From the IMG/VR virus record IMGVR_UViG_3300006224_000007, positions 1-64,000 of that record: 64,000 nucleotides of DNA; one strand, 5' to 3'. This document shows, in pieces, positions 1 through 64,000 of this stretch (positions are counted from its first letter, which is position 1; the number at the start of each line of letters is the position of its first letter). The notes under the pieces are model-generated. The model did no database searches. It saw only the letters and a list, made by a program, of their open reading frames with translations, and had not been told where the DNA came from. The position numbers were made by a program, and so were the translations under genes. The stretch is from a virus.

Positions 1-22
1 TGTATATATATGCATTGTAATG

Positions 23-28
23 TATAAT
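23..28 (+). promoter_or_regulatory. Probable -10 box before the ubiquitin-like gene
   Basis: A perfect TATAAT lies 21 bases before the ATG of the ubiquitin-like gene. Any -35 box would fall at or beyond the left edge of the window, so it cannot be judged. It would give a very short leader carrying the AAAGGA ribosome site. Confidence 0.5.
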
Positions 29-49
29 CTTTTCAAAGGAGAAAAGATA

Positions 50-283
50 ATGGCTGAATTTGTTACTTTCAATCTTGCTGTACAGGGTGAGCCTGTTCGT
101 CCGTGCGAAGTTCCTGCTGGAACAACTGTAGGTGATATGAAGATTATCAAAGGTCTTGACCTTGATTTGGAATTTCGTCTTCATAGTGAACCTATTGATG
201 ACGATTTTGAACTTGATGACTACAGCATTGGCTGTGGTGATTATCTGATTGGCACTAAAGATGCCAAAGGTGCTGCTGTTTAG
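50..283 (+). CDS. Ubiquitin-like beta-grasp modifier (ThiS/MoaD/Ubl type)
   Basis: A 77-residue protein. The ATG at 50 is chosen because it follows AAAGGAGAAA; an upstream in-frame start at 20 lacks a ribosome site. The order of segments fits a beta-grasp fold: a first strand pair (VTFNLAVQGE), a PAGTTVGD turn like that of MoaD/ThiS proteins, and a late acidic-loop/strand segment (DDYSIGCGDYLIG). The protein ends Lys-Gly-Ala-Ala-Val, so there is no exposed Gly-Gly. If the downstream JAMM protease trims the tail, the mature end would be Lys-Gly. The call rests on this pattern plus the next three genes, which look like E2, JAMM and E1. A role in sulfur transfer rather than conjugation is possible. 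A terminator directly downstream suggests it is made in excess of its enzymes. Confidence 0.65.
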   Translation: MAEFVTFNLAVQGEPVRPCEVPAGTTVGDMKIIKGLDLDLEFRLHSEPIDDDFELDDYSIGCGDYLIGTKDAKGAAV

Positions 284-293
284 CATCTAAACT

Positions 294-340
294 GAGGGAG
301 AGATGAGGATTTATTTCCTTGTCTCTCCCTCTTTTCTTGT
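294..340 (+). terminator. Intrinsic terminator between Ubl and E2-like genes
   Basis: A perfect 10-bp stem (GAGGGAGAGA at 294-303 with TCTCTCCCTC at 322-331) is followed by TTTTCTTGTTT. It ends just before the ribosome site of the E2-like gene, so it probably attenuates readthrough and raises the Ubl:enzyme ratio. Confidence 0.85.
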
Positions 341-357
341 TTCTAAGGAGAAAAAAG

Positions 358-2226
358 ATGCAAATATTCTTACCAACCTCTGAAAGAGAAGATTTTCAGT
401 ACTTTCTTCAAGAGAAAACAGAAGTTACTCATTATGTAGCTTTTTACAGAACAAATAATGGAGTCTATTCTCAACTTGCCTGGGATGATGTAACTTTAAC
501 TTATGATAAAGTAAAAGAGTTTTGGGCTGAATATGACACAAGGAATAGAGCTATCTATTCGCTGGAAGATGGATTTGTAATATCTGCTGCTGAAGATGAA
601 AAATTTACACATTTTTTCTATGGTAATCTCACTGGCTCTGGTTTGTCAAGAAAAGAATCAGATTTTACTGTGGATGCTGCTGTTTGTGCGTCTAAACTTG
701 AAATAGATTTTCCACTGGCAGTAGAGTTTAATCCATCTAATTATTACATGATTAGAAATGTTCCTACCATAATTCTTCTTGGTAGAGAAGTATGGAGAAA
801 TCAAGGACAATATGCTCTTGTAAATAGTCCACAAGGCGTGGCGTTTAGAAATTTGGCGAACCTTATATTTATGCCAAACTCTATGGTTACTATGGAGAGT
901 CTCTATTTCATTCAGGAAAATCGAGCTAACTGCATAGTATTACCGTTTTGTGTTATTAGAAAAAATGAATTAGGCTTTGGTAACACTATCTTACTAAACT
1001 CAGTAATGTTTAGTGAAGATACAATGAGTGGAATAAAATCTATCTTTGAATTGCTGAAAGAGGATTTCTTCTGGAAGAAACTTCTTATTCCTCTTGCCTT
1101 TACTGACTTTGAAACTTTAAAAACTGAGCTTGAAAACCAGGAAATTCCACTGGCCTTGCAAGCCAAGGCATTTATTCTTCAATCAAAAAATGGTCTACTG
1201 CTTGACATAAAGACTTTGAATGAAGCAAATGCAATTATTTCTGAAGAAATAAGCGAGCTTATCACAGAAATAACAGATAAAAAACTAACAATAGACCGGG
1301 GAGAGCAGCAGATAGCTGAGAAACAAAAGGAGTTTGAGAGTGCATTAAGTTCTACTAAGCTTGAAGACGAATTTAAGAAAGTAGAAACTCTTCCCTATGT
1401 TACAAAGTTGACTTTTACTTCTGAGGGAATGGCAGTTTATACAGAACCTATTCAAATTGATAATGGACCTTTTCTTGGTGGATATAAGATTGTTTACAAT
1501 CCAGCCACAAGGAAATTGGCAATTTTCAATGAAGTTAATCCAGTAACTAAGGATGGCCTATTAGCGCATCCTCATGTACCGCAGGGTGGTCTACCTTGTT
1601 TTGGTAATTATAGTGATATCTTTTTCAGGTTTGGTACAGGAGAATTTTATGTAGCCATAGAAGAATTGTATAGATTCTTAGGTGCATATAATCCAGAAGA
1701 TACCTGGGGAAGACGTATGTTATATTGGGATGATGAATTTTACTACAAGGATATGAAAGAGCGAGAGCTTCTCCATCTATTAGGAGATGCTCATGATAGA
1801 AGATATCATGAAATAACAGGTGAACATTTGCCTTGCATAACAATTTGTTCTGAATGTGGTGAACCTGCGCGTACTTGTGCTTGTAATATTTGTGAAGTAT
1901 GCCAAAGACCGGAAGATGAATGTGAATGTTGGATTTGCACAAGATGTGGTGGAAATATAGATAATGGGGATTGTTATTGTGATAGATGTGACCAATGCCA
2001 TGAACTAGATGAAAACTGTGAATGTGATAGGTGCGAAGATTGTGAGGGTCTTCTAGACTATAACCATTACGGTTTGAATGGAGCTTGTGAATGTCCTAGA
2101 TGCCCTGATAATTATGACCATAGAATTGATGAAGATGAAGATGAAACTTGTATGGAATGTCGTGAATGGGAATGTCAATATAATCAGAATAATGAGCCTC
2201 ATCAAGAAGAAAGGTTGTTTGAATAA
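358..2226 (+). CDS. E2-like conjugating protein with C-terminal Cys-repeat array
   Basis: A 622-residue protein; the ATG at 358 follows CTAAGGAG. Residues 1 to about 290 match nothing I recognise. A charged, probably coiled-coil segment follows (about 290-340). Residues about 350-470 look like an E2/UBC core: several strands, then HPH at 404-406 and a Cys at 414 with Gly-Gly between. This spacing matches the HPN...G..C signature of ubiquitin E2 enzymes, where the Cys carries the modifier. The C-terminal third holds about 25 cysteines in five C-x2-C-x6-14-C-x-C-x2 repeats, likely binding several zinc ions. It could act like a fused E3 or a substrate-binding module. The gene overlaps the JAMM gene by one base. 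E2 activity is inferred from motif and context, and no E3 family could be assigned. Confidence 0.65.
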   Translation: MQIFLPTSEREDFQYFLQEKTEVTHYVAFYRTNNGVYSQLAWDDVTLTYDKVKEFWAEYDTRNRAIYSLEDGFVISAAEDEKFTHFFYGNLTGSGLSRKESDFTVDAAVCASKLEIDFPLAVEFNPSNYYMIRNVPTIILLGREVWRNQGQYALVNSPQGVAFRNLANLIFMPNSMVTMESLYFIQENRANCIVLPFCVIRKNELGFGNTILLNSVMFSEDTMSGIKSIFELLKEDFFWKKLLIPLAFTDFETLKTELENQEIPLALQAKAFILQSKNGLLLDIKTLNEANAIISEEISELITEITDKKLTIDRGEQQIAEKQKEFESALSSTKLEDEFKKVETLPYVTKLTFTSEGMAVYTEPIQIDNGPFLGGYKIVYNPATRKLAIFNEVNPVTKDGLLAHPHVPQGGLPCFGNYSDIFFRFGTGEFYVAIEELYRFLGAYNPEDTWGRRMLYWDDEFYYKDMKERELLHLLGDAHDRRYHEITGEHLPCITICSECGEPARTCACNICEVCQRPEDECECWICTRCGGNIDNGDCYCDRCDQCHELDENCECDRCEDCEGLLDYNHYGLNGACECPRCPDNYDHRIDEDEDETCMECREWECQYNQNNEPHQEERLFE

Positions 2227-3029
2227 TGGAAACTCCTAAAACAACTTTGTGGATTCCTCCAGAACTTTATGCAGAATTAATGTATTATGCTCATAATGTA
2301 AACACAGAAATCGGTGGTTATGGTTTAATTGAGATTGATAAGGAACACAATGACCTGTTAGTTGGAGAAGTGTTTCTCACTGAACAAGAAGTTCATGGTT
2401 CAAAATGTGACCTTTCTGCTGCTGGTCTAGCAATTTATATGGAAGATTTAATTGCTAGGGGAGAACAAGATAAAATTGAACAGATTACTTTGTGGTGGCA
2501 CTCTCATGTAAATATGTCACCATCACATTCTGGTCAAGATGAAGATACAATGCTTGAATGGCCTAGCAATTATGTGGTATCCCTGGTAATAAATCGCAAG
2601 GGAGATATGAAAGCTCGTCTAATGTCTAAAACTCCAGTAATAGTTGCAGGAGATATAGATGTAGCAGTTGACTGGCTTGATAATGAAAGTGCTGAAGTAT
2701 TAAATCAAACTATAGAAGATAAGGTAAAGGAATATACTCCCCCAAAGCCCGAGATAGTTGTTCAGGGTCAATTGCAACCAACTCCAAGAGGAAATGGTGG
2801 ATACAGCCCGTATGGATGGCCTCAAAATTATTGGGGCGGTTATCAAAGCTGTATGGATAAAAAGCCAGAGAAAAAGGCTCATGAACTAACTGATTCTGAA
2901 TGGAAAAATGAGCAAGAACGGCTTGATGCCGAAATAAATGCCTGGGAAAACAATGATATTGAAGGAATCATCAAGTATGGTGGTCTAGATGAAGCTGAAG
3001 CTAAGGCAATAAGAGAAATGTGGGATTAG
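2226..3029 (+). CDS. JAMM/MPN (JAB) metalloprotease, predicted Ubl processing or deconjugating enzyme
   Basis: A 267-residue protein with a complete JAMM zinc-protease signature: catalytic Glu28 in a TEIGG context, then His92-x-His94-x7-Ser102-x2-Asp105. Enzymes of this family cut isopeptide bonds or trim the C-terminus of ubiquitin-like proteins. The catalytic domain fills about residues 1-165. A Pro/Gly/Tyr-rich linker (about 175-215) and a charged helical tail follow. It sits between the E2-like and E1-like genes, so its likely substrate is the 77-residue modifier at 50-283, whose tail has no ready Gly-Gly. The motif is unambiguous; the substrate is inferred. Confidence 0.88.
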   Translation: METPKTTLWIPPELYAELMYYAHNVNTEIGGYGLIEIDKEHNDLLVGEVFLTEQEVHGSKCDLSAAGLAIYMEDLIARGEQDKIEQITLWWHSHVNMSPSHSGQDEDTMLEWPSNYVVSLVINRKGDMKARLMSKTPVIVAGDIDVAVDWLDNESAEVLNQTIEDKVKEYTPPKPEIVVQGQLQPTPRGNGGYSPYGWPQNYWGGYQSCMDKKPEKKAHELTDSEWKNEQERLDAEINAWENNDIEGIIKYGGLDEAEAKAIREMWD

Positions 3030-3031
3030 TT

Positions 3032-3688
3032 ATGACTGAAGCTTACACTAGAAGTATAGGAATTTTCAACCCCGATAATTCCCGACCAGTAGCTATTCTT
3101 GGTTGTGGTTCTGTTGGTTCTTTCGTAGCCTTGACATTAGCCAAAATGGGAGTACAATCTCTACATCTTTGGGATGGTGACACGGTTGGAGAAGAAAACA
3201 TTGGTTGCCAGAATTTTGGTTGGGAACACTTGGGTATGCCAAAGGTTGAAGCAGTAAAAGAAGTCATAATGGCTAATTCTCCAGTTAAGAGTGAGAATAT
3301 CCATTGTCACAATGAGTTTATCGGACCAGACACTAGGTTGCCAAAGATTATCACTGTTGTAGCAGTTGATAGCATGACAATACGACATTTGATTTGGGAT
3401 AAGCTCAAGAACAAAGTACCATTGATAGTCGATGGGCGCGTAGGTGGGCAGATAGTAAGAGTATTTAATGTACTTCCGACAGAAGAATTCTCAATATACT
3501 ATGAGAAATATCTTGTGCCAGAAGAAAAGGCATTAGAGCTTCCATGTACCGAAAGAAATGTCGCCTATGTTGCCAATATAGTACAAGCTATAATAGGGAG
3601 AGCCATACGAAATTTTATTGTAAATGGAAGAGTGGAGAAAGAAATCGGTATTGATGTTGCTACATTTATTAACTATGTAAAGGAATAA
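3032..3688 (+). CDS. E1/ThiF-like adenylyltransferase (Ubl activation)
   Basis: A 218-residue minimal E1. The nucleotide site is clear: GCGSVG at 24-29, Asp48 and Asp50 after the second strand, Asn56, Gln60 and Lys71, and the AVDS strand with Asp113. Cys172 in PCTERN near the C-terminus is the best candidate for the thioester cysteine. Such proteins adenylate the C-terminus of a ubiquitin-like partner using ATP and Mg. There are no extra domains (no rhodanese or UFD). The ATG at 3032 has GGGA eight bases upstream; a GTG at 3020 is in frame but poorly spaced. It directly follows the JAMM gene, completing a Ubl-E2-JAMM-E1 set. Confidence 0.88.
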   Translation: MTEAYTRSIGIFNPDNSRPVAILGCGSVGSFVALTLAKMGVQSLHLWDGDTVGEENIGCQNFGWEHLGMPKVEAVKEVIMANSPVKSENIHCHNEFIGPDTRLPKIITVVAVDSMTIRHLIWDKLKNKVPLIVDGRVGGQIVRVFNVLPTEEFSIYYEKYLVPEEKALELPCTERNVAYVANIVQAIIGRAIRNFIVNGRVEKEIGIDVATFINYVKE

Positions 3689-3936
3689 TGATGAAAGAAA
3701 ATAAAGCATTCTCTATAACCCCTGCTGAAATTCCTCCGAGAAAAGGAAAATCCAGCAAATATGTTGCTAGTGTAGAACAATTTTTAGCCTCAAATGAAAA
3801 GGCTGGAAAAATAACGCCAGAAGGCATAAAACTCAATGCGGTGTATTCTGGCTTTCATAGAGCAATAAAAAACGGATACTCTGACAAAGTAACCCTTTGT
3901 AGGGTAGATGGAGAGCTTTATATTGAAAAGCTCTAA
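3688..3936 (+). CDS. Small basic protein of unknown function
   Basis: An 82-residue protein starting at tandem ATGs (3688/3691), overlapping the E1 stop. Its C-terminal half (GFHRAIKNGY ... VDGELYIEK) resembles the protein at 15118-15261 (GLDRAIRKCGY ... KRGEVFIKK), so both seem to belong to one small helix-strand family, possibly nucleic-acid binding. It may only be co-transcribed with the Ubl cassette rather than part of it. Confidence 0.65.
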   Translation: MMKENKAFSITPAEIPPRKGKSSKYVASVEQFLASNEKAGKITPEGIKLNAVYSGFHRAIKNGYSDKVTLCRVDGELYIEKL

Positions 3937-3959
3937 TCTTCCTAGAAAGGAAAACTAAC

Positions 3960-4010
3960 ATGGCTTGGTTAGCTAAATTTGTGGAGTATCTTCTTACTAG
4001 GAAGAAATGA
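3960..4010 (+). CDS. Possible 16-residue basic amphipathic peptide
   Basis: A short frame, MAWLAKFVEYLLTRKK, with a GAAAGGA ribosome site and no overlap with the gene before it. The helix would be amphipathic and membrane-active in character. Too short to be sure; it may be a leader peptide for the next gene. Confidence 0.35.
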   Translation: MAWLAKFVEYLLTRKK

Positions 4011-4017
4011 GTTGCCC

Positions 4018-4314
4018 GTGAATCTTAATATGAATTCCTTGTTCGAAGACTATAAGAAACAAACAAGTGAAATAACTTCTGTTGGAGAAGCTCTGATTCT
4101 TCTGGAAGATATATATGAAATTGACCCTGATGAAGTAGCTGATTTATATGTAATATTTCATGAGCTTATAGTTGATAAGTTAAAAAGTTCCTCCCATAGA
4201 TGCAAAAGCAAGGACAAACACATTAATGAAAAGGTTGAGTTAATGCTTGATGCATTTTTCTTTGGTATGTTTGTAGCTGATGAAACTTGTTGGAACTGGC
4301 CTGATAAAAAGTAA
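4018..4314 (+). CDS. Hypothetical acidic helical protein
   Basis: About 98 residues from GTG 4018 (an ATG at 4030 is equally possible). The sequence is helical and acidic, ending DETCWNWPDKK. No family recognised. It lies directly after the short peptide frame and before an inverted-repeat region. Confidence 0.6.
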   Translation: MNLNMNSLFEDYKKQTSEITSVGEALILLEDIYEIDPDEVADLYVIFHELIVDKLKSSSHRCKSKDKHINEKVELMLDAFFFGMFVADETCWNWPDKK

Positions 4315-4342
4315 TCTAATATGGGGGTGAGCCTACCTCCTG

Positions 4343-4567
4343 GTGCCGTTTTTACTAGTTTTCCGGTCAAAAAATAGGCAAATAAAACTAGTAAGACAGT
4401 TTGAATCCCGTGTCTTAGTATGTGGAGAAACAGTTTTTGAACCTGATTTTGCTTGTTACCCACAAGCTAAACCTTCTGCATCTAAATCAGGAAAGAAACT
4501 GCAACTGTTTGACGCTAGGACATATTATCTAAGAATGGAGAAGAGATATGTATCATATCAAGTATGA
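4343..4567 (+). CDS. Doubtful small basic protein overlapping a hairpin
   Basis: A 74-codon frame from GTG with only a distant GGGGGTGAG upstream. Its 5' end contains the 11-bp inverted repeat at 4352-4394. The C-terminal half (EPDFACYPQA...) looks protein-like, but codon and start evidence are weak. It overlaps the next gene by 20 bases. Confidence 0.35.
   Translation: MPFLLVFRSKNRQIKLVRQFESRVLVCGETVFEPDFACYPQAKPSASKSGKKLQLFDARTYYLRMEKRYVSYQV
4352..4394. repeat. Perfect 11-bp inverted repeat
   Basis: TTACTAGTTTT (4352-4362) and AAAACTAGTAA (4384-4394) are exact reverse complements with a 21-base spacer. There is no U-tract on either side, so it is not a normal terminator. It could be an operator or an RNA hairpin controlling the following genes. 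Confidence 0.7.
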
Positions 4568-4754
4568 AACTAATGGGATAGAACGTGACTATGCTGATAG
4601 CTATCCAGATAAACGAAATGCTGTAGATGAAGCAGTTAGAATCTCCTTAGTTCTAAGTGAGTTACTGCCTTTCACTATAACTGTATATAAGGAAATCCCT
4701 TATTGTACTCCTGTGCAAGTATTCAGGATAGTCAACTATGATGAGTTTAACTAA
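4548..4754 (+). CDS. Hypothetical 68-residue protein
   Basis: Starts at an ATG with GGAGAAG upstream. A mixed strand/helix protein (MYHIKYETNG...NYDEFN) of no recognised family. It is the last gene before a roughly 90-base A+T-rich gap holding a possible promoter. Confidence 0.65.
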   Translation: MYHIKYETNGIERDYADSYPDKRNAVDEAVRISLVLSELLPFTITVYKEIPYCTPVQVFRIVNYDEFN

Positions 4755-4846
4755 TAAGTGCAACACTTTCACGAACACTCTATATTATAATACTAATAAG
4801 GGTTATAGAGAGTTAATAATACTATATTGTATACAGGAGACTTCAC
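4755..4846 (+). promoter_or_regulatory. A+T-rich intergenic stretch with possible promoter and small inverted repeat
   Basis: Contains a perfect TATAAT at 4786-4791 with no good -35 box at 16-18 bases. A 7-bp inverted repeat (CTCTATA/TATAGAG) surrounds the -10 region, as an operator might. The AGGAGA before the next ATG is a ribosome site. Confidence 0.35.
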
Positions 4847-5251
4847 ATGGGGAAAGTAAGGGAAGAGGAATTTATCCCTTTCAATATTGGTCCAATTGAT
4901 AAAGTGCCGAAATCTAAGCAGGGTTTCAATGACAAAAAGGTGGAAGATTGGAACTGGCTGGACTTCTGGAATTATTTCGAATCTAAACACAAAGAAGTTC
5001 TTGGCAAAGAACACTGGTATAATTTCCAGCAGAGAAACGCTAAAAAAGGAATTATCGAACAGTCTTATGGCTATTGGGGAAAAGACGTTTTCAAGGCCAT
5101 GATAGACTGGCTGTATGAGAACTATCGACAGTATCCTCAGTGGAACGACATTCATATTGGCCTTGTTTGTGGAGCGCACGGATGGGCTAAGTTAATTGGT
5201 CAGCAAGCCAAGAAACAAATCGAGCTTGACAATCATTGGAAAGGCGAGTAA
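4847..5251 (+). CDS. Hypothetical aromatic-rich protein
   Basis: A 134-residue protein, ATG preceded by CAGGAGA. Rich in Trp, Tyr and Lys (DWNWLDFWNYF; EHWYNFQQRNAKKG), as in some DNA-replication accessory proteins, but no family can be named. It precedes a small Cys-rich protein and a possible loader-like gene on the way to the helicase. Confidence 0.7.
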   Translation: MGKVREEEFIPFNIGPIDKVPKSKQGFNDKKVEDWNWLDFWNYFESKHKEVLGKEHWYNFQQRNAKKGIIEQSYGYWGKDVFKAMIDWLYENYRQYPQWNDIHIGLVCGAHGWAKLIGQQAKKQIELDNHWKGE

Positions 5252-5254
5252 GCT

Positions 5255-5473
5255 ATGAAAATCGGGGAGTATGAATTTCCTGATAATTGCCCTGAGAATT
5301 GTCCAGACAGGCAGTATATGGAACGGTTCGATATGAGCAGTATGTGTTTTAGATGCCCAGTATTAAATTGTGGTGGTCCAGAAGAAACTAGAATGATGAG
5401 GCCAGAATCTTACGATTTGGAAATGGCGAAGAATTGGCATGAATGGTTTAAGGAGAATGGAGTAATTGACTAA
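5255..5473 (+). CDS. Small Cys-rich protein
   Basis: A 72-residue protein with cysteines in CPENC and CFRCPVLNC contexts that could bind one zinc ion. Function unknown. One of many tiny Cys-rich proteins in this genome. Confidence 0.65.
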   Translation: MKIGEYEFPDNCPENCPDRQYMERFDMSSMCFRCPVLNCGGPEETRMMRPESYDLEMAKNWHEWFKENGVID

Positions 5474-6017
5474 AAAAGAACTTTATCATTTATGTTTAGC
5501 CAATGGTGTTCCTCCGCTTATTTATAAGTGGTCCTTTACTGAGTGGGATAATGAATGTATCAAGAAAAAGATTGGGCCAGCTATCTATGATATTGATGAT
5601 TGGATTCAAGCTAGAAACATTCTTTACATTCAGCTTAAAGATACCGCTATTGGTAGTAGGATAGGAGCAACCTTTCTTAAAGCGGCCTTTCTTGCTGGGT
5701 TTATGGGTAGTAGATATACCAATCCTGAAAATATCTCTGGTTATCAAAGAGAAGATTGGTATGAGGAAGGCGATGTTTACACTAATTTAACTAAAGCCGA
5801 TTTTCTAGTTGTAGACAAGGTAACAAACAAACTTGAGCCTTGGCAAGTTAAGATTTGGGATAAGTTTGTAGGAGAAAGACTTCTCAATGATAGAAGTACA
5901 GTATTTGTAGGTCTTGTTAATCATAAAGAAGCCTTTGATAAACGAGCTATAGACCTTCTTAAAGATACTAAGGCTAAAGTTTTAACTGATAATGGAATTT
6001 TAAATGTTGGGGAATGA
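5466..6017 (+). CDS. Possible degenerate helicase-loader-like protein
   Basis: A 183-residue protein with TTG start at 5466, overlapping the previous gene by 8 bases. The stretch ADFLVVDKV ... STVFVGLVNH recalls the Walker B and following strand of DnaC-type AAA+ loaders, but no Walker A is visible. It could be a degenerate loader upstream of the helicase. This is a weak structural guess and otherwise it is unknown. Confidence 0.6.
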   Translation: MTKKELYHLCLANGVPPLIYKWSFTEWDNECIKKKIGPAIYDIDDWIQARNILYIQLKDTAIGSRIGATFLKAAFLAGFMGSRYTNPENISGYQREDWYEEGDVYTNLTKADFLVVDKVTNKLEPWQVKIWDKFVGERLLNDRSTVFVGLVNHKEAFDKRAIDLLKDTKAKVLTDNGILNVGE

Positions 6018-6018
6018 T

Positions 6019-6414
6019 TTGTCAAATAAAATGGCTCCAGTATTAGCTTTCAATTTTGAGCGTGTTGTTTGCCAAAGATTTGAAAAGAGATTGTTCAAAT
6101 ATAACTATGAAATAGACAAACAACACGTTCATTCTATAAATCAGCTTTTCTATAAAGATTTTAGTATCTTCTATGTGACCTTTAAATATCCTGGTGGAAA
6201 GTTAGATAGGCTTGAAGATGAATTAGATGATTTGGGCTGTATGTTTAATGGAACAATGAGAGTTAACGATATAGATTCCTTGCTCTTTTGGTTTAGACAG
6301 CAAAGTGCAGGATGGTACTATGATACTGATAAAAATGTAGTACAAGCATTGTATCCTTTCGGCCAATTATGGCAAGAACACATGGTACAAATCTGGAATA
6401 AGGAAATAAAATGA
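6019..6414 (+). CDS. Hypothetical protein
   Basis: 131 residues from TTG 6019, which follows GGGGAA at good spacing. An in-frame ATG at 6004 overlaps the previous gene and lacks a site. A mixed alpha/beta protein with no recognised motif, between the possible loader and a small membrane protein. Confidence 0.65.
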   Translation: MSNKMAPVLAFNFERVVCQRFEKRLFKYNYEIDKQHVHSINQLFYKDFSIFYVTFKYPGGKLDRLEDELDDLGCMFNGTMRVNDIDSLLFWFRQQSAGWYYDTDKNVVQALYPFGQLWQEHMVQIWNKEIK

Positions 6415-6599
6415 AAGACTCCCTTAGAGGGAAATTGTTAGTAGCATCAAGTATTAGTCTAGGACTTGGTGTTGCGAATGTGCTTACAGCAATACTACTT
6501 TTTAATATGGAGAGTATTTATTTTGGATGGTTAGGAATAGCTAATCTATTTATAGGTACTCTAATTTGGTGGGTAATATATCAAGATGATAAGGAGTAG
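6411..6599 (+). CDS. Small two-helix membrane protein
   Basis: 62 residues with two hydrophobic segments (about 9-30 and 36-56) and a charged tail. No holin family can be assigned and it is far from the lysin. Overlaps the previous stop by 4 bases. Confidence 0.65.
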   Translation: MKDSLRGKLLVASSISLGLGVANVLTAILLFNMESIYFGWLGIANLFIGTLIWWVIYQDDKE

Positions 6600-6601
6600 A
6601 A

Positions 6602-6811
6602 GTGAGAGAGATTTTTGATACAGGAGATAAAGTAAAAGTTCATCCCAATACTCCAGAGGATTGCAAGGAGTGTAAATACCCATGTGAAGGAAAAATTGGG
6701 GAAGTTACATATGTGTATAGTGATGGATATAGCTATGGGGTGAGATTTGGTGATAGGATTGAAGAGGATTGTGATTTTTCTATAGAAGAACTGGAGTTGA
6801 TTAGTGAATGA
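6602..6811 (+). CDS. Small SH3-like barrel protein (expanded family)
   Basis: 69 residues, GTG start. Opens with a TGDKVKV strand, then GKIGEVTYVYSDG and an ELELI end, with CKECKYPC in the first loop. The same plan (GDxVxV ... GxxGxV ... ELELI) recurs at 17518 and in a tandem run at 25911-27019, so it is one of several paralogues. Function unknown; KOW/SH3-type barrels usually bind protein or nucleic acid. Confidence 0.7.
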   Translation: MREIFDTGDKVKVHPNTPEDCKECKYPCEGKIGEVTYVYSDGYSYGVRFGDRIEEDCDFSIEELELISE

Positions 6812-8088
6812 ACATTGAAGTCGGGTTAATTTCTAAAATTGAAAACAAGGAAAACTATCTTCATGTTCTTAATGAGCGAATAAAAAAGGACTTTTTTGAA
6901 GAACATGATGAGGTATTTGAGGCAATTTCGAGTCATTATAGCAAGTATGGTGCTGTGCCTGAGCGAGAAACTTTGCAAAAAGCCTTTCCTAACTTTCAAT
7001 TTTATGAGGGAGAAGAGCCACTTCAATTCTTCATTGACAAGATAAAAGAGCAGTATAAGAAGAAGTTATTCAATACGACTCTTCCAAAAGTAGCTGAGTT
7101 ATTACCAACAGATATTAATGAAGCTGAAAAGTTGTTGCAGAATCTTCTCTCTACTTCTAAGGGTGCGATAAGAACAGGAACTACAATTGATTCACGCGCC
7201 AGTACTGACACAAGAATTGCTCTTTATGAGAATAGAGAAGCTAATCTTGGAATTGATGGTTATTCTACATCGTGGGATTACCTAGACAATTTAACTTGTG
7301 GCTATCATCCTGGAGAATTGATTGTTTGGATGGGTAGAGCTAAGATGTGTAAAACTTGGTTATTAACTTGGCAGTTCCATCATATTTGGAAAGAACACAA
7401 TGCTCCTTCCTTGCTCGTAACTAAGGAAATAAGTCCAGATGCTATTCAGTGGCGTTTTGATGCCATAGAGTGTAGATTACCTTATGAAGCATTAAGACAC
7501 GGAGAACTTTCTCCTGCTCAGAAAGATGCCTGGACTAACAGAATCAAAGATATTGAAAAAAGAACTGTACTTGGAGAATTAAATCCTTATGCAATAAAAG
7601 GGTTTGATTTAACAGATGGTTCTTCTGGAGTTTCTAGTATTATCCCTTATGTTGAGCAATATTTAGGTGATGGTGGTGTTTTATTTGTTGATGGTCTTTA
7701 TCTCATTCCAGATGATAGGGGTGAGAGTGAGTGGCGTGGAATAGTTAATGTTGCTACAGACCTAAAAATTCTAGCTCAAACATATAATATCCCAGTGATT
7801 GCTACAACTCAGCAATCAATGGAAGATAAATCTGATGTTCCAAGATTGGAGAATGCAGCATATGGAAAGTACATTGTTCAATATGCCGACGCTATTATCG
7901 GCATTGGGCGTAGTGATATTGATAGGAAAGCTAATAGAGGAATTATATATATCCTTGGTCAAAGAGAAGGAGATATAGGAAGCTTCCCAATAAATATGAG
8001 ATTTGACCCCATAGACTTTTCTCAAGCACAAGATAAAAGTGTCGATGATAAAGATTATAATGAAGATGATGAGGTTATAAATGTATGA
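6808..8088 (+). CDS. DnaB-like replicative DNA helicase
   Basis: A 426-residue RecA-fold ATPase. After an N-terminal helical region (about 1-140) comes the P-loop GRAKMCKTW at about 174-182, in which Cys replaces the usual last Gly. Walker B is VLFVDGLYLI, followed by the ATTQQS sensor strand (motif H3). Such helicases unwind duplex DNA at phage forks as hexamers. The acidic tail (DDKDYNEDDE) may bind partners. It is followed by the primase at 8685 with small genes between, a usual phage replication layout. Confidence 0.85.
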   Translation: MNIEVGLISKIENKENYLHVLNERIKKDFFEEHDEVFEAISSHYSKYGAVPERETLQKAFPNFQFYEGEEPLQFFIDKIKEQYKKKLFNTTLPKVAELLPTDINEAEKLLQNLLSTSKGAIRTGTTIDSRASTDTRIALYENREANLGIDGYSTSWDYLDNLTCGYHPGELIVWMGRAKMCKTWLLTWQFHHIWKEHNAPSLLVTKEISPDAIQWRFDAIECRLPYEALRHGELSPAQKDAWTNRIKDIEKRTVLGELNPYAIKGFDLTDGSSGVSSIIPYVEQYLGDGGVLFVDGLYLIPDDRGESEWRGIVNVATDLKILAQTYNIPVIATTQQSMEDKSDVPRLENAAYGKYIVQYADAIIGIGRSDIDRKANRGIIYILGQREGDIGSFPINMRFDPIDFSQAQDKSVDDKDYNEDDEVINV

Positions 8089-8172
8089 TAGATATATCAC
8101 TTATGATTGTGAGGATGAAAATTGGGTTGGGGAGTGGATAAATGTACCAGCATTTAACTTGGAGAGTGATGG

Positions 8173-8328
8173 ATGGACGATTACGAGGAACTTGAACCCT
8201 GTTCAGAGTGTATTTGTAACGAATGCTCGAAAAATGAGTACGATGAATGCCAGATTGGTTGTTTTTATTGTACCAATGCTCTTGATTTTTGCGCTCCTAA
8301 GTTCTTTTGCTCTAAAAAGGAGGATTAA
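8173..8328 (+). CDS. Tiny Cys-rich (zinc-binding) protein
   Basis: A 51-residue frame with ATG 8173 and GGAGAG six bases upstream. Nine cysteines in CSECICNEC...CFYC...C patterns, like the tail repeats of the E2-like protein. An alternative frame across the same bases (8081-8332, 83 codons, hydrophobic end) also has a ribosome site, but its C-terminal membrane segment looks like a by-product. I favour the Cys-rich frame. Confidence 0.55.
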   Translation: MDDYEELEPCSECICNECSKNEYDECQIGCFYCTNALDFCAPKFFCSKKED

Positions 8329-8487
8329 ATGAACTGCGAATGGGAAAATGAGTGCATTTGCATGAAATGTGAATTTAATTCCACTATGGGTTGTGGCTGT
8401 AAAGAATGTAGTAAACTAGGTAAAGAACCATATTTTGCTGGAGATTGTCAATCGTTCATGGAAGTAGACTATGAGAAATCCATTTAA
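8329..8487 (+). CDS. Tiny Cys-rich (zinc-binding) protein, paralogue of the previous gene
   Basis: A 52-residue frame beginning directly after the previous stop, with AAGGAGG before the ATG. Cysteines form CICMKC and CGCKEC motifs (C-x-C-x2-C). It overlaps the next membrane protein by 17 bases. Function unknown. Confidence 0.65.
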   Translation: MNCEWENECICMKCEFNSTMGCGCKECSKLGKEPYFAGDCQSFMEVDYEKSI

Positions 8488-8701
8488 AAAGTTTAAAGTT
8501 ATATGGGCAGGATATTTTTTCCTTATAGCATTGGTTATAAATGCTGTAATGTCTAATGTTTTAAGAATCTTTGGTGTAAATATTGTGTTTACCAACACAA
8601 CTAGGGTATTTGTTATTTTACAAATAATTGCTATTGCTACACTTGCTTGGATATTAGGATGGGTAGCTGGTAGCCGTCCAGATAATGATGATAAATCTTG
8701 A
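8471..8701 (+). CDS. Small membrane protein
   Basis: 76 residues with two hydrophobic helices (about 11-30 and 45-68), a basic N-terminus and an acidic C-terminus (PDNDDK). Unknown function. Overlaps both neighbours. Confidence 0.65.
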   Translation: MRNPFKKFKVIWAGYFFLIALVINAVMSNVLRIFGVNIVFTNTTRVFVILQIIAIATLAWILGWVAGSRPDNDDKS

Positions 8702-9593
8702 TGAATTAGCCAAAGAATTAGGGCTTAAAAAGGTAAAGATAAGAGGGGATGAAATACATGCATCCTGTCCATTTTCCGAGAGACATTTATCGGGAAGTGA
8801 TAGTCATCCTAGTTTTTCAATCAATATCGACAAAGGAGTATTCAACTGCTTTAGTTGCGGAAGCAAAGGTACAATTGAGGAATTGGTTAGCAGAATTAGA
8901 GGATTATCAACTACTGAGGCTATATCTCAACTTGAAGAATGGGGATTTAGCAAGCTTGAAAGAGAATTAAGGGAAAAACCAAAAGATGAAAGACCTGAAT
9001 TTCTTCCCGAAGGATTATTACTCTACTATGACAAAGTGGAAGATGCTTTTGCAGAAATTTATCGGGGTGAAGTGGATGAACAAGATTGTTTGATTTATCC
9101 AGTAAGAACTAATGAAGGAAAACTTGTAGGAGCATTAGCTAGAAGCACAATTGGGCGATGGCATAAAGTTATGTGGAATATGCAAAAAAGTTACTATCTT
9201 TATGGAGAAGAAGCTATTAAATTGGAAGAACCAGTAATAATTGTGGAAGGTCCAGGTGATGTTCTAGCTCTTAGAAAAAGCGGATTAACTAATGCTGTTG
9301 CCTTGATGGGAATTAATTGCTCTAATAAGCAAGCAGAAAGATTACTCAATCTATCCAGCGAATTTGTTGTTTGGTTTGACAAGGATAGTGCTGGAATAGA
9401 AGGAATAAAGACAATTCACCAGAAACTACGATATCGTGCCAATGTTAGATATGTAGACCCTTGGGAATATCCAGAAATAGAGCCGCATGGCGATGCTAAA
9501 CAAGTATATGAGTCTTGCGGCCAGGAAGCAGTTCAAACTATTGTTGAAGTAGCACAAACTTGGTTACAACACATTTTAAATGGAGAAGATTAA
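8685..9593 (+). CDS. DNA primase (CHC2 zinc finger plus TOPRIM)
   Basis: A 302-residue protein. The N-terminus has a CHC2-type zinc site: SCPF, a His after a Ser-rich loop, then FNCFSCG near residue 48. TOPRIM motifs follow: VIIVEGPGD (about 182-190) and VVWFDKDSAG (about 224-233). These features make RNA primers for the lagging strand. It is shorter than bacterial DnaG, as in many phages, and lacks a helicase-binding C-terminal domain. It works with the helicase at 6808. Overlaps the preceding gene by 17 bases. Confidence 0.9.
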   Translation: MMINLDELAKELGLKKVKIRGDEIHASCPFSERHLSGSDSHPSFSINIDKGVFNCFSCGSKGTIEELVSRIRGLSTTEAISQLEEWGFSKLERELREKPKDERPEFLPEGLLLYYDKVEDAFAEIYRGEVDEQDCLIYPVRTNEGKLVGALARSTIGRWHKVMWNMQKSYYLYGEEAIKLEEPVIIVEGPGDVLALRKSGLTNAVALMGINCSNKQAERLLNLSSEFVVWFDKDSAGIEGIKTIHQKLRYRANVRYVDPWEYPEIEPHGDAKQVYESCGQEAVQTIVEVAQTWLQHILNGED

Positions 9594-9833
9594 ATGCCTG
9601 TTAAGAAATTAACCCTTGAAGAAGAGTTTAACAAAATTTGTCGAGACACTCTGGAAAAATGGCTTTCTGATGCATTAGAAAATTTACAAGCAGAAATAGA
9701 ATATGAAGGAGATGTTGAAGCAGGATTAGAAAGTTTTTGTACCACTAATTTGCAAAATCTTTATGATAATATCTTTGATGAGATTTATATATGGAGTCAA
9801 GACCATATTAAAATGAAATTTGTTCTGGAGTAA
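9594..9833 (+). CDS. Small acidic protein, copy 1 of a tandem trio
   Basis: 79 residues. Plan: EEEF...CRDTLEKWL...AGLESF...DNIFDEIYIWSQDHI. The next two genes share this plan (acidic start, a middle G-L segment, aromatic end), so they look like ancient tandem duplicates. All-helical and acidic; function unknown. Confidence 0.7.
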   Translation: MPVKKLTLEEEFNKICRDTLEKWLSDALENLQAEIEYEGDVEAGLESFCTTNLQNLYDNIFDEIYIWSQDHIKMKFVLE

Positions 9834-9837
9834 AACT

Positions 9838-10107
9838 ATGGTAACTAAGCAAGTAAAAGAGCTTTCTATTGATGAAGAACTAGAAAGTGTAATTACCGAA
9901 AGTTTAAAACAATATTTACCTAGTATTATTGATGAGTTTCATCGAACTATGGAAGAATCAACTAACTTAGAAGAAGGGTTGTCATATTTTGTAGATGTTT
10001 TCTATGATGATTTTGCTGGTTCATTAGCTGAAGATGTTTGTGTTTGGGTAAGGCAAAACCTAGTTTTTGTGCATTCAGTAGCCAGAAAATCAGATAGAGA
10101 AAATTGA
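9838..10107 (+). CDS. Small acidic protein, copy 2 of a tandem trio
   Basis: 89 residues from ATG 9838 (GGAG seven bases upstream; the earlier ATG at 9820 lies inside the previous gene). Matches copy 1 in the pattern DEELE...ESLKQYL...EEGLSYF...EDVCVWVRQNL. Function unknown. Confidence 0.7.
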   Translation: MVTKQVKELSIDEELESVITESLKQYLPSIIDEFHRTMEESTNLEEGLSYFVDVFYDDFAGSLAEDVCVWVRQNLVFVHSVARKSDREN

Positions 10108-10141
10108 GTCGGCCAAAAAAAAAGAAGGGATGCTTTTAAAA

Positions 10142-10390
10142 ATGACTCCATTTGAAAAATATATGAGAGAGGTTGTTGAACAGTGGGTACAAAATCTTCT
10201 CAATTGTGAAGACGATTATCTCTCTATGGTGGAATCTAATATGGAAGACGGAGATGGATTAGATACTTTAGCAGGAGATTTTATAGCAGATTTTGTTGAT
10301 GTGGAAGAGTTGCAAGGTGCTATTGAAGACGTTGCTAATGATTTGTTAGAAGAACTTGATATTAAAGTAACTGTTAGCTGGAAATACTAG
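10142..10390 (+). CDS. Small acidic protein, copy 3 of a tandem trio
   Basis: 82 residues from ATG 10142; an ATG at 10130 is in frame but sits on the ribosome site. Same plan as the previous two genes (VVEQWVQNLL...GDGLDTLAGDF...IEDVANDL), though more diverged. It ends just before the tRNA gene. Confidence 0.7.
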   Translation: MTPFEKYMREVVEQWVQNLLNCEDDYLSMVESNMEDGDGLDTLAGDFIADFVDVEELQGAIEDVANDLLEELDIKVTVSWKY

Positions 10391-10398
10391 TTGTAATT

Positions 10399-10485
10399 GG
10401 GCGAGTGGCGGAACTGGCAGACGCGCTAGACTTAAAATCTAGTCTTTGGGAAACCGGGGTGCGGGTTCAATTCCCGCCTTGCCCA
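10399..10485 (+). tRNA. tRNA-Leu (anticodon UAA)
   Basis: A full cloverleaf: acceptor GGGCGAG/CTTGCCC (one G-T pair), anticodon loop CTTAAAA on a CTAGA/TCTAG stem, long class II variable arm and T arm GCGGG-TTCAATT-CCCGC. Discriminator A; CCA is not encoded. UUA is a frequent codon in this A+T-rich phage, so it probably boosts translation. Confidence 0.95.
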
Positions 10486-10505
10486 TTAAACAAACGGAGG
10501 ATATA

Positions 10506-10826
10506 GTGAATATAACACAAGGGTATGCTAATTTTTATGGTTGGACTGATGTAGAACCTTATGAAATAGTTCGTGTAGTATCTGATAAATGTATTGAAAT
10601 TAGAGCTATGAAAGCAGAACGCAGTTCTTCATGGAAACCAAACTGGATTCCCGGTGGTTTTTCTCTTGTATGTCTTAACAATATGGAACAACAATGGATT
10701 GTATCAATAGATACAGAGGCACCAATCATAAGAGCGCGATTGCATAAGGATGGAAAATGGTATAGCAAACGTGGTAAACATCTTTTAGAGTATATACCAA
10801 AAAAATATTACGACTTTAATTTTTAA
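10506..10826 (+). CDS. Hypothetical protein
   Basis: 106 residues from GTG 10506, preceded by GGAGGATATA. A longer in-frame reading would run back through the tRNA and is rejected. Beta-rich with a basic C-terminus. No family recognised. Confidence 0.65.
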   Translation: MNITQGYANFYGWTDVEPYEIVRVVSDKCIEIRAMKAERSSSWKPNWIPGGFSLVCLNNMEQQWIVSIDTEAPIIRARLHKDGKWYSKRGKHLLEYIPKKYYDFNF

Positions 10827-10842
10827 ATGGAGATTTAGAACT

Positions 10843-11184
10843 ATGAAAAGAAAAGAACTTTTAGCTCTTCCTAAGAGGGCTTGGGATGATGAATCCTTTT
10901 ATGACTCAGTTTTGATAATTCCATCAGGAAGAAAGCATGATTCTGGTTATATGCTGATTGCTATAGTAGGAGTTATAAAAGGAGAGCCTAAAGAAATAGC
11001 CGCTTATTGTGATGATATTCACTGGATTGCTCCTGCTCCTGTAACGTTTGGTTCAGGATTTCAAGTGGGAGATTTGAGAACCGATATGTTTTATCCCAGT
11101 GGAATTATGCAAATGTGGGGAAGAGGACAATTTAAAGTCGGTCTTAGTCTTAGCAGTACTGATATAACTTTTATAAGGAGCTAG
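10843..11184 (+). CDS. Hypothetical protein
   Basis: A 113-residue beta-rich protein (SGYMLIAIVGVI; GVIKGEPKEIAAYCDDIHW). No family recognised. Basic N-terminus, ATG after GGAGATT. Confidence 0.65.
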   Translation: MKRKELLALPKRAWDDESFYDSVLIIPSGRKHDSGYMLIAIVGVIKGEPKEIAAYCDDIHWIAPAPVTFGSGFQVGDLRTDMFYPSGIMQMWGRGQFKVGLSLSSTDITFIRS

Positions 11185-11185
11185 A

Positions 11186-11446
11186 ATGTATTGGAACTAT
11201 CGCATAGTTCATTTTGTTACTGACCTTGGGGATTACTATGACCTTCATGAAGTATATTATGATGACGATGGTGTTCCTTTTGCTCGTACTATGGATGGAA
11301 AAGCCTATGGTGAAACCGAAGAGGAAGTAATAGAAGCACTAGAAATGATGTTAAGAGACGCTAAAAAGGCTCCTGTCTTAGAGGACAAGGAAATAAATAA
11401 TGAACGCTTTGATGAATTGGAAAGAGAGGCTGGAGTATCCGACTAA
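11186..11446 (+). CDS. Conserved hypothetical protein of the WNYRIV type
   Basis: 86 residues opening MYWNYRIVHF, then DLHEVYYDDDGVPFART and GETEEEVIEALEMMLRDAKKAPVLE. I recall small proteins of this layout across bacteria and phages, with no known function. Overlaps the next gene by 47 bases. Confidence 0.7.
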   Translation: MYWNYRIVHFVTDLGDYYDLHEVYYDDDGVPFARTMDGKAYGETEEEVIEALEMMLRDAKKAPVLEDKEINNERFDELEREAGVSD

Positions 11447-11711
11447 ATTATTACTAGGTTTAGTAGTTTTTGATACGATAGCGTCTTATGTATTCTGGAC
11501 AAATAACTGGATGACAGAAGAAAATCCCATAATGTTATGGGCGTTGCAGAAAGGATGGGCATATTGGGTTATTAAAATAGTTCAATTGGGTCTTGTTTTA
11601 ATATTAGGCTATTTCTATGCTAAAAATAGAAAAGCAAGGTTCGCAACTTGGTTACTTGTAAGTGTGTTTACTTTTGTATGGGTACAATTTTTTATAGGGA
11701 GTATATTATGA
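11400..11711 (+). CDS. Membrane protein resembling the DUF5658 family
   Basis: 103 residues with three hydrophobic helices. The first helix holds LLGLVVFDTIASYVFW followed by EENPIMLW, which matches the D-x-x-S/T...E-x-NP pattern of DUF5658-like membrane proteins. Function unknown. The start may be ATG 11400 or 11412. Confidence 0.6.
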   Translation: MNALMNWKERLEYPTKLLLGLVVFDTIASYVFWTNNWMTEENPIMLWALQKGWAYWVIKIVQLGLVLILGYFYAKNRKARFATWLLVSVFTFVWVQFFIGSIL

Positions 11712-12046
11712 CTAATGTTGAAGCAATTAAAGACGCTCTTAAAGCTGGTACTGAACCTAGAATGATTTGTATGACTTGTCCGTGGGATAGGTTTTGTTTA
11801 ACTCCCCCGTCTATGACTTCTTTTGACATTGAAAACCAGATAAACAAAATGAAAGAAGAAGATGAAAAGGCTTCGGAGAAAGATGGAACAAATCACTTCA
11901 TGGGTGCTATGATGGGAACCATATTGTTTACTGGTAAAGATACACAAGCTACTCTTTGCCCTATAGTAGTTAATAGACTTCAAACTTCTGATGGGCGCAA
12001 AATTGTAGACTCTATTCGTGATATGATGCAGGAATGGGAAGACTAA
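11708..12046 (+). CDS. Hypothetical protein with Cys pair
   Basis: 112 residues from ATG 11708 (GGGAGTATATT upstream). MICMTCPWDRFCL near residue 20 and a later CPIV could form a metal or redox site. A Lys/Glu-rich helix follows. Function unknown. Confidence 0.65.
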   Translation: MTNVEAIKDALKAGTEPRMICMTCPWDRFCLTPPSMTSFDIENQINKMKEEDEKASEKDGTNHFMGAMMGTILFTGKDTQATLCPIVVNRLQTSDGRKIVDSIRDMMQEWED

Positions 12047-12220
12047 ATGGAAGATGCTGAAAGATATAAGGAAGCTCTTGAATTCCTTCAAGGAAGATTT
12101 GAGTGGGGAGTAGCCGAAGCAGTAGCTCATTATTATGCTAGAGCTATTGACTATTTGTTTGAAGGAATGACTTGGGATGAAGCACTAGATTTTGAAGATG
12201 ATGGAGATGATGAGGATTAG
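12047..12220 (+). CDS. Tiny acidic helical protein
   Basis: 57 residues starting right after the previous stop. Helical, with an acidic end (DFEDDGDDED). No family known. Confidence 0.55.
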   Translation: MEDAERYKEALEFLQGRFEWGVAEAVAHYYARAIDYLFEGMTWDEALDFEDDGDDED

Positions 12221-12221
12221 T

Positions 12222-12431
12222 ATGTTTCATGAATCAAGAGGAAAATACACAGTTTATCGTGTACATACAAAGTATGGAGAATTTACCTTTAGAAAGGAGT
12301 TGGAAGCAGTTAACTTCATGCTAGATATAGGAACCGGGAGACTTCCAATGATGATACTGGACTTTGACCATCTACCAGAAATCTATACTACACAAGAAGC
12401 TATAACTGAATACAGTAGAAGGAAATCATGA
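12222..12431 (+). CDS. Hypothetical protein
   Basis: 69 residues from ATG 12222 (GAGG eight bases upstream; in-frame ATGs from 12192 lie in the previous gene). KYTVYRVHTKYGEFTF suggests a beta-hairpin. Unknown. Confidence 0.6.
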   Translation: MFHESRGKYTVYRVHTKYGEFTFRKELEAVNFMLDIGTGRLPMMILDFDHLPEIYTTQEAITEYSRRKS

Positions 12432-12646
12432 GTGAGAAAATTATACCTTTAGATAGTGAACATCGTATTGTTGTAACTCAGCGGTGGGATGAAGGTGGGT
12501 ATAATGTAGAAAATATAAAGGTCGAGCGTTGTTGGGAAAGTAGATGGGAAGAGCCTAAATGGTTTGAAGACCACGCTACTTCTACTCCATTAATTCAAGC
12601 CGCTTGGTGGGCGAGTAAGTGGTATCATGAAAAGAATGAATCATGA
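12428..12646 (+). CDS. Hypothetical protein
   Basis: 72 residues, Trp-rich (AAWWASKWYH), with 4-base overlaps on each side. Unknown function. Confidence 0.6.
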   Translation: MSEKIIPLDSEHRIVVTQRWDEGGYNVENIKVERCWESRWEEPKWFEDHATSTPLIQAAWWASKWYHEKNES

Positions 12647-12831
12647 AACGCTGGACAGTAGGACCAAATAATAAGTATAGTAATTATTTCTTCTCCATTG
12701 AGATAGATATTCCAGAAAATGAGAAATATAAAAAAGAAATACTAGCTTTTCTTCGTGACCATATAAAGTTAGGTGCTAAAACAGCAGAGAAGATGGCAGA
12801 AGGTCCAGTACGAGTAAAGGCGGGAGTATAA
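12643..12831 (+). CDS. Hypothetical protein
   Basis: 62 residues, basic N-terminus and a helical C-terminal half (FLRDHIKLGAKTAEKM). Unknown. Coupled to its neighbours by 4-base and 1-base overlaps. Confidence 0.6.
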   Translation: MKRWTVGPNNKYSNYFFSIEIDIPENEKYKKEILAFLRDHIKLGAKTAEKMAEGPVRVKAGV

Positions 12832-13094
12832 TGTATATCTGGAAGTATCCTATTCCCATTGAGGACGAGTTTGAAATTGAAATGCCTTATGATGCCTTGG
12901 TGTTGTGTGTTCAAATGCAAGGAGATACTCCGTGTATTTGGGTAAAGACTACGGGAACTGATAGGCTGGAGAAGAAGAAATTTTCTATAATTGGAACAGG
13001 GAATCCTTTTAATCCAAGAGGACTTTCTTACATAGGAACGTTTCAGCAGTATGGTGGTAAATTAGTATGGCATCTCTTTGAAAGGTGGACTTAA
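12831..13094 (+). CDS. DUF7352-like conserved phage protein
   Basis: 87 residues with IWKYPIPIEDEFEIEMP, ALVLCVQMQGDTPCIW, GTGNPF and YIGTFQQYGGKLVWHLF. These landmarks fit a widespread small phage beta-barrel-like family (recalled as DUF7352) of unknown role. Confidence 0.7.
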   Translation: MYIWKYPIPIEDEFEIEMPYDALVLCVQMQGDTPCIWVKTTGTDRLEKKKFSIIGTGNPFNPRGLSYIGTFQQYGGKLVWHLFERWT

Positions 13095-13097
13095 TAA

Positions 13098-13619
13098 ATG
13101 TTAATGTTATATGGAATGCTGGGAGTCTTCTTTCTATGGTTGGTCATTATTATCTATTTGTGGAGAAATGATGACCTTTATGGATTTGAAGATGTTATAG
13201 CAACATTTGTACTCATTGTATTTATTGCCAGTGGAATTTTTTGGGGTGGGTTAACTTTTGGTCTTAGTTGGCTTGGTAATTATCATGAGAAGGTTGGAGA
13301 ATATCAATTAGTAGCTTTGAAAGATACTGGAAGGGTTGAAGGCTCCTTCTTCTTAGGAACTGGATATTTTCAAGGTTCCGCTGCTTATAGGTATTACTAT
13401 CAACTTGATGAAAACTTTATTGCTATGAATCAAAGAAATTTTAGTGATGGTTTTATAACCTATATTACTGATGGTAGTTATCCTAGAGTTGTTACGACCA
13501 AAGAACATTTTAAGAGCGGATTCTTGAATCACTTATTTTGGGACGTAAAAGGTTATGAAGATACTTATTATGTTCCTGAAGGTTCTGTTCTTAATGAAAT
13601 TAGATTGGACTTAGAGTGA
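13098..13619 (+). CDS. Membrane protein with extracytoplasmic domain
   Basis: 173 residues. Two N-terminal helices (about 5-24 and 32-57), then a soluble domain with EYQLVALKDTG, AYRYYYQL and a V-x-x-E end. Many phages carry such a small membrane protein with unknown function. Confidence 0.65.
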   Translation: MLMLYGMLGVFFLWLVIIIYLWRNDDLYGFEDVIATFVLIVFIASGIFWGGLTFGLSWLGNYHEKVGEYQLVALKDTGRVEGSFFLGTGYFQGSAAYRYYYQLDENFIAMNQRNFSDGFITYITDGSYPRVVTTKEHFKSGFLNHLFWDVKGYEDTYYVPEGSVLNEIRLDLE

Positions 13620-14269
13620 ACCAATATCATAAGATAAACTCAATCTTTAAGAGAACTACAGATGGAAAGAAAATGCTTTTTGGGGAATACTCCCAGCCTG
13701 AGTTTGAATATCTTAAAGATAATTTGTGGGAGTTTACTGAGAAAGTAGATGGAACTAACATAAGAGTCATGTATGTTGGTTGTGAAGCCTTTGGCGATGA
13801 TATGTGGTTTGGTGGTAAAACTGACAACGCTCAAATTCCTGCCCATTTAGTAAACAAATTGAATGAACTTTTTTGGATTGATAAGCTAAGGGATGCTTTC
13901 CCTAGTGATAATCAAGAGGACGCTATCAGAACTATTTGTCTTTATGGTGAAGGCTTTGGAGCCAAGATTCAGAATGGTGGAAAATATATCCCCGATGGGG
14001 TTGACTTTGTGCTGTTTGATGTTAAAATAGGGGAGTGGTGGCTCAAGAGAGAAGCTGTTGAAGATATAGCTACCCGACTTGGTATTATGGTCGTACCAAT
14101 AATAGACCAAGGAACCTTAGAAGGAATGATTAACCTTTGTAGGCATGGATTTAAGTCTCAATGGGGAGATTTTATAGCTGAAGGTATAGTAGCAAGACCA
14201 GTAGTAGAGCTTAGAGATAGGAGCGGCCATAGGATTATTACTAAGCTGAAGCATAAAGATTTTCAGTAG
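13616..14269 (+). CDS. RNA ligase (Rnl2-like nucleotidyltransferase)
   Basis: 217 residues, GTG start overlapping the previous stop. Ligase motifs are in order: motif I EKVDGTNIRV with the lysine that takes AMP (near residue 42), motif IIIa FVLFDVKIG, motif IV EGIVARP and motif V ITKLKHKDF. It lacks extra domains and matches compact phage RNA ligases that seal nicked RNA. Together with the repair pair at 22332-24156 it suggests broad RNA-repair capacity. Confidence 0.85.
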   Translation: MNQYHKINSIFKRTTDGKKMLFGEYSQPEFEYLKDNLWEFTEKVDGTNIRVMYVGCEAFGDDMWFGGKTDNAQIPAHLVNKLNELFWIDKLRDAFPSDNQEDAIRTICLYGEGFGAKIQNGGKYIPDGVDFVLFDVKIGEWWLKREAVEDIATRLGIMVVPIIDQGTLEGMINLCRHGFKSQWGDFIAEGIVARPVVELRDRSGHRIITKLKHKDFQ

Positions 14270-14281
14270 GAGTAAATTACT

Positions 14282-14527
14282 ATGAGTGTATTCTTAATTC
14301 GCGGCCCATTTGTGGGCAAGGGGAACAGAAGATATTGTATAGCAGAAGTTGATGGCAAGAGACGTAAAATAAATTACGCTAAATATCTTGTATTAAAGGC
14401 AGGAATTCCTGTAGGAAAACATGAAGAAGTACATCATGTAGATGAAAATAAACTTAATGATGTGCTAGAAAATTTGAAGCCTCTAAAGGAATATAAGCAT
14501 AATAAAGAACATAAAGGAAAAAAATGA
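14282..14527 (+). CDS. Small HNH endonuclease-like protein
   Basis: 81 residues. EEVHHVDENKLNDVLENLKPL followed by HNKEH is the HNH metal-finger core. The N-terminal half is basic and beta-rich. Likely a free-standing nicking endonuclease of the homing type. ATG after TAGGAG. Confidence 0.8.
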   Translation: MSVFLIRGPFVGKGNRRYCIAEVDGKRRKINYAKYLVLKAGIPVGKHEEVHHVDENKLNDVLENLKPLKEYKHNKEHKGKK

Positions 14528-14658
14528 TTACCTGTCCTTTAACAAAAAGTGCATGTAATATGCAGTATTGTGAATGGTGGTACACTAAATATAATACTTG
14601 TATGATTATGTTTATAGGAGTATCGTTAGGTCTATATTGTGAAAGGAATTCAAAATGA
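14524..14658 (+). CDS. Tiny Cys-rich protein with hydrophobic segment
   Basis: 44 residues, coupled by 4-base overlaps. Five cysteines (CPLTKSAC, YC, TC, YC) and a short hydrophobic stretch (MIMFIGVSLGLY). Unknown function. Confidence 0.5.
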   Translation: MITCPLTKSACNMQYCEWWYTKYNTCMIMFIGVSLGLYCERNSK

Positions 14659-15086
14659 GTAAGAAGTTTGTTGGTGTACAGTTTGTTGAAACAGTCAGAA
14701 CGGGTAAGAATACTCTAGCTTTTGGTATCTATAATGATTTTGATATAGGTAGAGTTCCTTTTGCTGGAGTGTCAGAAAAAAATGCGGAAGACACTGAAAA
14801 AATTAGTAGAGGTAGAAACTTTGCTGTTGGTCGTGCCTTTCAAAATCTCGGTAAAGAAATTGAAAAGCGTGAATGGGCAAAGCTTAAACAGCCTGTTAAG
14901 AAAGAAGTGTCTGCTAAAAAGTTATCTGCTAAAGAAGTGGCAGAGCTTATGAACACACCAGAAGCCATTAAAAAGCGTGAGGAAAGAGCAAAGAAACATG
15001 CTAAAGAGAATCCAAAAGCCGCTAAATCCGCAGTTGAAGCAGATAGTAAAGTCGGCAAAACAAAAGCGACAGCTACAAACAAGTAA
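14655..15086 (+). CDS. Basic protein with histone-like Lys/Ala tail
   Basis: 143 residues. An N-terminal domain of about 70 residues is followed by a Lys/Ala-rich tail (from about residue 75) with repeats like KKLSAKEVAEL and KKHAKENPKAAKSA. Such tails resemble histone H1-type DNA-binding regions. DNA binding is inferred from composition only. Confidence 0.6.
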   Translation: MSKKFVGVQFVETVRTGKNTLAFGIYNDFDIGRVPFAGVSEKNAEDTEKISRGRNFAVGRAFQNLGKEIEKREWAKLKQPVKKEVSAKKLSAKEVAELMNTPEAIKKREERAKKHAKENPKAAKSAVEADSKVGKTKATATNK

Positions 15087-15117
15087 CTATAAAGAAATTG
15101 TAGAGCTATTTTGGACT

Positions 15118-15261
15118 ATGCCACATAATAATTGTGTAGTTTCAGATATGCCTACTAATCCTGATAATGTAAAAAGAGGACTAGATAGAGCCATTAGGAA
15201 GTGTGGTTATCCTATGGTATCTACTGTCAAAAGGGGAGAGGTCTTTATTAAGAAGACCTGA
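15118..15261 (+). CDS. Small protein paralogous to the one at 3688
   Basis: 47 residues if read from ATG 15118; the frame extends upstream into the previous gene. NPDNVKRGLDRAIRKCGY ... KRGEVFIKK resembles the C-terminal half of the protein after the E1 gene. The start is uncertain because no strong ribosome site is seen. Confidence 0.45.
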   Translation: MPHNNCVVSDMPTNPDNVKRGLDRAIRKCGYPMVSTVKRGEVFIKKT

Positions 15262-15266
15262 GCCAA

Positions 15267-15286
15267 TAGGGGGGTTAATCCCCCTA
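15267..15286 (+). other. Short G-rich hairpin
   Basis: TAGGGGG (15267-15273) pairs with CCCCCTA (15280-15286) around GTTAAT. No U-tract follows, so it is not a standard terminator. It may shield RNA or tune translation of the next gene, whose AAGGAGAG site follows at once. Confidence 0.55.
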
Positions 15287-15301
15287 GCGAAAAGGAGAGT
15301 T

Positions 15302-15532
15302 ATGCCAACATGGAAATGTAAATATTTTGCTAAGATAGATGAAGCAGTTTTTTACTGGAATCCTTATGTAGAAAATTGTGGACTTTGTATCAATTGGTGT
15401 GATGGAGAATGCATACACCAGGATAAATTGAAAGTACAAGGTGAGAATGAGGGGTTCGAAGAAGGTTTTATTGACAATGATTTTAGTAGGAACGTTCCTC
15501 AACTTGATGATGGGGGTGAGTATGGCAATTGA
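15302..15532 (+). CDS. Small Cys-rich acidic protein overlapping the lysin start
   Basis: 76 residues from ATG 15302 (AAGGAGAG upstream). The N-terminal half has five cysteines (KCKYF, NCGLCINWCDGEC). The acidic C-terminus is encoded on the same bases, in another frame, as the lysin signal peptide. Unknown function. Confidence 0.6.
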   Translation: MPTWKCKYFAKIDEAVFYWNPYVENCGLCINWCDGECIHQDKLKVQGENEGFEEGFIDNDFSRNVPQLDDGGEYGN

Positions 15533-16334
15533 AAAACCGTGGGATGATTGGCCTGATACAGATATAGAAGCAGGTTGGTATGTAAAAAATGAAAAAATCT
15601 TTAAGGGTTATTCTGAGACAGAATTTAGACCTAACGAAAATATAACTCAAAAGCATTTCTATGATGTTCTTTTTAGGGCTAAAATTATAGATGCTACTGA
15701 CACAGTAAATATTTCTGACAACACTGTTACAATATCTCAATCTCAGATTTATATGCCTGGAACTGCTTGGACTTCTAAACCAACTGATTTGGTAACTAGA
15801 TATCGTATGGCAGTTATGGTGTATCGACATAAAAATAATATTCAGCCACCTAACCAAGACCAAGTAGTTATTGATAGACTAGAAAAATTGTTTCAAGATA
15901 AACCTGTAACTTGGCAAGGAGTAACTCGTAAGTCTAAACTGATTGGTCATGCCAAAACTATTGTGGAAGATTCCAGAAAATATGGAATTCCTATTTGGTT
16001 ATGCCTTGGTCAAGGTTGGCGTGAATCACAGTGGTATACTACTGGACTTAGCATAGACTATAACTGTGGTTGGGGAATGAAAGACACTAAGGGATGGGGA
16101 GAAAAAGGCACTCCTGAATATGCTAGTGGCTTTGCTAATTATGTCTCTATTGATGAGTCTATTCATGCATATTTTCGATTGATGAGTAGTTCTAAGATGC
16201 CTTACAAGTCTCTCATTGATGCTGGTGAATATAGAGAAGCACTTGAAATCTATTCTCCTGATGGAGATATTGCGCGCCACTATAAAACAGTTATGACTGT
16301 AAAGAGTTGGTGTGAAGAAAGAGGAATAAGATGA
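15447..16334 (+). CDS. Secreted SLH-domain lysin with glucosaminidase-like domain
   Basis: 295 residues from ATG 15447, preceded by AAGGTGAGA. The N-terminus is a clear signal peptide: basic RGSKK, a hydrophobic core, and a cut after SMA. An S-layer-homology-like segment follows (about 35-80: GWYVKNEKIFKGYSETEFRPNE). The C-terminal domain (about 160-295) resembles glucosaminidases: YGIPIWLCLGQGWRESQWY with a likely catalytic Glu, then GWGMKD and FANYVSIDESI. It should cleave peptidoglycan sugars. A second ATG at 15522 with GGGGGTGAG would give a leaderless form. Confidence 0.75.
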   Translation: MRGSKKVLLTMILVGTFLNLMMGVSMAIEKPWDDWPDTDIEAGWYVKNEKIFKGYSETEFRPNENITQKHFYDVLFRAKIIDATDTVNISDNTVTISQSQIYMPGTAWTSKPTDLVTRYRMAVMVYRHKNNIQPPNQDQVVIDRLEKLFQDKPVTWQGVTRKSKLIGHAKTIVEDSRKYGIPIWLCLGQGWRESQWYTTGLSIDYNCGWGMKDTKGWGEKGTPEYASGFANYVSIDESIHAYFRLMSSSKMPYKSLIDAGEYREALEIYSPDGDIARHYKTVMTVKSWCEERGIR

Positions 16335-16516
16335 GAATAGATGACCCATCATTAGATAAAATGGCTCTTAATAGAAGAGAGTTTTATCTTTTGATAAAAC
16401 GACTTCAAAGTATTGGTCAAGAGATAGACTCAGGAGCAGTACGTTATGCTAGAGATAATTTGCATAACTTAGTTCAAGGTCTAATATATAGATATAAAGA
16501 GGAATTAAATGAATGA
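16331..16516 (+). CDS. Hypothetical protein
   Basis: 61 residues, helical and basic (MALNRREFYLLIKRLQSIGQ). 4-base overlap with the lysin gene. Unknown; no holin features. Confidence 0.6.
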   Translation: MRIDDPSLDKMALNRREFYLLIKRLQSIGQEIDSGAVRYARDNLHNLVQGLIYRYKEELNE

Positions 16517-16877
16517 ACAAGAGTTAATAACAAGAGTTGAAGAAGACCGTAAAAAAGTTCAAGAAGATTTGTTTGAAAAAGTTAGCTTAATGTTTCATTC
16601 AGTACTAGGAGTTTATCCTGATGCTGTTCCATTTGATGGAATTCATACTGTAAATTATAATACTTATGTTCATACAGAACTTTGGGAAACATGGTTAGAT
16701 GGTTATAAGTTTCTAGTTGAAAAATCCACCATCGTTTCTAGAATAAAAGATACTCCAAGATACAGTGTTTATCAAATAACTAACTATAAAAATGATTCTT
16801 CATATTTTACAAAACTAATTTCTAGGTTTGCAGATATCGACCTTAAAAAAGGTGCTAAGATAAAGAAGAAGAAATAA
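16509..16877 (+). CDS. Hypothetical protein
   Basis: 122 residues, with a very basic end (KKGAKIKKKK). Mixed alpha/beta. No family recognised. Confidence 0.65.
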   Translation: MNEQELITRVEEDRKKVQEDLFEKVSLMFHSVLGVYPDAVPFDGIHTVNYNTYVHTELWETWLDGYKFLVEKSTIVSRIKDTPRYSVYQITNYKNDSSYFTKLISRFADIDLKKGAKIKKKK

Positions 16878-16878
16878 G

Positions 16879-17055
16879 ATGGGCGATTTAATTATGCTTA
16901 TCTTTGTAGGAGCTTTTAGTATTTCTCTTGGATGGTTTGCTGGTATTAGCTATGCTAGAACTAATCTTCCTAAATGGCAAGCTGAACAAGCAGCAAGACA
17001 AGAATTGGAAGACCAAAAAGAGTATGAACGTCTAAAAAAGAAGTATGAAAAATGA
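16879..17055 (+). CDS. Small membrane protein with charged helical tail
   Basis: 58 residues. One membrane helix near residues 4-25, then a cytoplasmic Gln/Glu/Lys-rich helix (QAEQAARQELEDQKEYERLKKK). The single-span layout resembles an Rz-like or spanin component, but no evidence beyond topology and closeness to the lysin supports that. Confidence 0.55.
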   Translation: MGDLIMLIFVGAFSISLGWFAGISYARTNLPKWQAEQAARQELEDQKEYERLKKKYEK

Positions 17056-17324
17056 CTAAGATAAAGGAACTAGAGAAGTTCTTAACTTCCCTAGAAGAAA
17101 CTCCTTATGAAGTAAAAGTATTTACTTTTGACGCAGATGGAATAAGGATAGCGGAAATAAGCTATGTTCATCGGCGTTCTAGTGGAGTATTTGGTGCATC
17201 TTACATGAGAAGTGAGCCAGAATGTGCCGCTATTATTCTTGCCGCAGAGAATTTTCTCATATATGAGGATGAGGAAGAGCTTGAAGAAGTAAAAGGCATA
17301 TTAAAATATCTTATTGGGAGATAA
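17052..17324 (+). CDS. Hypothetical protein
   Basis: 90 residues; KEVKVFTFDADGIRIAEISYVH-type beta segments are followed by an acidic helical end. Unknown. Confidence 0.6.
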   Translation: MTKIKELEKFLTSLEETPYEVKVFTFDADGIRIAEISYVHRRSSGVFGASYMRSEPECAAIILAAENFLIYEDEEELEEVKGILKYLIGR

Positions 17325-17521
17325 TGATGAGGCTTTATGAAATAGGAATCTGTTTGACATTATACAGAACAGTAGAAGTTCCTGACAGTTATCAAGATGA
17401 ACAAGATATAGATGATTACATCAATGAGCATTATACAGGCAATAAAACCATGATAGAAGCTATTGATGATGGGGATTTTCAAATAGATGATTTCTTCTGG
17501 CATGAGGTAGGTAAAAAATGA
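17324..17521 (+). CDS. Hypothetical acidic protein
   Basis: 65 residues (start at tandem ATGs 17324/17327). Acidic, with IDDYINEHYTGN and IDDGDFQIDDFFWHE. Unknown. Confidence 0.6.
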   Translation: MMRLYEIGICLTLYRTVEVPDSYQDEQDIDDYINEHYTGNKTMIEAIDDGDFQIDDFFWHEVGKK

Positions 17522-17733
17522 AGGTTGGCGACAAAGTTAAAGTTATTGGCTTATTGAATGAGCATGGAATCTTAGAAGGAGATTTATGCACAGGAGCAGT
17601 AGGTATAATCTCTCAAAGAGGAATTTTGTTTCCCTGGATAGTAACTTTTGACCATCCTATAGAATGGATAGAAAATAAATATTGGGTAGATATGCCCTGT
17701 TATGAATCAGAATTGGAGTTATTGAATGTGTAA
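17518..17733 (+). CDS. Small SH3-like barrel protein (expanded family)
   Basis: 71 residues: VGDKVKVIGLL, then CTGAVGIISQRG and an ELELLNV end. Same layout as the proteins at 6602 and 25911-27019. Function unknown. Confidence 0.7.
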   Translation: MKVGDKVKVIGLLNEHGILEGDLCTGAVGIISQRGILFPWIVTFDHPIEWIENKYWVDMPCYESELELLNV

Positions 17734-17923
17734 GTATCCTGAAATTGAAGTAGAACTTGTTGGTCAAAATGGAAATGCTTTTGCTATTCTAGCAAATGTC
17801 TCAAAAGCATTGAAGAAGGGTGGAGTGCCTAAAGAAGAGATTGATAAGTATATGGATGAAGCTATGGCAGGAGATTATAATCATCTTCTGCGAACTACAA
17901 TGGAATGGGTAGAGGTTTATTGA
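17726..17923 (+). CDS. Conserved small phage protein
   Basis: 65 residues: VELVGQNGNAFAILANVSKALKKGGVPKEEIDKYMDEAM. I recall this pattern in small proteins of many phages and actinobacteria; no function is known. Confidence 0.7.
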   Translation: MCKYPEIEVELVGQNGNAFAILANVSKALKKGGVPKEEIDKYMDEAMAGDYNHLLRTTMEWVEVY

Positions 17924-18252
17924 TGGGTACAAGAGCATTAGCAAAAGTTTATGATGAAAGTGACAAAGTTTTAGTAACAATCTATAGACACATGGATGGT
18001 TATCCAGAAGGATTTGGAGCAGAGCTAGAGGATTTTTCTTCTACTTTTAAATTGGTTAATGGGCTTTCTTCTTGCCAAGAAGGAAATATAGCAAATGGTA
18101 TGGGATGCTTTGCTGCCTCTCTTATTAAAGAACTTAAAGAAGGACCGGGAAGTATTTATATAGTTCCTCCAGAGGGTGGTATGTGGGAAGAATATGTCTA
18201 TCATATTAAACCTAATGGAGAACGAATAAGTATTTCTGTAGAAGAAACTTAG
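17923..18252 (+). CDS. Conserved hypothetical protein
   Basis: 109 residues from ATG 17923, one base overlapping the previous stop. Contains YRHMDGYPEGFG, LVNG and ANGMGCFAASLI. I recall this arrangement in a widespread phage/bacterial family of unknown function. Confidence 0.7.
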   Translation: MGTRALAKVYDESDKVLVTIYRHMDGYPEGFGAELEDFSSTFKLVNGLSSCQEGNIANGMGCFAASLIKELKEGPGSIYIVPPEGGMWEEYVYHIKPNGERISISVEET

Positions 18253-18280
18253 AAAGATACTACGCAGAAAGGGGGTGAAA

Positions 18281-19288
18281 ATGAAAAAGATTTTACCTTT
18301 TATAGTAGCCTGTCTTATCGTCTTTTTATTGGCGTTTGGTGCATATTATGTACCAACGGTTAATGCTGATAGGCCAGAAACTACAACTACTACGCAAGTA
18401 GTAAGTTCAGGAACAGAAAATTGGACTGGAAATGGTAGTGAAAATAATTGTGAGAGTGGTGGAACATACCATTGGATATTAACTGCCGGTGGTGGTGGAT
18501 TTGATTATACTAGTGCCACATTATATGTAACATATTCTAGTGGTCCAGCTAGTGTGAGTTCTGGATTTTTCCCTGGTGGAAGTAATCATGGAGCAATTCA
18601 TTTCTATTCACATGGTAATGGAGAAGTAGTAAGTGCTTATGCTGTTTGGAATGGTTTAGGTACTCCTGGTAATCAAGTATTAACTATTAGTAGTTCTGTG
18701 TGTTGTACAACTACAACTAGCAGTACAACCACAACCAGTAGTACGACTACTACAACTGAACCTCCAACTACAACTACAGAAAGTACTACTACAACTACAA
18801 GTTCAACTACTACTACAACTGAACCACCTACAACTACTACAGATAGTACGACAACTACAACGTCAAGCACAACTACAACTACTGAGCCGCCTACAACTAC
18901 AACTAGTAGCAGTACGACAACCAGTAGCAGTACAACCACGACTGAAAGTACAACCACAACTACTATTCCAGAAACCACAACTACAACTATTCCTGAAACT
19001 ACTACGACTACAATTCCTGAGACAACTACTACGACTACAGAACCAGAAACGACTACAACTACAACGGAAGTAACAACTACTACTACAACTGAGCCTGAAA
19101 CAACTACTACAACTTCTGAACCTCAACAAGCAACTAGTACAACGTCAACTAGTTTGACTACAACTACTTCGGTAACGGAAGAATTTCCATTTACTGGATA
19201 TAGCAATTGGTATTGGCTGTTGTTAGGTATCGGTGTTGTATTGTTAGCTGGTGGATTGGTAAGTCGTTTTGTTGGAGTTAAAAAGTAA
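18281..19288 (+). CDS. Thr-rich surface protein with sortase-type anchor
   Basis: 335 residues from ATG 18281 (AAAGGGGGTGAAA). A signal peptide ends around VNA at residue 29. A compact Gly/Ser/aromatic domain (about 35-140) is followed by a long Thr-rich stalk, with TTTT runs broken by EPP, ES and IPE, coded by ACA/ACT repeats. The end has FPFTG, a variant of the LPxTG sortase signal, then a membrane helix and RFVGVKK. This points to display on a Gram-positive wall. It may alter the host surface or bind to it; the role is inferred. Confidence 0.8.
   Translation: MKKILPFIVACLIVFLLAFGAYYVPTVNADRPETTTTTQVVSSGTENWTGNGSENNCESGGTYHWILTAGGGGFDYTSATLYVTYSSGPASVSSGFFPGGSNHGAIHFYSHGNGEVVSAYAVWNGLGTPGNQVLTISSSVCCTTTTSSTTTTSSTTTTTEPPTTTTESTTTTTSSTTTTTEPPTTTTDSTTTTTSSTTTTTEPPTTTTSSSTTTSSSTTTTESTTTTTIPETTTTTIPETTTTTIPETTTTTTEPETTTTTTEVTTTTTTEPETTTTTSEPQQATSTTSTSLTTTTSVTEEFPFTGYSNWYWLLLGIGVVLLAGGLVSRFVGVKK
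18709..19170 (+). repeat. Low-complexity ACA/ACT threonine-codon repeat
   Basis: About 450 bases of near-pure Thr codons within the surface-protein gene, imperfectly periodic (EPPTTTT and SSTTTT units, IPETTTTT three times). The complement reads as a Val-rich frame that is an artefact. Such tracts slip easily and could vary in length between isolates. Confidence 0.85.
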
Positions 19289-19304
19289 TTTACTTAGGTA
19301 AGTG

Positions 19305-19323
19305 GTGCCTCATTATGAGGCAC
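19305..19323 (+). other. Hairpin after the surface-protein gene
   Basis: GTGCCTC and GAGGCAC (7 bp) close a 5-base loop. No U-tract follows, so it is at best a weak terminator or RNA end stabiliser. Confidence 0.45.
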
Positions 19324-19344
19324 TACACTAAAAGGAGTTAAAAT

Positions 19345-19722
19345 GTGAATGATAAATATTGTCCAATGTGTAAACAAAATTTGCCAAGGACAGAGTTTCA
19401 TAAAAACTCTAGAACAAATGATGGCTTACATGGATTCTGTAAAAAATGTAGAAGCAATAAATATTATAAAAATGGTCCAGTTAAAAAGATAACACCTTAT
19501 TCTAAGGAGGAACTTCTTTCTAGACCTATAGAACATATGTTGGAAATTTTTACAAATAAACAATTAGCAAAAATATGGGGAGTATGTGAGAATGAGGCAT
19601 CAGATATACGTTGCTCTCCGTGGATTACAAGAGATGATTGGAAGCATGACTTATTTGCTGGTGAACCTAAGTTGAATAGATTAAAAAGAGTTCAACTTAT
19701 GGAGTTCATAGAGAAAATGTAA
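19345..19722 (+). CDS. Treble-clef zinc-finger protein (HNH-associated type)
   Basis: 125 residues from GTG 19345 (AAGGAGTT upstream). The N-terminal finger CPMCKQNLPRTEFHKNSRT...DGLHGFCKKC is the kind often found beside HNH nucleases. The same finger forms the C-terminus of the PP-loop protein at 20842. The C-terminal part is helical. Probably a DNA-associated protein; no nuclease motif is visible. Confidence 0.7.
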   Translation: MNDKYCPMCKQNLPRTEFHKNSRTNDGLHGFCKKCRSNKYYKNGPVKKITPYSKEELLSRPIEHMLEIFTNKQLAKIWGVCENEASDIRCSPWITRDDWKHDLFAGEPKLNRLKRVQLMEFIEKM

Positions 19723-19734
19723 TTCTAAAGAGGG

Positions 19735-19917
19735 GAGAATTATAGAAAGCAAGCTTTTTAGCCAGCTTTAAAGAGAGCAAGTGGTTAAGGGGCAACTGGT
19801 TAGAGAATATAGCAACGGAATGGTTGCAGACTAACAGCTAGTTAAATGGGGAGTCTGGAAAATTGTAATGGGATTAGGTTTCTCATACTCTGTCGAAACA
19901 GGCTCCCCATTTTTATT
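19735..19917 (+). ncRNA. Candidate structured RNA with 3' terminator
   Basis: The 207-base gap between 19722 and 19930 has no plausible gene. It holds nested inverted repeats: GAAAGC/GCTTT near 19743, GCAAC-GGAATG-GTTGC near 19812-19827, and CTGT-CGAA-ACAG near 19891. It ends with ATGGGGAG (19846-19853) pairing with CTCCCCAT (19903-19910) before TTTTATT. It is not a tRNA: the T arm and anticodon arm do not form. It could be a small phage RNA or a leader for the lipoprotein gene. Confidence 0.5.
19846..19917 (+). terminator. Probable terminator hairpin
   Basis: An 8-bp outer stem ATGGGGAG/CTCCCCAT with a long internal loop (itself partly paired), then TTTTTATT. It lies 12 bases before the lipoprotein gene start. 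Confidence 0.55.
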
Positions 19918-19929
19918 CAAGAAGGAAAA

Positions 19930-20553
19930 ATGAAATATATAAGTCTAGTAATATTACTCTTAATGTTTTTAGTTGGCTGCGATGGAGAAACTACAACTTC
20001 CATTGATACCAATACGACAGATACATTGTACACTACAACAGTTTCAGAAAGCACTACAGAACATGGAAGCACTACTACAGAAAATGGTACGACAACCAGT
20101 AGTGCTGCAACCACAACTACTGAATATTTATCTACTACAACTACAAACGGTGAAACAACAACTACAGTTACTAATCCCAGTTTTTGGCGAGAAGAATGGC
20201 CTGATATAAGTGAAGGATTAGTTGCTAATGTACAGCATTTTGGTGCTATTCCAAACGATGATGGAGAAGATGGTTGGGCGATTCAAAACGCTATTGATTT
20301 TGCGGCGGGAGAAAAAACTCTAGCTCAAGTTGCTCCAAAGGATATGCCTGAAACATGGAGAACTTATTACCAATTTTGGGAAGATGCTAAGACAGCACAA
20401 GTAACTGGAGATTGGTCTGTTCTTGATAAATACTATCTTCCTTTGGAAACGGTTGACAAACAAAGTTATGCTAGTATAATAATTGTTGGAATTGTTCTAG
20501 CTCTGGCTTTGATAATTGGTACTATATATATGTCTCTTAGGAGAGAAAAATGA
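19930..20553 (+). CDS. Lipoprotein with Thr-rich stalk and C-terminal membrane helix
   Basis: 207 residues from ATG 19930 (AGAAGGAAAA). A lipoprotein signal peptide ends in the lipobox LVGC at about residue 17. A Thr-rich stalk (to about residue 80), a domain of about 90 residues rich in Trp and Asp, and a C-terminal membrane helix with RREK follow. Having both a lipid anchor and a membrane span is unusual. With the sortase-type protein it forms a pair of phage surface proteins, possibly for superinfection exclusion. Confidence 0.75.
   Translation: MKYISLVILLLMFLVGCDGETTTSIDTNTTDTLYTTTVSESTTEHGSTTTENGTTTSSAATTTTEYLSTTTTNGETTTTVTNPSFWREEWPDISEGLVANVQHFGAIPNDDGEDGWAIQNAIDFAAGEKTLAQVAPKDMPETWRTYYQFWEDAKTAQVTGDWSVLDKYYLPLETVDKQSYASIIIVGIVLALALIIGTIYMSLRREK
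20453..20480 (+). promoter_or_regulatory. Consensus sigma-70/A promoter
   Basis: TTGACA (20453-20458), 16-base spacer, perfect TATAAT (20475-20480), inside the end of the lipoprotein gene and about 70 bases before the next gene. Confidence 0.6.
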
Positions 20554-20831
20554 ATGACTGGCAATTGATAGGACATTGTGGTGTTGATAGTGGTCAGATT
20601 ATTTTGGTAGACCCATGCTATGTAATTCCTGACCGCGATGAAAATCCTCCTAAAGTAGTCTATGAGGATATTCTTGAAACGTGGGATTATAACCAAAGAC
20701 CACCGCAGAGGCATATCCCATTTGAAATGGGAGTTGTTGTGGAGTCTGGATATGGTGATGGTTATTATCCTGTTTATGCTAAGTTTAATAGTGAGGGTAG
20801 ACTTGTTCAGGCCATGATTGATTTTAATTAA
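20550..20831 (+). CDS. Conserved phage protein with DPCY motif (DUF4241-like)
   Basis: 93 residues: GHCGVDSGQIILVDPCYVIP near the N-terminus, then MGVVVESGYGDGYYPVYAKF. The SG...L-x-DPCY pattern recalls DUF4241-type proteins found in phages and bacteria. Function unknown. The promoter at 20453 probably drives it. Confidence 0.65.
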   Translation: MNDWQLIGHCGVDSGQIILVDPCYVIPDRDENPPKVVYEDILETWDYNQRPPQRHIPFEMGVVVESGYGDGYYPVYAKFNSEGRLVQAMIDFN

Positions 20832-20841
20832 TAGGAGGTAA

Positions 20842-21906
20842 ATGTTGGATTACAAATTAAGTGTTGAATCTTTAAATGAGTTACAGGAACAGGATTTAGA
20901 TTTTAAAATCATGTACTCACTAGATAGAATTGCAGAATGGTATCGTCATTATGATGGAAAAACCTATGTAGCCTTTTCTGGTGGTAAAGATAGTACTGTT
21001 CTTCTTCATTTAGTGAGACAGATATATCCAGATACTCCTGCTATTTTTAATAATTCTGGAATGGAATATCCTGAAATAAGACAGTTTGTAAAAGAAACAG
21101 ACAATGTAACTTGGCTTAAACCAAAAATGAACTTTAAACAAGTTATTGAAAAATATGGTTGGCCTGTTATTAGTAAGCATCAAGCTGATTCTATAGCACA
21201 GGCACGAAGATTCAAAGCAGCAGGAAACCTTGAAGGCTTTCAAAGAAAGCTAAAACCTGGACCATATTCAGTAAATAAACGTTGGCAATTTTTAATAGAT
21301 GCGCCTTTTAAAATTTCAGGTAGATGCTGTGAATACTTAAAAAAGGAGCCAGCTTCTACTTATGTGAGAGCTACTGGAAGACAGGGATATTTAGGATTTT
21401 TAGGCTCAGAAAGTTGGATGCGAAGAGGGTTAGCATTAAGATATGGTTGTAATGCTTACGAATTAAAAACTCCAGTTTCTAGGCCACTCTTCATTTGGAA
21501 AGAGCAAGATATTTGGGATTATCTAAATGCTTTTAATGTTCCATATAGTCCAATATATGATATGGGTTATACACGAACTGGTTGCATGTTTTGTATGTTT
21601 GGTCTTCATATGGGAAGAATGCACGGCGAAGATAAATTTGAAATGATGAAAGAAACCCATCCAAAATATTATTCTTATTGTATGAATAAGCTTGGGTGTG
21701 GGGAAATTATAGATTATATTATTCAACGGTCTGGAGAGCTTCCTCCAACTGAAAAAATATGTAATGCGTGTAAAAGAACTCTTCCTGCAAGCACAGAATT
21801 TTTTGCTCCTAGAAATAATACCAGACTTGGATTGCAACCTTTGTGTAGAGAATGCTTTAATAAAAGAAGACGAGAAAAATATTATGAGAAAGAAGCTGGA
21901 GTATGA
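20842..21906 (+). CDS. PP-loop ATPase of the PAPS reductase/DndC family with C-terminal zinc finger
   Basis: 354 residues, ATG after AGGAGG. The PP-loop AFSGGKDST (about 43-51) binds ATP; FNNSGMEYPE and RCCEYLKKEP follow as in PAPS reductase relatives. CMFCMF near residue 250 may hold a metal centre. A treble-clef finger (CNACKRTLPASTEFF...CREC) ends the protein, like that at 19345. Family members activate sulfate, modify DNA with sulfur, or modify tRNA; which applies here cannot be told. No dnd partner genes are seen nearby. Confidence 0.85.
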   Translation: MLDYKLSVESLNELQEQDLDFKIMYSLDRIAEWYRHYDGKTYVAFSGGKDSTVLLHLVRQIYPDTPAIFNNSGMEYPEIRQFVKETDNVTWLKPKMNFKQVIEKYGWPVISKHQADSIAQARRFKAAGNLEGFQRKLKPGPYSVNKRWQFLIDAPFKISGRCCEYLKKEPASTYVRATGRQGYLGFLGSESWMRRGLALRYGCNAYELKTPVSRPLFIWKEQDIWDYLNAFNVPYSPIYDMGYTRTGCMFCMFGLHMGRMHGEDKFEMMKETHPKYYSYCMNKLGCGEIIDYIIQRSGELPPTEKICNACKRTLPASTEFFAPRNNTRLGLQPLCRECFNKRRREKYYEKEAGV

Positions 21907-22145
21907 ATATTTATCTAGTAAAAAGAGTTGATAAACCGTGGTATGATGAAACTCATGGCATGGTAGTAATAGCTAAAACTTTTACTGAAGCAGAGAAATT
22001 TGCCGTTAATGATATCAATGACTATGATGGTCATAGAAGAGAAATCACATCTGCTGATATTTATATCCATCACATAGGTAAAACCGTAGAGGGATATGTT
22101 TATGATGTTCCTCATGTTGTATTGAGAGATTTCCATGCTGGGTAA
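21903..22145 (+). CDS. Hypothetical protein
   Basis: 80 residues: MNIYLVKRVDKPWYDETHGMVVIAKTF, then YIHHIG. An alpha/beta protein of a kind seen in phages; no function known. Confidence 0.65.
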   Translation: MNIYLVKRVDKPWYDETHGMVVIAKTFTEAEKFAVNDINDYDGHRREITSADIYIHHIGKTVEGYVYDVPHVVLRDFHAG

Positions 22146-22335
22146 TATAATTAAAATAGATTTAAAAGATGGAACGGGAATAGAACTTCGTATAAGTTTA
22201 GGCTTTGAAGTTCACGCTACGTCTACTGGAGTTTATATCATCTATAGATATAATGTGTCAAAAACATCTCAAATAGCTTATATTCCTTACAAAGCTATTT
22301 TGAATTTTAAAGTTGTAGAAGAGGTTTATGAATGA
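22135..22335 (+). CDS. Hypothetical small beta-rich protein
   Basis: 66 residues; beta strands (IKIDLKDGTGIELRI, GVYIIYRY). Unknown. Overlaps both neighbours, leading into the RNA-repair pair. Confidence 0.6.
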   Translation: MLGNIIKIDLKDGTGIELRISLGFEVHATSTGVYIIYRYNVSKTSQIAYIPYKAILNFKVVEEVYE

Positions 22336-22991
22336 AAGTTATAATGAAAGCAAGAGTTGGCTCTCATCTTTATGGTCTTAACACAGAACATTCTGACGAA
22401 GATTTTCTTGGAGTCTTCATAAGACCTACAAGAGAAGTTCTTAGTTTCTTTCACAATGAAGAAACTTATGTCACTAAAGAGCCTGATACTACACTTCATG
22501 AATTGAAGAAGTTTATGTACTTAGCTGCTAAAGGAAATCCTACTATACTTGAGCTTTTATTTGTGCCAGAGTATGAAGTGTTAGAATATGAAGGACACAT
22601 GCTTTTAGATTATAGAGATTGCTTTTTAAGTAATCATATAAGAGATTCCTTTGGTGGCTATGCTTATCAACAGGCTAAAAAGCTTCAGCAAAGAGAGGCA
22701 GAAGGATTAGAGGGATTCAATCCCGCAGTAAAGAATCGGTATGCTAAACATGCTCGTCATTGTTTTAGGCTGCTTAGACAAGGTAAAGAGCTTCTGGAAA
22801 TGGGTTGGCTTAATCCTAAGTTATCTAATCCAGAAGAGTATTTTGCTATAGGTGAACTGCCAACAGCCGAATTGGTAGCTAAATTTGTAGACGAATATGA
22901 TGCCTTTCTTCAAGCTAAGTCTGTACTTCCAGATGAACCCGATTGGGAACAACTTGATAATCTATTATTGTTACTAAGAGTAGGGATATAG
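22332..22991 (+). CDS. Pol beta-superfamily nucleotidyltransferase (PF10127/RlaP-like)
   Basis: 219 residues. ARVGSHLYGLNTEHSDEDFLGVF at the N-terminus is the Gly-Ser helix and Asp-x-Asp motif of this superfamily. The rest is helical. RlaP-type proteins are linked to RNA repair. It is one base from RtcB, so both probably act on RNA ends in repair. It may oppose host enzymes that cut tRNA during phage infection. Confidence 0.8.
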   Translation: MKVIMKARVGSHLYGLNTEHSDEDFLGVFIRPTREVLSFFHNEETYVTKEPDTTLHELKKFMYLAAKGNPTILELLFVPEYEVLEYEGHMLLDYRDCFLSNHIRDSFGGYAYQQAKKLQQREAEGLEGFNPAVKNRYAKHARHCFRLLRQGKELLEMGWLNPKLSNPEEYFAIGELPTAELVAKFVDEYDAFLQAKSVLPDEPDWEQLDNLLLLLRVGI

Positions 22992-22992
22992 A

Positions 22993-24156
22993 ATGAAAGT
23001 AATAGCAACTGAGAAATTACCTATCAAGTTATGGTTGGAAGACATAGAGGATGGTGCTTTGGAACAGGCCAAACATCTTGCTAATCTTCCTTTCATACAT
23101 AAGCATGTAGCAATCATGCCTGATTCTCATGAAGGATATGGAATGCCTATTGGTGGAGTATTAGCTACCAAAGGTGTAGTAATTCCTAATGCGGTTGGTG
23201 TAGATATTGGTTGTGGAATGTGTGCTGTAAAAACTGACCAATACCAACACTGGATTCAACCCGAACAGTACAAACAAATAATGGGTAGAATTCGGGAAGA
23301 GATTCCTGTAGGATTTTCTCACCAGGAAACTGCTCAACAAATTCGTGATTTGCCTGATGGTGTAGAAGAAGACTATGTTATTGCAAGACAATATCTTGCA
23401 GCCCAAAAACAAATTGGAACTCTTGGTGGTGGAAACCATTTTATTGAGATTCAGTATGATGAAAAAGGCATGGTCTGGATAATGGTTCATTCTGGTTCTA
23501 GAAATCTTGGCAAGCAAGTTGCTGATGTGTATAATAAATGGGCGGTTCATTTGAATGAGCGTTGGCATTCTCAGGTTCCTAAAGAATGGCAGCTTGCTTT
23601 TCTTCCTATTGAAGAAGAAGTAGCCAAGAGATACATCATTGAAATGCAATACTGTGTAGATTTTGCCTTAGATAATAGATTAAATATGATGAACAAAATC
23701 CAGGATATCTTTGCAGAAGTTCTTGGTGTAGTTGGCTATGGTGATATAATTAACATAGCTCATAACTATGCTGTTTGGGAAAACCATTTTGGACAGAATG
23801 TTATTGTTCATAGAAAAGGTGCTACTCGCGCTAGAACAGGAGAGATAGGAATAATTCCTGGTAGCATGGGTACTTCGTCTTATATTGTGGAAGGATTAGG
23901 AAATGCTGAATCGTTTACGTCTTGCTCTCATGGTGCGGGTAGGAGAATGGGTAGAAAAGAAGCTACAAAAAGACTGGACCTTAGTACAGAAATCGGAAAC
24001 ATGGACGCAAAAGGAATCATACATGGTCTTAGAAATCAATCAGACTTGGATGAAGCGCCAGGAGCTTACAAAGATATAGATGAAGTGATGGAAAATCAAA
24101 AAGACCTTGTTAAGATTCTTGTTAAATTACAACCATTGGCGGTAATAAAGGGATGA
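22993..24156 (+). CDS. rtcB: RtcB RNA ligase
   Basis: 387 residues. Conserved RtcB landmarks: MPDSHEGYGMPIG, VGVDIGCGMCAV (Mn-binding Asp/Cys), GGGNHFIE, MVHSGSRNLGK and SCSHGAGR near the end, whose His takes the GMP. RtcB joins 2',3'-cyclic phosphate or 3'-phosphate RNA ends to 5'-OH ends. No archease is seen. It lies after the nucleotidyltransferase, pointing to an RNA-repair pair. Confidence 0.95.
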   Translation: MKVIATEKLPIKLWLEDIEDGALEQAKHLANLPFIHKHVAIMPDSHEGYGMPIGGVLATKGVVIPNAVGVDIGCGMCAVKTDQYQHWIQPEQYKQIMGRIREEIPVGFSHQETAQQIRDLPDGVEEDYVIARQYLAAQKQIGTLGGGNHFIEIQYDEKGMVWIMVHSGSRNLGKQVADVYNKWAVHLNERWHSQVPKEWQLAFLPIEEEVAKRYIIEMQYCVDFALDNRLNMMNKIQDIFAEVLGVVGYGDIINIAHNYAVWENHFGQNVIVHRKGATRARTGEIGIIPGSMGTSSYIVEGLGNAESFTSCSHGAGRRMGRKEATKRLDLSTEIGNMDAKGIIHGLRNQSDLDEAPGAYKDIDEVMENQKDLVKILVKLQPLAVIKG

Positions 24157-24476
24157 AAAAGTCTCCGAAGATAAGAGTTACTAGAACTATTGATGAAGAT
24201 ATTAAATGGGAATTAGATGGTAGTTTAGAGAATGCCATTAAAACTCTTCAAACTTATTATGATAATCATAAAGATGATTTTGAAAATCTCTATCTAGAAA
24301 TAGATACTTATTATGATTATGGTGATTCTTATGCTAAAGTTTCTCTCATTGGTAGTAGACCAGAAACAGATGAAGAGTATGAAAAAAGAATAAGAATTGA
24401 TATGGAATATAAAGAAAGAAAAGTAGCAGAAGAGAAAAAACAATATGAGCAGCTTAAAAAGAAATATGAGCCGTAA
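24153..24476 (+). CDS. Hypothetical protein with charged helical tail
   Basis: 107 residues: an N-terminal alpha/beta domain (TIDEDIKWELDGSLENAIKTL), then a highly charged helix ending QLKKKYEP, much like the end of the protein at 16879. Unknown. Confidence 0.65.
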   Translation: MKKSPKIRVTRTIDEDIKWELDGSLENAIKTLQTYYDNHKDDFENLYLEIDTYYDYGDSYAKVSLIGSRPETDEEYEKRIRIDMEYKERKVAEEKKQYEQLKKKYEP

Positions 24477-24478
24477 AA

Positions 24479-24649
24479 ATGTTATGTCCTGAGTGTGGTG
24501 GAGATAGAGTTCATAAAATCCAGGATAAGTCTGGAGAGAAGATTAAGCAAAAACGGTCTACTTTAATGATGTGTTCAGATTGTGGTTATACATTTAGACT
24601 AGTAGTAGTTGGAAAGGGTAAAGATGGAAGTCAAGCCTCTGATAGATGA
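24479..24649 (+). CDS. Tiny zinc-ribbon protein
   Basis: 56 residues with CPECGG and CSDCGY pairs. Overlaps the next gene by 26 bases in another frame. Function unknown. Confidence 0.6.
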   Translation: MLCPECGGDRVHKIQDKSGEKIKQKRSTLMMCSDCGYTFRLVVVGKGKDGSQASDR

Positions 24650-25223
24650 AGAAGAGCCTAAAACTCAAGTGGTTGTCAAAGAGCGCACGAAGCAGTTTTT
24701 ACAATTACCTTTAACTCGCCAGGAAATGATATTGACAGCGGCTATTGGTTATGAGATAATGAATCAGCAGGAGAAACTGCTTAAAGCTCGTAGAGACAAT
24801 GAAATCCGTCCTATTGTTGAAGGTGCCGCAGATGCTTATGGCATAGAAGACCAGAATGGTCATTTGCATTTGGTTATGTCTTCTACCATAGAAGACCAGG
24901 AAGTAAATACTGAAGTAATTAGAACCAAAAGAATCTCTCGCACTTTGAATAGTGTAAAAGCTGAAGCTCTCTTAAAAGAGAAAGGGCTTTATGAATCTTG
25001 CGTAATTCAAGTAATCTCTTGGGAGTTTGATGAAGAAAAGATTATTGAAGCTTATAATGCTGGTATGTTATCAGCGGGTGAGCTTGATGATATTTTCTCT
25101 GAGCGTATTGATTGGGCAACTAAAGTAAATACCGATTTGCCTGAAGTTAAAGAGTTAGAAACGATTCGCAAAGAGATAGAAAAAGCTAAGAAAGGAGAGT
25201 TACCAGAAATTGAGTCAAGTTGA
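24624..25223 (+). CDS. Hypothetical helical protein
   Basis: 199 residues from ATG 24624 (GGAAAGGG). Largely helical and charged, with RTKRISRTLNSVKAEALL in the middle and a Lys/Glu end. No family recognised. Confidence 0.65.
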   Translation: MEVKPLIDEEEPKTQVVVKERTKQFLQLPLTRQEMILTAAIGYEIMNQQEKLLKARRDNEIRPIVEGAADAYGIEDQNGHLHLVMSSTIEDQEVNTEVIRTKRISRTLNSVKAEALLKEKGLYESCVIQVISWEFDEEKIIEAYNAGMLSAGELDDIFSERIDWATKVNTDLPEVKELETIRKEIEKAKKGELPEIESS

Positions 25224-25464
25224 AGCTGAATTTTTACCTAATCATGTTTATAAGATAGCATATAAGCCAGCTAGAAATGCGGGATATCACACTGGTCTTG
25301 ATGTAGAATTAGTCTGTGCTAGTTGTGGTGGAAATCAATGGAGCTATCACATAAGAACTGGTACAGGTAAATTACCAGAAGACCAAATGAAATTAAAATG
25401 CACAGAATGTGGTCAGTGGTTTATCTGTAATAGAAAAGAGATAACTAAAATTCTTGGGCTGTAA
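25210..25464 (+). CDS. Zinc-ribbon protein
   Basis: 84 residues, TTG start. CASCGGNQW and CTECGQWF are paired zinc knuckles. Unknown function; overlaps the previous gene by 14 bases. Confidence 0.6.
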   Translation: MSQVEAEFLPNHVYKIAYKPARNAGYHTGLDVELVCASCGGNQWSYHIRTGTGKLPEDQMKLKCTECGQWFICNRKEITKILGL

Positions 25465-25465
25465 A

Positions 25466-25921
25466 ATGCATCTTTATCAAATAAAAGAACATGAAGTTCC
25501 CCTTTATACTCTAAGGTATCTTAAATATATCTTCGGTTCCTCTAGGAGTGCTGTAATTAACAAGGAAGCTAGAGGACATTTACCTCCAGCAAACTTCCGA
25601 AATGAGCAAGGAAACCGCTTGTATTCTATAGAAGACCTTGCTATAATTGACTACATCTATAAAGAGGTTTGGCCTTATAAGCAGGGTATTCAAGTACCTG
25701 AGTGGGTTAAAGAATTGTCTGCCGAAGCCCTTGCACAAAGTAAGAGGGTTGTGGTAGAATATGGCAAGTCCTTGAATGATGACGATTGGAAAGAGCTTCA
25801 TCAGAAGTACAGTCAGTTTAATCGGTTCAGAGTTCAGCTTTATATTGAAAGTTGGAGAAGAAGACTTTTAGACACAAATAAATTTTTTCCAGAACTAGTA
25901 GAGGATGAAAATGAAATTTAG
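25466..25921 (+). CDS. MerR-like winged-helix DNA-binding protein
   Basis: 151 residues from ATG 25466. YLKYIFGSSRSAVINKEARGHLPPANFRNEQGNRLYSIEDL reads like a MerR-type helix-turn-helix with a wing. The C-terminal half is helical. Possibly a transcription factor for nearby genes. Confidence 0.65.
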   Translation: MHLYQIKEHEVPLYTLRYLKYIFGSSRSAVINKEARGHLPPANFRNEQGNRLYSIEDLAIIDYIYKEVWPYKQGIQVPEWVKELSAEALAQSKRVVVEYGKSLNDDDWKELHQKYSQFNRFRVQLYIESWRRRLLDTNKFFPELVEDENEI

Positions 25922-26171
25922 AGTTGGAGATTTAGTTAAAGTAAGAGACGATTTGCCAGAGGATGCTCCAGCATATCAGGACCAGGATTATTTTGATAGC
26001 TTTTATAATACTGAGGACTTGCTCATACAAGTAATAAAACAGGTAAAGGGTGGTAGATTATTAATCCTAGATGAAAAAGATGAATGGGGTTTAATTCCAA
26101 CAGAAATGGAAGTGACAGTAACACTCATAATTACTCCCCGTTTTGAAGAAAAAGAATTGGAGTTAATATGA
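25911..26171 (+). CDS. SH3-like barrel protein, tandem copy 1
   Basis: 86 residues from ATG 25911 (GAGG six bases upstream). FRVGDLVKVRDD, a central loop and EKELELI. First of five head-to-tail members of the expanded family. Confidence 0.65.
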   Translation: MKFRVGDLVKVRDDLPEDAPAYQDQDYFDSFYNTEDLLIQVIKQVKGGRLLILDEKDEWGLIPTEMEVTVTLIITPRFEEKELELI

Positions 26172-26380
26172 GCTTTGAAATTGGTGATGATGTAAAAGTA
26201 TTAAACTTTGATGCTCTTCCTCTTCCTAAGAATGAACAAGAGGAATTTAATATGTATATTGGATTAGTAGGAACAGTTGTTGACATAATTGATGATTATG
26301 AATCTGTTACTCCAATTGGAGTAGAGTTTTCAAACTTACACTTTCTGTGGTTTGGGGAAAGCGAGATAGAAAAGGTATGA
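26168..26380 (+). CDS. SH3-like barrel protein, tandem copy 2
   Basis: 70 residues: FEIGDDVKVLNFD, GLVGTVVDIID and GESEIEKV. Joined to its neighbours by 4-base overlaps. Confidence 0.65.
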   Translation: MSFEIGDDVKVLNFDALPLPKNEQEEFNMYIGLVGTVVDIIDDYESVTPIGVEFSNLHFLWFGESEIEKV

Positions 26381-26565
26381 ATCTAGAAGTTGGAGATGTT
26401 GTAAGAGTTAGCAATCCGACTAATTCAATGTTAAAAGAATTTTATTTAGGTGCTTTAGGTATAATCTCTAAGATTGCTAAGAGAAAAAACTATCCAATAG
26501 AAGGTAGGTTTCCAGATGGAGCTAATTATGCATTCAATGAAAAGGAATTGGAGTTTATAGAATGA
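26377..26565 (+). CDS. SH3-like barrel protein, tandem copy 3
   Basis: 62 residues from ATG 26377: LEVGDVVRVSNP, LGALGIISKI and EKELEFIE. Same plan as its neighbours. Confidence 0.65.
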   Translation: MNLEVGDVVRVSNPTNSMLKEFYLGALGIISKIAKRKNYPIEGRFPDGANYAFNEKELEFIE

Positions 26566-26753
26566 AGTTTGAACTTGGAGATAAAGTAAAGGTTTTAGAT
26601 GCTTATCCTGGGTCTAGTGTAGCAAACTCTGGAGATATTGGAGTTGTAGTAGATAACACAGGAGCCTATTTTGAATTAGCTTTTCCAGTAAAGGTTACAT
26701 TTAAAAAGGGCGATGAAATATTTAGAGAAGAAGAGTTGGAATTAGTAAAATGA
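26562..26753 (+). CDS. SH3-like barrel protein, tandem copy 4
   Basis: 63 residues: FELGDKVKVLDA, GDIGVVVDNTG and EEELELVK. Same plan. Confidence 0.7.
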   Translation: MKFELGDKVKVLDAYPGSSVANSGDIGVVVDNTGAYFELAFPVKVTFKKGDEIFREEELELVK

Positions 26754-27019
26754 AGGGAAATAATTTTGGTCTTCCGTTTGATTTTGAGCCAAAGTATAAT
26801 TTAGATAGAAACTATCTTACTTGTATTAATCTTTTTAAGCCGGGTGATATAGTGACTGTTGAACGGTCAATAACGGAAGATACAAAAGATTTGATTGGAG
26901 CATCTGGAATATTAGCAGAAACATTTTCAGGAGTTTGTTTGGTAAGATTGTTTGGAAGTAATCGTGCTATTGTGTTTCATAACTCAGAATTGAGGTTTTA
27001 TAATGAAACAAGGATTTAG
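26750..27019 (+). CDS. SH3-like barrel protein, tandem copy 5 (diverged)
   Basis: 89 residues with an extra N-terminal stretch, then FKPGDIVTVERS, GASGILAETFSG and NSELRF. More diverged but on the same plan. Confidence 0.6.
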   Translation: MKGNNFGLPFDFEPKYNLDRNYLTCINLFKPGDIVTVERSITEDTKDLIGASGILAETFSGVCLVRLFGSNRAIVFHNSELRFYNETRI

Positions 27020-27269
27020 TGCAGGTTGTTCTCTTGAAGTCACACTCAAATTTGCAGAGTATGAAAATCTCAAACCAAGTTTTTGGTGTGGTATCTCAGA
27101 AGAGTGGGAAACAGAAGAACCTGTTTCTTATGATAATCTTAAAGTTAAAATTTCTACTGTACAAGATATGTGTAGAACAATTTGTGAAGAAAAGATAGAC
27201 ACAGACATTTACGATGTAAAAACTGTCAAAGTCTTTGAACAAATAAACTACAAAAAGAAAGGAAAATAA
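27003..27269 (+). CDS. Hypothetical protein before SSB
   Basis: 88 residues: SAGCSLEVTLKFAEYENLKPSFW, with a basic end (NYKKKGK). Phages often place a small protein of this look next to replication genes; none is named here. Confidence 0.6.
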   Translation: MKQGFSAGCSLEVTLKFAEYENLKPSFWCGISEEWETEEPVSYDNLKVKISTVQDMCRTICEEKIDTDIYDVKTVKVFEQINYKKKGK

Positions 27270-27272
27270 ATT

Positions 27273-27902
27273 ATGGGTAATTGGTTTAGTAAAGGTTTTG
27301 AGGAAGCGGAAGCGCAGGTAGCAGCAAATACAGGCAATTGGACTAGAGAGTTCTTTCTGAAAAGTAATGAAGAGGCTAAGGGTGTTCGCATCCTAGATGA
27401 AGATTCTACTAATATTCGTGACCATTTTGTAAAAGGCAAGGGTTGGTATACTTGTATTCAAGGTATTGGTGACGAAAATTGTCCGTTGTGTGAGGCTGGA
27501 AACAAAGCTACAAACCACTTCGTTTTCAATGTGTTTGACCCTAGAGAATATACTGACCGTAAGGGTGAAACTCATAAAGACCAAGTTAAAATTTGGAGAG
27601 TAGGTATTACTCTTCTTCGTGTGCTTAATAAAAAGCGTAATAAGTACGGTCCTTATCCTACATGGATTATGGAAGTCAGTAAAATAGGTTCTGGTCAAAG
27701 TACAGCCTGGAATATTGAAATTGAAAAGGCTGAGAAAGAGTTCAAACTTTCTGAAGGTCAAGAATTGTATGACCTAGAAGAAGTTTTAGCTCCTAAGACT
27801 AGAGCAGAATTGTTAGCTGTTCTTAGTGGCGCTCCTACATCTACTTCTGATGATGAAGATGATGGAGACGATGAACCTATCGACTGGAAAAAGAAACTAT
27901 AA
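27273..27902 (+). CDS. Single-stranded DNA-binding protein (gp32-like)
   Basis: 209 residues, ATG after AAGGAAAATAAATT. A central zinc or knuckle region CIQGIGDENCPLCEAG, OB-fold-like strands (KIWRVGITLLRVL), and a very acidic tail (DDEDDGDDEPIDW) typical of phage SSBs that recruit partners. Followed by a strong terminator and then the DNA polymerase. Confidence 0.75.
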   Translation: MGNWFSKGFEEAEAQVAANTGNWTREFFLKSNEEAKGVRILDEDSTNIRDHFVKGKGWYTCIQGIGDENCPLCEAGNKATNHFVFNVFDPREYTDRKGETHKDQVKIWRVGITLLRVLNKKRNKYGPYPTWIMEVSKIGSGQSTAWNIEIEKAEKEFKLSEGQELYDLEEVLAPKTRAELLAVLSGAPTSTSDDEDDGDDEPIDWKKKL

Positions 27903-27908
27903 AGGAAA

Positions 27909-27947
27909 GGGGGAAGCTGATAGCTTGGCTTCCCCCACCTTTTTTTC
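27909..27947 (+). terminator. Strong intrinsic terminator
   Basis: GGGGGAAGC (27909-27917) pairs with GCTTCCCCC (27928-27936), followed by TTTTTTT. It separates the SSB from the DNA polymerase. Confidence 0.9.
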
Positions 27948-27963
27948 TCAAAAGAAAAAATAA

Positions 27964-29862
27964 ATGATTATTTTAACTGAAGAAGCATTAGATAATGTAT
28001 TAGAAACTCTATCAACTTCTGAGTTGATAGCCTTTGACTTTGAGACAATGCCATCAGGCTTATATCCTGACGTTGATAAAAAAGAAGCTTCTATTCATCA
28101 CAAAATGCTAGAGATTGAAGGTCTTGCTCTAAGAAGTGAAAAACTTGAGCCTGTGTACATTCCATTTACCGATACAGAGGTATCGAGAATATATCTAGTA
28201 GAGCAATTAAAGAAGCTTTTTAGTCAGGATTCTCTGTTCATAGCACATAACATACAGTTTGATGCTAAAGTAGCAGATTACTTTCTTGGAGCAAGACCTA
28301 AAAATAAATTCTGTACGCTTGTTGGCTACTGGTATCTTGATGAAAACGTTCCAAAGGATGCCAAAACTCTTGCCAAAAAACATTTTGGCATGGATATGAT
28401 TTCTTATGATGAGGCTAAAAAACTTTCAAAAGAAGAATTCTATGAATATGCCAAAAGAGATGCTCAAGCTACTTACTTGTTGTATTTCTTTCTAAAAGAA
28501 AATCTTGAAAAGAAACATTGGCATTTAGCATCTACAATAGAGATGCAATTTATTGACGTTCTTATAGATATGACTTTACATGGAACGCCTTGTGACCTTG
28601 ATTACCTTAAAAAAGGTGAAGAGCTTCTTACCAACAAGGCAATAGAACTAGAAGCTAAAATCCATAGAGAGCTTGGAGAGTTTAACATTGGTTCTACTCA
28701 ACAACTTTGTGAAAAAATCTACGGAATAAAAATTAAAAGAACTAAGGCTGAAGGTTTAACTCTAACTAAAGTAGACGATTATAGTTCCAAAAAGTATGCC
28801 AAGGTTATAGATACAACTGAAACTGGTGCGCCTAGCACAGATGAAAAAGCTTTATCTAAATTAAATACTCCTGCTGCTAATCTCATAAAAGAATATCGTG
28901 GGATAATGAAGCTTCTTTCTACCTATGCCATAGGATATCAGAAGTATGTTATTGACAATAGAATTTATCCTACGTTCAATAACTCAGGCAAGGAATCATT
29001 CCAATATGGTACAGTAACAGGAAGATTAAGTTCTGCTGCTCCCAACATGCAAAATATTTCTCATGAAGCTACAGAAGGATGGTGGCTAAGAGAAGCTATT
29101 TATGCTCCTGAAGGATATGATTTAATTGTAGCTGATGAATCCCAGCTAGAAGTACGATTGCTTGCTCATTTTAGTAAGGATGAATATTTAACTCAGGCTA
29201 TTAGGTCTGGAGAAGATGTTCACTTAGCGACAGCAAAGCTTATTTTCAACAAAGATGATATTGATAAGGAAGAAAGACGCTTTGCCAAGACCATGAATTT
29301 CTCCATAAGTTATGGTCAAGGAATAAATGCTATTGCTGAAGCCTTGAAAGTTACTCCAGCAGAGGCAAAACAGTTTAAATATGACTATTTTGATACGTTT
29401 CCTGGTGTAGATGATTGGGTTACAAGGGTTGGGAATAGGGTTGTAAATCCAGAAAATGCTGACCATCATGTTATAACTATAATTGGAAGAAAAAGAAGAT
29501 TTCCAGAGATACCAGCATTACAGATTTTGCCAACTGATTCAGAAGAAGTATACAAATATAAAAGAGGGCAACTAGCTAGAGTTAAACGTCAAGCTGTTAA
29601 CTCTATTATCCAAGGCTCTGCTTCTGACGTTTTAAAAATGGCTATGGTATGGATAAGCCAGGAGTTTAAAAACAAACAATTAGACGCACATATAATTCTT
29701 CAAGTTCATGATGAACTTGTGATAGAATCTAGAAAAGACTATACAGAACAAGCTATGGAGATAGTCAAGAATCATATGGAAAGACCGTTTGAAGACGAGC
29801 TAGATGTTCCCCTAGAAGTTAAGCCGATGAAAGTTAAAAAATGGAGTGAGGGAAAGGATTGA
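27964..29862 (+). CDS. Family A DNA polymerase with 3'-5' exonuclease
   Basis: 632 residues. Exonuclease motifs: FDFE (Asp25-x-Glu27), AHNIQFD and YAKRDAQATY. Polymerase motif A is ADESQLEVRLLAH (DYSQIE in most relatives), motif B RRFAKTMNFSISYGQG (Ser for the usual Gly after NF), motif C LQVHDELVIE. No 5' nuclease domain. Main phage replicase, in the same block as SSB, RecA and resolvases. Confidence 0.95.
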   Translation: MIILTEEALDNVLETLSTSELIAFDFETMPSGLYPDVDKKEASIHHKMLEIEGLALRSEKLEPVYIPFTDTEVSRIYLVEQLKKLFSQDSLFIAHNIQFDAKVADYFLGARPKNKFCTLVGYWYLDENVPKDAKTLAKKHFGMDMISYDEAKKLSKEEFYEYAKRDAQATYLLYFFLKENLEKKHWHLASTIEMQFIDVLIDMTLHGTPCDLDYLKKGEELLTNKAIELEAKIHRELGEFNIGSTQQLCEKIYGIKIKRTKAEGLTLTKVDDYSSKKYAKVIDTTETGAPSTDEKALSKLNTPAANLIKEYRGIMKLLSTYAIGYQKYVIDNRIYPTFNNSGKESFQYGTVTGRLSSAAPNMQNISHEATEGWWLREAIYAPEGYDLIVADESQLEVRLLAHFSKDEYLTQAIRSGEDVHLATAKLIFNKDDIDKEERRFAKTMNFSISYGQGINAIAEALKVTPAEAKQFKYDYFDTFPGVDDWVTRVGNRVVNPENADHHVITIIGRKRRFPEIPALQILPTDSEEVYKYKRGQLARVKRQAVNSIIQGSASDVLKMAMVWISQEFKNKQLDAHIILQVHDELVIESRKDYTEQAMEIVKNHMERPFEDELDVPLEVKPMKVKKWSEGKD

Positions 29863-30035
29863 TAGGTCTAGTTGAAAAAATTAAATCCAACTTTGATGTG
29901 CGGAAACCGGCCTTGCAACCTCCCGCTACAGTACCGCTAGGACGCGCTACAGCACCGCTACAGCGCGTCGGTTTCGCGCCGGTAGTATCGGACCTATGCC
30001 ACCGCGCCGCCGATTCTAGCGTGTCTGCGCTCTAA
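29859..30035 (+). CDS. Possible small G+C-rich protein overlapping both neighbours
   Basis: A 58-codon frame from TTG 29859 (GGAAAGGA upstream) to a TAA that overlaps the next ATG. It is Pro/Ala/Arg-rich (KPALQPPATVPLGRATAPLQR) with a codon mix unlike the rest of the genome. Start and stop overlaps fit real coupling, but the composition argues that it is a recent insert or an RNA/DNA element read by chance. Confidence 0.4.
   Translation: MIGLVEKIKSNFDVRKPALQPPATVPLGRATAPLQRVGFAPVVSDLCHRAADSSVSAL
29900..30032. other. G+C-rich iteron-like island (possible origin)
   Basis: About 130 bases of strongly G+C-rich DNA in an A+T-rich genome. It holds three direct repeats of CGCTACAG (29924-29931, 29945-29952, 29956-29963) and an 8-bp inverted repeat GACGCGCT/AGCGCGTC (29941-29948, 29962-29969). 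The position just behind the DNA polymerase fits an origin or regulatory site. A horizontally acquired small element is the alternative. Confidence 0.6.
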
Positions 30036-30607
30036 TGCTAAAAGAAAAGGAGAAACAAATAAATAATGCATTGAAAATTTGGTTCTGTGGTTCACATGGT
30101 ACAGGAAAGACTACTCAAATGGAGTACTTTTTGAGTATTCATCCTAACTTTAATCGCTTGGAAATGGAAAGGCGAAGCCTCTTAGAAGCTGGAATTATAA
30201 AAGTAAATAAGGATGCTGCTCCTTGGGATGAAATAGTAATAGCTGGAAATGCTATGTTAGCTATGTTATCTACTTCTACACCATTTATTTCTGATAGAAG
30301 CTGGGTAGATAAATGTGCTTATTCTCAATGCCTACCATTTAAAAATGAACTTCTTGATGCATATCATACTGTTAACACTAATGCTTTCTTTGGTTTTACC
30401 GAAAACGATAAATATTTTTACTTTCCTCCTATATTACCACTAGAAGATGATGGCGTTCGTTCTCTTGACCCTCAATATCAAAAAGATATAGACTCTATGA
30501 TTATATTTTATCTAGATTACTTTAAAATACCATATCATATAATGGAAACAACAACTGTGCAAGATAGACATTTTGAAATAGAAAAGGTTCTAGGAACACT
30601 TAAATGA
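30035..30607 (+). CDS. P-loop kinase/NTPase (AAA_28-like)
   Basis: 190 residues. Walker A GSHGTGKTTQ near residues 19-28 and a basic Arg patch (MERRSL) suggest a nucleotide or nucleoside kinase-type P-loop enzyme. FISDRSWVDKCAYS is the Asp-Arg segment of such kinases. It might phosphorylate nucleotides or RNA ends; not resolvable here. Overlaps the previous frame by one base. Confidence 0.75.
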   Translation: MLKEKEKQINNALKIWFCGSHGTGKTTQMEYFLSIHPNFNRLEMERRSLLEAGIIKVNKDAAPWDEIVIAGNAMLAMLSTSTPFISDRSWVDKCAYSQCLPFKNELLDAYHTVNTNAFFGFTENDKYFYFPPILPLEDDGVRSLDPQYQKDIDSMIIFYLDYFKIPYHIMETTTVQDRHFEIEKVLGTLK

Positions 30608-30774
30608 AATATAAGGAATATGAAAGTGCATTCATAAGATGCCCTGAATGCGGTAATTATATAGATGAAGATTCTTTGATGTGCAAAAAATGTGGCTATG
30701 ATTATTCGAAGGAGATAAGAAATGGCAAACCTAGTTACTCCAAAAATAGAACCAAGGCGAAAAGATATTGTTAA
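30604..30774 (+). CDS. Tiny zinc-ribbon protein
   Basis: 56 residues with CPECGN and CKKCGY pairs and a basic C-terminus. 4-base overlap with the kinase gene. Unknown. Confidence 0.6.
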   Translation: MKYKEYESAFIRCPECGNYIDEDSLMCKKCGYDYSKEIRNGKPSYSKNRTKAKRYC

Positions 30775-30880
30775 AACATTTCAAGAGGTTTGTACTGGCT
30801 TGACAATTCTTTTCTCCTACAGTATACTGTGGTTATTAATTGGAGCGTTAGGTTATAGAATTTTCTTATGGGTGTTCTAA
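30722..30880 (+). CDS. Small membrane protein before RecA
   Basis: 52 residues, ATG after AAGGAGATAAGAA. One membrane segment near residues 25-51. It overlaps the zinc-ribbon gene by 53 bases and carries the consensus promoter at 30800. Unknown function. Confidence 0.55.
   Translation: MANLVTPKIEPRRKDIVKTFQEVCTGLTILFSYSILWLLIGALGYRIFLWVF
30800..30828 (+). promoter_or_regulatory. Consensus sigma-70/A promoter upstream of recA
   Basis: TTGACA (30800-30805), exact 17-base spacer, TATACT (30823-30828). It lies 53 bases before the RecA start. Confidence 0.7.
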
Positions 30881-31951
30881 ATGGCCTACCCTCATATGAC
30901 AGAACAGGAGAAGGAATTGGCGATACAGAAAACGATTGAAGATGTAAATAAGAAATATGGTAAGGGCGCTTTGGTAAGAGGCGCAGATGCCAGAGGTCTT
31001 AAAATAAATAGACTTAAAACTGGTTCCATAGCCCTTGATGTAGCGACTGGTGGTGGCTGGGCTTGGGGAAAATTAAATGAGATTTTTGGTCCTTATTCTG
31101 GTGGCAAATCCTATGTCTCCCAGCTTACTATGGCACAAACACAAAAAGATTTCCCCAGTTCTAATGTAGCTCTCATTGATTTTGAGGGAGCATTTGACTC
31201 AGATTGGGCTAACAAAATTGGAGTTGATGTAGATAATCTTCTTATAAATTCTCCAGAGTTTATGGAAGATGGTCTTCAAATTGCTGTTGACCTTATTCAT
31301 AGTGAAGATTGCGCTCTTATTGTAGTAGATTCCTTAGCTGCTGCTTGTCCTAAAGCAGAATATGATGGAGATATTTCTGAATTCACAGTAGGACTAAGAG
31401 CTAGACTAGGTAATAAATTTGTGCGTAAAAGTAGGTCTAAAACTAATCTTCTTGATGATGAATTAGATTTAGGGCAAACAACAATCTTGATTGTAAATCA
31501 AACTTACATGAAAATTGGAGGTTATGGCGACCCTGAAGTTACTCCAGGTGGAGAACAAGTTAAATTTGGTGCCATGATTAGAGTAAAAATTCGTAAAGGT
31601 GAGGTTATTAATAACACTCAAGATGGTACTCAAATTATGCAGGAGAGCAGATTCTCGGTTGTAAAAAATAAAACGTTTCCCCCTCATAAAGCAGGAGCAT
31701 TTTGGTTTTCTACCCAAGATAATCCTAAAGGTAAAGCTGGAGAAATTTATCGCGCGGGAGAGATTATTACTTATGGTGTACTTACTGGCGTAATTAATAG
31801 GTCTGGTGCATGGTATAGTCTTCCTGAAGAATTTGGATTAGAAAAATCTCTACAAGGTGAAGCTGCTGTAGCAGATTGGGTAGCTGAAAATCCAGATAAA
31901 TATCCTAGACTTGAAGAACTTGTAATGAAAGAAATTTTAATAAAGGAGTAA
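30881..31951 (+). CDS. recA: RecA/UvsX-type recombinase
   Basis: 356 residues. Walker A GPYSGGKSY (near 71-79; GPESSGKT in most RecAs), TGSIALDVATGGGWAWGKLNEIFG before it, then VALIDFEGAFDSDWANKIGVD and LIVVDSLAAACP (Walker B). Binds ssDNA, pairs homologous strands; supports phage recombination-dependent replication. Followed closely by a membrane protein and a resolvase-like gene. Confidence 0.95.
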   Translation: MAYPHMTEQEKELAIQKTIEDVNKKYGKGALVRGADARGLKINRLKTGSIALDVATGGGWAWGKLNEIFGPYSGGKSYVSQLTMAQTQKDFPSSNVALIDFEGAFDSDWANKIGVDVDNLLINSPEFMEDGLQIAVDLIHSEDCALIVVDSLAAACPKAEYDGDISEFTVGLRARLGNKFVRKSRSKTNLLDDELDLGQTTILIVNQTYMKIGGYGDPEVTPGGEQVKFGAMIRVKIRKGEVINNTQDGTQIMQESRFSVVKNKTFPPHKAGAFWFSTQDNPKGKAGEIYRAGEIITYGVLTGVINRSGAWYSLPEEFGLEKSLQGEAAVADWVAENPDKYPRLEELVMKEILIKE

Positions 31952-31954
31952 AAA

Positions 31955-32200
31955 ATGTCTGTACAGGAAAAATTAAAAAGCGCAGAAGAAAGTAAATATG
32001 TAAGAGCATTTAGGTTTGGTACTTTGCTTGATTATATGTTCCTTATCTTCATGACCTTAAAACTAGTTGGAGTTATTGATTGGAGTTGGTGGTGGGTTAC
32101 TGCTCCATTATGGATGCCAATAGCTTTATTAGCTGCTATCTTTTCCCTTGCTGGTATTCTTTATTTGATAGCAAAGGGATTAGAGAAAAAAGTTGTCTAG
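31955..32200 (+). CDS. Small membrane protein
   Basis: 81 residues with a strong AAGGAG site. Two helices (about 28-42 and 48-73) around a Trp-rich turn (DWSWWWV). Unknown. Confidence 0.65.
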   Translation: MSVQEKLKSAEESKYVRAFRFGTLLDYMFLIFMTLKLVGVIDWSWWWVTAPLWMPIALLAAIFSLAGILYLIAKGLEKKVV

Positions 32201-32561
32201 TCGTAAATCAAGAAAGTTAGAAGAGAAAACTGCCAAAGATTTTATTGGAGGAAAAGTGCAAATCGCATCGGGCGCACTTCCATTTTGGAAACAAGATGTT
32301 TCTGCCGATAATTTTCTTATAGAACATAAATATACTGAGCCTTATACCAAAGGTTATGTTCTTAAAAAATCCTACTTTAAAAGCGTCATTGACGAAGCCT
32401 TTAAGCTAGGTAAATTACCTATGATGGTAATAGAGTTTACAGGTAAACCTGAGCTAAGAGTAGCTGTAATAAGATATGAAGATGCCTTGGCTCTTGACAG
32501 ACTTCTAAAGCTAGAAGAAGAATATTATCATGATGGAATAGAAAAAGATTTAAATACATAA
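32193..32561 (+). CDS. Holliday-junction-resolvase-like PD-(D/E)XK nuclease 1
   Basis: 122 residues, TTG start. A short basic N-terminus, then ASGALPFWKQDVSADNFLIEHKYTE: the Asp and Glu-x-Lys of a restriction-endonuclease fold, followed by GKLPMMVIEF. Fits a compact phage junction or branch nuclease. Follows recA. Confidence 0.7.
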   Translation: MSSRKSRKLEEKTAKDFIGGKVQIASGALPFWKQDVSADNFLIEHKYTEPYTKGYVLKKSYFKSVIDEAFKLGKLPMMVIEFTGKPELRVAVIRYEDALALDRLLKLEEEYYHDGIEKDLNT

Positions 32562-32569
32562 GGAGACAA

Positions 32570-33523
32570 ATGGCGCAAAATTTAAAGGAGCTTGTAAAGA
32601 AGAATAAAAAGTATGTTCGTGAAGACATAAATCTTAATGAACTCATAGATAAATTTTTACTTTCAGAGCAGAATAGAAAGTCAGAATATTTTATTCCTGC
32701 ATTTCATCCCTCTCTTATCTCTAAGGGAGTAGAGTGTCAAATCTGGTGGTACTATTTCCTTAAAAATCAAGAGTCTCTTCCTGAAGAATGGTCTGATGAA
32801 AATCTCACAGCTATGGCAGTTGGGAAAGCTATTCATAATGAAACTCAGCACATTCTTTATAGGATGGGAATTCTTGAGGGAGTATATAAATGTATCTCCT
32901 GTGGTCATAAATTTTGGGCAACTTCACCCAAAGACCAATGCCCTAATTGTAGCCAGTTTTTCAAGAATTGGAGCTATCTAGAATTTAAAGAAGTTCCTAT
33001 TCATACAGGATTGATAAGAGGTCATGCTGATGGTTTTATTAATCAACAAGGAACCAGATTTTTGCTTGAGTTGAAATCTATAAAGAATGTTGATAGACCT
33101 AATGCTAATTATGGGTTTGAAAAACTTATCAATAGACCATTAGATGACCATTTCATACAGACTCAGCTTTATTTGTATGGTTGGTATGAACTAGCTAAAA
33201 AAGCTCCCCTTGAAGAAGAATTTATTTTAGATGAAAATAATAGAATTTCTACAGAAAAACTTGATGGGCCAGTTTATGAAGGTGCTAAGATAATTGGTGT
33301 TATAAATCAAGGTCTTGTAGAATATATAGCAAAAAATTCTTCTGAGAAAAAATCATTTCTTATCAAACGTAGTACAGCCGCCATACAATTCCTTCTTGAT
33401 GAAATGCAGTTAATATGGAAAGCTTATTTAGAAGACTCTCTTGACGATTTAAAAGGAATAGTGTATACTGATAAAGGCAAATGTAAAAAATGCCAATATA
33501 GGAGTGTATGTAGTTGGACATAA
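32570..33523 (+). CDS. Cas4/RecB-like PD-(D/E)XK exonuclease
   Basis: 317 residues, ATG after AAGGAGACAA. GHADGFI, LLELKSI and QTQLYLYGW form the nuclease core. An internal zinc ribbon (CISCGHKF...CPNC) is inserted, and the C-terminus has CKKCQYRSVC, which with an N-terminal Cys could bind an Fe-S cluster as in Cas4. Likely DNA end processing with RecA. Confidence 0.85.
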   Translation: MAQNLKELVKKNKKYVREDINLNELIDKFLLSEQNRKSEYFIPAFHPSLISKGVECQIWWYYFLKNQESLPEEWSDENLTAMAVGKAIHNETQHILYRMGILEGVYKCISCGHKFWATSPKDQCPNCSQFFKNWSYLEFKEVPIHTGLIRGHADGFINQQGTRFLLELKSIKNVDRPNANYGFEKLINRPLDDHFIQTQLYLYGWYELAKKAPLEEEFILDENNRISTEKLDGPVYEGAKIIGVINQGLVEYIAKNSSEKKSFLIKRSTAAIQFLLDEMQLIWKAYLEDSLDDLKGIVYTDKGKCKKCQYRSVCSWT

Positions 33524-33846
33524 AGTTTTATGGTGAGCTATCAGACCCATCTGAGTTTTCTAAGGAACTGTTAGAAGAGTTTCTTAATACTGGCTATGCT
33601 ATAGAACAGAAGATAAATGGAATAACCTATATACGAATGACTGACCTTTATTATGAGGATTTAGGAGAGTATATAATTAAGCATCCTAGAGAGCTTTGTA
33701 GAGACTACTGGAATAGATTAGTTGAAGGTATAATATATCATGACCCAGTATACTTTGTTAAGAAACTATGTGAAACTCATACTACTATTAAAAAACTTAC
33801 ACACAATAAAGTAGATTTTTGTGAGATGATAGGAGAGGAATTATGA
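33514..33846 (+). CDS. Hypothetical protein
   Basis: 110 residues, TTG start overlapping the nuclease gene by 10 bases. Aromatic and acidic; no family recognised. Confidence 0.6.
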   Translation: MDIKFYGELSDPSEFSKELLEEFLNTGYAIEQKINGITYIRMTDLYYEDLGEYIIKHPRELCRDYWNRLVEGIIYHDPVYFVKKLCETHTTIKKLTHNKVDFCEMIGEEL

Positions 33847-34325
33847 TGGAGTTTAGGGCTGATGCTGAAATACTAACTGAAAGTGTTAGAGACGAACTAA
33901 GAAAAAAGGGTTTTGTATATCCAACAGAGGAAGTTGTAGGAGCTATTTCTGAAGAAGATAAAACTTTCCCTACAGAAGTATCTGATTTACCTCAAGAAAT
34001 TTTGCTAGATAAATTAGCTACTTTTACTACTCTTTATGCTGCCGCTGCTATGGGTGAAGCTAAATACGCAGTTGAAGTAAATATTCTTGAAAGAGACTTA
34101 GAATTCAGTAAGGCGGCAGCTTCTCATTCCAGTACAGCAACCAAAGTTACTGATAAACGGCAAGAGGTTGCAATTAATGAAAAAGTTGTACGGCTACAGG
34201 AAAAAATAAGTATTGCCGAAACTTATCTAAAGACCTATACAGTACTAAGAACTAACTATGAGAAATTCTGTTTCATGCTAAGTCGAGCTTTAACAGTTCG
34301 TGGAGAGGAATCTAGATTGCAATAA
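33843..34325 (+). CDS. Hypothetical helical protein
   Basis: 160 residues, with a long probable coiled coil from about residue 80 (LERDLEFSKAAASHSSTATKV...LQEKISIAETYL). Unknown; sits between nuclease genes. Confidence 0.65.
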   Translation: MMEFRADAEILTESVRDELRKKGFVYPTEEVVGAISEEDKTFPTEVSDLPQEILLDKLATFTTLYAAAAMGEAKYAVEVNILERDLEFSKAAASHSSTATKVTDKRQEVAINEKVVRLQEKISIAETYLKTYTVLRTNYEKFCFMLSRALTVRGEESRLQ

Positions 34326-34681
34326 TGGCAAAAGTGTCTCAACAATGGAAAGCATTAGAAAAAACTGCGGCACGAAAACTAGGTGGCGAACGTCTAGTAA
34401 GGGGTGACGATTTTTCTCAGTCAATTCTTGATGTTGAGCATGACTTTCTGGCGATAGATTGCAAGTGGCGCACTACTCTAGCAGTATGGACTTGGTTTCA
34501 AAAGCTAGTTAATGATAATGCAAAAATATACGGAAAAGGAAAGAAGGTGCCAATATTAGTTATAAAGAAAAAGGGAATGAGAAGCGAGCTTGTTGTCATA
34601 GAAATTGACGACTTTATTAAAGTAGTAAATGGCGAATATTATATCGAACCAAAGGAGATAGAAAATGGCGAAGAAAACTGA
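34325..34681 (+). CDS. Holliday-junction-resolvase-like nuclease 2
   Basis: 118 residues. EKTAARKLGGERLVRGDDFSQSILDVEHDFLAIDCKW has the Asp and (D/E)-x-Lys pair of resolvase-type nucleases; VPILVIKKKG is the next strand. A second enzyme of the kind at 32193, so the phage has two. Confidence 0.75.
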   Translation: MAKVSQQWKALEKTAARKLGGERLVRGDDFSQSILDVEHDFLAIDCKWRTTLAVWTWFQKLVNDNAKIYGKGKKVPILVIKKKGMRSELVVIEIDDFIKVVNGEYYIEPKEIENGEEN

Positions 34682-34979
34682 AGATACACTAGAAACTCTT
34701 AAAGTTGCTGGTTCTACTAATCCCTCTAGTCTAGCTGGAGCAATTGTTAAGATTGTTAATAAAAATGCAGATTGTGAGCTTATTACTATTGGTGCTGGTC
34801 CTTGTAATCAGGCTATGAAAGCCGTCGCTATTGCGAATAGATTGCTTGGTTCTAGTGGTATGTCTCTTTCTGTAAAGCCCTGCTTCTATACTCTTGACCT
34901 TTCTAATGAAAGACAGGAAGGAAAAGAAGGTAAATCAGAAGTTACGGCTCTTAAATTCAAAATTATAGTTGAGAGGTAA
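34665..34979 (+). CDS. spoVS: SpoVS-family protein
   Basis: 104 residues matching stage V sporulation protein S: LKVAGSTNPSSLAGAIVK, IGAGPCNQAMKAVAIANRLL and SGMSLSVKPCF, then TALKFKIIVER. SpoVS (Alba-like fold in known structures) affects sporulation in Bacillus, acting as a regulator. A phage copy may steer host development or bind nucleic acid. It suggests a spore-forming or related Gram-positive host. Confidence 0.9.
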   Translation: MAKKTEDTLETLKVAGSTNPSSLAGAIVKIVNKNADCELITIGAGPCNQAMKAVAIANRLLGSSGMSLSVKPCFYTLDLSNERQEGKEGKSEVTALKFKIIVER

Positions 34980-34982
34980 AAA

Positions 34983-35279
34983 ATGGGAACTAAAATTTCA
35001 GTATCAGTAGATACTAAACTAGAAAAATATCCCAAAGCTACAGCTACTTTTGATGGCACAAACACGCCTAGATTTTGGCATGACCCAGTTCTTAGAAAAA
35101 GTTTGGCTGATGCTATAAATTTAGCTGGTGATAATAAGGATATTTTTGACTATTGTAACTTCCTATTTTCCCATGTAAACAACGCTATTAGACGGCGTTA
35201 TGGAGGACAAGAATTACAGCTTGAATCTGTTACTGTTATTGGTCAGTTTGGTGATAATTCTATTACGTCCTATCAATAA
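34983..35279 (+). CDS. Hypothetical protein
   Basis: 98 residues following SpoVS by 3 bases. Contains an RRRYGG loop. No family recognised. Confidence 0.6.
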   Translation: MGTKISVSVDTKLEKYPKATATFDGTNTPRFWHDPVLRKSLADAINLAGDNKDIFDYCNFLFSHVNNAIRRRYGGQELQLESVTVIGQFGDNSITSYQ

Positions 35280-35489
35280 ATGGGAGTAAAAGTTAAAATA
35301 CTAGAGCGGGATTTTGCTACCGGCACTCCTAATATATACTACAAGATTTTTCCTGAAGCCGATAAATTTGATATACTTATGAATGCAGAGCATGAACAGA
35401 CACACTTGAAAATAATGAGTGCTGATGCTATAATAGCATTCTTCCCCTCTGGTGGTTGGTTAAGTGCGGAAATAATAAAGGAGAAATAA
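35280..35489 (+). CDS. Hypothetical protein
   Basis: 69 residues, directly joined to the previous gene, beta-rich. Unknown. Confidence 0.6.
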   Translation: MGVKVKILERDFATGTPNIYYKIFPEADKFDILMNAEHEQTHLKIMSADAIIAFFPSGGWLSAEIIKEK

Positions 35490-35923
35490 TGCCTAAGTTA
35501 ACTAATGAAGACCTTTTGAAAAATTTAGATTTTACTTGCGCCCGTTGTCAAGCAGAGTGTACTAAGATAAATGCGGCTGAACCTGAACATGGATATATTT
35601 CTAAGGTAGATGGTTCCTTTGTTGGTCCTATTTGTAGTAACTGTTTAAATCAAATCCCTGAGCCAGAAAGACAGACTAGAAATCCATTTCCTGAAACAGC
35701 TTTTCTTATTGTAATAAGACCCAATGGTGAGGGTGCTTTTATGACAACAGAAGGTGTTGGTTTAACCTATTTAAGAGAGCCTACTTTTCTTGATGTTATG
35801 CAAGGTTGCGAAAGAGTAAAGAAAGATGTAGAGGAATCTATTTTTGCTCAGAAGTTAACCAATCAAATCATGCATGTAGTGGCTGCAAGCCAGAAAGCAC
35901 CCAAAATAATGGTTCCAAGATAA
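35489..35923 (+). CDS. Zinc-ribbon protein
   Basis: 144 residues from ATG 35489 (AAAGGAGAAATA). CARCQAEC and CSNCL pairs; the rest is a mixed domain ending in a helix. Unknown. Confidence 0.65.
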   Translation: MPKLTNEDLLKNLDFTCARCQAECTKINAAEPEHGYISKVDGSFVGPICSNCLNQIPEPERQTRNPFPETAFLIVIRPNGEGAFMTTEGVGLTYLREPTFLDVMQGCERVKKDVEESIFAQKLTNQIMHVVAASQKAPKIMVPR

Positions 35924-35933
35924 GGAGGTTTGT

Positions 35934-36236
35934 TTGAACATACCAAAACAGGTTAAAGCCTTTGGTAGAGTATATAAAATTATTAGAGACACTGATACAA
36001 CAAATAAAATGGAGTGTTGGGGATATCTTGATGCTATGACAGATACCATTGTGCTTAGAAAAAGAAGCTGCGAGTTTACTCCTGGGCATGAAAAACAAGT
36101 TTTTTTTCATGAGTTAATGCATGTTGTTGATAGTAATTTTCATATAGGACTGACGGAAGAACAGATACAAACTATGAGTGTTGGAATAACAACAATTATA
36201 GAAGATAATAAGCTGGATTTTACAAATGGAACCTAA
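35934..36236 (+). CDS. Zinc metalloprotease-like protein (HExxH)
   Basis: 100 residues, TTG start after AGGAGG. VFFHELMHVVD is an HExxH helix, followed by LTEEQIQTMSVGI, as in small phage proteins distantly like ImmA/IrrE or SprT. No N-terminal HTH. Target unknown. Confidence 0.75.
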   Translation: MNIPKQVKAFGRVYKIIRDTDTTNKMECWGYLDAMTDTIVLRKRSCEFTPGHEKQVFFHELMHVVDSNFHIGLTEEQIQTMSVGITTIIEDNKLDFTNGT

Positions 36237-36468
36237 CGAATTACAACATTTATATACTATACAAGAAGGCTTAGAAAAACATTTTAGTCCTGTCTTTGTT
36301 GACTCCTGGAATGACGATGAGACTATAGTATTTAAGTGTGGAATAGATTGTGGCTTATATAAACCTACTATATGGTTATCTTTTCCTTTTTATACTGAGA
36401 GTGTTTTAACTTCAAATCCATATGATGTTGTTAATGCAATATGGGAGTATATTGTAGAGTATATGTAA
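36226..36468 (+). CDS. Hypothetical protein
   Basis: 80 residues. FKCGIDCGLYKPTIWLSFPFY is a beta stretch; otherwise helical. Unknown. Confidence 0.6.
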   Translation: MEPNELQHLYTIQEGLEKHFSPVFVDSWNDDETIVFKCGIDCGLYKPTIWLSFPFYTESVLTSNPYDVVNAIWEYIVEYM

Positions 36469-37148
36469 TGAAAATTTATCTTGATGGTGTAGAATATAAG
36501 GCTTATAGAGAAATAATGGAAAGCCTTGATGTTCGATATGGGTGTCTCAATTATGAGTATATCTGGTCTAGAACACCAAGATTTTCTTTGGAAGAGGCTT
36601 GTGAGTTTCTTGATGAGGTACTAATAAATCCAGGAAATTTACTACCAATGCATGTTGAAGAGTATGTTGAATATTTGAATTCTCATGCTTCAATTATTAC
36701 AGTAGCCATAGAACTATACACTGAAGATAGATTTATGTTAGATACGGAATGTTTAGTTGATATTATTCCGTGGCATTATAATCTTACATTAACTCCTAGA
36801 GCAGCAGTAGCAAATTTATCTGCTCCATTTGTGAAACAGGCTCTTAAAAAATTAAACGAACAAGGAACAAAAGTTCATGGTGTTAACTGTGAACTTCCTT
36901 TTTTCGATAGTATGAATAGTGGAACATGGATGCGAGGCACAGCAGGATGGATTTCTGATTTCTCTAGAAAAAATAGAATAGAGATGCATACAAGAGATAC
37001 AAGTTCTGCTATTGCTAGAAAACTTCTTTTAGAAGGATATAACTTAGATTTAAATAAGATTAAACGTGGTGACTGGAAAGCGATAGCTAAAATGAATTGT
37101 GCTTCATGGAAAAAATACCAGGATTATATGGAGGACAAATGCCAATGA
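36468..37148 (+). CDS. Hypothetical protein
   Basis: 226 residues from ATG 36468, one base overlap. An alpha/beta protein with a helical C-terminus. No motif recognised. Confidence 0.65.
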   Translation: MKIYLDGVEYKAYREIMESLDVRYGCLNYEYIWSRTPRFSLEEACEFLDEVLINPGNLLPMHVEEYVEYLNSHASIITVAIELYTEDRFMLDTECLVDIIPWHYNLTLTPRAAVANLSAPFVKQALKKLNEQGTKVHGVNCELPFFDSMNSGTWMRGTAGWISDFSRKNRIEMHTRDTSSAIARKLLLEGYNLDLNKIKRGDWKAIAKMNCASWKKYQDYMEDKCQ

Positions 37149-37318
37149 CAACTCCAGGGAGGTTTCTTACGGTTTGTCCAGACCCTCCAACAAAATATGT
37201 TAAAGATAAAGATGGTTATCGTGGTAGAACAGAAGTTCTCACTTGTAAAACTAAATGCCCTGGTTGTCCTTATCCAAAATGGTTTGCTAAAAGCCAAAAT
37301 TATATGGAGGAAAAATGA
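37139..37318 (+). CDS. Tiny zinc-binding protein
   Basis: 59 residues from ATG 37139 (GGAGGACAA). CPDPP and CKTKCPGCPYPKW give four cysteines. Unknown. Confidence 0.55.
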   Translation: MPMTTPGRFLTVCPDPPTKYVKDKDGYRGRTEVLTCKTKCPGCPYPKWFAKSQNYMEEK

Positions 37319-37422
37319 AAACTACTTGCGCTCAATGTGAATATTTTAAAACTAATGGTTGCAAAAATGTTTCTGGTGGTGATGGAGCTTGTGCAGCCTT
37401 TAAACAAGCGGAGAATAAATGA
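37315..37422 (+). CDS. Tiny Cys-rich peptide
   Basis: 35 residues with CAQC, CKN and CAAF; 4-base overlaps on both sides. Possibly one zinc site. Confidence 0.5.
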   Translation: MKTTCAQCEYFKTNGCKNVSGGDGACAAFKQAENK

Positions 37423-37868
37423 TAGAAGATGGAAAAATAAGTCCAGAAGAAGTAGAGATACTATCTGATGAAGTAGAAATTTGGCGACCAGGAAAGCCTA
37501 CTATCAGCTTTCTGCGCTGTAGAACGTGCTACTTGAGGAAAGAATGCCCTTATTGCGATGTAAACAGCGAAGTGTGCGCCTTAAAAGCCCTTGAAGACGT
37601 TGACACTACGACAGGAGAAGGTATAATAAGTATCGTGCAACAGCTTCTCAAGATTCAAGCGGAGCGAGTTTTCCGTTTTGTTAAAATTGAAGAGGCTGAA
37701 GGTGGTATGCCTGACCCTAATGTTACTAATGAGCTTATGATATTTGTTTCTCTTGTAGAAAAACTCAAAAGAATATTAAGTGATGATGACTTCTTAGTAA
37801 TAAGAGCTAAAGGTAAAGCTTCTGAGGGTATATTAGCAAGGCTCTTTGGAGATATAGGAAAGGATTAA
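37419..37868 (+). CDS. Protein with N-terminal Cys cluster and helical C-terminus
   Basis: 149 residues. RCRTCYLRKECPYCDVNSEVC near residue 35 suggests a metal cluster. The C-terminal half (IISIVQQLLKIQAERVFRF) is helical and reminiscent of small-terminase or accessory proteins, without a firm match. Confidence 0.6.
   Translation: MIEDGKISPEEVEILSDEVEIWRPGKPTISFLRCRTCYLRKECPYCDVNSEVCALKALEDVDTTTGEGIISIVQQLLKIQAERVFRFVKIEEAEGGMPDPNVTNELMIFVSLVEKLKRILSDDDFLVIRAKGKASEGILARLFGDIGKD
37600..37627 (+). promoter_or_regulatory. Consensus sigma-70/A promoter
   Basis: TTGACA (37600-37605), 16-base spacer, perfect TATAAT (37622-37627), inside the gene at 37419 and before the genes from 37871 on. Confidence 0.55.
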
Positions 37869-37870
37869 TA

Positions 37871-38131
37871 ATGAAACTTCCGTTTATTGATAACAGAGGA
37901 TTTGAACGTTTGCCTGGAGATAAGGCTGCTTGTAGTGGTGCTTTTAGAAGAGCCGAAATAGATGCTCTTTTAGAAAAGAAAGAAAGCAAAGTACTAGGAA
38001 CAGCAGCTAGGTTTCTTCAAGTACCTCAAACTGAAATCACTCAGATAATTCCTATGTCTACCAATGTTGTTAGTATTATTTTCATGGAAAAATTTCCTGA
38101 TTTGTATGAATATGGAGACGATGATGATTAG
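37871..38131 (+). CDS. Hypothetical protein
   Basis: 86 residues with an acidic end (YEYGDDDD). Unknown. Confidence 0.55.
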   Translation: MKLPFIDNRGFERLPGDKAACSGAFRRAEIDALLEKKESKVLGTAARFLQVPQTEITQIIPMSTNVVSIIFMEKFPDLYEYGDDDD

Positions 38132-38327
38132 GACGCTTCCTTCTTATGCAAGGTGTAAAGAAATTACTTCTGCTACAGAGGCTAAGAATTTTTTTGAAGA
38201 GTGGTTTGAAACCAAGGACCATCCAAAAGCAGAAGTATTGTTTAGACTTGCTTGGGAGCATGGTCATGCAAATGGTGTTTATGAAGTAGCAATCTATTAT
38301 GATGATTTTATGGAGTTGATTATATGA
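38124..38327 (+). CDS. Hypothetical helical protein
   Basis: 67 residues from ATG 38124 (GGAGACG upstream). A TPR-like or helical protein with many aromatic residues (WETKDHPKAEVLFRLAW). Unknown. Confidence 0.55.
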   Translation: MIRTLPSYARCKEITSATEAKNFFEEWFETKDHPKAEVLFRLAWEHGHANGVYEVAIYYDDFMELII

Positions 38328-38998
38328 AATTAGTCATTGGGTGTCCTGTTTATGAAAGAGAATGGAGTCTTCCTAGATGGTTTCAATGTATATTTAATCA
38401 GAAGATGCCGCCTAAAAATATTGATTTAGTATTTGCTTATACAGAAGGAGCGGATAATACTCTTGAGGTCATTAATAAATATGGCGAAAAGTTTAATAGT
38501 CTTAACATCATTGATTGTAATGATTTACCCGCATTTGGTGATAGGGATTCTAAAAGGTTTTATTCGCTTGTTATCCTTCGTAATAGAATCCTTGAAAAAC
38601 TCAGAGAATTACAACCAGACTACTTCTTTTCTTATGATAGCGATATTATCATTCCTGAAGAAACACTTAAAGGACTCATTAAAGACAAGAAAGATATAGT
38701 TGGTCCTTGGATAGACTTAGTGCCGCCCAGTGGAATTCCTAACTGTGTAACTAAAATAGGAGAAGGTTTTCGTAGAAGAAAACCTTATGCACAATTCTAT
38801 CCTCAAGCTGGATTGTATGAAGTATCCTCAGTATTTGCAGTTTCGTTAATGATACCTGATGTGTTTAATACTTGTACTTACAAATGGCATTCAGGTGGTG
38901 AAGATTATGGCTTTGCTGAAGAAGTAATTAATGCTGGTTTTCATTCCTGGGTAGACGCTAATTTTATTGCTACACATCTTTATAAGAAGGATATATAA
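38324..38998 (+). CDS. Glycosyltransferase family 2-like protein
   Basis: 224 residues. GCPVYEREWSLPRW at the start and FFSYDSDIIIP with a DxD-type metal motif (Asp-Ser-Asp) are GT2-like. SGGEDYGFAEEVINAG fits the acceptor-side loop. Sits away from the main glycan cluster. Substrate unknown. Confidence 0.75.
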   Translation: MKLVIGCPVYEREWSLPRWFQCIFNQKMPPKNIDLVFAYTEGADNTLEVINKYGEKFNSLNIIDCNDLPAFGDRDSKRFYSLVILRNRILEKLRELQPDYFFSYDSDIIIPEETLKGLIKDKKDIVGPWIDLVPPSGIPNCVTKIGEGFRRRKPYAQFYPQAGLYEVSSVFAVSLMIPDVFNTCTYKWHSGGEDYGFAEEVINAGFHSWVDANFIATHLYKKDI

Positions 38999-39246
38999 TG
39001 CAAATTTGCATAATGTGTGGTAGTTCAACTGAAGGTAGTATGGATGGTCCTTTTATTTGTGGTCATTGTGATTGTGGTATAAGACCAGATGGAGAAAAGT
39101 TTACTGTGGATGATGCTAGAAATTATTATATAAGGGTAAGAGAATGGAGACAGATGATACAAGAAATTCTTCCTAATGGCGATAGTTTTGATGTTGCCAC
39201 TATGAAATTTTATAAAGAGAAAGGTTCTATTTTCAATGCCACATAA
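38998..39246 (+). CDS. Small zinc-binding protein
   Basis: 82 residues. CIMCGSS and CGHCDCG at the N-terminus. Precedes and overlaps the RNR gene by 11 bases. Unknown. Confidence 0.6.
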   Translation: MQICIMCGSSTEGSMDGPFICGHCDCGIRPDGEKFTVDDARNYYIRVREWRQMIQEILPNGDSFDVATMKFYKEKGSIFNAT

Positions 39247-41572
39247 TCAACCACATATTCAGAAACTATTAGAAGACCGTTATTATCTTCGTGATGAAGA
39301 AGGTAATCTTCTAGAAGATGACCCAAAGCAGATGTTCTCAAGAGTAGCTATTGAAGTCTCTGAAGCAGAAACAAACTTTGATACTAAGCTTGAATGGCAA
39401 AGAAAATTCTATGACTTAATGGCGGAAAATAAATTTCTTCCTAATACTCCATTACTTATCAATGCTGGTAAACCAAAACCAGGATGCTTCTCTGCTTGTT
39501 TTGTACTGCCAGTAGAAGATTCTATGATAGGAATCTTTGAAGCAGTAAAACAATCTGCTTTGATTATGAAAGCTGGCGGTGGAGTAGGCTATAACTTTGG
39601 TCGCTTGAGAGAAAAAGGTGCGATAGTAAAATCAACTGGTCATAAAGCTAGTGGTCCTGTATCTTTCATGCAAGCATTTGATTCTATGATTGATACTGTA
39701 GCTCAAGGTGGAACTAGAAGAGGCGCGGCAATAGCTGTTCTTCCAGTATGGCATCCTGATATAGAAGAATTCATTGAAATGAAAGATGCCGGTGGGTTCA
39801 GCAATTTTAATATCTCTGTTGGTATTACAGATGACTTTATGGAAAATGTAGAAGAGGATGATGACTGGTACTTAATACCTCCAGCCTATATTTCCTTGTC
39901 AAAAATTCCCACTATGTATTTAAAAACAGTTAAAGCTAGAGAGTTATGGAATAAGATAGTAGAACATGCATGGAAAACTGGCGACCCTGGATTAGTATTT
40001 CTTGATACTATTAATAGAGCGCATCCATTAGAGGAAGAGATAGAAGCTACAAATCCTTGTGGAGAGATTCCTCTCAGACCATACGAGAGTTGTAATCTTG
40101 GTAGTATTAATCTTATGGCCTATATAACTGACAAAGGATTACAGACTCAGGGAATGGGTATGCCTAAAGCATACTACTTTGATTGGGATGCCTTAGCAAA
40201 AGATATTCCTACTATGGTTCGTTTTCTTGATGATGTTATTGATGTTAATCCTTTCCCTCTTCCCGAAATTGATAAAGCTAGTAAGGAAAGTCGTAAGATT
40301 GGTCTTGGTATTATGGGATGGGCAGATTGTCTTATCCAGATGAAAATTCCTTATGGTAGTCAAGAAGCTCTTGATTTAGCTGAACAATTAATGCTCTTTA
40401 TTAAATCCGAAGCGATTAAAGCATCATCTGAGTTAGGAAAAGAAAAAGGCTTGTATCCTCTATGTACTCATGAAGGAGAAGGTTTCGGCAGAGATAGAAG
40501 AAATGCTACTCTTCTTTGTGTCGCTCCTACTGGAACTATTAGTAGAATGGCTGGAGTTAGCTCAGGAATAGAACCTATCTTTGCTTGGGAAACTCACCAT
40601 AAACTAGTAGACCTAGAGTATGACGAAACTCATTGGGCAATTCCTGAATGGCATAAACATTGTACTGATTTAGACTGGGCAGAACCAGAAGGTGGTACAG
40701 GTAAAAAACCTAGCTGGATGAAAACAGCTAATGAGATTCCTTGGGGATGGCATCTTAAAATGCAAGCTACCTTTCAAAAGTATGTGGATAATAGTATAAG
40801 TAAAACTATTAATCTACCAAATGAAACTGCTAAAGAATGTATAGATTTAGTTTATACAGAAGCATGGAAATTAGGATTAAAAGGAATAACTATTTATAGA
40901 GATAAGTGTAAAGAGAATCAACCCTTAAATAAGATTGTTAGTCTTCCTGACTATCATATTAATGATTCTGAGCCGCTTGAACAAGCTATAGCTAAACTAC
41001 AACCTATTTATAGAAAACGTGGTCCTGTAGCACCAGGAGTAACTCATAAAGTAGATACCGGCAAGGGAAAAATCTATATCACTATTAACTATAGTGAGTA
41101 TCATTCTGAGCCAGTAGAAGTATTTATCAGATTAGGGCATCTTTCTACTTCAACTGAAGCTGCCTTAGCAGAGTACACAGGAAGACTCATTAGTTTGCTC
41201 TTGAAGCATAATATTTCTATTGATAATATTGTTCGCCAAGGAAATAAGGTATACGGAGACAATGTTTTCTGGTATAATCAAGAGTCGTTCTGTAGCTTTC
41301 CCAAGCTGATTTCTCACCTTCTCAGTTTTACTTTTGATGAAGCTATGGATATGGCTGGAATGGATTTTGATTCTATGATGGAGAATGGTCACGATGAAGA
41401 GGAAGAAGACACTCCTTATGAACCAATTCCCCATGATAAAGATTCCTTTAATGAACTTTTACACAGTAGAGTTACTGGTGGAGAGTATTGCTATGAGTGC
41501 GGTAACTATGCTATAATCGGTGAAGGTGGTTGCAAAGTATGTCAGAATTGTGGATTTGAAGAGTGCGGATAA
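39236..41572 (+). CDS. nrdJ: Class II (adenosylcobalamin-dependent) ribonucleotide reductase
   Basis: 778 residues. Landmarks: NTPLLINAGKPKPGCFSACFVLPV, KAGGGVGYNFGRLR, GTRRGAA, NPCGEIPLRPYESCNLGSINL (active-site Cys and loop) and APTGTISRMAGVSSGIEP. The C-terminus has a TSCPD-type region and a zinc ribbon (YCYECGNYA...CQNCGFEECG). A single-chain, oxygen-independent enzyme making dNTPs with B12 coenzyme, so the phage needs host cobalamin. Confidence 0.93.
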   Translation: MPHNQPHIQKLLEDRYYLRDEEGNLLEDDPKQMFSRVAIEVSEAETNFDTKLEWQRKFYDLMAENKFLPNTPLLINAGKPKPGCFSACFVLPVEDSMIGIFEAVKQSALIMKAGGGVGYNFGRLREKGAIVKSTGHKASGPVSFMQAFDSMIDTVAQGGTRRGAAIAVLPVWHPDIEEFIEMKDAGGFSNFNISVGITDDFMENVEEDDDWYLIPPAYISLSKIPTMYLKTVKARELWNKIVEHAWKTGDPGLVFLDTINRAHPLEEEIEATNPCGEIPLRPYESCNLGSINLMAYITDKGLQTQGMGMPKAYYFDWDALAKDIPTMVRFLDDVIDVNPFPLPEIDKASKESRKIGLGIMGWADCLIQMKIPYGSQEALDLAEQLMLFIKSEAIKASSELGKEKGLYPLCTHEGEGFGRDRRNATLLCVAPTGTISRMAGVSSGIEPIFAWETHHKLVDLEYDETHWAIPEWHKHCTDLDWAEPEGGTGKKPSWMKTANEIPWGWHLKMQATFQKYVDNSISKTINLPNETAKECIDLVYTEAWKLGLKGITIYRDKCKENQPLNKIVSLPDYHINDSEPLEQAIAKLQPIYRKRGPVAPGVTHKVDTGKGKIYITINYSEYHSEPVEVFIRLGHLSTSTEAALAEYTGRLISLLLKHNISIDNIVRQGNKVYGDNVFWYNQESFCSFPKLISHLLSFTFDEAMDMAGMDFDSMMENGHDEEEEDTPYEPIPHDKDSFNELLHSRVTGGEYCYECGNYAIIGEGGCKVCQNCGFEECG

Positions 41573-41582
41573 AGGAGATAAC

Positions 41583-41738
41583 ATGATTATTGTGACTGTC
41601 GATGATTATTCTGGTAAGGAAGAGAAGTTTGAAAAAGGGCATTATTGGGAGGTTCGTAGTGGATTTCTCATGATATTTTCTGCTACTTGTGAACTTCTTG
41701 CTACGTTTGATTCCTGGAAATATGTAAGAAAGGTATAA
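41583..41738 (+). CDS. Tiny hypothetical protein
   Basis: 51 residues from ATG 41583 (AAGGAGATA). Beta-rich. Unknown. Confidence 0.6.
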   Translation: MIIVTVDDYSGKEEKFEKGHYWEVRSGFLMIFSATCELLATFDSWKYVRKV

Positions 41739-41740
41739 TT

Positions 41741-41932
41741 ATGAAGTGTCCAAATTGTGGTGAGACAAGAGTATCATGGAAGAAAGAGTTATGGGGTGCT
41801 GGTGCGCCTCAATTCTGGTCTGCTAAAAAAGAAATAAAGTTTCTTTGTGGTGGAAGCTATGTTTATGATGAAGTAGAAAATACTTATGAAGAGACATATC
41901 CATGTGGGAGAAAAAATGACAACAAGAAATAA
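41741..41932 (+). CDS. Small zinc-ribbon protein
   Basis: 63 residues; CPNCGE plus later single Cys residues (LCGG, PCGR). Unknown. Confidence 0.6.
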   Translation: MKCPNCGETRVSWKKELWGAGAPQFWSAKKEIKFLCGGSYVYDEVENTYEETYPCGRKNDNKK

Positions 41933-42128
41933 AACTTTTTATGATGGAGAACTAGCTAAAATTAAGGTTGCTCTAGAAAATCCTAAGCTATATAAAAGTA
42001 AGCAAACAGATGAAATGCGTGGTATAAATGATTATCACGTTAGAGCTATAATGAAAGCCATTACTCCTATTCTCATTGAGAGTTTTGATTCTATATATGA
42101 AGAGGGTTTTCAGGATGGTGGATTATGA
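41916..42128 (+). CDS. Hypothetical helical protein
   Basis: 70 residues from ATG 41916 (GGGAGAAAA). Basic start, helical end. Unknown. Confidence 0.55.
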   Translation: MTTRNKTFYDGELAKIKVALENPKLYKSKQTDEMRGINDYHVRAIMKAITPILIESFDSIYEEGFQDGGL

Positions 42129-42391
42129 GAAAACCAAATGTAATTTGCCCAGCATGTAAAGAACTTCATCTAAAAGTTGGAAGCGATAATTATGTTGTAA
42201 TATGTGGAATCATATATGAGCAATATGAAATAGGTATGAGTAATTTTCCTAACTATACTATAGAGCCTATTCATTGTGAAGGCGATAAGTATTCAAGATG
42301 CCAAGTATGGCGTGGAGCTAAGGAAGCTGATTGGGCTAGAAAAGCAGGAAGATATTCTTCCTTAGAACAGGCAGAACAAATAAGACTATGA
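42125..42391 (+). CDS. Cys-containing hypothetical protein
   Basis: 88 residues; CPACKEL near the start and further Cys (VICG, HCEG, RCQVW). Unknown. Confidence 0.6.
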   Translation: MRKPNVICPACKELHLKVGSDNYVVICGIIYEQYEIGMSNFPNYTIEPIHCEGDKYSRCQVWRGAKEADWARKAGRYSSLEQAEQIRL

Positions 42392-42801
42392 CAAAAGAAT
42401 ACCCTTGTATTGCAATAATTCAGAGTACTGCTTACTTCAATGGGGAGCCTTATCATGATTATGAATGTACATGGGTTGGTTCTAAATATGCTGTCGTTTA
42501 CGTTAGCAAATACTTGTATGATATGGTTGGATTATCTGTCTATCCGTGGCCTTTAAAAATTCTAGAGGACGATATAGATTTTGGAAGAAGTATGGCAGTA
42601 GTCAGAAAAGATGTTGGTTGGCATTTTTGGTGGATGCTAGTTTCAATGTGGTATAAGCTATTTAGAAGTCGTGGTTATCGTCACTTTAAATGGAGAGTAG
42701 TAAAGACATTTGAAATATGGGGGTTGGCTTATCAACCTGAAGCTGAGATAACAAGTTGGAAAAATATAGGGAGAAAACGTGACAAAAGAAAAATGGGTTG
42801 A
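42388..42801 (+). CDS. Hypothetical Trp-rich protein
   Basis: 137 residues, with GWHFWWMLVSMWYKLF as a possible amphipathic or membrane-binding helix. Basic end. Unknown. Confidence 0.6.
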   Translation: MTKEYPCIAIIQSTAYFNGEPYHDYECTWVGSKYAVVYVSKYLYDMVGLSVYPWPLKILEDDIDFGRSMAVVRKDVGWHFWWMLVSMWYKLFRSRGYRHFKWRVVKTFEIWGLAYQPEAEITSWKNIGRKRDKRKMG

Positions 42802-43162
42802 TTTAATTTATGTAGCTGGTCCATATCGTGCTGAAACACATTGGTTAGTTAAACAAAACATAAGACTAGCAGAAGACGTTGGAACATTACTATGGTCTTG
42901 GGGATGGGTGCCAATAGTACCTCATTTAAACACCGAGTTTATGAACGGTGCCTATGGTCTTCCTGATTGGGTATGGCTTAAAGGCGATTTGGCTATAGTA
43001 AAAGTTTGTAAGTTTGTTGTGGTTGTTGGTTTATGGAGATATAGTCCTGGTACTATCGGAGAAATTAAATGTGCCGAAGAACATAATATACCTGTCTTAT
43101 ATTGGTCAGAAGATAAGGACAGATATTTCTTAAAAAATTACTTTGAAGATTGGAGAGATTGA
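42779..43162 (+). CDS. DUF4406/nucleoside deoxyribosyltransferase-like protein
   Basis: 127 residues, GTG start. YVAGPYRAETHWLVKQNI, WGWVPIVPHLNTEF and GTIGEIKCAEEHN are the landmarks of the DUF4406/deoxyribosyltransferase-like fold that handles nucleosides. Likely nucleotide metabolism. Confidence 0.75.
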   Translation: MTKEKWVDLIYVAGPYRAETHWLVKQNIRLAEDVGTLLWSWGWVPIVPHLNTEFMNGAYGLPDWVWLKGDLAIVKVCKFVVVVGLWRYSPGTIGEIKCAEEHNIPVLYWSEDKDRYFLKNYFEDWRD

Positions 43163-43300
43163 ATGGCTAAGAAAGAACCAGAAGATAAATGTCCTAAGTG
43201 TGGCTGTGAAAATTGGCTAGGTACTAGCCAAGGCGCTTTGTGTAAAAACTGCGGCTACATTAAAGGACAAGCACCAGTACAACCAGAGGAAACTGAATAA
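43163..43300 (+). CDS. Tiny zinc-ribbon protein
   Basis: 45 residues; CPKCGCENW and CKNCGY are paired zinc knuckles. It begins the run into the glycan cluster. Unknown. Confidence 0.6.
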   Translation: MAKKEPEDKCPKCGCENWLGTSQGALCKNCGYIKGQAPVQPEETE

Positions 43301-44329
43301 TTGAATATAAAGATTACAGGGTGTGGAGACGCTAGAGACGGCTATGGTGAGATAACTCAGAACCTAGTTTTAGCTCTGGACAAATTAGGACATAAAGTGT
43401 GGTTGAACCCTGTAAAAATCTGGTATAGAAAAGAAACTTTAAAAGAACGGACAATTGAATTACTTGAACCAGTTAAACCAGATTTTGAACTTATAATTAT
43501 GTACCCTGTTTATGATTTTGGAATGATTCATAAAAAGGCTGCAATAATGACTATGTATGAAGCTCATAAATGTCCTGATGCTTGGGTTAAAAAACTTAAT
43601 CAACTTCGTCTACCTATTATAGCTCCTAGTCAGTTTGTTGCTGATATGTTTAAAACAAGTGGAGTTAATGTAGGTATATCTGTGTTAAATCTTGGAGTAG
43701 ATACAGAGTTTTATTCTCCCAAGCTACGAGAATTTCCAGAAGGAAGACCTTTTAGATTTCTTACGATGGGCAAACTAGAGCCTAGAAAGAATGTAGAATC
43801 GGCTGTTAGATGCTTTCAAGAGTCTTTTAAAACTGAGAATGTAGAACTTATAATTAAGACAAGAGAAAGATTTTTATCAAGTAGAATTAGAAATGCTGCA
43901 CAACAAGATAAAAGAATTCGCTTAATAGAACAAACTATTTCTGAAGAAGAACTTAGAAAACTTTTTTATTATGCTGATGCCTTTGTCTATCCTAGTCGTG
44001 GAGAAGGCTTTGCTTTTCCTCCACGATTTGCAGTAGCAACTGGTATGCCAACTCTGGTAACTGATTGGAGTGCTTTAGCAGAAATTCCTGGAGCTATTAA
44101 AATTCCCATTGATGGATTAGGACCAATGCCATCTTGTGGGTTTTCCTATGGACAGGAAAAGGAACTCCATATGGCCTATATTAATGAGCCTAAGTTAATG
44201 TATGAAATGTATTGTCTTGCTACAGACAAATCCTTGTATAAAGAAGCTGCTAAGGAAGTTTTTAAAGCTAGACAAGATACTTGGGAGGACTGTGCAAACA
44301 ACTTTATTAGTATGGTGGAGGGTAAATGA
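43301..44329 (+). CDS. Glycosyltransferase group 1 (GT4-like)
   Basis: 342 residues, TTG start. ITGCGDARDGYGEITQNL, a glycine-rich start, and a C-terminal Rossmann part (FLTMGKLEPRKN, ADAFVYPSRGEGFAFPP with the E-x-G-x-G loop) typical of GT4 retaining transferases. First gene of the glycan cluster. Confidence 0.85.
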   Translation: MNIKITGCGDARDGYGEITQNLVLALDKLGHKVWLNPVKIWYRKETLKERTIELLEPVKPDFELIIMYPVYDFGMIHKKAAIMTMYEAHKCPDAWVKKLNQLRLPIIAPSQFVADMFKTSGVNVGISVLNLGVDTEFYSPKLREFPEGRPFRFLTMGKLEPRKNVESAVRCFQESFKTENVELIIKTRERFLSSRIRNAAQQDKRIRLIEQTISEEELRKLFYYADAFVYPSRGEGFAFPPRFAVATGMPTLVTDWSALAEIPGAIKIPIDGLGPMPSCGFSYGQEKELHMAYINEPKLMYEMYCLATDKSLYKEAAKEVFKARQDTWEDCANNFISMVEGK

Positions 44330-45774
44330 CTATAGCTCTTAATATGATTGTTGGACCTTATGAAGAACCTTTTCTTCATGCAGCTATAACCTCTACTCTA
44401 GACTTGGTTGATGAACTTGTTTTTGTAGATACAGCACCAGAAAATAATCCTAATCGAGAAGAGTTAGAATCCTTTAGGGAATATAATATGAAAATCATTG
44501 ATATGCCTAGAGGGGAGGATAAAGATTTTAATTTTGCTATGGCAAGAGAATTAGCAAGAACATATACAACTATGGATTGGGTTCTTCGTCTTGATGCCGA
44601 TGAAGTATTGCATGAAAAAGATATTGAAAATCTTAAACGATTTACTAATGATGATAGATTTAATACTATAGAAATTTCTTTCTACCATTTTATGGTTTAT
44701 CCTTGGCTTTATCAATATATAGAACCAAAAGGAATTCTCATGAGAACTGGCAGTTTTTCCTGGATTAAGGACGTTCATGAAGTACCAAGAACTACGGGAA
44801 GAATTCGTAAAGAACATGAGATTAAATATTTTCATTATGGATATTGCCGTGGTCAAGAGGAAGTTTTTAAACGCTGGCAACTCTATGTTGAAATTGATGG
44901 AAGACCAACATGGTATCAAGGAGTTAATCCTGCTACGATATTAGACGATAGAATATCTGTGTGTCAAAATTTCAAGGGGGAGCATCCTATAGTAGTACAG
45001 GATACGCTGGCAAAGTTATTCCATGATGTAACCCCTTTTCAAGTGAAAGAGATTCCGAGGTATAGAGTGAGTGATAAATTTGTAGGTTTACTTCTTATAA
45101 CATATAATGATAAGGAAAATCTTGAGAGAATGCTTCTTAGTTTAGAGGCAACTATAGATTATCCAACTGTACTATACATAGCAGATATGGGTTCAACCGA
45201 TGGAACCTATGATTTACTTATTGATTGGCAACAAAAAATGTTTGCAATCAATCCTTATTTCAAAGATATTATTATACAAGCTTGGCCTAATCTTGAATCC
45301 TTAACAAAAACAATGAATGTTGGTTTTAAGTCATTAATGTCTCGTCAAGAATGTGACTTTATTGGTTGGATTCATCCTGATATGCTATTTGAATCTTGCT
45401 GGTTAAGTGAGTTAGTAGCAACGTTAGACTATCATCCTGAAATTGGTAAAGCTTGCTCTTTTAATACCAGAGATGGATGGCCTGTCAGTGAAGAAATTAA
45501 AGAAGGGCAAGAACAAGCCTATTTAATTAGAAGAGGTATTCTATTTAGAATTGGCTTGTTTGATGAAAAGTTTATTGGTATTGGTGGATATGAAGATTGG
45601 GATATGAACAATCGTATACGTCAAGAAGGTTTAAAAGTAGTCATTGTTCCGCGCTCTAAGGTATGGCATAAAGGAATGCAAACCCGTTCTAGAAGAGATA
45701 CTTCAGCAGAGCAGATATATAATGCTGGAGTATATCAAACTAAATGGAAGTCTCATAAAGAAAGCATTGAATGA
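44326..45774 (+). CDS. Double-domain family 2 glycosyltransferase
   Basis: 482 residues with two GT2 domains. First: VFVDTAPE and LRLDADEV (a DxD). Second (from about residue 255): LLLITYNDKENLERM, IADMGSTDGTYD and WIHPDM, with GIGGYEDWDMNNR in the acceptor-binding region. Can build two sugar linkages. Confidence 0.85.
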   Translation: MTIALNMIVGPYEEPFLHAAITSTLDLVDELVFVDTAPENNPNREELESFREYNMKIIDMPRGEDKDFNFAMARELARTYTTMDWVLRLDADEVLHEKDIENLKRFTNDDRFNTIEISFYHFMVYPWLYQYIEPKGILMRTGSFSWIKDVHEVPRTTGRIRKEHEIKYFHYGYCRGQEEVFKRWQLYVEIDGRPTWYQGVNPATILDDRISVCQNFKGEHPIVVQDTLAKLFHDVTPFQVKEIPRYRVSDKFVGLLLITYNDKENLERMLLSLEATIDYPTVLYIADMGSTDGTYDLLIDWQQKMFAINPYFKDIIIQAWPNLESLTKTMNVGFKSLMSRQECDFIGWIHPDMLFESCWLSELVATLDYHPEIGKACSFNTRDGWPVSEEIKEGQEQAYLIRRGILFRIGLFDEKFIGIGGYEDWDMNNRIRQEGLKVVIVPRSKVWHKGMQTRSRRDTSAEQIYNAGVYQTKWKSHKESIE

Positions 45775-46361
45775 TTCATATAATTGGAGATAGTCATTCT
45801 AGATGCTTTGAGCAAGATGGTGATAAAACTATTATAGCTCATTGGCTAGGAGCGGCTACCGCTCTTAATTTATGGAAGAAGAATAAAATAATAGAAGAAA
45901 TAATCCTTACTAATGGAAGAGAAAATAAATATTGGTTTTGCTTTGGAGAAATAGATTGTAGAATTCATATCTATAATAAACATATGGAAACAGATGTTCC
46001 AGAGTATGTACTAATAACAAATACTGTTAATTCTTATGTTGTATATCTTGCCTCTTTAAAATGCAAATATGATATTAGTATTCTTCCTGCACCACCACAA
46101 GGTACTCAAGAGAATTATTTTGAATATCCTCATTATGGTACTAGAGAACATAGGCAAGAAATCACCGATTATTTCAATATGTGGCTAGAAGAAATGTGCA
46201 TAAGAGAGAAAGTACCATTCAAAGATATATGGTATAATAAACCAGATTATAGCAGACCATTATGGGATACTAAAGATTTTAAAGAAGATAAATGCCATAT
46301 AAAAAACAGTGTTGCTCGTAAGCATCTGTTTAAATATTTGGAGGAACATGAAAATAGGTGA
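45771..46361 (+). CDS. SGNH-hydrolase-like esterase
   Basis: 196 residues. Begins IIGDSHS, has FGEIDCR and a late HIKNS histidine, as in SGNH-fold acetyl-ester hydrolases. It may add or remove acetyl groups on the glycan made by its neighbours. Confidence 0.7.
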   Translation: MIHIIGDSHSRCFEQDGDKTIIAHWLGAATALNLWKKNKIIEEIILTNGRENKYWFCFGEIDCRIHIYNKHMETDVPEYVLITNTVNSYVVYLASLKCKYDISILPAPPQGTQENYFEYPHYGTREHRQEITDYFNMWLEEMCIREKVPFKDIWYNKPDYSRPLWDTKDFKEDKCHIKNSVARKHLFKYLEEHENR

Positions 46362-46983
46362 GGTAGAATATAAGGGCTTGAAATTTAAGTATCGCCATGA
46401 TACGACTGATTGGGGAATTATTAAAGAGGCGTGTGGTGGTCTTAATACTAGATTCTTTGATGTTAAACCTGGAGAATATTGGTTTGATATTGGCGCTCAT
46501 ATAGGAGCGTTCACTTGCTATGCCTTATCCAAGGGAGCAATAGTAGAGGCATTTGAGCCTGTTCCAGATAATTTTTGTTTATTAAAACAAAATGTTGCTA
46601 TTAACGGTTTTGTAGCTCCACAAGTTGAGCTTTGGAATAGTGCCATTACTAAAAATGGTGGCTTTATAAAACTTTTTATAGATACAAATAACTATGGTAA
46701 TTGTAGTATTTATGAACGTGGAACTTCACAAACGATAATAGTAGATAGTTTTCCAACATCAGATTTTGACAAGGATAATCCATATTGTTTAAAAGTAGAT
46801 ACTGAGGGTTGTGAATACGAAATTCTATCAGGATTAGATTTAACAAACTGTCAAAAACTAATATTAGAAAATCATTATTGGTTACAGCCCAAAGAAAATA
46901 CTATAGGTATCATTAAGTTAATGAACGATTATTTTAATCACTATGAAGAATATGGAGGATATATGTGCTATGCTTGGAAATGA
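46348..46983 (+). CDS. FkbM-family methyltransferase 1
   Basis: 211 residues from ATG 46348 (GGAGGAA). FDIGAHIGAFTCYAL (SAM loop), EAFEPVPDNFCLLKQN and KVDTEGCEYEIL are FkbM landmarks. Probably methylates sugar hydroxyls. Confidence 0.85.
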   Translation: MKIGEVEYKGLKFKYRHDTTDWGIIKEACGGLNTRFFDVKPGEYWFDIGAHIGAFTCYALSKGAIVEAFEPVPDNFCLLKQNVAINGFVAPQVELWNSAITKNGGFIKLFIDTNNYGNCSIYERGTSQTIIVDSFPTSDFDKDNPYCLKVDTEGCEYEILSGLDLTNCQKLILENHYWLQPKENTIGIIKLMNDYFNHYEEYGGYMCYAWK

Positions 46984-47632
46984 TAATTTAGATTTAGAAA
47001 CTATCTCTGGAGTTTCTTATTATTCTAGAAAAGATACACTAGAAAAATATATTGTACAGCAAAACTTAGCCGGTCCTTATGAGCTATTCTTTTCCATAGA
47101 ATATGGGGAAAAATGGTATGATATTGGGGCTAACATAGGTGGCTTCTGTCTTAGAGCTTGTATGCAAGGAGTACAAGAGATTATTGCTTTTGAACCTATG
47201 CCAGTTAGTTTTGAAATACTTGAGAAAAATCTAGAGATTAATAATTTTAAACAGTTCGTTACAACATATAACTATGCTCTAGTTGGTTCTGATATAGAAA
47301 ATGTTACTATCTATGAAAAGACCAATAATACTGGTGGTTGTAGTATGTATGACAAGGAGAATTTTGGTCCTATAATTACTGTTCCAGCTATTAACGTGAA
47401 TAAATTTAATTTTGATGGCTGGTGTATAAAGATGGATTGTGAAGGTGCAGAAGAACAGTTGATACCTAATATTGATTTTAGGAACGTACCAAAGTTTGCT
47501 TGTGAATATCATGCTGGATTTGTAGGCATGGATAAATATGAGTGGGATAAAAAATTCATTGAAGAAACCTTTCCTAATACATACTTTCAAGAGCTACCTT
47601 TTGATACTGTTATGATATCGGCTTGGAGATAA
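46970..47632 (+). CDS. FkbM-family methyltransferase 2
   Basis: 220 residues from ATG 46970 (GGAGG upstream). YDIGANIGGFCLRA, AFEPMPVSFEILEKN and KMDCEGAEEQLI. Overlaps copy 1 by 14 bases; similar order of motifs suggests duplication. Confidence 0.8.
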   Translation: MLGNDNLDLETISGVSYYSRKDTLEKYIVQQNLAGPYELFFSIEYGEKWYDIGANIGGFCLRACMQGVQEIIAFEPMPVSFEILEKNLEINNFKQFVTTYNYALVGSDIENVTIYEKTNNTGGCSMYDKENFGPIITVPAINVNKFNFDGWCIKMDCEGAEEQLIPNIDFRNVPKFACEYHAGFVGMDKYEWDKKFIEETFPNTYFQELPFDTVMISAWR

Positions 47633-48099
47633 TGACAAGAAAATTAGACATAGGAACAGGAAAAAAAAGACCTGATGGTTGGGAAACTTGTGACATAAGA
47701 CCAGGATGCGATTATGTTTGTAATGCTTTGCATGTTTCGTCACTAGGAAAGTTTGACCAACTATATTGCTGTATGGTGCTGGAACATTTAAATGGCTGGG
47801 AAGTTCCTCTTGCTCTAGCTGATTGGTATGAAGCATTAAACTTTGGTGGAACTTTAGAAATCATAGTTCCTGATTTAGAACATATTATGAAATTACTTCC
47901 AAGTGAAGAAGCCTTGCATAGACTCTTTGGTGGTGATAGAATACAAGATGGACCAGATGATTGTGTAGAACAATATCATAGATATGCCTTTACTAAGGAT
48001 ACGTTAGAGAAATTTGTTAAAGAGGCTGGCTTTTCTAAAATAGAAACTATAGTAAGCCCAGGTAAAATTTATTTAAAGGCGCGGAAAGGAGAAGCATGA
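47632..48099 (+). CDS. SAM-dependent methyltransferase (class I, type 11-like)
   Basis: 155 residues from ATG 47632. KLDIGTGKKRPDGW, VLEHLNGWE and YEALNFGGTLEIIVPDL are SAM-binding and post-motif strands. Cluster member; substrate unknown. Confidence 0.75.
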   Translation: MTRKLDIGTGKKRPDGWETCDIRPGCDYVCNALHVSSLGKFDQLYCCMVLEHLNGWEVPLALADWYEALNFGGTLEIIVPDLEHIMKLLPSEEALHRLFGGDRIQDGPDDCVEQYHRYAFTKDTLEKFVKEAGFSKIETIVSPGKIYLKARKGEA

Positions 48100-48890
48100 T
48101 AAGAGCAAAATTAGCAGGAGATAGAGAGATGCTGGTTATTAATGGAGATGAAGGTATCTCTGAAGAGCTTCTTCTTAAAGGATATCATGAGCCTACTTGT
48201 ACTGCTATGATGAAAAAAATAGTTTTCTATGGTAGTAATGTTCTTGAGATTGGCGCTAATATAGGTTACTATGCTTTAATAGAGGCAGAATTAGTTGGGA
48301 AAGAAGGCCATGTTTATGCTGTAGAGCCTGTTCCAAGAAATATTGAGTGCTTACAAGCTAATATTAAAGAATACAACATTACTAACATGACTACCTATCA
48401 ATTAGCAATAGGCTTTGAAAACACTTTGACAAAAATGAAACTAGCTAAGTTTTCAAACTCTGGAACTCTCATGGCAGATGATGAAGATGTTTCTCAAGGA
48501 TATAAAGATTGGTTTTATGGTTGGTTTACAGAAGAAATTGTTGTTGAACAAATGACACTTGATGATTTTAGAGAGCTTTATGGTGTTCCTATTCCAGATT
48601 TAATTAGAATGGACGTAGAGGGTTATGAGCTTGATGTTATTTCTGGAGCGCAAGCAACTTTAACACAGATGCCAAAAGAAAGCAATTTATTTATAGAGCT
48701 TCATCCTGTAGTTTTTGAGAATAAGTTAGATGCTATGTATACTATTTTAGAAAATCTTTATTCTCATGGGTTTAGACCAAGATGGTGTGAAGGAGAAGAA
48801 AACTTTCCTGTGCAACTTAAAACCTTTACCAAATATGTCTGTAGAGAAGGCGCACATTGTCCTCATGTTTTCTTTGAAAAGAGACAATAA
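48096..48890 (+). CDS. FkbM-family methyltransferase 3
   Basis: 264 residues. VLEIGANIGYYALIEAELV, YAVEPVPRNIECLQAN and RMDVEGYELDVI are the FkbM set. Longer C-terminal part than the other two. Confidence 0.85.
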   Translation: MIRAKLAGDREMLVINGDEGISEELLLKGYHEPTCTAMMKKIVFYGSNVLEIGANIGYYALIEAELVGKEGHVYAVEPVPRNIECLQANIKEYNITNMTTYQLAIGFENTLTKMKLAKFSNSGTLMADDEDVSQGYKDWFYGWFTEEIVVEQMTLDDFRELYGVPIPDLIRMDVEGYELDVISGAQATLTQMPKESNLFIELHPVVFENKLDAMYTILENLYSHGFRPRWCEGEENFPVQLKTFTKYVCREGAHCPHVFFEKRQ

Positions 48891-49333
48891 TGGATGCAAT
48901 TGTTTGTATTTCAGGAGGATTTGACCCTGTTCATGTAGGTCATGTTAGAATGATTAAAGAAGCTACAAAGTATGGTAAACTTTTAGTTATCCTTAATAAC
49001 GATAATTGGCTTAGACGGAAAAAAGGTTTCTTCTTTATGGGCCAAGAGGAACGTGCAGAAATTTTAGAGGCAATAGATGGAGTAGAATCAGTTTTCATTT
49101 CCTTGCATGAACCAGAATGTGAAGATATGTCAGTCTGTAGAGAGCTTAATCTAATAAGACCTGATGCTTTTTGTAATGGTGGAGATAGATGTGCAGGTAA
49201 TATTCCTGAGTATGAATTATGTGAAAAGTTAGGAATTGAATTGATTTTTAATGTTGGTGGAGAAAAAATACAGTCCTCTAGTGAGCTTGTAGAAAAGGCT
49301 AAAGGAAGAGCTAGAACTTATTTGGAGATATAA
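48890..49333 (+). CDS. Nucleotidyltransferase (cytidylyltransferase/RfaE-C-like)
   Basis: 147 residues. SGGFDPVHVGHVRMI has the HxGH active site, and NGGDR with IPEYELCEKLGIE and NVGGEKIQSSSELV matches HldE/glycerol-phosphate-type enzymes. It activates a sugar or polyol phosphate for the glycosyltransferases. Confidence 0.85.
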   Translation: MDAIVCISGGFDPVHVGHVRMIKEATKYGKLLVILNNDNWLRRKKGFFFMGQEERAEILEAIDGVESVFISLHEPECEDMSVCRELNLIRPDAFCNGGDRCAGNIPEYELCEKLGIELIFNVGGEKIQSSSELVEKAKGRARTYLEI

Positions 49334-50235
49334 TGAATATAGCTATGCTTACAACTTGGAATTCTGCTTGTGGTATTGCTGAGTACTCAAGAAATCTTGT
49401 TAAAGAGTTTTTAAAACTTGGACACAATGTTCTTGTATTAAACAATACTACTGATGGAGAATCTATCCGTTCTGGAGCAGCTTTTGTTACATCAAAAGTA
49501 TTTGGCGTACATTGGTGGGGAGAAGACCCAACATTTAAAACAGAGCTTGCTTTGGATATGCTTCATTATTTTGAAGGCGCAGTAGGTCCAATAGCTGTTT
49601 TTCATGTTCAATATCAAGGAAGTCTTTATGAGCCAGAGGGATTTAATAAGCTTGTAGAAAATATTAAATGCAAAAAAGTCATAACACTACATGATTCTTC
49701 TAAGAATTCTAAACATAATCTAGATATTTTTAATGATGTTATTACTCATAGTTTTCGGCCTACAGTAAGAAGGCATCAGCAGTATCATGGCTTTTTATTT
49801 CCTACTATAGAAAGAACTCCTATGGTATTCAGTTTTGGAATGGGAAGAAATGACTATGCCTTTATTGAAAAGGCTTGTAAAGAGATTGGTATAGATTTTG
49901 AAGGCCATGATGCTAGAAAAAATGGCTGGCTATCAGAAGAAGCTCTATTTGAGAAGATGAATAATGCCGATGCTATTGTTTTATGGTATAATGATGTGCC
50001 AATAGAAGGTCAAAGTGCTGCATTACGAACAGCGATAAGTTCTATGAGGCCAGTTATAGTTAACGATGTTGGCTGGTTTAAAAATGAACCACCATTTGTA
50101 TATAAAGTTAGAACTAAAGATGAGCTACAAAATAAACTTTTACATATTTTAAATCTATATTATATAAGACAGAACTCATTTCAAAATTGTGCAGAAAAAT
50201 ATCTGGAGGTATTCAGTGAAGTTAAAAAAGCTTAA
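49333..50235 (+). CDS. Glycosyltransferase (GT4-like)
   Basis: 300 residues. TTWNSACGIAEYSRNLVKEFLKLGH is the N-terminal glycine loop; ITLHDSSKN and MRPVIVNDVG fit GT4 structure. Last gene of the glycan cluster. Confidence 0.75.
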   Translation: MNIAMLTTWNSACGIAEYSRNLVKEFLKLGHNVLVLNNTTDGESIRSGAAFVTSKVFGVHWWGEDPTFKTELALDMLHYFEGAVGPIAVFHVQYQGSLYEPEGFNKLVENIKCKKVITLHDSSKNSKHNLDIFNDVITHSFRPTVRRHQQYHGFLFPTIERTPMVFSFGMGRNDYAFIEKACKEIGIDFEGHDARKNGWLSEEALFEKMNNADAIVLWYNDVPIEGQSAALRTAISSMRPVIVNDVGWFKNEPPFVYKVRTKDELQNKLLHILNLYYIRQNSFQNCAEKYLEVFSEVKKA

Positions 50236-50410
50236 TGATTCTACCGCTGTAGACGAAAAAGGTAATGGTTGGTTCAGATACAAAGCTGGAGAACGACATT
50301 CTCAATGGGTAAGTTGTATTGTATGTGGAAAAACCGTACAGTATTATTGGTCAGATTGGCCTGATTATGAAGCAAAAGTTTGTGATGTTTGTATGGTATG
50401 GGAGAAATAA
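50216..50410 (+). CDS. Small zinc-binding protein
   Basis: 64 residues from GTG 50216 (GGAGGTATTCA). CIVCGK and CDVCM knuckles. Unknown. Confidence 0.6.
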   Translation: MKLKKLNDSTAVDEKGNGWFRYKAGERHSQWVSCIVCGKTVQYYWSDWPDYEAKVCDVCMVWEK

Positions 50411-50727
50411 TGAGAATTGATTTTTTACACCCAAAATTTCATGAGGGTTGGAATAGTACTGTTAGAAGAGGTATTCGCAGTATAAATCCTGGAGATAAAG
50501 TAGAATTATTTGAAACTGGAGCAGAAACTCCTGTAGCTATTGGAGAAGTAACTGATATTATTGTAACTCAGCTTTCAACTATTTATATGTTTCCACAACT
50601 TATTCAATATCAACATGATGAAGAAACTCAACACTTACATGGTTTACTGGAAGCTATGGATAGAGCCTACCCAGGAATTAGACCGTCTGAAGTAATTACA
50701 ATTATCTATTTTATGGTGGAGGAATAA
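50410..50727 (+). CDS. ASCH/PUA-like small protein
   Basis: 105 residues from ATG 50410 (GGGAGAAATA). STVRRGIRSINPGDKVELF and IGEVTDIIV resemble the ASCH/PUA-type RNA-binding fold, with low certainty. Confidence 0.55.
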   Translation: MRIDFLHPKFHEGWNSTVRRGIRSINPGDKVELFETGAETPVAIGEVTDIIVTQLSTIYMFPQLIQYQHDEETQHLHGLLEAMDRAYPGIRPSEVITIIYFMVEE

Positions 50728-51176
50728 TGGAAAGACCTAGTTGGGATGAATACTTCATAGACTTAGCAGTATTAGTAGCTAGTCGCTCTACTTGTCTTAG
50801 AAAACAACACGGCGCAATTATAGTGAAAGACAAGCAAATTCTTAGTACAGGATACAATGGTACTCCCTCTAAAATAACTCACTGTGAAACTTGTTTTAGA
50901 GAAGAGCATAATATTCCTCATGGAACTATGTATGAGCTTTGCAAATCTACCCATGCTGAAGCTAATGCTATTGTACAAGCGGCCAAACATGGAGTTTCTA
51001 TTAATGGTGCCGATATGTATATTACTGGTATTCCGTGCCTTATGTGTGCAAGACTTATAATCAATGCTGGTATCAAGAATATAATTACTGCGTTTGATGA
51101 AAACGAAGACCAGATGCAAGCATCATTAGAGCTTCTTAAAGAAGCCAAACTACCCTTTAGGAGAGTGGACTTGTAG
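50727..51176 (+). CDS. dCMP deaminase
   Basis: 149 residues. Zinc site: STHAEANAI (catalytic Glu) and GIPCLMCARLI (PCxxC), with a second Cys cluster (CETCF). Converts dCMP to dUMP, feeding dTTP synthesis; works with RNR. Typical of phages. Confidence 0.93.
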   Translation: MERPSWDEYFIDLAVLVASRSTCLRKQHGAIIVKDKQILSTGYNGTPSKITHCETCFREEHNIPHGTMYELCKSTHAEANAIVQAAKHGVSINGADMYITGIPCLMCARLIINAGIKNIITAFDENEDQMQASLELLKEAKLPFRRVDL

Positions 51177-51388
51177 TGGAATGTCCAAGATGCCATAAGA
51201 CACACTTTAATACTTTTATAATTAGCCGATATAAAGAGAAGATGCCTGTTAATAAATGTTGTATTTGTGGGTATCTTTGGATAGATGACAAAGATTTAAT
51301 TACACTAACAAAGGCTGAGTCGAAGAAAATGTTCATAGAAACTTTGAGGAATATGGGGAAATATGACCAACGAAAAGACAGTAGTTAA
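51176..51388 (+). CDS. Small zinc-ribbon protein before terminase
   Basis: 70 residues, GTG start. CPRCHK and CCICGY knuckles. Overlaps the terminase gene by 26 bases. Unknown. Confidence 0.6.
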   Translation: MECPRCHKTHFNTFIISRYKEKMPVNKCCICGYLWIDDKDLITLTKAESKKMFIETLRNMGKYDQRKDSS

Positions 51389-53891
51389 ACTATCTCCTGC
51401 ACTTGAAGAGAAGATAGTTGATAAAATTGTAGACCTTGCTCAATATATGGGAGAGATGAAATTCTACCCATATCAACTTCCTTTTGCTCGGAGACTAACT
51501 CAGAGCATTATCACTAATGAGGGTGCTACCCTCTCCGCTCTTTTTTCCCGTCAGTGTATTCTTCAAAAATCATTTATCATGGACCGTGATGGTAAGGTCA
51601 TGTTCATTGAAAAACACCCTGATGCCTGGGAAACACAAAGTCAAGCTAATATTTTAGAGATTAAAACTCTTGGTGGTCATGTAATTAAATGCACAGAAGA
51701 ACACCCTATTGCTACAGACCAAGGTTGGATGCCAGCCCAATGTGTAGAAAAGGGTACAAAAGTAGTAGTCCTAGACCAATGGAATAAGTTTGGAGATGGA
51801 ATAATTCCATACAAGGACAAAACTTTTGTTATGAGTAATGATTTGGCTGAGTTAGTTGGATGGCTTACTGCAAATATCAGAGATTCAGAAGAAGTTAAAA
51901 TCACCATAGGCCATAAAAGAGTCTTAGAACTGATTACAAAATATTTTCTTGATTCAGATTTTACTGCTAGAAAGACTAGTTTGACCATTCGATTGAATGG
52001 TCACTTAAAAAATTTCTTAAAATTTGTAATTAAATACAATAGTTATGGTATGCCTGAAGGCATTAACTATTTTACTAGAGAACAGTTGATTAGATTCTTT
52101 TACCCACTATTTCTTACTAATGGAAAAACCTATAAGAAACCTAGCACTATGAAGATAATGCTAAAAGACTTAAACTATTTTGCTCTATTGTTTTACAAGG
52201 AGCATCTTAATAAGCTAGGTTTACATGGAAACTACGAGATGTGGATTGGTCATAACTTAATTTTTCAATGTGCTACTAACTACTTACGTTTTAAAGAATT
52301 GTTTGAAGAATATCTTCCCAAAGAGTATTTTCCTTCTTTCTATCAGTATAGAAAAAGAGCCAGCAAAACTTTTGAAGGAGAAGATGGAGAAATTCTTACC
52401 TATGCTAGAGTACATTCAATAAAATGGGAAGCTGTGCATGTTCCTGTATGGGATATTAATGTTCCTGATAAGGGATGGTTTTTAGTTTCAGGTGCAAAAG
52501 TGCATAACTCAGGAAAAACTCAAGTTGTAGCTATGATTACGGCTGCTTGCATGGTAGTTTTGCCTACGTTAGCAGAAAAATTTCCTGAGAATTTTGGCTT
52601 GTTTATTAAGGGATTTTGGGCTGGATGCTTTGGTCCTGTAGGAGAACAAGCTATTACAATGTTTGATAGAATCTACTCAGTTTTTGTTTCAGATAATAGT
52701 AAAAGATTATTCATTGAAGAGTTAAAGATGCCAATACCAGCGCAGGGTGGAGCGCGTGGAAACCTAATCAAGCTTAAAAATAAGTCCTTTGTACGTTATC
52801 AATCTGGTAGTCGTAGAGCAAAAGTTGAGTCTAAAACATACCATCTTATCATTCTTGATGAATGTCAAGATATGGAATCCTTCAAGATTAAGAAGTCTAT
52901 TCTTCCTATGGGTGCTGCTGTTAATGCTACAGTTGTAACTACAGGTACACCTGATGTTTACATTGGTTATTTTTATGATACAATAGAACAGAATAAAGCC
53001 GAAGATATTAAAAATCCAGGTCCAAAGCAAATGCACTTTGAAATTGATTATCAAGTTGCTCAAAAATATAATCCTATGTATAAGAAGTATATTCAAAAAG
53101 AGATAAAACGTCTTGGTTTTGAATCTGATGAATTCAAGATGGCCTATAGACTTATTTGGCCTATAACAAAAGGGATGGTATTTACTAAATCTCAACTAGA
53201 TGAAAAGTGTTATAATAAGGCATTGAAGTTTGTACAGGAATGGCATGAAACACCTTGTATAGCTGGGCTTGACTTAGGAAAGGCTCAAAACTCTACAGTC
53301 GTGTTTGTTCTTAGACCTTTTTGGGAAGATGCTGACGAAGAAGGAAATGTTCCTAAACAAATTTTAAACTGGATGGAACTTGAAGGAGATGAATGGGAAG
53401 AACAATATCCAAAAGTGGTAGACTTTCTAAGCAACTATTGGATTGATTCCCTAGTCTGTGATTCAACAGGAGTAGGTAATCCTATAACAGAACGTTATGC
53501 TAAACTACTTCCTAATACAAACGTAGTTCCATTTGTATTTAGTCCTACCTCTAAAGATATTGGGTATAAATACTTTCTTCAAGAAGTTAATCAAAAGAGA
53601 TTAATTATTCCCGCCCATACGAGCGTTCGTAATACTAATCGGTTCAAAAAATTTGAGCATCAGATGACTACTTTGAAGAAACATTATAGTGGTAAGTTTT
53701 TAAGTCCATGCCCTATAGATGCCGATAAAGGTCATGATGACTATTGTGATTCCTTGATGCTTGCTATATTCGGTACATTTTATGAAGTTATGCCTGAAAT
53801 AGAAGAAACATACAATGATTTCTTCCTAGCATCAAGAGATAATATAGAACAAACCTTTGGAAGAAACTATTCTAGACCGAGAAAAACATAA
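51363..53891 (+). CDS. terL: Terminase large subunit (precursor split by intein)
   Basis: 842 residues. The precursor is interrupted at residue 64/65 by a 318-residue intein. Once it is removed, RQ joins SGKTQ to make the Walker A of a T4-type packaging ATPase, with Walker B LIILDECQDM. The C-terminal nuclease has Asp at AGLDLGKAQNS, DSTGVGNP and GHDDYCDSLM. Mature length is about 524. Pumps DNA into the head and cuts concatemers. Followed by portal and head genes. Confidence 0.93.
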   Translation: MTNEKTVVKLSPALEEKIVDKIVDLAQYMGEMKFYPYQLPFARRLTQSIITNEGATLSALFSRQCILQKSFIMDRDGKVMFIEKHPDAWETQSQANILEIKTLGGHVIKCTEEHPIATDQGWMPAQCVEKGTKVVVLDQWNKFGDGIIPYKDKTFVMSNDLAELVGWLTANIRDSEEVKITIGHKRVLELITKYFLDSDFTARKTSLTIRLNGHLKNFLKFVIKYNSYGMPEGINYFTREQLIRFFYPLFLTNGKTYKKPSTMKIMLKDLNYFALLFYKEHLNKLGLHGNYEMWIGHNLIFQCATNYLRFKELFEEYLPKEYFPSFYQYRKRASKTFEGEDGEILTYARVHSIKWEAVHVPVWDINVPDKGWFLVSGAKVHNSGKTQVVAMITAACMVVLPTLAEKFPENFGLFIKGFWAGCFGPVGEQAITMFDRIYSVFVSDNSKRLFIEELKMPIPAQGGARGNLIKLKNKSFVRYQSGSRRAKVESKTYHLIILDECQDMESFKIKKSILPMGAAVNATVVTTGTPDVYIGYFYDTIEQNKAEDIKNPGPKQMHFEIDYQVAQKYNPMYKKYIQKEIKRLGFESDEFKMAYRLIWPITKGMVFTKSQLDEKCYNKALKFVQEWHETPCIAGLDLGKAQNSTVVFVLRPFWEDADEEGNVPKQILNWMELEGDEWEEQYPKVVDFLSNYWIDSLVCDSTGVGNPITERYAKLLPNTNVVPFVFSPTSKDIGYKYFLQEVNQKRLIIPAHTSVRNTNRFKKFEHQMTTLKKHYSGKFLSPCPIDADKGHDDYCDSLMLAIFGTFYEVMPEIEETYNDFFLASRDNIEQTFGRNYSRPRKT
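51555..52508 (+). other. Intein in terminase Walker A, with degenerate LAGLIDADG-type insert
   Basis: 318 residues, from Cys65 to Asn382 of the precursor. N-terminal block A is CILQKS, block B GHVIKCTEEHPI (T-x-x-H). C-terminal blocks have VWDINVPDKGWFLVSG and end VHN; the next residue is Ser, so Cys1, His-Asn and Ser+1 are all present. A middle region (LAELVGWLTAN) looks like a degenerate homing endonuclease. The intein appears splicing-competent. Confidence 0.9.
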
Positions 53892-53915
53892 TATTATAGA
53901 GAGGGGGTGTTTAAA

Positions 53916-55496
53916 ATAACATACGCTTTACCTGGAAATTTTGATTCACAAGTATATTCTAGTACATTCTTTGCTCAAGTGTTCAACTTTGGTCCAGACC
54001 ATTCTGAGCGAGTTACAAAATATCAAAACTGCTGGGATTTCTATGATGGAAAACATTGGACACAAACATCACCAGAAGGTTTTGACCAAGTTACAATTAA
54101 CTATTGCAAAACTTTTGTTAAAAAACTAAGACGTTTTGCATTTAGAAATTCCTGGTCAATGGTATTTACTCCAGAGCAAATTGAAGATGGAATTGATACT
54201 TGGGTTAAAGATGTTTGGAAGAACAATAACTTGAAAGGAATTACGAATACTGTGGCTGATTTTGGTGGTATTTTTGGGGATTGGTTTATCTATCCTCAAT
54301 GGCTTCCTAGTGCAGATGATGATATAGAAAAGCCAACTAATCCTGCTGATGTTAAATTAGTAGCCTTAGACCCTAGATATGTATTTCCACAATACAATTC
54401 GAAAACTGGAGATATGGAATTCTGTATCGTTTTGATTCCTTATCAAGATTTTAAACTTGTAGGAAACCAATTTGAATTAGAAAATAGAATCTATAGAGAG
54501 GTTCACACAAAAGAAAAAATCTTTATACAAGAACTAAATGAAAAAAATGAAGTTGTAGAAGACAGGGTAATTGACAATCCTCTTAATAAACTATTGATTG
54601 TTCATGGAATTCATCAACCTAAGCCTGGAAGCGATTTTGGCGCTGGTATTGTGGAGGACGTAATTGATGGAAATAAACTTTTCAATGAAAAAACTTCTGA
54701 CGTATCCGATATCTTGGATTATCACGCTGCTCCTATTACTATTATTTACGGAGCCAAGGCGAGACAACTAGAAAAGGGAGCAAACAAGATATGGTCTGGT
54801 CTTCCTGCTAATGCTAAAGTAGAGAACTTATCTAGCCAAGGAAATATTCCTGCGGCTAGAGACTTCTTGAAAGACGTTAAAACTTGGATGCATGAATTAG
54901 CAAGTATTCCTGAAAAGTCCCTTGGTGGTGAAAGACAAATTAGTAATACTGCTGCCTCTGCATTAGCTATTGATTTTGAACCTATTATAGAGTTGGCAGA
55001 AGATGTTCAGTTTTATTTTGATACGGGTATAAAGAAAGTAAATGAGCTTATTATAGATATTGGTATCTATACTGGAGCTATTAGTACAGACCTAGAAAAA
55101 CCAATTCTATATGAACATCATATAGAGCATGGGTCTTTACTTCCTAGAGATAGGTCTATCGACCTAGCAGATATTACTACAGAGATTAATCTTAGTATAG
55201 AGTCTAAAAGAGGCGCTATGCAAAGACTTGGAATTAAAAATGTTGATGCTAAGATTAAAGAAATTGAAGATGAAGAGGAAGAAGAAAAGAAACGTGCTAT
55301 GGAGTTAGCTCAGAAATATATGCCACCTGAAATGGTATATGAGGCTGGTAATACTGAAAACTTTGAAGAGCCAGATATATACGAGAAAGAAGAAGGTACT
55401 ACTACTAAACAAAAAAAGGCAAGAAAAGCGGTGAATAAAAATCCTGTTGTTCATGGGCAACAAGTAACTGATGAAGCTACGGTTAATAAATCATAG
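53916..55496 (+). CDS. Portal protein, probable ATA start
   Basis: About 526 residues. The Lys/Asp-rich mid-part (NKLLIVHGIHQPKPGSDFGAGIVEDVIDGNKLFNEKTSD) fits portals of the SPP1 type. The GTG at 53907 lies inside the GGGGGTG ribosome site. ATA at 53916 lies six bases after that site, so ATA is the better start. A charged coil ends the protein. It forms the ring through which terminase loads DNA. Confidence 0.85.
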   Translation: MTYALPGNFDSQVYSSTFFAQVFNFGPDHSERVTKYQNCWDFYDGKHWTQTSPEGFDQVTINYCKTFVKKLRRFAFRNSWSMVFTPEQIEDGIDTWVKDVWKNNNLKGITNTVADFGGIFGDWFIYPQWLPSADDDIEKPTNPADVKLVALDPRYVFPQYNSKTGDMEFCIVLIPYQDFKLVGNQFELENRIYREVHTKEKIFIQELNEKNEVVEDRVIDNPLNKLLIVHGIHQPKPGSDFGAGIVEDVIDGNKLFNEKTSDVSDILDYHAAPITIIYGAKARQLEKGANKIWSGLPANAKVENLSSQGNIPAARDFLKDVKTWMHELASIPEKSLGGERQISNTAASALAIDFEPIIELAEDVQFYFDTGIKKVNELIIDIGIYTGAISTDLEKPILYEHHIEHGSLLPRDRSIDLADITTEINLSIESKRGAMQRLGIKNVDAKIKEIEDEEEEEKKRAMELAQKYMPPEMVYEAGNTENFEEPDIYEKEEGTTTKQKKARKAVNKNPVVHGQQVTDEATVNKS

Positions 55497-55534
55497 GGTT
55501 AACTCTAGATAAAGAGTTAACCCTCCCCTTTTTT
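55497..55534 (+). terminator. Strong intrinsic terminator after portal
   Basis: GGTTAACTCT (55497-55506) pairs with AGAGTTAACC (55513-55522), a perfect 10-bp stem, followed by CTCCCCTTTTTT. The following 77 bases (to 55611) are A+T-rich with TTGACC at 55568 but no good -10. Confidence 0.9.
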
Positions 55535-55611
55535 GCCTTTTGTTAGAATTTAAAGTTAAATATTAAGTTGACCGATATTTAAAATAACTACGTTTAGAGT
55601 AAGGGGGTGAA

Positions 55612-55809
55612 ATGGCTAGAGGAACATTTAAACCTGAAAAACCTGCTAAGAATACAGAAAAGGTGGGTGTATTCAATAAGGCTGTTAATGATTTAAGACC
55701 AACTACAATGGATGATTCAGCTAATGCTGATGCTTGGGCAAAGCATGTTAATCAAATTGGTTGGGAAAAAGAAGCATATAAGTCGGATGACCCTAATGCT
55801 ACTTCGTAA
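55612..55809 (+). CDS. Small structural-region protein
   Basis: 65 residues, ATG after AAGGGGGTGAA. Basic and Asn/Ala-rich. Between portal and scaffold; unknown. Confidence 0.65.
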   Translation: MARGTFKPEKPAKNTEKVGVFNKAVNDLRPTTMDDSANADAWAKHVNQIGWEKEAYKSDDPNATS

Positions 55810-55828
55810 ATAAGAAAGGAGAACGAAA

Positions 55829-56572
55829 ATGTCTGATAATAATGACGCTCTTGAGCCGCAGAAAGAAGATGAGACAGACGAAAAGGAACTAGAAGGTAAG
55901 GAAACCCCGGTGGAGGGGAAAGAAAAAGAGGAAAAGAAAGAAGAGAAAAAAGAAGAGAAGTCTGTTGATGTTGAAGCTTATAAAAAAGCTCTTGAAGATG
56001 AGTGGTTAGAAAAAATTCGTACTCAAGAAAAAGCAAAGCTTTATGACTCTTTCGAGAAGTATAAAGAAGATGCTAAAAAAGCTAACGAAGCACGAAAAGC
56101 CGCTGAAGATAAGCTTAAAGAGTATGAAACTTCTAAGTTATCTGTTGAAGAACAATCCGTTCTTAAACTTGAACAACTAGAAGAATCTAATGCTAAATTA
56201 CAAGCTCAAATGCAAGAATTGGTTGAGGAAGCTAACAACAAAATTAACACTCTTCAGCTAGAGTTGGTCAAAAAAGAAGTGCTTGCACAGTATGGAGACG
56301 AAATAATTCCTGCACTTGTAACAGGAAGTACTATTGAGGAATTGACCCAAAGTGCCGAAAATGCTCATAGAGAATATATCTCTATTCGTGAACGTGAGCT
56401 TGCTAAGGTAAAAGATATTGTTAAACCAAAGACACAAATTGGTGGTGGAATAAATCCTCAGAATGATAGACTTAATGCTGGAGTCAACGTTGCAGACTTA
56501 AATAAAATCACAGACCCAAAAATTTGGGAAGCTAATAGGGATAAATTCCTAGAAGAAGCTCTAAAATCATAA
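55829..56572 (+). CDS. Capsid scaffolding protein
   Basis: 247 residues. Highly charged, with a Glu/Lys-rich N-terminus, long coiled coil (about 65-150) and a short C-terminal motif region (DRLNAGVNVADLN). Position between portal and capsid supports scaffold. It guides shell assembly and leaves before maturation. Confidence 0.85.
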   Translation: MSDNNDALEPQKEDETDEKELEGKETPVEGKEKEEKKEEKKEEKSVDVEAYKKALEDEWLEKIRTQEKAKLYDSFEKYKEDAKKANEARKAAEDKLKEYETSKLSVEEQSVLKLEQLEESNAKLQAQMQELVEEANNKINTLQLELVKKEVLAQYGDEIIPALVTGSTIEELTQSAENAHREYISIRERELAKVKDIVKPKTQIGGGINPQNDRLNAGVNVADLNKITDPKIWEANRDKFLEEALKS

Positions 56573-56605
56573 TTTTAAAGAAAGGAAAGGGGGTGAATAA
56601 CTAGA

Positions 56606-57526
56606 ATGACAAGTTATCTTACTACTGCTCTTGCAGCTACGGGTGGAACTAATGTAAGACTTTCTGAAGTGGTTCTTACCATTTACAGCAAAGATATTAT
56701 GTTCCAGGCGCAGCCTGTACTAAGATTTGACCAGTTTGCTCAGGTTAAAACCGACCTTTCCGCTACTCCTGGTAAACAAATTACCTTCTTCAAGTATAAT
56801 AACCTAACTGCTGGTGGCCTGTTAACTGAAGGTACGCCTCTGGCTACTAAAGCTTTGGCGGGTTCGCAAGTATCTATTGCGGTGTATGAATACGGTAACG
56901 CTGTTGCTGTGTCTAATATGCTGTTAGTTACTGCTTTCACAGATGTTATGGCTGATACTGCTAAATTGCTTGGACAAGATTATGCAAAAGTCATCGACGC
57001 TTTGGCGAGAGATACGGTTGAAGCTGGTGCCGGTAGTACTGTATTTGCTAATGACAGAGCTAATGCTGATGCTATTACATCTACAGACTATCTAACAATG
57101 GAAGAAGTTAAAGACGCTGTTGAAATTCTTGCTACAAATAACGCGCAAAAGATTAACAACGACCATTGGGTTATGTTTGTGCATCCACACCAAAGCCGTA
57201 ATCTGCGTGATGATGCTGACTGGGTAACAGTTGGTAAACTAGACCCTCAACGTTTGTACAATGGGGAAATAGGACGTATTGATGACGTTATCTTCGTGGA
57301 AACTACTCAAGTTAGTATAGATGCTAATGAGGCAGCTACTCCTGTTGATACTTACTCTGCTATCATGATTGGCGACAATGCTTTCGGTAAAGCCGTAGCG
57401 TTGCCGGTTGAAATGCGTGATAATGGTGTTGTAGACTTCGGGCGTGAGCGTGACTTAGCATGGTATACTATTGTTGGATATGGTGTTCTTAATGCTGATA
57501 ACATCGTTAAAGTCCAAACTGCTTAA
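56606..57526 (+). CDS. Major capsid protein (HK97 fold, N4-gp56-like)
   Basis: 306 residues. EVVLTIYSKDIMFQAQPVLRFDQF, GKQITFFKYNNLTAGGLLTEGTPL and SQVSIAVYEYGNAVAVSN match the N4-gp56 family of coat proteins. AAAGGGGGTGAATAAC precedes the ATG. G+C is somewhat higher than in the rest of the genome. Confidence 0.9.
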   Translation: MTSYLTTALAATGGTNVRLSEVVLTIYSKDIMFQAQPVLRFDQFAQVKTDLSATPGKQITFFKYNNLTAGGLLTEGTPLATKALAGSQVSIAVYEYGNAVAVSNMLLVTAFTDVMADTAKLLGQDYAKVIDALARDTVEAGAGSTVFANDRANADAITSTDYLTMEEVKDAVEILATNNAQKINNDHWVMFVHPHQSRNLRDDADWVTVGKLDPQRLYNGEIGRIDDVIFVETTQVSIDANEAATPVDTYSAIMIGDNAFGKAVALPVEMRDNGVVDFGRERDLAWYTIVGYGVLNADNIVKVQTA

Positions 57527-57541
57527 TCCTAAGTTTTGGCA

Positions 57542-57570
57542 TTGACAAGACGGGGAGTGGATGATATTAT
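57542..57570 (+). promoter_or_regulatory. Consensus promoter overlapping the post-capsid hairpin
   Basis: TTGACA (57542-57547), exact 17-base spacer, TATTAT (57565-57570). The first arm of the hairpin lies inside the spacer, so a terminator for capsid mRNA and a promoter for tail genes share the same 50 bases. Confidence 0.7.
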
Positions 57571-57596
57571 GATATATTGTCTACTCCCCTATTTTA
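57552..57596 (+). terminator. Terminator-like hairpin after the capsid gene
   Basis: GGGGAGT (57552-57558) pairs with ACTCCCC (57583-57589), then TATTTTATA. A long loop holds the -10 box. Confidence 0.6.
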
Positions 57597-57609
57597 TAAA
57601 GGAGATAAA

Positions 57610-57927
57610 ATGAGTAAAATAAAAAAAGCCATCTTTGAAGATGAGGAAGCTCTCCAGAGCATTGAAGAATTGAAAGAGATTACAGAAGAGCCTAAAGAAA
57701 TACCAGAAGAAGAGATTGAAAAACTATTTAGCTATGAGCCGATTCAAGTAGAAGAGGTTCAAACAATAGAAACCACTATAGAGGTCATCCCTCTTAGGGA
57801 TGATAGGTTTTCTTTTGGTGGAACATGGTATTATTTGACAAAAGGTAAACCTCAAAAAGTGCCTATTGCGGTACGAGATTTTCTTTTAATGAACAAACAA
57901 AACCCGAGAATTAAGGATATATGGTAA
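57610..57927 (+). CDS. Head-tail region small protein
   Basis: 105 residues from ATG 57610 (AAGGAGATAAA). Acidic N-terminal half, then FSFGGTWYYLTKGKPQKVPIAVRDFL, a motif seen in phage head or tail genes. Function uncertain. Confidence 0.7.
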   Translation: MSKIKKAIFEDEEALQSIEELKEITEEPKEIPEEEIEKLFSYEPIQVEEVQTIETTIEVIPLRDDRFSFGGTWYYLTKGKPQKVPIAVRDFLLMNKQNPRIKDIW

Positions 57928-58385
57928 ACTATAATAACATATTTCTTGAAAAAACAGGACAGTTAGATGCAACAAATCCTTGGGATGATACTAAAATTGA
58001 GGGTTTTCTAAACAACTACTCTTTTATTATTTCAAAGGATTATGCGACTCCTTGGGCTGATTTTGCTACTGTTCCTGATAGATATCAATATCCTGTTGTG
58101 CTTTATTCCGCTATACAATTTTGGTGGTTTAAAGCTGGAGAATCAGCAACCAAATTTGATGTTCAAGTTGGTGGTACAACAGGCCAAAAATCAACACAGA
58201 TTTTCTATCGTGCATTGGAAATGATAGATTATCTTACAAAAGAGCTTGAAAAAATTGCTTCTGATATAATGTTGGAAGATTCATCTGCTGGTGATATAAT
58301 TGTTGGAGACTTAGTAAAACGTAGTAAATTTACAGGATATCTTGTTCCAAGAGAAGATGACCCAGCAGGAGATTGGACTAGTTAA
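57921..58385 (+). CDS. Probable head-tail connector protein
   Basis: 154 residues, helical. In the connector position between capsid and tail-completion genes. No strong motif. Confidence 0.6.
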   Translation: MVNYNNIFLEKTGQLDATNPWDDTKIEGFLNNYSFIISKDYATPWADFATVPDRYQYPVVLYSAIQFWWFKAGESATKFDVQVGGTTGQKSTQIFYRALEMIDYLTKELEKIASDIMLEDSSAGDIIVGDLVKRSKFTGYLVPREDDPAGDWTS

Positions 58386-59173
58386 TGGGAGTAATAGCTG
58401 ACACATTTGGTCAGATTATAAATGATTTACAAAATGCTACAGGTGCAGGAGCAGCTAGATTTGGTCGTGTATCAGGGCATGTATCTACATTTGGACCAAG
58501 AGGAATGTGGACAGATGAAAAAACTGGGAGAAGATATGGACCAGAGCGCGGAGGAATTGGTGCAGCCCTTTTACTTACAATGAGTAGAGAAGATTTTGCT
58601 GCGGCTACTAGAAGAGTTAGAGCATATGAACGAATACCATATCTTACTGGTACATTTGCTTTAAATAAAGTTGGTCACTATATAATTGGTCATGATGGAC
58701 CTGTAAATAGAGCTTTTGATACAGAAAGTGCGCCAGGTGGTGAGCCGTGGCAAGAGCTTTCTGATTCAGAAAAAAGATGGAGAGCGCATGGTGGTGGAGG
58801 AATGGTTGAAGGACCAATTCTTGATGATGCGACTGACCAAAATCCTTCTGAAAAACTTAAAATGATAGCTATGAGTGAATCCCAAATGCTACAAGTAAAT
58901 GTTACTGGGCAATATGCTAGATTATTAGTAAGTCCTGAACATCTTGAAGGTAAAGCAAGATTTAAATTTTTTGTTCATCAACTAGGAAGTGATAATGGTT
59001 GGGGAATGGGAATAGAAATTCCTGCAAGACCATTCTTCCCTGAAAGTCCAGACGATTTAAATTCTGCTGAAGTTGCAACTATAACACATTTAATCACAGA
59101 AGGTATTGACGAAGGTGTGGAAGAAAGGGCTGCGGAGAGAGGATTACGATTGGCGAGAGGTCTTAGAGGATGA
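58385..59173 (+). CDS. Virion morphogenesis / tail completion protein (gpS-like)
   Basis: 262 residues. The C-terminal IEIPARPFFPESPDD is typical of Mu gpG/P2 gpS-type morphogenesis proteins. One base overlap with the previous gene. Confidence 0.75.
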   Translation: MGVIADTFGQIINDLQNATGAGAARFGRVSGHVSTFGPRGMWTDEKTGRRYGPERGGIGAALLLTMSREDFAAATRRVRAYERIPYLTGTFALNKVGHYIIGHDGPVNRAFDTESAPGGEPWQELSDSEKRWRAHGGGGMVEGPILDDATDQNPSEKLKMIAMSESQMLQVNVTGQYARLLVSPEHLEGKARFKFFVHQLGSDNGWGMGIEIPARPFFPESPDDLNSAEVATITHLITEGIDEGVEERAAERGLRLARGLRG

Positions 59174-59628
59174 TTACACTAATAGAAAATAAAGTTGTTG
59201 AGATTTTACAAGCGGCTACAATTGATGATGTATCTACTGACGTTGTTGTGGGAATTGATGACTTGTTGCTAGACTGGAATCAGTATGGAGAATATCCAAG
59301 AATTGTAGTAGCTTGTGAAGGTGTTGAGACTCAATATATACAAGTTGGCGCTGTTACAAAGGAATATGCGGTTAATATTTTCTTATTGTGCTATAATACT
59401 AACAAGGATGAATTAGTAAGGCAAAGAGATGTTATAGTCGATAGAATAGAGGTAGCCCTAAGAGCTAATCAAAGATTGGATAATTTAGCCGATAATAGTA
59501 TAAGAGAAACTGTGTTTAGTTCCTCAATTCCAAGAGTTAGAGTTTCTAAGTCTGGAGTAAACGATAGTTACTATGCGGTTGCATGGATTGATTTTAGGGT
59601 AAATACTGATAGAATAATCGCTCTATAA
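59170..59628 (+). CDS. Tail completion/terminator-like protein
   Basis: 152 residues; EYPRIVVACEGVETQYIQVGAVTKEYAVNIFLL is like tail-terminator proteins that cap the tube. Position agrees. Confidence 0.65.
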   Translation: MITLIENKVVEILQAATIDDVSTDVVVGIDDLLLDWNQYGEYPRIVVACEGVETQYIQVGAVTKEYAVNIFLLCYNTNKDELVRQRDVIVDRIEVALRANQRLDNLADNSIRETVFSSSIPRVRVSKSGVNDSYYAVAWIDFRVNTDRIIAL

Positions 59629-59653
59629 TAAGGAAAGGGGGTGAATAACTTAA

Positions 59654-60673
59654 ATGACAATTACAGGCTTAGTTGGACATTTAGGCGTAGGGGTACAAGT
59701 TCCTAGTAGTGGTGGTGTAGACGTTAATGGTATGGTTGCTGAAGCTGATTTGGGTGATGGTACTTATACACCTACTATTAGTGACTTCTTTGTTATCACA
59801 GAAGAAAGCTTTACTGCTGAAAACAACCCAATGGTTGCTGAAAATGAAATTGGTAGAGGTCGTGACCGTACTGGTGCTGTAGCTGGTGGATATGCTATTG
59901 CTGGTGGTTTTGGTGGTTACGCTAGAACTACTGACTTAGGATTACTTTGCCAGATGGCATTAAGTAATGATGAGGCTGCTTGCGCTGCAAGCGGCTCTAC
60001 TGGTATTTCTACTGTTGTTCCTACAGACTATCTTGATTGGTGGACTGTAGAGAAAAACGTTGGTGATACCTTATACCAATGGCTAGTAAATGCGAAGATG
60101 AACACGTTAACAATCTCTGTTAACCAAGGTGAAATCGCAACTTATACTACTGATTGGGTAGTTTCTTTGGAAAAGAAAATTACATCTGGTGACGCTACTA
60201 CTCCTACCTACGTTGATGATGACTTGTTAGCTTTCCACGGTGGCTTGCTTAAACTTGGTGGTACACAGTACAATAACATGGAATCAGTAGAAATTGCTAT
60301 TGGTAATGGCCTTTCTAATGATGAGTATACGGTACACCCTTCTCGTTTCCTTAATAACGTAACTGAAGGAGCAAGAACATTTGACTTGAACTTCAACCAA
60401 GTATTCCAGGATGCTGATGACTACGCTAACTACACTTATGGTGCTGTTGGTCGTACAACTCCAGGATATGACTTGTATGAAGATGATGTTTATTTCTTGC
60501 TTATGAACGCGCAGACTAAAGCTGCGGCTACTGAGTATATTGAATTCTTCTTCCCCCGTGTGATGTTTGGTGGGTTGCCTGTGACCCTTGCATCTGGTAG
60601 AATTGTTGTAGCCAATACTGGTACAGTATTGTCTCCGACAGTCGGTAATATAATTACCGTTTATTACAAGTAA
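59654..60673 (+). CDS. Major tail tube protein
   Basis: 339 residues, ATG after AAAGGGGGTGAATAAC. Long beta-rich protein (SVNQGEIATYTTDWVVSLEKK; MESVEIAIGNGL) of the phage tail-tube type, before the chaperone genes. No sheath gene follows within the window, so a siphovirus-like tail is likely. Confidence 0.8.
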   Translation: MTITGLVGHLGVGVQVPSSGGVDVNGMVAEADLGDGTYTPTISDFFVITEESFTAENNPMVAENEIGRGRDRTGAVAGGYAIAGGFGGYARTTDLGLLCQMALSNDEAACAASGSTGISTVVPTDYLDWWTVEKNVGDTLYQWLVNAKMNTLTISVNQGEIATYTTDWVVSLEKKITSGDATTPTYVDDDLLAFHGGLLKLGGTQYNNMESVEIAIGNGLSNDEYTVHPSRFLNNVTEGARTFDLNFNQVFQDADDYANYTYGAVGRTTPGYDLYEDDVYFLLMNAQTKAAATEYIEFFFPRVMFGGLPVTLASGRIVVANTGTVLSPTVGNIITVYYK

Positions 60674-60698
60674 TAGTTAAGTAAAGGAGTAAAAGAAA

Positions 60699-61148
60699 AT
60701 GGCTCAAAGAATTTATGTACAAACTGTCCCTGAAATATTTCGAGTTTATATACCTGAAGAAAAAGACTTACCAGAAGAAGACAAGACTTGGTTTGAGCAT
60801 CGCAAAATGACTGAAGCTGATTACCAGAAATTTGTGGACTTAACTTCAACAGTTAAGTTGGCAAACAAGAAAAAAGGCAAAGAGACTGATGACAAAGCTG
60901 AAGTTGATATGATGCTTGGTACTACAAGAGCATTCCTAATTAAGACTCTTATCGTGAACTGGAATGTTATTGGTGAGGATGGCAAAGTATTAGCTGCTAC
61001 ATTAAACAATGTCAATATGTTATCACCTGAAATAGTTAAGATTTGGATTGACGATATTTATGACAAGAACCCAATTCTTAAAGCGGAAGAGGAAGACGAT
61101 GGAGATAAAGAGATTGTAGCTGTTGGAGAAAAATCCCCTTTAGCTTAA
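60699..61148 (+). CDS. Tail assembly chaperone G
   Basis: 149 residues in the usual position between tube and tape measure. FRVYIPEEKDLPEEDKTWFEH, a helical middle and an acidic end. It carries a slippery heptamer next to its stop, so a fraction of ribosomes makes the G-T fusion. Such chaperones bind the tape measure. Confidence 0.85.
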   Translation: MAQRIYVQTVPEIFRVYIPEEKDLPEEDKTWFEHRKMTEADYQKFVDLTSTVKLANKKKGKETDDKAEVDMMLGTTRAFLIKTLIVNWNVIGEDGKVLAATLNNVNMLSPEIVKIWIDDIYDKNPILKAEEEDDGDKEIVAVGEKSPLA

Positions 61149-61426
61149 TCTTAGAAAATCAAGTAATAGCAATCTTAGAAGGAAGGCAGGAGATAGGAGA
61201 GCATCCACTCCTGCCTTCCGTTAGACAATGGTTAGACTGGAAGCTAACTAAAATTCTGCCTAGAGAGGGTGGAACTTTAAACCAAGACCCTGAATTCATG
61301 AGAGATTTAAGAATTATCTCTGGACTTGAAGCTGATTGGGAAAAAATTGGTAAGGCTAGGGCTGGTATTAGAAAACAGATACAAGAAGGAAAAGGTAAAG
61401 TAAAAGGTGGATACTTACTTAAATAA
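60699..61426 (+). CDS. Tail assembly chaperone G-T fusion by -1 frameshift
   Basis: From C-CCT-TTA (61136-61142) the -1 frame continues to a TAA at 61424 and has no start codon of its own where needed. It adds about 94 residues: ILENQVIAILEGRQEIGEHP and RQWLDWKLTKILPREGG. The overlap and extension are the standard frameshift arrangement of tail chaperones. Confidence 0.85.
61136..61142 (+). other. Slippery heptamer CCCTTTA for -1 frameshift
   Basis: In zero frame it reads C-CCT-TTA, the X-XXY-YYZ form. It lies four bases before the zero-frame stop. Reading then shifts to AGC (61142) in the -1 frame. Confidence 0.85.
61181..61219 (+). other. Strong hairpin downstream of the slippery site
   Basis: GGAAGGCAGGAG (61181-61192) and CTCCTGCCTTCC (61208-61219) form a perfect 12-bp stem with a 15-base loop, 38 bases after the heptamer. 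It could stimulate frameshifting even at this longer distance, and lies in the fusion reading frame. Confidence 0.7.
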
Positions 61427-61438
61427 GGAAGGTGCATC

Positions 61439-64000
61439 ATAGACCGAGAACTTAGATTTGTAGTTTCTCTTAAAGATAACGCCTCACGGCAAGCAAGACA
61501 ACTGGCTAGAAATCTTAGCCAGTTGAATACTACCCATGTTACAAACATTCGCCTTAACTTAATTGATAATGTAACTAGAAAACTAAAAGCCTTATATGCA
61601 GCTATATCTAAACAGGAAGGCGCTGTTTCTCTAGCGGCACTTACAGCAGGAGCAACAAATCTAGGTACTGCTCTTCAAGGCGCATTTAGTACTACTTCCA
61701 GTCAAAAATGGTATAACACTGTCTTTGGTTTTCTAAAAGGCGCAACAAAATATGCCACCATATTTGGTGATGCATTAGTAGGTGGCTTTCTTGCCGCAGG
61801 TGCCGCAGCACAAACTCTTGTTACAGTAATCTCCGCTATCGCAACTAAATGGATTGTTAGCATCAATAGTGAGATGGAACAATTCGAAGTTATGCTTCAA
61901 ACTACTCTTCACAGCCTTACCGCTGCAAAAGAACAAATGGCAGACATTGTTCAATTTGCAAAAGAAACCCCTTATCAAATTAAAGAGATTACTGCTGCCG
62001 TTACAAAATTAGCGGCTTATAATATGCCTGTCGATAAATGGTTAAAACCATTAGGCGATATGGCTTCTGCTTTTGGTCGTGATATTACTGATGCCGTAGA
62101 AGCTGCTGCTGACGCTATGACTGGTATGTTCCGTCGTGCGTTATCTTATGGTATTAAAATGGAACGTTCAGACTTTGACCAAGGTGGTAAATATGCTGGT
62201 ATGACATATGCTGACGCTTTTATGATGGAAGTTCAAAAAAGATTCTCTGGAGGTATGGAACTTCAAGCTAAGACCTTTAAAGGAATCGTGTCTAATATCA
62301 AAGATACGTTCTATATTGCTTTTCAACAAGCTACTCAACCTGCGTTTGAGGGAATAAAAGGAATAGTAAGTGATGTTTATGATTGGCTAAATGCTAATTC
62401 TGGTCAAATTCAGCGCTATTTCAAAATTATAAATGATACTGTGATGGAGTTATTAGATACTGCTAAAGAGGTATTTAAATATTTCCAAAAAGATATTCTT
62501 CCAAGCCTTGTTCAATTATTTGAAGTAACTATGGAAGTTTGGTCTACCTTTAAAAAAGTTATGGGAACATTGATAACTGCTTTTGTTGTTCCTGCTCTTA
62601 CTGTTTTAGGAAAACTTCTAGAGTTATTTGTTGACCTTATTGATTATGCAAAAATGCTCCTAGTTATCTACATGGGATACAGAGCAGCAGTTCTAGTTTT
62701 AAAACTCTTAGGCGTTCAAATGGTAAGTCTTGCTGCTAAAACGGCTTCTGCTAATGGAGCAGCAACTTTACTTTCTACTACCTTAAAAACTGTAACAACG
62801 CGAGTATTGCTGTTAGCGGCTGCTCTTGGTATTATGTGGATAGCAGAAAAATTCATAAAAACTAGAGATGCTATTAAAGAACTTGGTGGTTCTTTTGATA
62901 AGATTGCTGGTGGAGCAGAGAAAGTTAAAGGATATCTTGAAGAGCTAGGAAAAGCAAACAACTTTAGCACAGATGAAATGGCTGAAGCTGCTAATGTGGC
63001 TAAAGAATATGGTAACAATATGCAAAACGCTCTTGAAATTGGTGCTAAGGCTGCTGGAGCTTCTAATCTTAATATGCAGCTTTCTGATACTATAGAACTA
63101 ATAGGACAAGTATCAGATGCCTTTATTCATGAGGGAGATTCTGCTGAATTAATGGCTAAAAAAACTACTGAGGCTGCTGAGTTACTTAAATATCTAAAAG
63201 ATAATGCAGAAGAGCTTGGAATTACATTTGAAGATGTTCAAGCTAATTTTGAACGCTATCCTGATGTTCTTGAAGCTTACGGAGACAACATAGAAGGTCT
63301 TGGAATAGCGATTAAAAAATTTACTGCTGCCGCTTGGTTAGAAGAATCAACTGCTGATTTGAATGTTCTATTTAAAATGCTTCAAAACTTAATGGCACCA
63401 ACAAAAGAGATGCTATTAAATTATCCAACTGATACTTGGATTTCCCGTTCTACAGCAGATTTAAAAACTCTTTCAAAACAATTAGAAACTTCAGATGCAG
63501 AACTATCTGCTAGGTATTTAGCTAGTGCTGAAACTATAGAAGAAATTATGAATACCTATGGTATTATTGCTGGACAAGCAGATAAAGCACAAGCAGCAGC
63601 CAAAAGCACAGTAGGTATGACTGAAGAATATGCTGCTAGACTTGAAGAAGAAATAGAAAAAAGACGCTTAACTGGTGCTGATGCAGTAGCATCGGCGGCT
63701 GATAAAGAACTGCAAGCTGCTGAAGCAAGAGAAAGGTCTGCTAAGGCAATAGAAGCTGCTAACAAAACAGGTGTGTTGACACCGTTGGCTACTAATCAAC
63801 CTGCTGGAGCAGTTTCTAAAGTTTCAGTGGTTGATTGGGTTGTAAACCACCCTGTAGCTGGTGTGTTAGGAGTAATAGCTGCTACTATTGCTATAGCAAA
63901 AGTACTTAATAAAGGTTTTTCTAAACTTGGTCAAATAGGAATAAGAGCTATTAAAGTTCAAACTGCTGCTGCTGGTACAAGACTAGCTCGCTTTGGGTTG
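61439..64000 (+). CDS. Tape measure protein (start; runs off the window)
   Basis: An open frame of at least 854 codons continues to the right edge. No ATG, GTG or TTG lies in frame between the stop at 61424 and the strongly protein-like start RELRFVVSLKDNASRQARQLARNL. An ATA at 61439 follows GGAAGGTGCATC at the right distance and is the best start. The sequence is long and helical with hydrophobic stretches (LLVIYMGYRAAVLVLKLL), as expected for the ruler that sets tail length. Confidence 0.85.
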   Translation, partial: MDRELRFVVSLKDNASRQARQLARNLSQLNTTHVTNIRLNLIDNVTRKLKALYAAISKQEGAVSLAALTAGATNLGTALQGAFSTTSSQKWYNTVFGFLKGATKYATIFGDALVGGFLAAGAAAQTLVTVISAIATKWIVSINSEMEQFEVMLQTTLHSLTAAKEQMADIVQFAKETPYQIKEITAAVTKLAAYNMPVDKWLKPLGDMASAFGRDITDAVEAAADAMTGMFRRALSYGIKMERSDFDQGGKYAGMTYADAFMMEVQKRFSGGMELQAKTFKGIVSNIKDTFYIAFQQATQPAFEGIKGIVSDVYDWLNANSGQIQRYFKIINDTVMELLDTAKEVFKYFQKDILPSLVQLFEVTMEVWSTFKKVMGTLITAFVVPALTVLGKLLELFVDLIDYAKMLLVIYMGYRAAVLVLKLLGVQMVSLAAKTASANGAATLLSTTLKTVTTRVLLLAAALGIMWIAEKFIKTRDAIKELGGSFDKIAGGAEKVKGYLEELGKANNFSTDEMAEAANVAKEYGNNMQNALEIGAKAAGASNLNMQLSDTIELIGQVSDAFIHEGDSAELMAKKTTEAAELLKYLKDNAEELGITFEDVQANFERYPDVLEAYGDNIEGLGIAIKKFTAAAWLEESTADLNVLFKMLQNLMAPTKEMLLNYPTDTWISRSTADLKTLSKQLETSDAELSARYLASAETIEEIMNTYGIIAGQADKAQAAAKSTVGMTEEYAARLEEEIEKRRLTGADAVASAADKELQAAEARERSAKAIEAANKTGVLTPLATNQPAGAVSKVSVVDWVVNHPVAGVLGVIAATIAIAKVLNKGFSKLGQIGIRAIKVQTAAAGTRLARFGL

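Follow-up and report, generated by a model that had tools for sequence, protein, structure and literature searches.

At the start of the window, which is the whole stretch of DNA analysed here (64,000 nucleotides, positions 1 to 64,000 of the IMG/VR virus record IMGVR_UViG_3300006224_000007), four adjacent genes encode what we consider likely to be a phage-borne system for attaching and removing a ubiquitin-like modifier (Ubl), although there is no biochemical evidence for such activity and its targets are unproven. The gene set, its order, the predicted folds, the active-site motifs, their conservation across the family, and the poly-Ubl architecture of some relatives were all established by computation. 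Known bacterial Ubl conjugation systems are mostly regarded as host defence. If the broader view of phage tagging given below is true, ubiquitin-like tagging would extend beyond host defence in prokaryotes and also serve as a virus-side weapon or control system.

Organization and detection of the cassette

An earlier note, made from the DNA alone, had placed adjacent Ubl, E2-like, JAMM, and E1 genes at 50-3688, and all four open reading frames (ORFs) are indeed present on the + strand (Table 1). On inspection, a purine-rich ribosome-binding site precedes the Ubl and E2-like genes, and the E2-like stop overlaps the JAMM start. The small ORF that follows E1 is probably a co-transcribed neighbour, whose membership in the cassette is not shown.

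Table 1. Features of the cassette in the window
Feature	Position	Strand	Basis or description
Ubl modifier, 77 aa, beta-grasp	50..283	+	Leave-window-out HMM, family profile, AlphaFold/Foldseek
E2-like protein, 622 aa	358..2226	+	Coiled-coil-like stretch within a variable N-terminal region, followed by E2 core and Cys-rich tail
E2 (UBC-like) core within E2-like protein	1330..1779	+	HMM, AlphaFold, Foldseek
E2 active-site motif, H404-P-H406 ... C414	1567..1599	+	Invariance across family
E2 Cys-rich repeat tail, CxxC-x7-CxC units, zinc-finger-like	1831..2181	+	25 Cys counted
JAMM/MPN+ metalloprotease, 267 aa	2226..3029	+	Prok-JAB, leave-window-out HMM, family profile
Minimal noncanonical-type E1, 218 aa, ThiF/MoeB/UBA5-like adenylation domain	3032..3688	+	ThiF PF00899, profile matches
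Small ORF, 82 aa, start overlapping E1 stop	3688..3936	+	ORF list, sequence

Among the four cassette proteins, E1 alone scored above the cut-off in curated libraries (ThiF, 1.7e-16); JAMM remained sub-threshold (Prok-JAB, 8.9e-4), and neither the Ubl nor the E2 had a meaningful match in Pfam, NCBIfam, PHROG, or PADLOC. Scans for close relatives in viral contigs (P0002, P0004) and genome contigs (P0004) returned nothing, and profiles were therefore needed. HMMs for the four families were built without the window and then run on all 455 window ORFs, where the Ubl (E=7.8e-7), E2-like (E=3.6e-18), JAMM (E=6.4e-48), and E1 (E=3.2e-55) ORFs each ranked first with the corresponding model, the second-best window ORF having E >0.2 in every case. 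Because these leave-window-out HMMs rank exactly these four ORFs first, the cassette is beyond chance. A DNA-level search of phage records with the window gave no match, and Rfam identified only a single tRNA in the first 12 kb. The absence of an effector beside the cassette, also remarked on previously, holds for the visible DNA but cannot be extended beyond it, because the record, a linear fragment that lacks end repeats, leaves 49 bp ahead of the Ubl start codon.

The Ubl modifier and poly-Ubl genes

The C-terminus of the window Ubl reads ...T-K-D-A-K-G74-A-A-V, in which the AAV tail is predicted to be removable by JAMM, the trimming site itself being inferred. The AlphaFold model has a beta-grasp, ubiquitin-like fold (pLDDT 81), and its best Foldseek matches are SUMO, ISG15, and ubiquitin (TM about 0.6-0.74); the lack of a beta-grasp fold, which would have refuted the original proposal, was thus not encountered. 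The family profile matches SAMP2 (3.5e-9) and polyubiquitin (2.5e-12) and, weakly, also ThiS, MoaD, and TtuB. Across the family, Ubl C-termini are mostly [KDRE]G[GNA], and those of a gut/rumen clostridial clade end in ...DNA or ...DNAA without a terminal Gly. Head-to-tail linear poly-Ubl genes of 2-3 repeats occur in six loci (L110, L099, L015, L116, L120, and L158), and Ubl fusions in locus L013; the poly-Ubl form would be a precursor architecture for JAMM to process.

The E2-like protein

The window E2 motif, H404-P405-H406...C414-x-G416, is invariant at all five of these residues in 25 full-length family sequences, and its P, H, and C are invariant in 45 diverged E2 cores. Against yeast Ubc4, the family profile aligns HPH..C on HPN..C (HMM E 0.019). 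For the region around Cys414, AlphaFold predicts an alpha1-beta meander-active site-helices domain (pLDDT 85); the alignments used for structure prediction contained rows from the window and scan loci only, with no annotated phage record. The top seven Foldseek matches of this core model in the PDB are all ubiquitin-type E2s, with modest scores (best E 1.2e-3, TM about 0.3-0.5), so that on an absolute scale the modelled fold is a weak match. Even with such scores, the E2-like model speaks against the other outcome that would have refuted the proposal, namely no UBC fold around Cys414. Searched by fold against BFVD, the E2 core retrieved only one uncharacterised phage protein (E 5e-4).

Two features of this protein go beyond the earlier note: the 25 Cys of the tail, which form tandem zinc-finger-like units, and the coiled-coil-like stretch upstream. 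At least 8 tail Cys are present in 13 of 81 family E2s, and the tail is possibly a substrate or E3-like module. Gordonia phage Cys-rich stretches, the only matches from tblastn of P0002 (E 8e-3), were set aside as a zinc-finger-like resemblance with no E2 relation.

The JAMM protease and E1

The window JAMM carries H92-x-H94-x7-S102-x2-D105 with E28, and 149 of the 150 distinct relatives keep this motif (E...HxHx7SxxD) whole; the family profile matches Rpn11 (1.8e-4) and PfJAMM1 (3.2e-4). Residues GxGxxG, D48/D50, N56, Q60, K71, and D113 are present in the window E1, and G24, G26, D48, N56, K71, D113, R136, and C172 are invariant in 112 relatives, with profile matches to UBA5 (6e-16) and MoeB (5e-13). 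In MoeB, the ATP/Mg residues for adenylation are Gly41, Arg73, Lys86, and Asp130 (PMC12355090). The E1 family retains the glycine-rich loop and has invariant Lys71 and Asp113, whereas none of about 100 relatives has Arg at the equivalent of MoeB Arg73, where Asn is usual and the window has Cys. The canonical NxxRQ arginine is lost in this family, and an invariant Cys is retained. This residue, C172, could not be aligned with a known catalytic Cys in the profile matches, because the local matches end near residue 120-135.

The motif sets initially named (E2 HPH...G..C, JAMM H-x-H-x7-S-x2-D, and a minimal E1) are borne out, and the family profiles lend independent support through their matches to SAMP2/ubiquitin, Ubc4-type E2s, and Rpn11/PfJAMM1. 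Together with the E2-like and beta-grasp models, these matches favour the conjugation reading of the earlier note; conjugation itself remains unproven. Counting against it are the missing E1 arginine, the unaligned C172, the clade whose Ubls have no terminal Gly, and the weakness of the E2 fold match.

Distribution in viruses and genomes

The full set of four is present at 72 of the 164 IMG/VR loci, and at 22 of the 26 GTDB loci, that the JAMM gene alone retrieved; 44 loci have the order Ubl-E2-JAMM-E1, and the order is permuted in others. As the four-gene kit recurs in about a hundred viral contigs of very different kinds, it seems that phages use ubiquitin-like tagging themselves, although what is tagged is not shown. 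Relatives are also carried by cultured crAss-like, Flavobacterium, and Xanthomonas phages, the E1 of some being annotated as thiamine biosynthesis ThiF. In the crAss-like cassette, JAMM and E1 are clear, the Ubl is weak (5e-4 to 0.3), and the E2 was missed by the E2 HMM despite an H-x-H...C-L-G motif; this cassette is taken to be a probable distant relative, which is not proof.

By a narrow balance, we lean toward the broader view that complete E1-E2-Ubl-JAMM systems of their own are common among tailed phages, with crAss-like relatives among these. Such systems would differ from every bacterial one described so far and would serve, early in infection, to tag proteins of the host or of the phage. 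We found no paper on phage-borne Ubl-E2-JAMM-E1 sets in the open literature, subscription papers lying outside the search, and two studies from 2021, one surveying 224 jumbo phages (PMC7824862) and one analysing crAss-like phages (PMC7886860), make no mention of such a cassette under the terms searched. Features that would distinguish phage systems of this kind are an HPH...CxGN E2, often with zinc-finger-like tails, an NxxNQ E1, and poly-Ubl precursors. Since the full set is phage-encoded in about a hundred contigs and has relatives in cultured phages, Ubl tagging can be tested directly in laboratory phage-host pairs, for example with Bacteroides phage DAC15. Polyubiquitin-like tandem genes and E2 zinc-finger-like tails in bacterial viruses also bear on the evolution of ubiquitin-type cascades.

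Proposed cycle and alternative explanations

In the cycle proposed here, catalysis, the trimming site, the thioester steps, and lysine as the acceptor are inferred. JAMM would trim the Ubl after Gly74, with loss of AAV. The E1, as a MoeB/UBA5-type homodimer, would adenylate the Ubl C-terminus with ATP, and the activated Ubl would probably be carried on E1 Cys172 until Cys414 of the E2-like protein takes it over; the coiled-coil and the Cys-rich zinc-finger-like parts of this second enzyme would select the target. A phage or host protein could then receive the Ubl on a lysine, from which JAMM might also remove it. In the window, a DnaB helicase gene lies about 3 kb from the cassette and the head and tail genes are far away, from which we guess that the target is a host or phage protein of the early/replication phase rather than of the virion.

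A role as an anti-defence device, directed at host anti-phage proteins by tagging or inactivation or serving through its JAMM/Ubl as a decoy for host Bil/CBASS Ubl systems, is a target hypothesis inside the conjugation mechanism and no alternative chemistry. It is possible but doubtful: the distribution across phages is patchy and highly diversified, and bacterial Ubl systems are known in phage conflict (PMC10097602; Bil per PMC11354881), but no defence-linked neighbour of the cassette was noticed, and a decoy needs less than the full four-enzyme kit.

Modification of virion or replication proteins can be put forward only tentatively. In this view the Ubl, placed on structural or replisome proteins of the phage, would signal assembly or turnover, and a phage AAA unfoldase might read the signal. 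Bil, which acts on phage structural proteins, offers a precedent; in 8 records, the window included, the centres of the cassette and a DnaB gene are 5-6.4 kb apart, and an AAA ATPase (PF00004, 6e-29) is near the cassette in 14 loci. However, the AAA gene is confined to few lineages, and a placement null over 39 records gave P about 0.02-0.10 for nearness to replication genes, the terminase control showing no association (P 0.46-0.76). Because this is only a trend, an association with the replication module is not claimed.

Sulfur transfer was the main alternative in the earlier note: the E1 would thiocarboxylate the Ubl, which would donate sulfur to a reaction involving a tRNA, a cofactor, or an amino acid, JAMM being the processing enzyme (CysO/Mec+, ThiS/ThiF, TtuB). 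The ThiF-type E1, the weak ThiS, MoaD, and TtuB matches, and a PAPS-reductase-family gene in the window (20842-21906) are compatible with this route. Conjugation is nevertheless preferred and a sulfur carrier appears improbable, because rhodanese is found in 0 of 39 cassette records and PAPS reductase in 1 of 39, the window's own; transfer through that reductase was rejected, the gene not being common to relatives. Tandem poly-Ubls would have no obvious use in such a pathway, and we know of no sulfur-carrier pathway that requires an E2 with HPH...C.

That the E1-E2-JAMM-Ubl set is a degenerate complex, non-covalent or acting on the Ubl alone (poly-Ubl processing), could be read from the lost NxxRQ Arg and the C-terminal Gly missing in one clade, but appears improbable, as the E2 His/Cys, JAMM zinc ligands, E1 Lys/Asp, and, outside that clade, the Ubl Gly have persisted despite strong divergence, a pattern that points to selection on catalysis.

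Comparison with known systems

Row 6d/PRTRC operons combine a Ubl, a JAB, an E1, and a separate E2 (Iyer, Burroughs, Aravind 2006, PMC1779556) and resemble the window cassette in that the same four protein classes come from separate genes, with a ThiF-type E1, an E2 with G-x-x-C-x-G-N, and a mobile-element setting. PRTRC loci are further characterised by genes for ParB and an alpha-helical partner next to the four. In their E2, however, the conserved His follows the Cys and none precedes it (PMC1779556; L202 sequence), whereas HPH precedes C414 in the window. The window E1 reached 24.5 bits against NCBIfam PRTRC_ThiF, where 144.75 are needed, the NCBIfam PRTRC models did not match the window Ubl, E2, or JAMM, and a real PRTRC locus searched with the cassette HMMs was matched by the E1 model only; PRTRC membership was rejected on these grounds.

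Bil (BilABCD) likewise spreads its Ubl, E2, JAMM, and E1 over four genes, works by conjugation, and has a Ubl tail that JAMM trims. The BilB E2 bears a CEHH motif (PMC11354881), and the pattern C-x5-E-x-H-x4-H is absent from the residues after window C414 (FGNYSDIFFRFGTGEF). BilD is an E1 with two adenylation domains (inactive and active) and a Cys domain, whereas the window E1 has a single ThiF domain in 218 aa; on these two features the cassette fails as a member of Bil. Bil is also a host defence, whereas the window cassette is phage-borne. Type II CBASS Cap2/Cap3 resembles the window in its E1 adenylation domain (PADLOC E1-E2, 3.5e-18) and also has a JAB protease, but Cap2 is an E1-E2 fusion that acts on the CD-NTase without a separate Ubl. 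The window has a true Ubl and separate E1 and E2 genes, the latter departing from the E1-E2 fusion that marks type II CBASS.

The archaeal SAMP2/UbaA/JAMM1 system shares a minimal E1, and by profile the window Ubl is near SAMP2 (3.5e-9) and the JAMM near PfJAMM1; its E1 keeps NxxRQ, unlike the window E1 family, and to our knowledge it has no E2. With Bub-type pathways, which are marked by oxyester intermediates and a non-JAMM protease, the similarity seen is limited to the E1 level (BubCD, 3e-6), and Cys and JAMM are conserved in the window cassette. Lambda-type TAPI/TAPK also pairs a phage-borne Ubl-like protein with a JAB (PMC1779556), but this JAB/NlpC system has no E1 or E2 and sits in the tail module, whereas the window encodes a full cascade away from structural genes.

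Gene content and detection of the cassette

On gene content the virus is a tailed phage, because PHROGs recognise a terminase, portal, major head protein, family-A DNA polymerase, UvsX-like recombinase, primase and ribonucleotide reductase in the window; Pfam recognises its DnaB helicase. The source record spans 77,150 bp without terminal repeats, G+C is 36%, and all but one of 98 non-overlapping ORFs (97) with a length of 80 aa or more are on the plus strand. The cassette, comprising a ubiquitin-like modifier (Ubl), an E2-like protein, a JAMM protease and a ThiF-type E1, stands at the left edge of the window. Since the E2 stop shares one base with the JAMM start, and the start of a further 82-aa ORF overlaps the E1 stop, the cassette reads as one putative translationally coupled unit. 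In the terminase large subunit, PHROG terminase/head matches cover residues 97-153 and 381-811, and there is an apparent intein-like insertion near the beginning of the ATPase part.

Only E1 exceeded threshold in curated libraries (ThiF, 1.7e-16); JAMM remained below it (Prok-JAB, 9e-4), and neither Ubl nor E2 was recognised by Pfam, NCBIfam, PHROGs or PADLOC. Family profiles were therefore built from relatives, leaving the window out, and run against its 455 ORFs. Each ranked its own ORF first (Ubl 7.8e-7, E2 3.6e-18, JAMM 6.4e-48, E1 3.2e-55), with no runner-up below 0.2, confirming the four adjacent genes proposed in the earlier note from sequence alone.

Distribution of the family

E1 tblastn matches fell in crAss-like phages, Flavobacterium phage FpV4 and one gut scaffold, with Ubl-like, E2-like, JAMM and E1 genes in the same order around them, and stepwise IMG/VR profile scans with E1 and with JAMM yielded 160 further loci. 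The complete set is present in 72 of 164 viral loci, many others being interrupted by contig ends; the 80 viral loci found through JAMM only hold E2 in 67, E1 in 75 and Ubl in 70. As an independent test, a JAMM-only scan of GTDB genomes gave 26 loci in which profiles built without them detected E2 in all, E1 in 25 and Ubl in 22 of them, located on JAMM's stretch and mostly directly adjoining it. Ubl-E2-JAMM-E1 is the commonest order (44 loci, including the window), and others, such as Ubl-E1-JAMM-E2 and E2-JAMM-E1-Ubl, exist; this shuffling of order with membership kept argues, as far as sequence can, that the four genes act together. The cassette is thus a widespread phage family and not a single oddity, a larger finding than the earlier note stated.

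In public records of FpV4, cr85_1, cr111_1 and PhiXhv-15 (L003, L004, L005 and L203), the cassette E1 is annotated 'thiamine biosynthesis protein (ThiF)', a label that is probably misleading. A reverse transcriptase (PF00078, 1.7e-15 in L011) lies near the cassette, usually directly downstream, in 18 loci of a gut/rumen clostridial-phage group.

Features of the cassette, its relatives and neighbours (L-numbers, loci with cassette relatives)
Feature	Record	Coordinates	Strand	Remark
Ubl	window	50-283	+	ORF list
E2-like	window	358-2226	+	ORF list
JAMM	window	2226-3029	+	ORF list
E1	window	3032-3688	+	ORF list
tRNA-Leu(TAA)	window	10398-10486		phage-encoded
PAPS-reductase-family gene	window	20842-21906		C-terminal part like HNH/Lar-like zinc domains; absent from other cassette phages
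RtcB-type tRNA ligase	window	22993-24156		phage-encoded
Terminase large subunit	window	51363-53891		842 aa
Poly-Ubl gene	L110	2264-2896		two or three Ubl domains (all six)
Poly-Ubl gene	L099	5278-5691
Poly-Ubl gene	L015	7882-8292
Poly-Ubl gene	L116	8435-8866
Poly-Ubl gene	L120	1347-1775
Poly-Ubl gene	L158	8358-8771
Ubl neighbour, ~130-145 aa	L013	2431-3063, 1702-2319
Ubl neighbour, ~130-145 aa	L006	2602-3027
Ubl neighbour, ~130-145 aa	L011	3547-3978
Ubl neighbour, ~130-145 aa	L014	3696-4085
Several E2-like ORFs	L116	4151-10736		one immediately 5' of JAMM, one ~2 kb downstream, plus a weaker motif match
AAA ATPase	L108	11970-13526		classic; PF00004, 6e-29
Reverse-transcriptase loci (18)	L006, L011-L014, L153, L157, L182-L200

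Predicted folds and conserved residues

Both folds inferred in the earlier note, an E2 core around C414 and a beta-grasp Ubl, are supported by structure prediction. The AlphaFold model of the E2 core (pLDDT 85) has the layout alpha-beta meander-active site-helices, and E2s make up the whole of its seven best Foldseek matches, including UbcH7, UbcH8, UBE2L6 and a Leishmania E2 (TM about 0.3-0.5); the bacterial E1-E2-Ubl structure 8tz0 is also among the matches. H404, P405, H406, C414 and G416 are invariant in 25 full-length relatives, with P, H, C and G common to 45 cores, and the family profile 'HPHvssdgtaClGn' aligns with yeast Ubc4 'HPNINANGNICLDI'. Its PDB matches are ubiquitin E2s nearly throughout, each weak alone (best E2 0.019), one exception being a designed helical protein matched over a repeat (4e-4). 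Cysteine-rich tandem CxxC units follow the core in the window and 13 of 81 relatives.

The Ubl model is a beta-grasp, and the profile matches SAMP2 along its entire length (3.5e-9) as well as polyubiquitin. Ubl tails usually follow [KDRE]G[GNA] plus 0-3 residues (AKG-AAV in the window), and six loci hold two or three head-to-tail Ubls in a polyubiquitin-like arrangement, with KGN, KGG or RGA at the junctions. In L013 the Ubl C-terminus is fused to a conserved protein of ~130-145 aa, of unknown function, which adjoins Ubl elsewhere; by analogy with ubiquitin-ribosomal protein fusions, it is possibly a JAMM-released partner.

The JAMM motif is intact in 149 of 150 sequences, and the profile matches Rpn11 and PfJAMM1. 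E1 is a lone adenylation domain of 218 aa resembling MoeB, UBA5 and ThiF, with G24, G26, D48, N56, K71, D113, R136 and C172 identical in 112 relatives. The NxxRQ Arg position, corresponding to the adenylation residue Arg73 of MoeB (PMC12355090), is never Arg in the family and usually Asn.

Proposed cycle and genomic setting

The gene set covers all needs of a Ubl cycle, the steps themselves not being shown: JAMM would trim the precursor after G74, E1 would activate it and carry it as a thioester on C172, E2 would carry and transfer it through a thioester on C414, and Ubl would be attached to lysine and removed again by JAMM. Caution is warranted mainly because the NxxRQ Arg is lost and the Ubl tails of one clade read ...DNA. 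An alternative is that the cassette is a sulfur-carrier system. Against this, rhodanese occurs in 0 of 39 cassette records versus 13 of 14 control genomes, PAPS reductase is confined among them to the window's own record, and sulfur-carrier chemistry has, to our knowledge, no use for an E2 or poly-Ubls. Conjugation, the reading originally put forward, is supported by the four-gene set, the predicted E2 and Ubl folds and family conservation; its chemistry and targets are not shown.

The window's DnaB gene starts 3.1 kb downstream of the cassette. Across 39 records, cassette-DnaB/primase distances fell below those of random placement with a P of only about 0.02-0.10, with no such tendency for terminase (P 0.46-0.76); an early or replication-phase role is a lead. 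An AAA ATPase lies near the cassette in 14 loci (that of L108 and 13 similar, within several kb) and could be an unfoldase reading the tag.

Comparison with known systems

No paper describing the cassette was found in the open literature, prior notice in subscription literature not being excluded, and two 2021 surveys, one of jumbo phages (PMC7824862) and one of crAss-like phages (PMC7886860), gave no mention of it under the terms used. Bacterial operons 6a-6e were predicted by Iyer et al. 2006 (PMC1779556). Bil differs from the cassette in E2 motif and E1 architecture, Cap2 of CBASS is an E1-E2 fusion, and the lambda-type tail Ubl/JAB comes without E1 or E2. Nearest in gene content is row 6d, which we take to be the later PRTRC, whose E2 has a His after the Cys, whereas the cassette E2 has HPH before it. 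PRTRC membership was rejected, the window scoring far below the PRTRC model cut-offs; in a true PRTRC locus, the cassette profiles matched E1 only. The cassette is inferred to work like a known kind of system, yet it lies outside every named family tested.

Follow-up and report, generated by a model that had tools for sequence, protein, structure and literature searches.

RESULTS

A G+C-rich island behind the DNA polymerase gene

We analysed a window of 64,000 nucleotides (64 kb) from a virus record of 77,150 bases, in which the + strand holds 51 of the 53 open frames of at least 130 amino acids, the remaining two overlapping + strand frames. A short G+C-rich island lies between the gene for a family-A DNA polymerase and the gene for a thymidylate-kinase-like AAA_28 protein, and the gene cluster around it encodes SSB, a RecA-like recombinase, a resolvase and an exonuclease. 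The features of the locus are given below together with their counterparts in a relative, L008 (record G001, 62,755 bases), whose polymerase is 57% identical to that of the window phage.

27909-27936, + strand: strong terminator-like hairpin between SSB and polymerase, 12 pairs followed by a T run
27964-29862, + strand: family-A DNA polymerase carrying a 3'-5' exonuclease domain (Pfam, PHROGs)
29859-30035, + strand: open frame of 58 amino acids with a TTG start, judged not to be a gene
29863-29902, + strand: A+T-rich spacer from the polymerase stop to the island, 13/40 G or C; absent from L008
29903-30035, + strand: G+C-rich intergenic island, 63% G+C; homologous to L008 6873-7000 (62.5% G+C)
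29924-29931, + strand: CGCTACAG, copy 1; not in the L008 island
29936-29991, + strand: conserved core, 56 bp ungapped, 82% identical to L008 6898-6953
29941-29948, + strand: left arm of an inverted repeat; present in L008, from which the right arm (29962-29969) is absent
29942-29949, + strand: ACGCGCTA, same in both phages; an 8-bp pairing with 30017-30024, including one G-U, is possible
29945-29952, + strand: CGCTACAG, copy 2; L008 has CGCTATAA here
29956-29963, + strand: CGCTACAG, copy 3; not in the L008 island
29969-29991, + strand: nearly invariant block CGGTTTCGCGCYGGTAGTATCGG, 22/23 identical, with the sole difference at 29980
30017-30024, + strand: TAGCGTGT, same in both phages; its frame relative to the small open frame differs
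30035-30607, + strand: AAA_28/thymidylate-kinase-like protein (Pfam, PHROGs); true start probably downstream of the island
30046-30052, + strand: ribosome-binding-like site AAAGGAG before the kinase (by eye); L008 has AAAGGA just before the ATG

The G+C-rich part proper begins near 29903, and from there to 30035 84 of 133 bases are G or C (63%). The 100-bp G+C peak at 29907-30006 reaches 0.66, which is ∼6.5 sd above the window mean (0.359, sd 0.046) and is the highest 100-bp value of the whole 77,150-bp record (36% G+C overall), where the second listed peak is 0.55, at tRNA-Leu. These values bear out the first-pass annotation, which had described a strongly G+C-rich island in an A+T-rich genome. 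A single tRNA-Leu is present in the window (10398-10486).

L008 also has a terminator-like hairpin between SSB and polymerase (4946-4977, 14 pairs followed by a T run). Between 27000 and 32000 a promoter scan gave 15 sites (15.4 expected) and 5 terminator-like sites were found (2.7 expected), with no terminator-like site in the island; one promoter-like site (30041-30013, minus strand, 9/12) lies at the island end. Because the AAAGGAG at 30046-30052 corresponds to the AAAGGA before the L008 ATG, the overlap TAATG at 30035 is probably fortuitous. By eye, the window position matching the L008 kinase ATG (30035-30076) shows no standard start codon, and the kinase start is uncertain.

The island is shared with a diverged phage

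We compared the island with two other contigs. The contig of a near-identical strain, L007/G003, differs from the window by 5 mismatches and 1 gap opening over 22,222 aligned bp and has the island unchanged. L008 is far more diverged (∼65-73% identity in the aligned DNA pieces around the site), and in the same polymerase-kinase slot it has an island in which 80 of 128 bases are G or C and whose peak, 0.66, is the highest of record G001. The two islands were paired by blastn (E 5e-11) via the 56-bp core. An assembly artefact is unlikely, as the island recurs in near-identical L007/G003 and, diverged, in L008/G001. A recent insertion, one of the possibilities raised at first pass, is not supported, because the diverged L008 has a homologous G+C-rich island at the same junction, as has L007. 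On this comparison we regard the island as old and maintained in the phage lineage.

The two islands differ in 45 columns, and at these 27 and 28 of the bases, respectively, are G or C, whereas in the genome-wide blastn pieces G or C makes up 36% and 47% of the mismatch positions. Thus G+C content persists at the diverged positions, and the core retains its bases. Third positions of the core are identical in 15/19, 18/19 and 13/18 cases in the three forward frames, compared with 42% in four neighbouring genes, a contrast that is flattering and an upper bound because the core is by choice the best-matching local stretch. In the aligned pieces, 6.1% of windows have 46 or more of 56 columns identical, so this level of identity is not rare, and all conservation tests rest on two independent island sequences, those of the window phage and L008.

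Searches for further copies

In viral_contigs the core pattern matched only the two known contigs, and a repeat-based pattern matched five contigs; just one of these, the near-identical strain, contains the island. No third independent copy was found in viral_contigs with the core or with polymerase, kinase, exonuclease and portal queries. The polymerase query gave one more close member of the clade, L009, whose contig ends within the polymerase gene. The portal query gave five new clade contigs (L091, L092, L094, L095 and L096), none of which (0/5 each) matched the polymerase, the kinase or the island; the two long contigs among them apparently represent different parts of the genome. Elsewhere in the genome, the terminase large subunit of both phages (51363-53891 in the window, 129-2699 in L090) is interrupted in the N-terminal half by what looks, by eye, like a long intein, and the best terminase match begins at residue 381.

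In a G+C scan of 44 loci (L029-L072), mostly distant polymerase relatives, only L056, which is the near-identical strain, stood out (5.8 sd), and the other loci reached at most 3.7 sd. A DNA search of isolate phages and plasmids gave only short matches (E 0.6 and above). The best isolate matches by portal were Streptomyces phages of the BRock/LuckySocke group, which have a similar gene order; in the two that were compared, LuckySocke and BRock, the polymerase gene is followed after 11 and 23 bp, respectively, by the next gene, with no such spacer, and a third, unannotated record was left aside. A search of the window for antisense targets of the 22-base block gave nothing apart from the block itself.

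In genome_contigs the core pattern gave 4 hits, compared with ∼7 expected at equal base frequencies (hand calculation), and these were taken as chance. One of the hits, in a contig from a Bradyrhizobium MAG (L078, 564-587), agrees exactly with the L008 core over 24 bases; it sits in an apparently coding stretch (by eye) and is probably due to chance.

Repeats, GC skew and a possible DNA-level site

The three repeats and the perfect 8-bp inverted repeat noted at first pass are real. Exact copies of CGCTACAG start at 29924, 29945 and 29956 and occur nowhere else in the record, and the inverted repeat consists of GACGCGCT (29941-29948) and AGCGCGTC (29962-29969). Their interpretation as iterons is not supported by the comparison: the L008 island contains 0 copies of CGCTACAG, compared with 3 in the window, and lacks the right arm of the inverted repeat. 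Being absent from the L008 island, the three CGCTACAG copies and the perfect inverted repeat cannot be the shared function.

We also examined GC skew. At four-fold sites, in 4-kb bins, the window phage gave -0.16, -0.34 (island bin) and -0.32, and the relative gave +0.35, -0.07 (island bin) and +0.15. The bin of the relative that dips to -0.07 (G001 32001-36000) also contains the SSB and polymerase genes. Across the window, overall GC skew is positive almost everywhere and makes no turn at the island. Skew mapping, which had been suggested as a check, thus revealed no lasting change at the island, and the dip in the relative can be read either way. For the origin proposed earlier this means that no lasting four-fold skew switch was seen in either phage, which is weak counter-evidence since origins need not leave a skew.

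The broader idea, that the island is a DNA-level site (a replication origin, a primosome site or a recombination site) bound by phage proteins, is the strongest of the alternatives, though we consider it rather unlikely. The island sits among genes for SSB, polymerase, RecA-like recombinase, Holliday-junction resolvase and exonuclease, and it is conserved at the nucleotide level without a conserved RNA fold, as would suit such a site. However, no lasting four-fold skew change surrounds the island (the dip in the relative being ambiguous), the overall profile of the window makes no turn, the repeats are not conserved, and the island is G+C-rich rather than A+T-rich, with the adjoining A+T-rich spacer missing in L008. 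Of the 30 window frames run against PHROGs, which are part of the genes, none was identified as an integrase, and an attachment site is therefore not favoured.

No conserved nested RNA fold was detected

In A+T-rich genomes, G+C-rich islands classically mark structured RNAs. With folding energies per 130 nt of -45.7 and -49.0 kcal/mol, the two islands are stable against their genome backgrounds (means -24.1 and -26.3, sd ∼5.8), though both genomes contain a few other 130-nt windows that are as stable or more so. Relative to dinucleotide shuffles, the single-sequence folds gave z -0.88 for the window island and +0.80 for the L008 island. RNAalifold on one fixed alignment showed no excess on the + strand (z -0.04; -0.51 on the - strand), and neither did resampled alignments of the + strand, where z was +0.22 and 34 of 60 column-shuffled controls were as good. 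The positive control, tRNA-Leu of the same two phages, gave z -5.67 with 0/60 controls as good. The minus strand of the island gave a mild value in the resampled alignments (z -0.92, 10/60 controls as good). Stacks shared on the + strand contained 0 double-sided changes, compared with an average of 2.5 in column shuffles, and those on the minus strand contained 3 (2.5 in shuffles). The column-shuffle test is blind to pseudoknots. Thus, with two sequences, no conserved nested RNA fold of the island was detected while the tRNA control passed.

A structured RNA (a riboregulator or ribozyme) with a pseudoknot, or with a fold so diverged that two sequences would not reveal it, is in our view unlikely. 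The composition of the island, the stability of each copy, the possible 8-bp helix shared by ACGCGCTA and TAGCGTGT and the mild minus-strand value are consistent with it. Set against these are the missing fold signal where the tRNA passes, a shared stack of equal length in 30 of 300 column shuffles, and the lack of an Rfam match at gathering score, as Rfam 15 gave only three weak, unrelated matches near the island, far below that score. The regulatory RNA considered at first pass is still a candidate, although a conserved nested fold was sought and not seen. Rfam found no match in the L008 flanks, and a tRNA search found none at the island.

At gathering score, Rfam reported a single tRNA in the window, and for the relative's record together with the tail of the window record it listed six tRNAs and one tmRNA; tmRNA was not matched in the window phage. 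The tmRNA-like gene (L080 4265-4342, record G001) is 78 nt long and comprises only the tRNA-like domain: it scores 65.7 bits (gathering 47), with 308 model positions set against 12 nt in the alignment, and has a G3-U70 pair (by eye), the end ACUA and a fold z of -2.3. A similar CDS-less tmRNA form has been described for phage DS6A and inhibits endogenous tmRNA in E. coli (PMC11915505), and the L080 gene may be a further phage case of this form. The window phage also encodes an RNA ligase (13616-14269) and an RtcB-type tRNA-splicing ligase (22993-24156).

The small open frame is probably not a gene

As described at first pass, the small frame at 29859-30035 overlaps both neighbours, sharing 4 bases with the polymerase frame and 1 with the kinase frame. 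A gene for a small protein (50-60 residues) that overlaps both would have some points to recommend it: a frame is open across the island in the same register in both phages (58 amino acids in the window; open from 6782 to 7000 in L008), 13 of 18 core residues are identical (counted by eye), and a GAGG lies 7 bases upstream of the TTG, though within the last polymerase codons. However, the core substitutions between the two phages fall 1/5/4 on codon positions 1/2/3 of the 58-aa frame, while in polymerase, kinase, recA and exonuclease pooled they fall 28/20/52%, and the conserved TAGCGTGT stands in different frames in the two phages. Neither a third-position excess nor a conserved frame, the signature of protein coding, was thus found. 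Searches against Pfam and PHROGs (window frame) and against NCBIfam (frames of both phages) returned no family match at the thresholds applied, and an open frame is cheap here, because G+C-rich DNA is poor in stop codons. The island is probably not a gene, and we give the small protein quite a low probability.

That the island is a functionless relic of an old insertion (a mobile element or host fragment) is very improbable: its composition looks foreign, it was not seen in the more distant LuckySocke and BRock, and among the 44 mostly distant polymerase-relative loci only the near-identical strain exceeds 3.7 sd, but a relic would be expected to drift and turn A+T-rich, and the core is kept at 82% compared with 42% third-position identity in the four neighbouring genes (an upper-bound contrast).

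DISCUSSION

In two diverged phages the same slot is occupied by a stretch of similarly high G+C whose 56-bp core is conserved at the nucleotide level. Neither a coding signature nor a conserved nested fold was detected in it. The island apparently holds a conserved, non-coding element. Of the initial reading, the idea of a functional site stands, while the recent insertion and the iterons are not supported.

The explanation that we put first, tentatively and with somewhat less than even confidence, is that of an old and maintained intercistronic element, non-coding and acting in cis in the polymerase-kinase mRNA. It would be transcribed within this mRNA, where a protein or an antisense partner would recognise the linear core, and the G+C-rich sequence around the core would provide a locally stable structure that is not precisely conserved. 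The effect could be on mRNA stability, on read-through or on the relative expression of polymerase and kinase. In both phages the island lies directly before the ribosome-binding-like site of the kinase and downstream of the terminator that precedes the polymerase gene, which argues for this reading, as do the homologous slot, the G+C kept at mismatches, the conserved third positions and a fold that is stable compared with the genome. Against it, dinucleotide shuffles fold about as well, RNAalifold shows no + strand excess, double-sided changes number 0, equally stable windows exist elsewhere and an identity of 46/56 is not rare. An action in the mRNA is slightly favoured over one as a DNA site.

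A slimmer chance goes to a lineage-specific cis-element in which the 23-base block would work as linear sequence inside a compositionally protected G+C-rich shell. It might, for example, be a replication protein's binding site, which would function in the polymerase mRNA as well and so couple replication to polymerase/kinase expression, or it might be an unstructured guide RNA directed against a host target.

The proposed intercistronic element can be set beside three known systems. Intergenic stabilising or attenuating mRNA elements (REP-like and others) sit between the genes of operons. The phage island is likewise intercistronic, G+C-rich and stably folding and precedes a ribosome-binding-like site; unlike them, it is a single copy, was found in just one lineage and has a linear conserved core. 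In hyperthermophilic archaea, G+C-rich islands mark non-coding RNAs in A+T-rich genomes. Here, too, we have a short intergenic G+C peak in an A+T-rich genome that is conserved in a relative, but no conserved secondary structure was detected in it and it has no Rfam match. Iteron-type and other phage replication origins can lie inside replication genes; the island resembles them in being part of a replication module and in having short repeats in one phage, and differs from them in that the repeats and the A+T-rich neighbour are not conserved and a clear skew signal is lacking.

To our knowledge, phage non-coding elements are little charted beyond a few model systems. The locus illustrates that striking repeats and open frames in such an island may be incidental, with conservation falling instead on a block that is much less noticeable. 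The island is a compact target for deletion, and its presence in the same slot of two A+T-rich phages that differ at more than half of the third codon positions (in the four neighbouring genes) points to a functional non-coding element in the replication cluster.

Follow-up and report, generated by a model that had tools for sequence, protein, structure and literature searches.

What does an intein do in the catalytic loop of a phage packaging ATPase, and why would such an element keep an endonuclease domain that has lost its catalytic residues? Both questions are raised by a locus in the 64,000 bases analysed here (the window, which covers bases 1-64000 of a virus record 77,150 bases long). 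On evidence from sequence and a structural model, the ORF at 51363-53891 on the plus strand (842 aa) is confirmed as a phage large terminase subunit (TerL) interrupted by a class 1 intein. PF14890 matches point to a single intein in the whole 77-kb record.

With the insert set aside, Walker A, Walker B and the acidic residues of the nuclease are all present in the ORF. Residues 381-811 match the terminase large subunit family phrog_2 (E 2.3e-21), and PF17289 scores 22.2 bits, slightly below its cut-off of 22.6. The N-extein (51363-51554, plus strand; 64 aa) ends in LSALFSRQ, the first half of Walker A, while the C-extein (52509-53888, plus strand; 460 aa), placed by phrog_2, PF17289 and motif positions, starts with SGKTQVVA. 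Located within the C-extein are the motifs that we take to be Walker B (IILDECQD, with DECQD at aa 499), TGTP (527) and the nuclease acidic motifs GLDLGK (635), CDSTGVG (699) and HDDY (791). Together the exteins come to 524 aa, the annotated length of TerL in Streptomyces phages BRock and LuckySocke. In these uninterrupted proteins the insertion point reads TALFSRQSGKTE, and in BRock TerL FSRQ is directly followed by SGKT. The gene for the portal protein (53907-55496, plus strand; phrog_64, E 7.2e-25) lies directly downstream of TerL. The window phage also encodes RtcB, a family A DNA polymerase, a ribonucleotide reductase, two glycosyltransferases, a dCMP deaminase and one tRNA-Leu, these features lying at 22993-24156, 27964-29862, 39236-41572, 43301-45774, 50727-51176 and 10398-10486.

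The intein itself (51555-52508, plus strand) comprises 318 aa, CILQKSFIMD...FLVSGAKVHN, or ORF residues 65-382, as indicated by profiles, residues and predicted fold. It enters at FSRQ/SGKT (the slash marks the insertion point), between the Gln and Ser of Walker A. Its first residue is Cys1 (ORF residue 65), so the N-terminal nucleophile is present. The T-x-x-H motif, presumably block B, is formed by T47 and H50 and is invariant in 13 aligned same-site inteins; at the C-terminal side are D300, the Asp of what we take to be block F, then H317-N318 and Ser+1. The N-terminal Hint splicing half (51555-51830, plus strand; about aa 1-92, a boundary that is approximate and taken from the model) is recognized by TIGR01445 intein_Nterm (27.3 bits, cut-off 24.5) and by phmmer, which matches it to the Mtu RecA intein (PDB 2imz, E 2.9e-4). 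Next comes an endonuclease domain of LAGLIDADG fold that lacks both catalytic Asp (51834-52382, plus strand; about aa 94-276), identified by hhalign, alignment and fold match. The C-terminal Hint half (52383-52508, plus strand) rests on alignment, the residues D300 and His317-Asn318, and PF14890, which gives 31.6 bits in the window intein, below the cut-off of 35.8, and passes it in relatives L003 (40.4) and L110 (36.9).

Structure prediction agrees with this assignment. An AlphaFold2 model of the intein, based on the alignment of 13 same-site inteins, reached a pLDDT of 92 and a pTM of 0.90, and it is matched from end to end by inteins of solved structure that contain a nested LAGLIDADG endonuclease. 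The best-ranked Foldseek matches were archaeal VMA inteins with nested endonucleases (7qsu, E 1.5e-14), and VIA-align against the Mtu RecA splicing domain gave a Z of 15.8 with an rmsd of 1.5 over 115 residues, as expected of a Hint fold. The model of the full precursor (pLDDT 75, pTM 0.46) is too weak to place the intein relative to the ATPase. A non-intein insertion was considered and is ruled out, the splicing motifs, the Hint fold and the empty homologues being in agreement. A preliminary description of this DNA had placed an intein between RQ and SGKTQ of Walker A and had judged its splicing residues intact. Its coordinates prove exact; every one of those residues is present, the predicted Hint fold is borne out by the RecA splicing domain, and homologues both with the intein and without it occur at the same site. 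The intein thus looks able to excise itself, which we infer from its residues and predicted fold.

Five scans of IMG/VR yielded 14 distinct TerLs, the window included, with an intein at FSRQ/SGK[ST]. A classification script returned 84 uninterrupted ORFs (77 distinct), 25 that contain an intein and one more (L110) with Ala-Asn at the intein's end, many of these being repeat fetches. The empty-site ORFs, to which BRock TerL can be added as an intein-free terminase, read FSRQ-SGK[T/S] straight through, and the TerL alignment behind the tree described below includes 68 of them. One locus, L002, was entered by hand, its N-terminal part being lost at a contig end. Left out were L004 and L007, which match L003 exactly in the part of terL compared; L113 and L114, which nearly duplicate L108; the re-fetches L012-L015, L019, L020, L023 and L024; and L001 and L018, both being the window itself. 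L112, L034 and L078 matched a DNA pattern, gave no ORF under the classification expression and stand outside the counts. L021 was left out as another terminase type; in its different terminase-like ORF (1712-4060) an insert sits at the same relative point, GGNR/C...HN/SGKT. An intein-only scan of viral contigs recovered no relative, though relatives exist, as one of the five IMG/VR scans attests, and a scan of genome contigs with the TerL C-extein found none either.

Among the 13 aligned same-site inteins, both catalytic Asp are kept in six (L022, L025, L108, L109, L111 and L115) and lost in six (the window, L002, L003, L005, L006 and L110). The thirteenth, L107, is a 159-aa mini-intein at the Walker A site without an endonuclease. 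The fourteenth same-site TerL, L116, has a very different intein (HN/CGKS) and was placed in the extein tree and outside the intein alignment. The penultimate intein residue is Ala in L110 (5592-6497; VAN/S) and Ser in L108. All six both-Asp inteins match PF14528 LAGLIDADG_3 (E 3.4e-13 or better). With these inteins of uncultured phages the window intein shares the insertion point and homologous Hint and endonuclease domains, but their endonuclease motifs are intact and its own are not. A single TerL site therefore displays several states of the homing cycle together: empty, both-Asp, nuclease-dead with no empty allele found, and mini-intein.

The loss of the catalytic residues is visible in the alignment. 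The predicted fold contains the two LAGLIDADG helices (intein residues 95-107 and 175-189), but in the window motif 1 has no Asp-Gly and motif 2 has Asn in place of Asp; the intein thus lacks what marks an active endonuclease, and we judge cleavage activity unlikely. All six dead members lack the Asp-Gly of motif 1 and have N, N, Q, H, K and I, respectively, in place of the motif-2 Asp, while the Gly-Lys that follows this position does not vary in five of these lineages. No Pfam LAGLIDADG domain was detected in the window intein (E up to 1) or in L003 (E up to 0.01), and L110 gave only a weak match below the cut-off (E 0.005). When five dead-clade domains (L002 being partial) were compared by hhalign with intact same-site domains (four of six), the relationship was clear (probability 98.2, E 4.7e-14). 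To the preliminary description the endonuclease had looked decayed. This holds for the catalytic residues, both Asp being gone, and overstates the case for the domain, which is full-length, confidently folded and under purifying selection in its clade. Rather than just decaying, the dead domain is conserved among relatives, which goes beyond what the earlier reading had seen.

To follow the inheritance of the intein, a C-extein tree of 82 rows (68 empty, 14 with intein) was built, C-exteins shorter than 330 aa and duplicates being left out. It is a quick search in which long branches were flagged (L116, L008, L022, L111, L115 and others), and L016, L017, L053 (the same contig as L017) and L008 were scored as empty at Walker A despite an insert elsewhere. 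The six dead-endonuclease rows form one clade in this tree (SH-aLRT 100) and again in the intein tree (99/97), where the window pairs with L002 (98/93). No empty-site member of the dead clade, which comprises six genomes, was found in the 82-row tree or among the fetched loci. L025, L107, L108 and L109 are placed among empty rows, while L022, L111, L115 and L116 are on long branches of unsure placement. The intein/empty label requires at least 8 changes on the C-extein tree, 5 of them forced by starred branches.

Sequence identities point in the same direction. Within the dead clade, intein identity is below C-extein identity by 8-22 points in all 15 pairs. Among the both-Asp six it is higher in 12 of 15 pairs, equal in one and lower in two, but eight of those 12 pairs involve L109 (truncated, 36% filled in the tree alignment, and with a second intein) or L115 (with a second intein), where the signal is inflated. 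Without these two, the intein is the more similar in four of six pairs, most clearly in L025-L108 (62% vs 50%). Since the inteins of the dead clade track their exteins in alignments and trees, they have probably descended vertically. The overall pattern fits horizontal movement with a working endonuclease followed by vertical descent after its death; the horizontal half of this history would rest on few clean pairs, and the case for fixation of the intein in the dead-clade lineage likewise comes from few genomes (six).

Under a simple model of the homing cycle the dead domain should drift, but purifying selection is seen instead. Of all dead-clade pairs, L003-L005 is the furthest from synonymous saturation in the endonuclease domain. 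For this domain NG86 gave a pS of 0.63, a dN of 0.18 and a dS of 1.39, and thus a dN/dS of 0.13; with slightly wider bounds, YN00 gave 0.22 and ML 0.15. Neutral simulations of this pair matched on pS (n=200) reached identities of 0.066-0.271, compared with 0.724 observed. In the same pair the two Hint halves had NG86 dN/dS values of 0.09 and 0.13, at nearly saturated synonymous sites (dS 2.6 and 2.1), and parts of the C-extein had 0.02 and 0.06. Elsewhere the synonymous sites carry less information: NG86 dS in the endonuclease domain is infinite in 11 of 15 dead-clade pairs, and three pairs with L110 gave a dS of 1.75-2.49 and a dN/dS of 0.28-0.40, a weaker constraint. Within the inner five lineages, the nine remaining pairs share 51-66% identity in the domain, with synonymous sites saturated, and pairs with L110 share 32-37%. 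Of the six pairs put through the codon models (YN00, ML), four belong to the dead clade; outside L003-L005 the ML estimates of dS (2-25) lack credibility, as does the 11.7 obtained for the Hint of that pair, and YN00 gave values in 2 of 18 comparisons. For the dead domain, purifying selection is measured in a single pair, through dN/dS and simulation, and the other pairs are consistent with it. The need for an open reading frame alone cannot explain this conservation, since a frame can stay open while its amino acids change.

Given the above, we consider it highly likely that the window holds a spliceable class 1 intein whose ancestor homed, lost its Asp and was then inherited vertically, and whose dead domain was kept, likely for folding or splicing. 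Under this scenario the ancestral element would have entered the site by means of its LAGLIDADG endonuclease, both catalytic Asp would have been lost in the common ancestor of this phage lineage, with vertical inheritance since, and the nuclease-dead domain would have been retained at full length under purifying selection. The present intein would splice itself out of the terminase large subunit. Before it does so, the precursor, with Walker A split at SRQ/SGKT, should neither bind ATP nor package DNA, and the ATPase is expected to be inactive because its P-loop is divided by the insertion. The preliminary description had drawn from this that packaging is tied to intein removal; that reading is fair only insofar as an essential protein must splice, and it follows from the insertion site. 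Retention of the domain as a support for Hint folding or splicing is most likely. In the Thermococcus litoralis VMA intein the endonuclease domain likely contributes to splicing, in what is described as a mutualism of the two domains (PMC8966425). The L107 mini-intein lacks the domain, so it is not needed in every relative, which counts against a helper role.

The facts that suggest a folding support could also be read as a change of employment for the domain after excision, with the dead endonuclease exapted, in the manner of WhiA, as a nucleic-acid binder or regulator acting for example on terL, the packaging site or a transcript. WhiA has a LAGLIDADG domain that is not a nuclease, and the Foldseek matches include WhiA as well as the bI3 maturase. 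Purifying selection does persist after loss of both Asp, and the stretch after motif 2 has a net charge of +4 to +7 in five dead members and +2 in L110, compared with -2 to +1 in the both-Asp six. But this comparison was post hoc and concerns one short stretch in six rows that share one ancestor, one unit of the difference is the loss of the catalytic Asp itself, and net charge over the whole domain does not separate the groups (dead +8 to +14, both-Asp +4 to +21). Moreover, the Asp-less PhoVMA intein is reported to bind DNA more weakly than an active relative (PMC8966425), and folding support accounts for the same facts, so exaptation appears unlikely. The broader proposal that the dead domain has a new job in every sampled member of the lineage, whether nucleic-acid binding or obligatory help in splicing, and that this job maintains the purifying selection, is doubtful. 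If it were true, a former parasite would now help control when the packaging motor becomes active.

A similar degree of improbability attaches to conditional splicing, in which the intein would act as a post-translational switch that delays the terminase until late infection or a cellular signal. The insertion in a catalytic loop and the failure to find an intein-free allele in the dead clade would suit such a switch; regulatory roles have been proposed for P-loop inteins, and TerL splicing is described as crucial for the active site (PMC5050341). However, the same source reports that five phage terminase inteins spliced readily, precursor being readily visible for one, the window sequence contains no pointer to a sensor, and a homing endonuclease equally needs a conserved target, which would itself lead to an active-site location. 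That the domain still cuts DNA with other residues, continued homing explaining the selection, is very unlikely: the domain is indeed conserved, but its catalytic positions are the exceptions, with the motif-1 Asp-Gly absent in 6/6 and the motif-2 Asp changed to five different residues in six lineages, and no empty allele turned up in the clade sampled, where inteins track exteins. It is highly improbable that the insert does not splice at all, the terminase being a pseudogene or working with the insert in place, as the splicing residues are kept over deep divergence, except for the penultimate His in L110 and L108, dN/dS between L003 and L005 is low in the Hint halves and C-extein parts, and the TerL motifs are intact. 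Retention for folding or splicing thus remains the reading that we prefer, and why inactive intein endonuclease domains persist becomes testable in a small, well-aligned set, with the L107 mini-intein as the match.

Related terminases carry inserts at other points as well. In L016 (2753-4015) the TerL is interrupted immediately behind Walker B by an intein-like insert (DE/C...HN/CQD), inside which a LAGLIDADG_2 ORF with an ATG and a stop occupies 3078-3926 on the same strand in another frame (Pfam E 9.3e-30). Over these 282 codons the TerL frame has 0 stops vs a mean of 10.8, and it was stop-free in none of 2000 synonymous-codon permutations. L017, which differs from L016 by one mismatch in 9020 bases, carries the same insert, so that the two make one independent example. 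An HNH endonuclease concealed out of frame within an insertion in a phage methylase has already been published (PMC11855218). Further intein-like inserts were seen at Walker B in L107, beside its Walker A mini-intein, downstream of Walker B in L008 and L109, before TGGT in L009, and in the nuclease HDDY motif of L115, beside its Walker A intein.

The closest known cases are the mycobacteriophage TerL1-a and TerL1-b inteins, which sit in the large terminase P-loop (Kelley et al. 2016, PMC5050341), the same study recording several independent TerL intein sites near Walker A, Walker B and the C-motif. Like the window intein they lie in a phage TerL P-loop, where their splicing is called crucial for the active site (PMC5050341), but the insertion point is not identical: TerL1-a separates the invariant Lys from Thr and TerL1-b is shifted by one residue (PMC5050341), whereas the window intein lies between Gln and Ser, three residues before TerL1-a. 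The exact point Gln/Ser and its same-site intein family were not met in searches of the open-access PMC literature. The host also differs, the window TerL being Terminase_6C-like, and so does the endonuclease, as TerL1-b and -c were tested as DNA-cleaving (PMC5050341) and the window intein is without both catalytic Asp. In this last respect it resembles the Pyrococcus horikoshii VMA intein (7qst), which likewise combines a Hint with an Asp-less LAGLIDADG domain, architecture kept (PMC8966425). The two align with a Z of 20.5 and an rmsd of 3.8 over 261 residues (Foldseek E 7.5e-11; 16% identity over the structural alignment). That intein interrupts an archaeal V-ATPase, and its authors see progressive degeneration (PMC8966425), whereas the window clade shows purifying selection, in one pair. 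The best structural match is the T. litoralis VMA intein (7qss; Z 24.5, rmsd 3.5 over 297 residues), which has the same domain order but an active endonuclease (PMC8966425) and a different host protein and site. As in the fungal PRP8 inteins, the endonuclease domain is under purifying selection by substitution ratio, but the PRP8 endonuclease is described as functional (PMC1654191) and the window domain lacks its catalytic Asp. P-loop TerL inteins, a folded Asp-less intein endonuclease and selection on functional intein endonucleases were thus already known; the dead endonuclease domain added here, unusually well conserved, is an evolutionary detail within a known kind of element.
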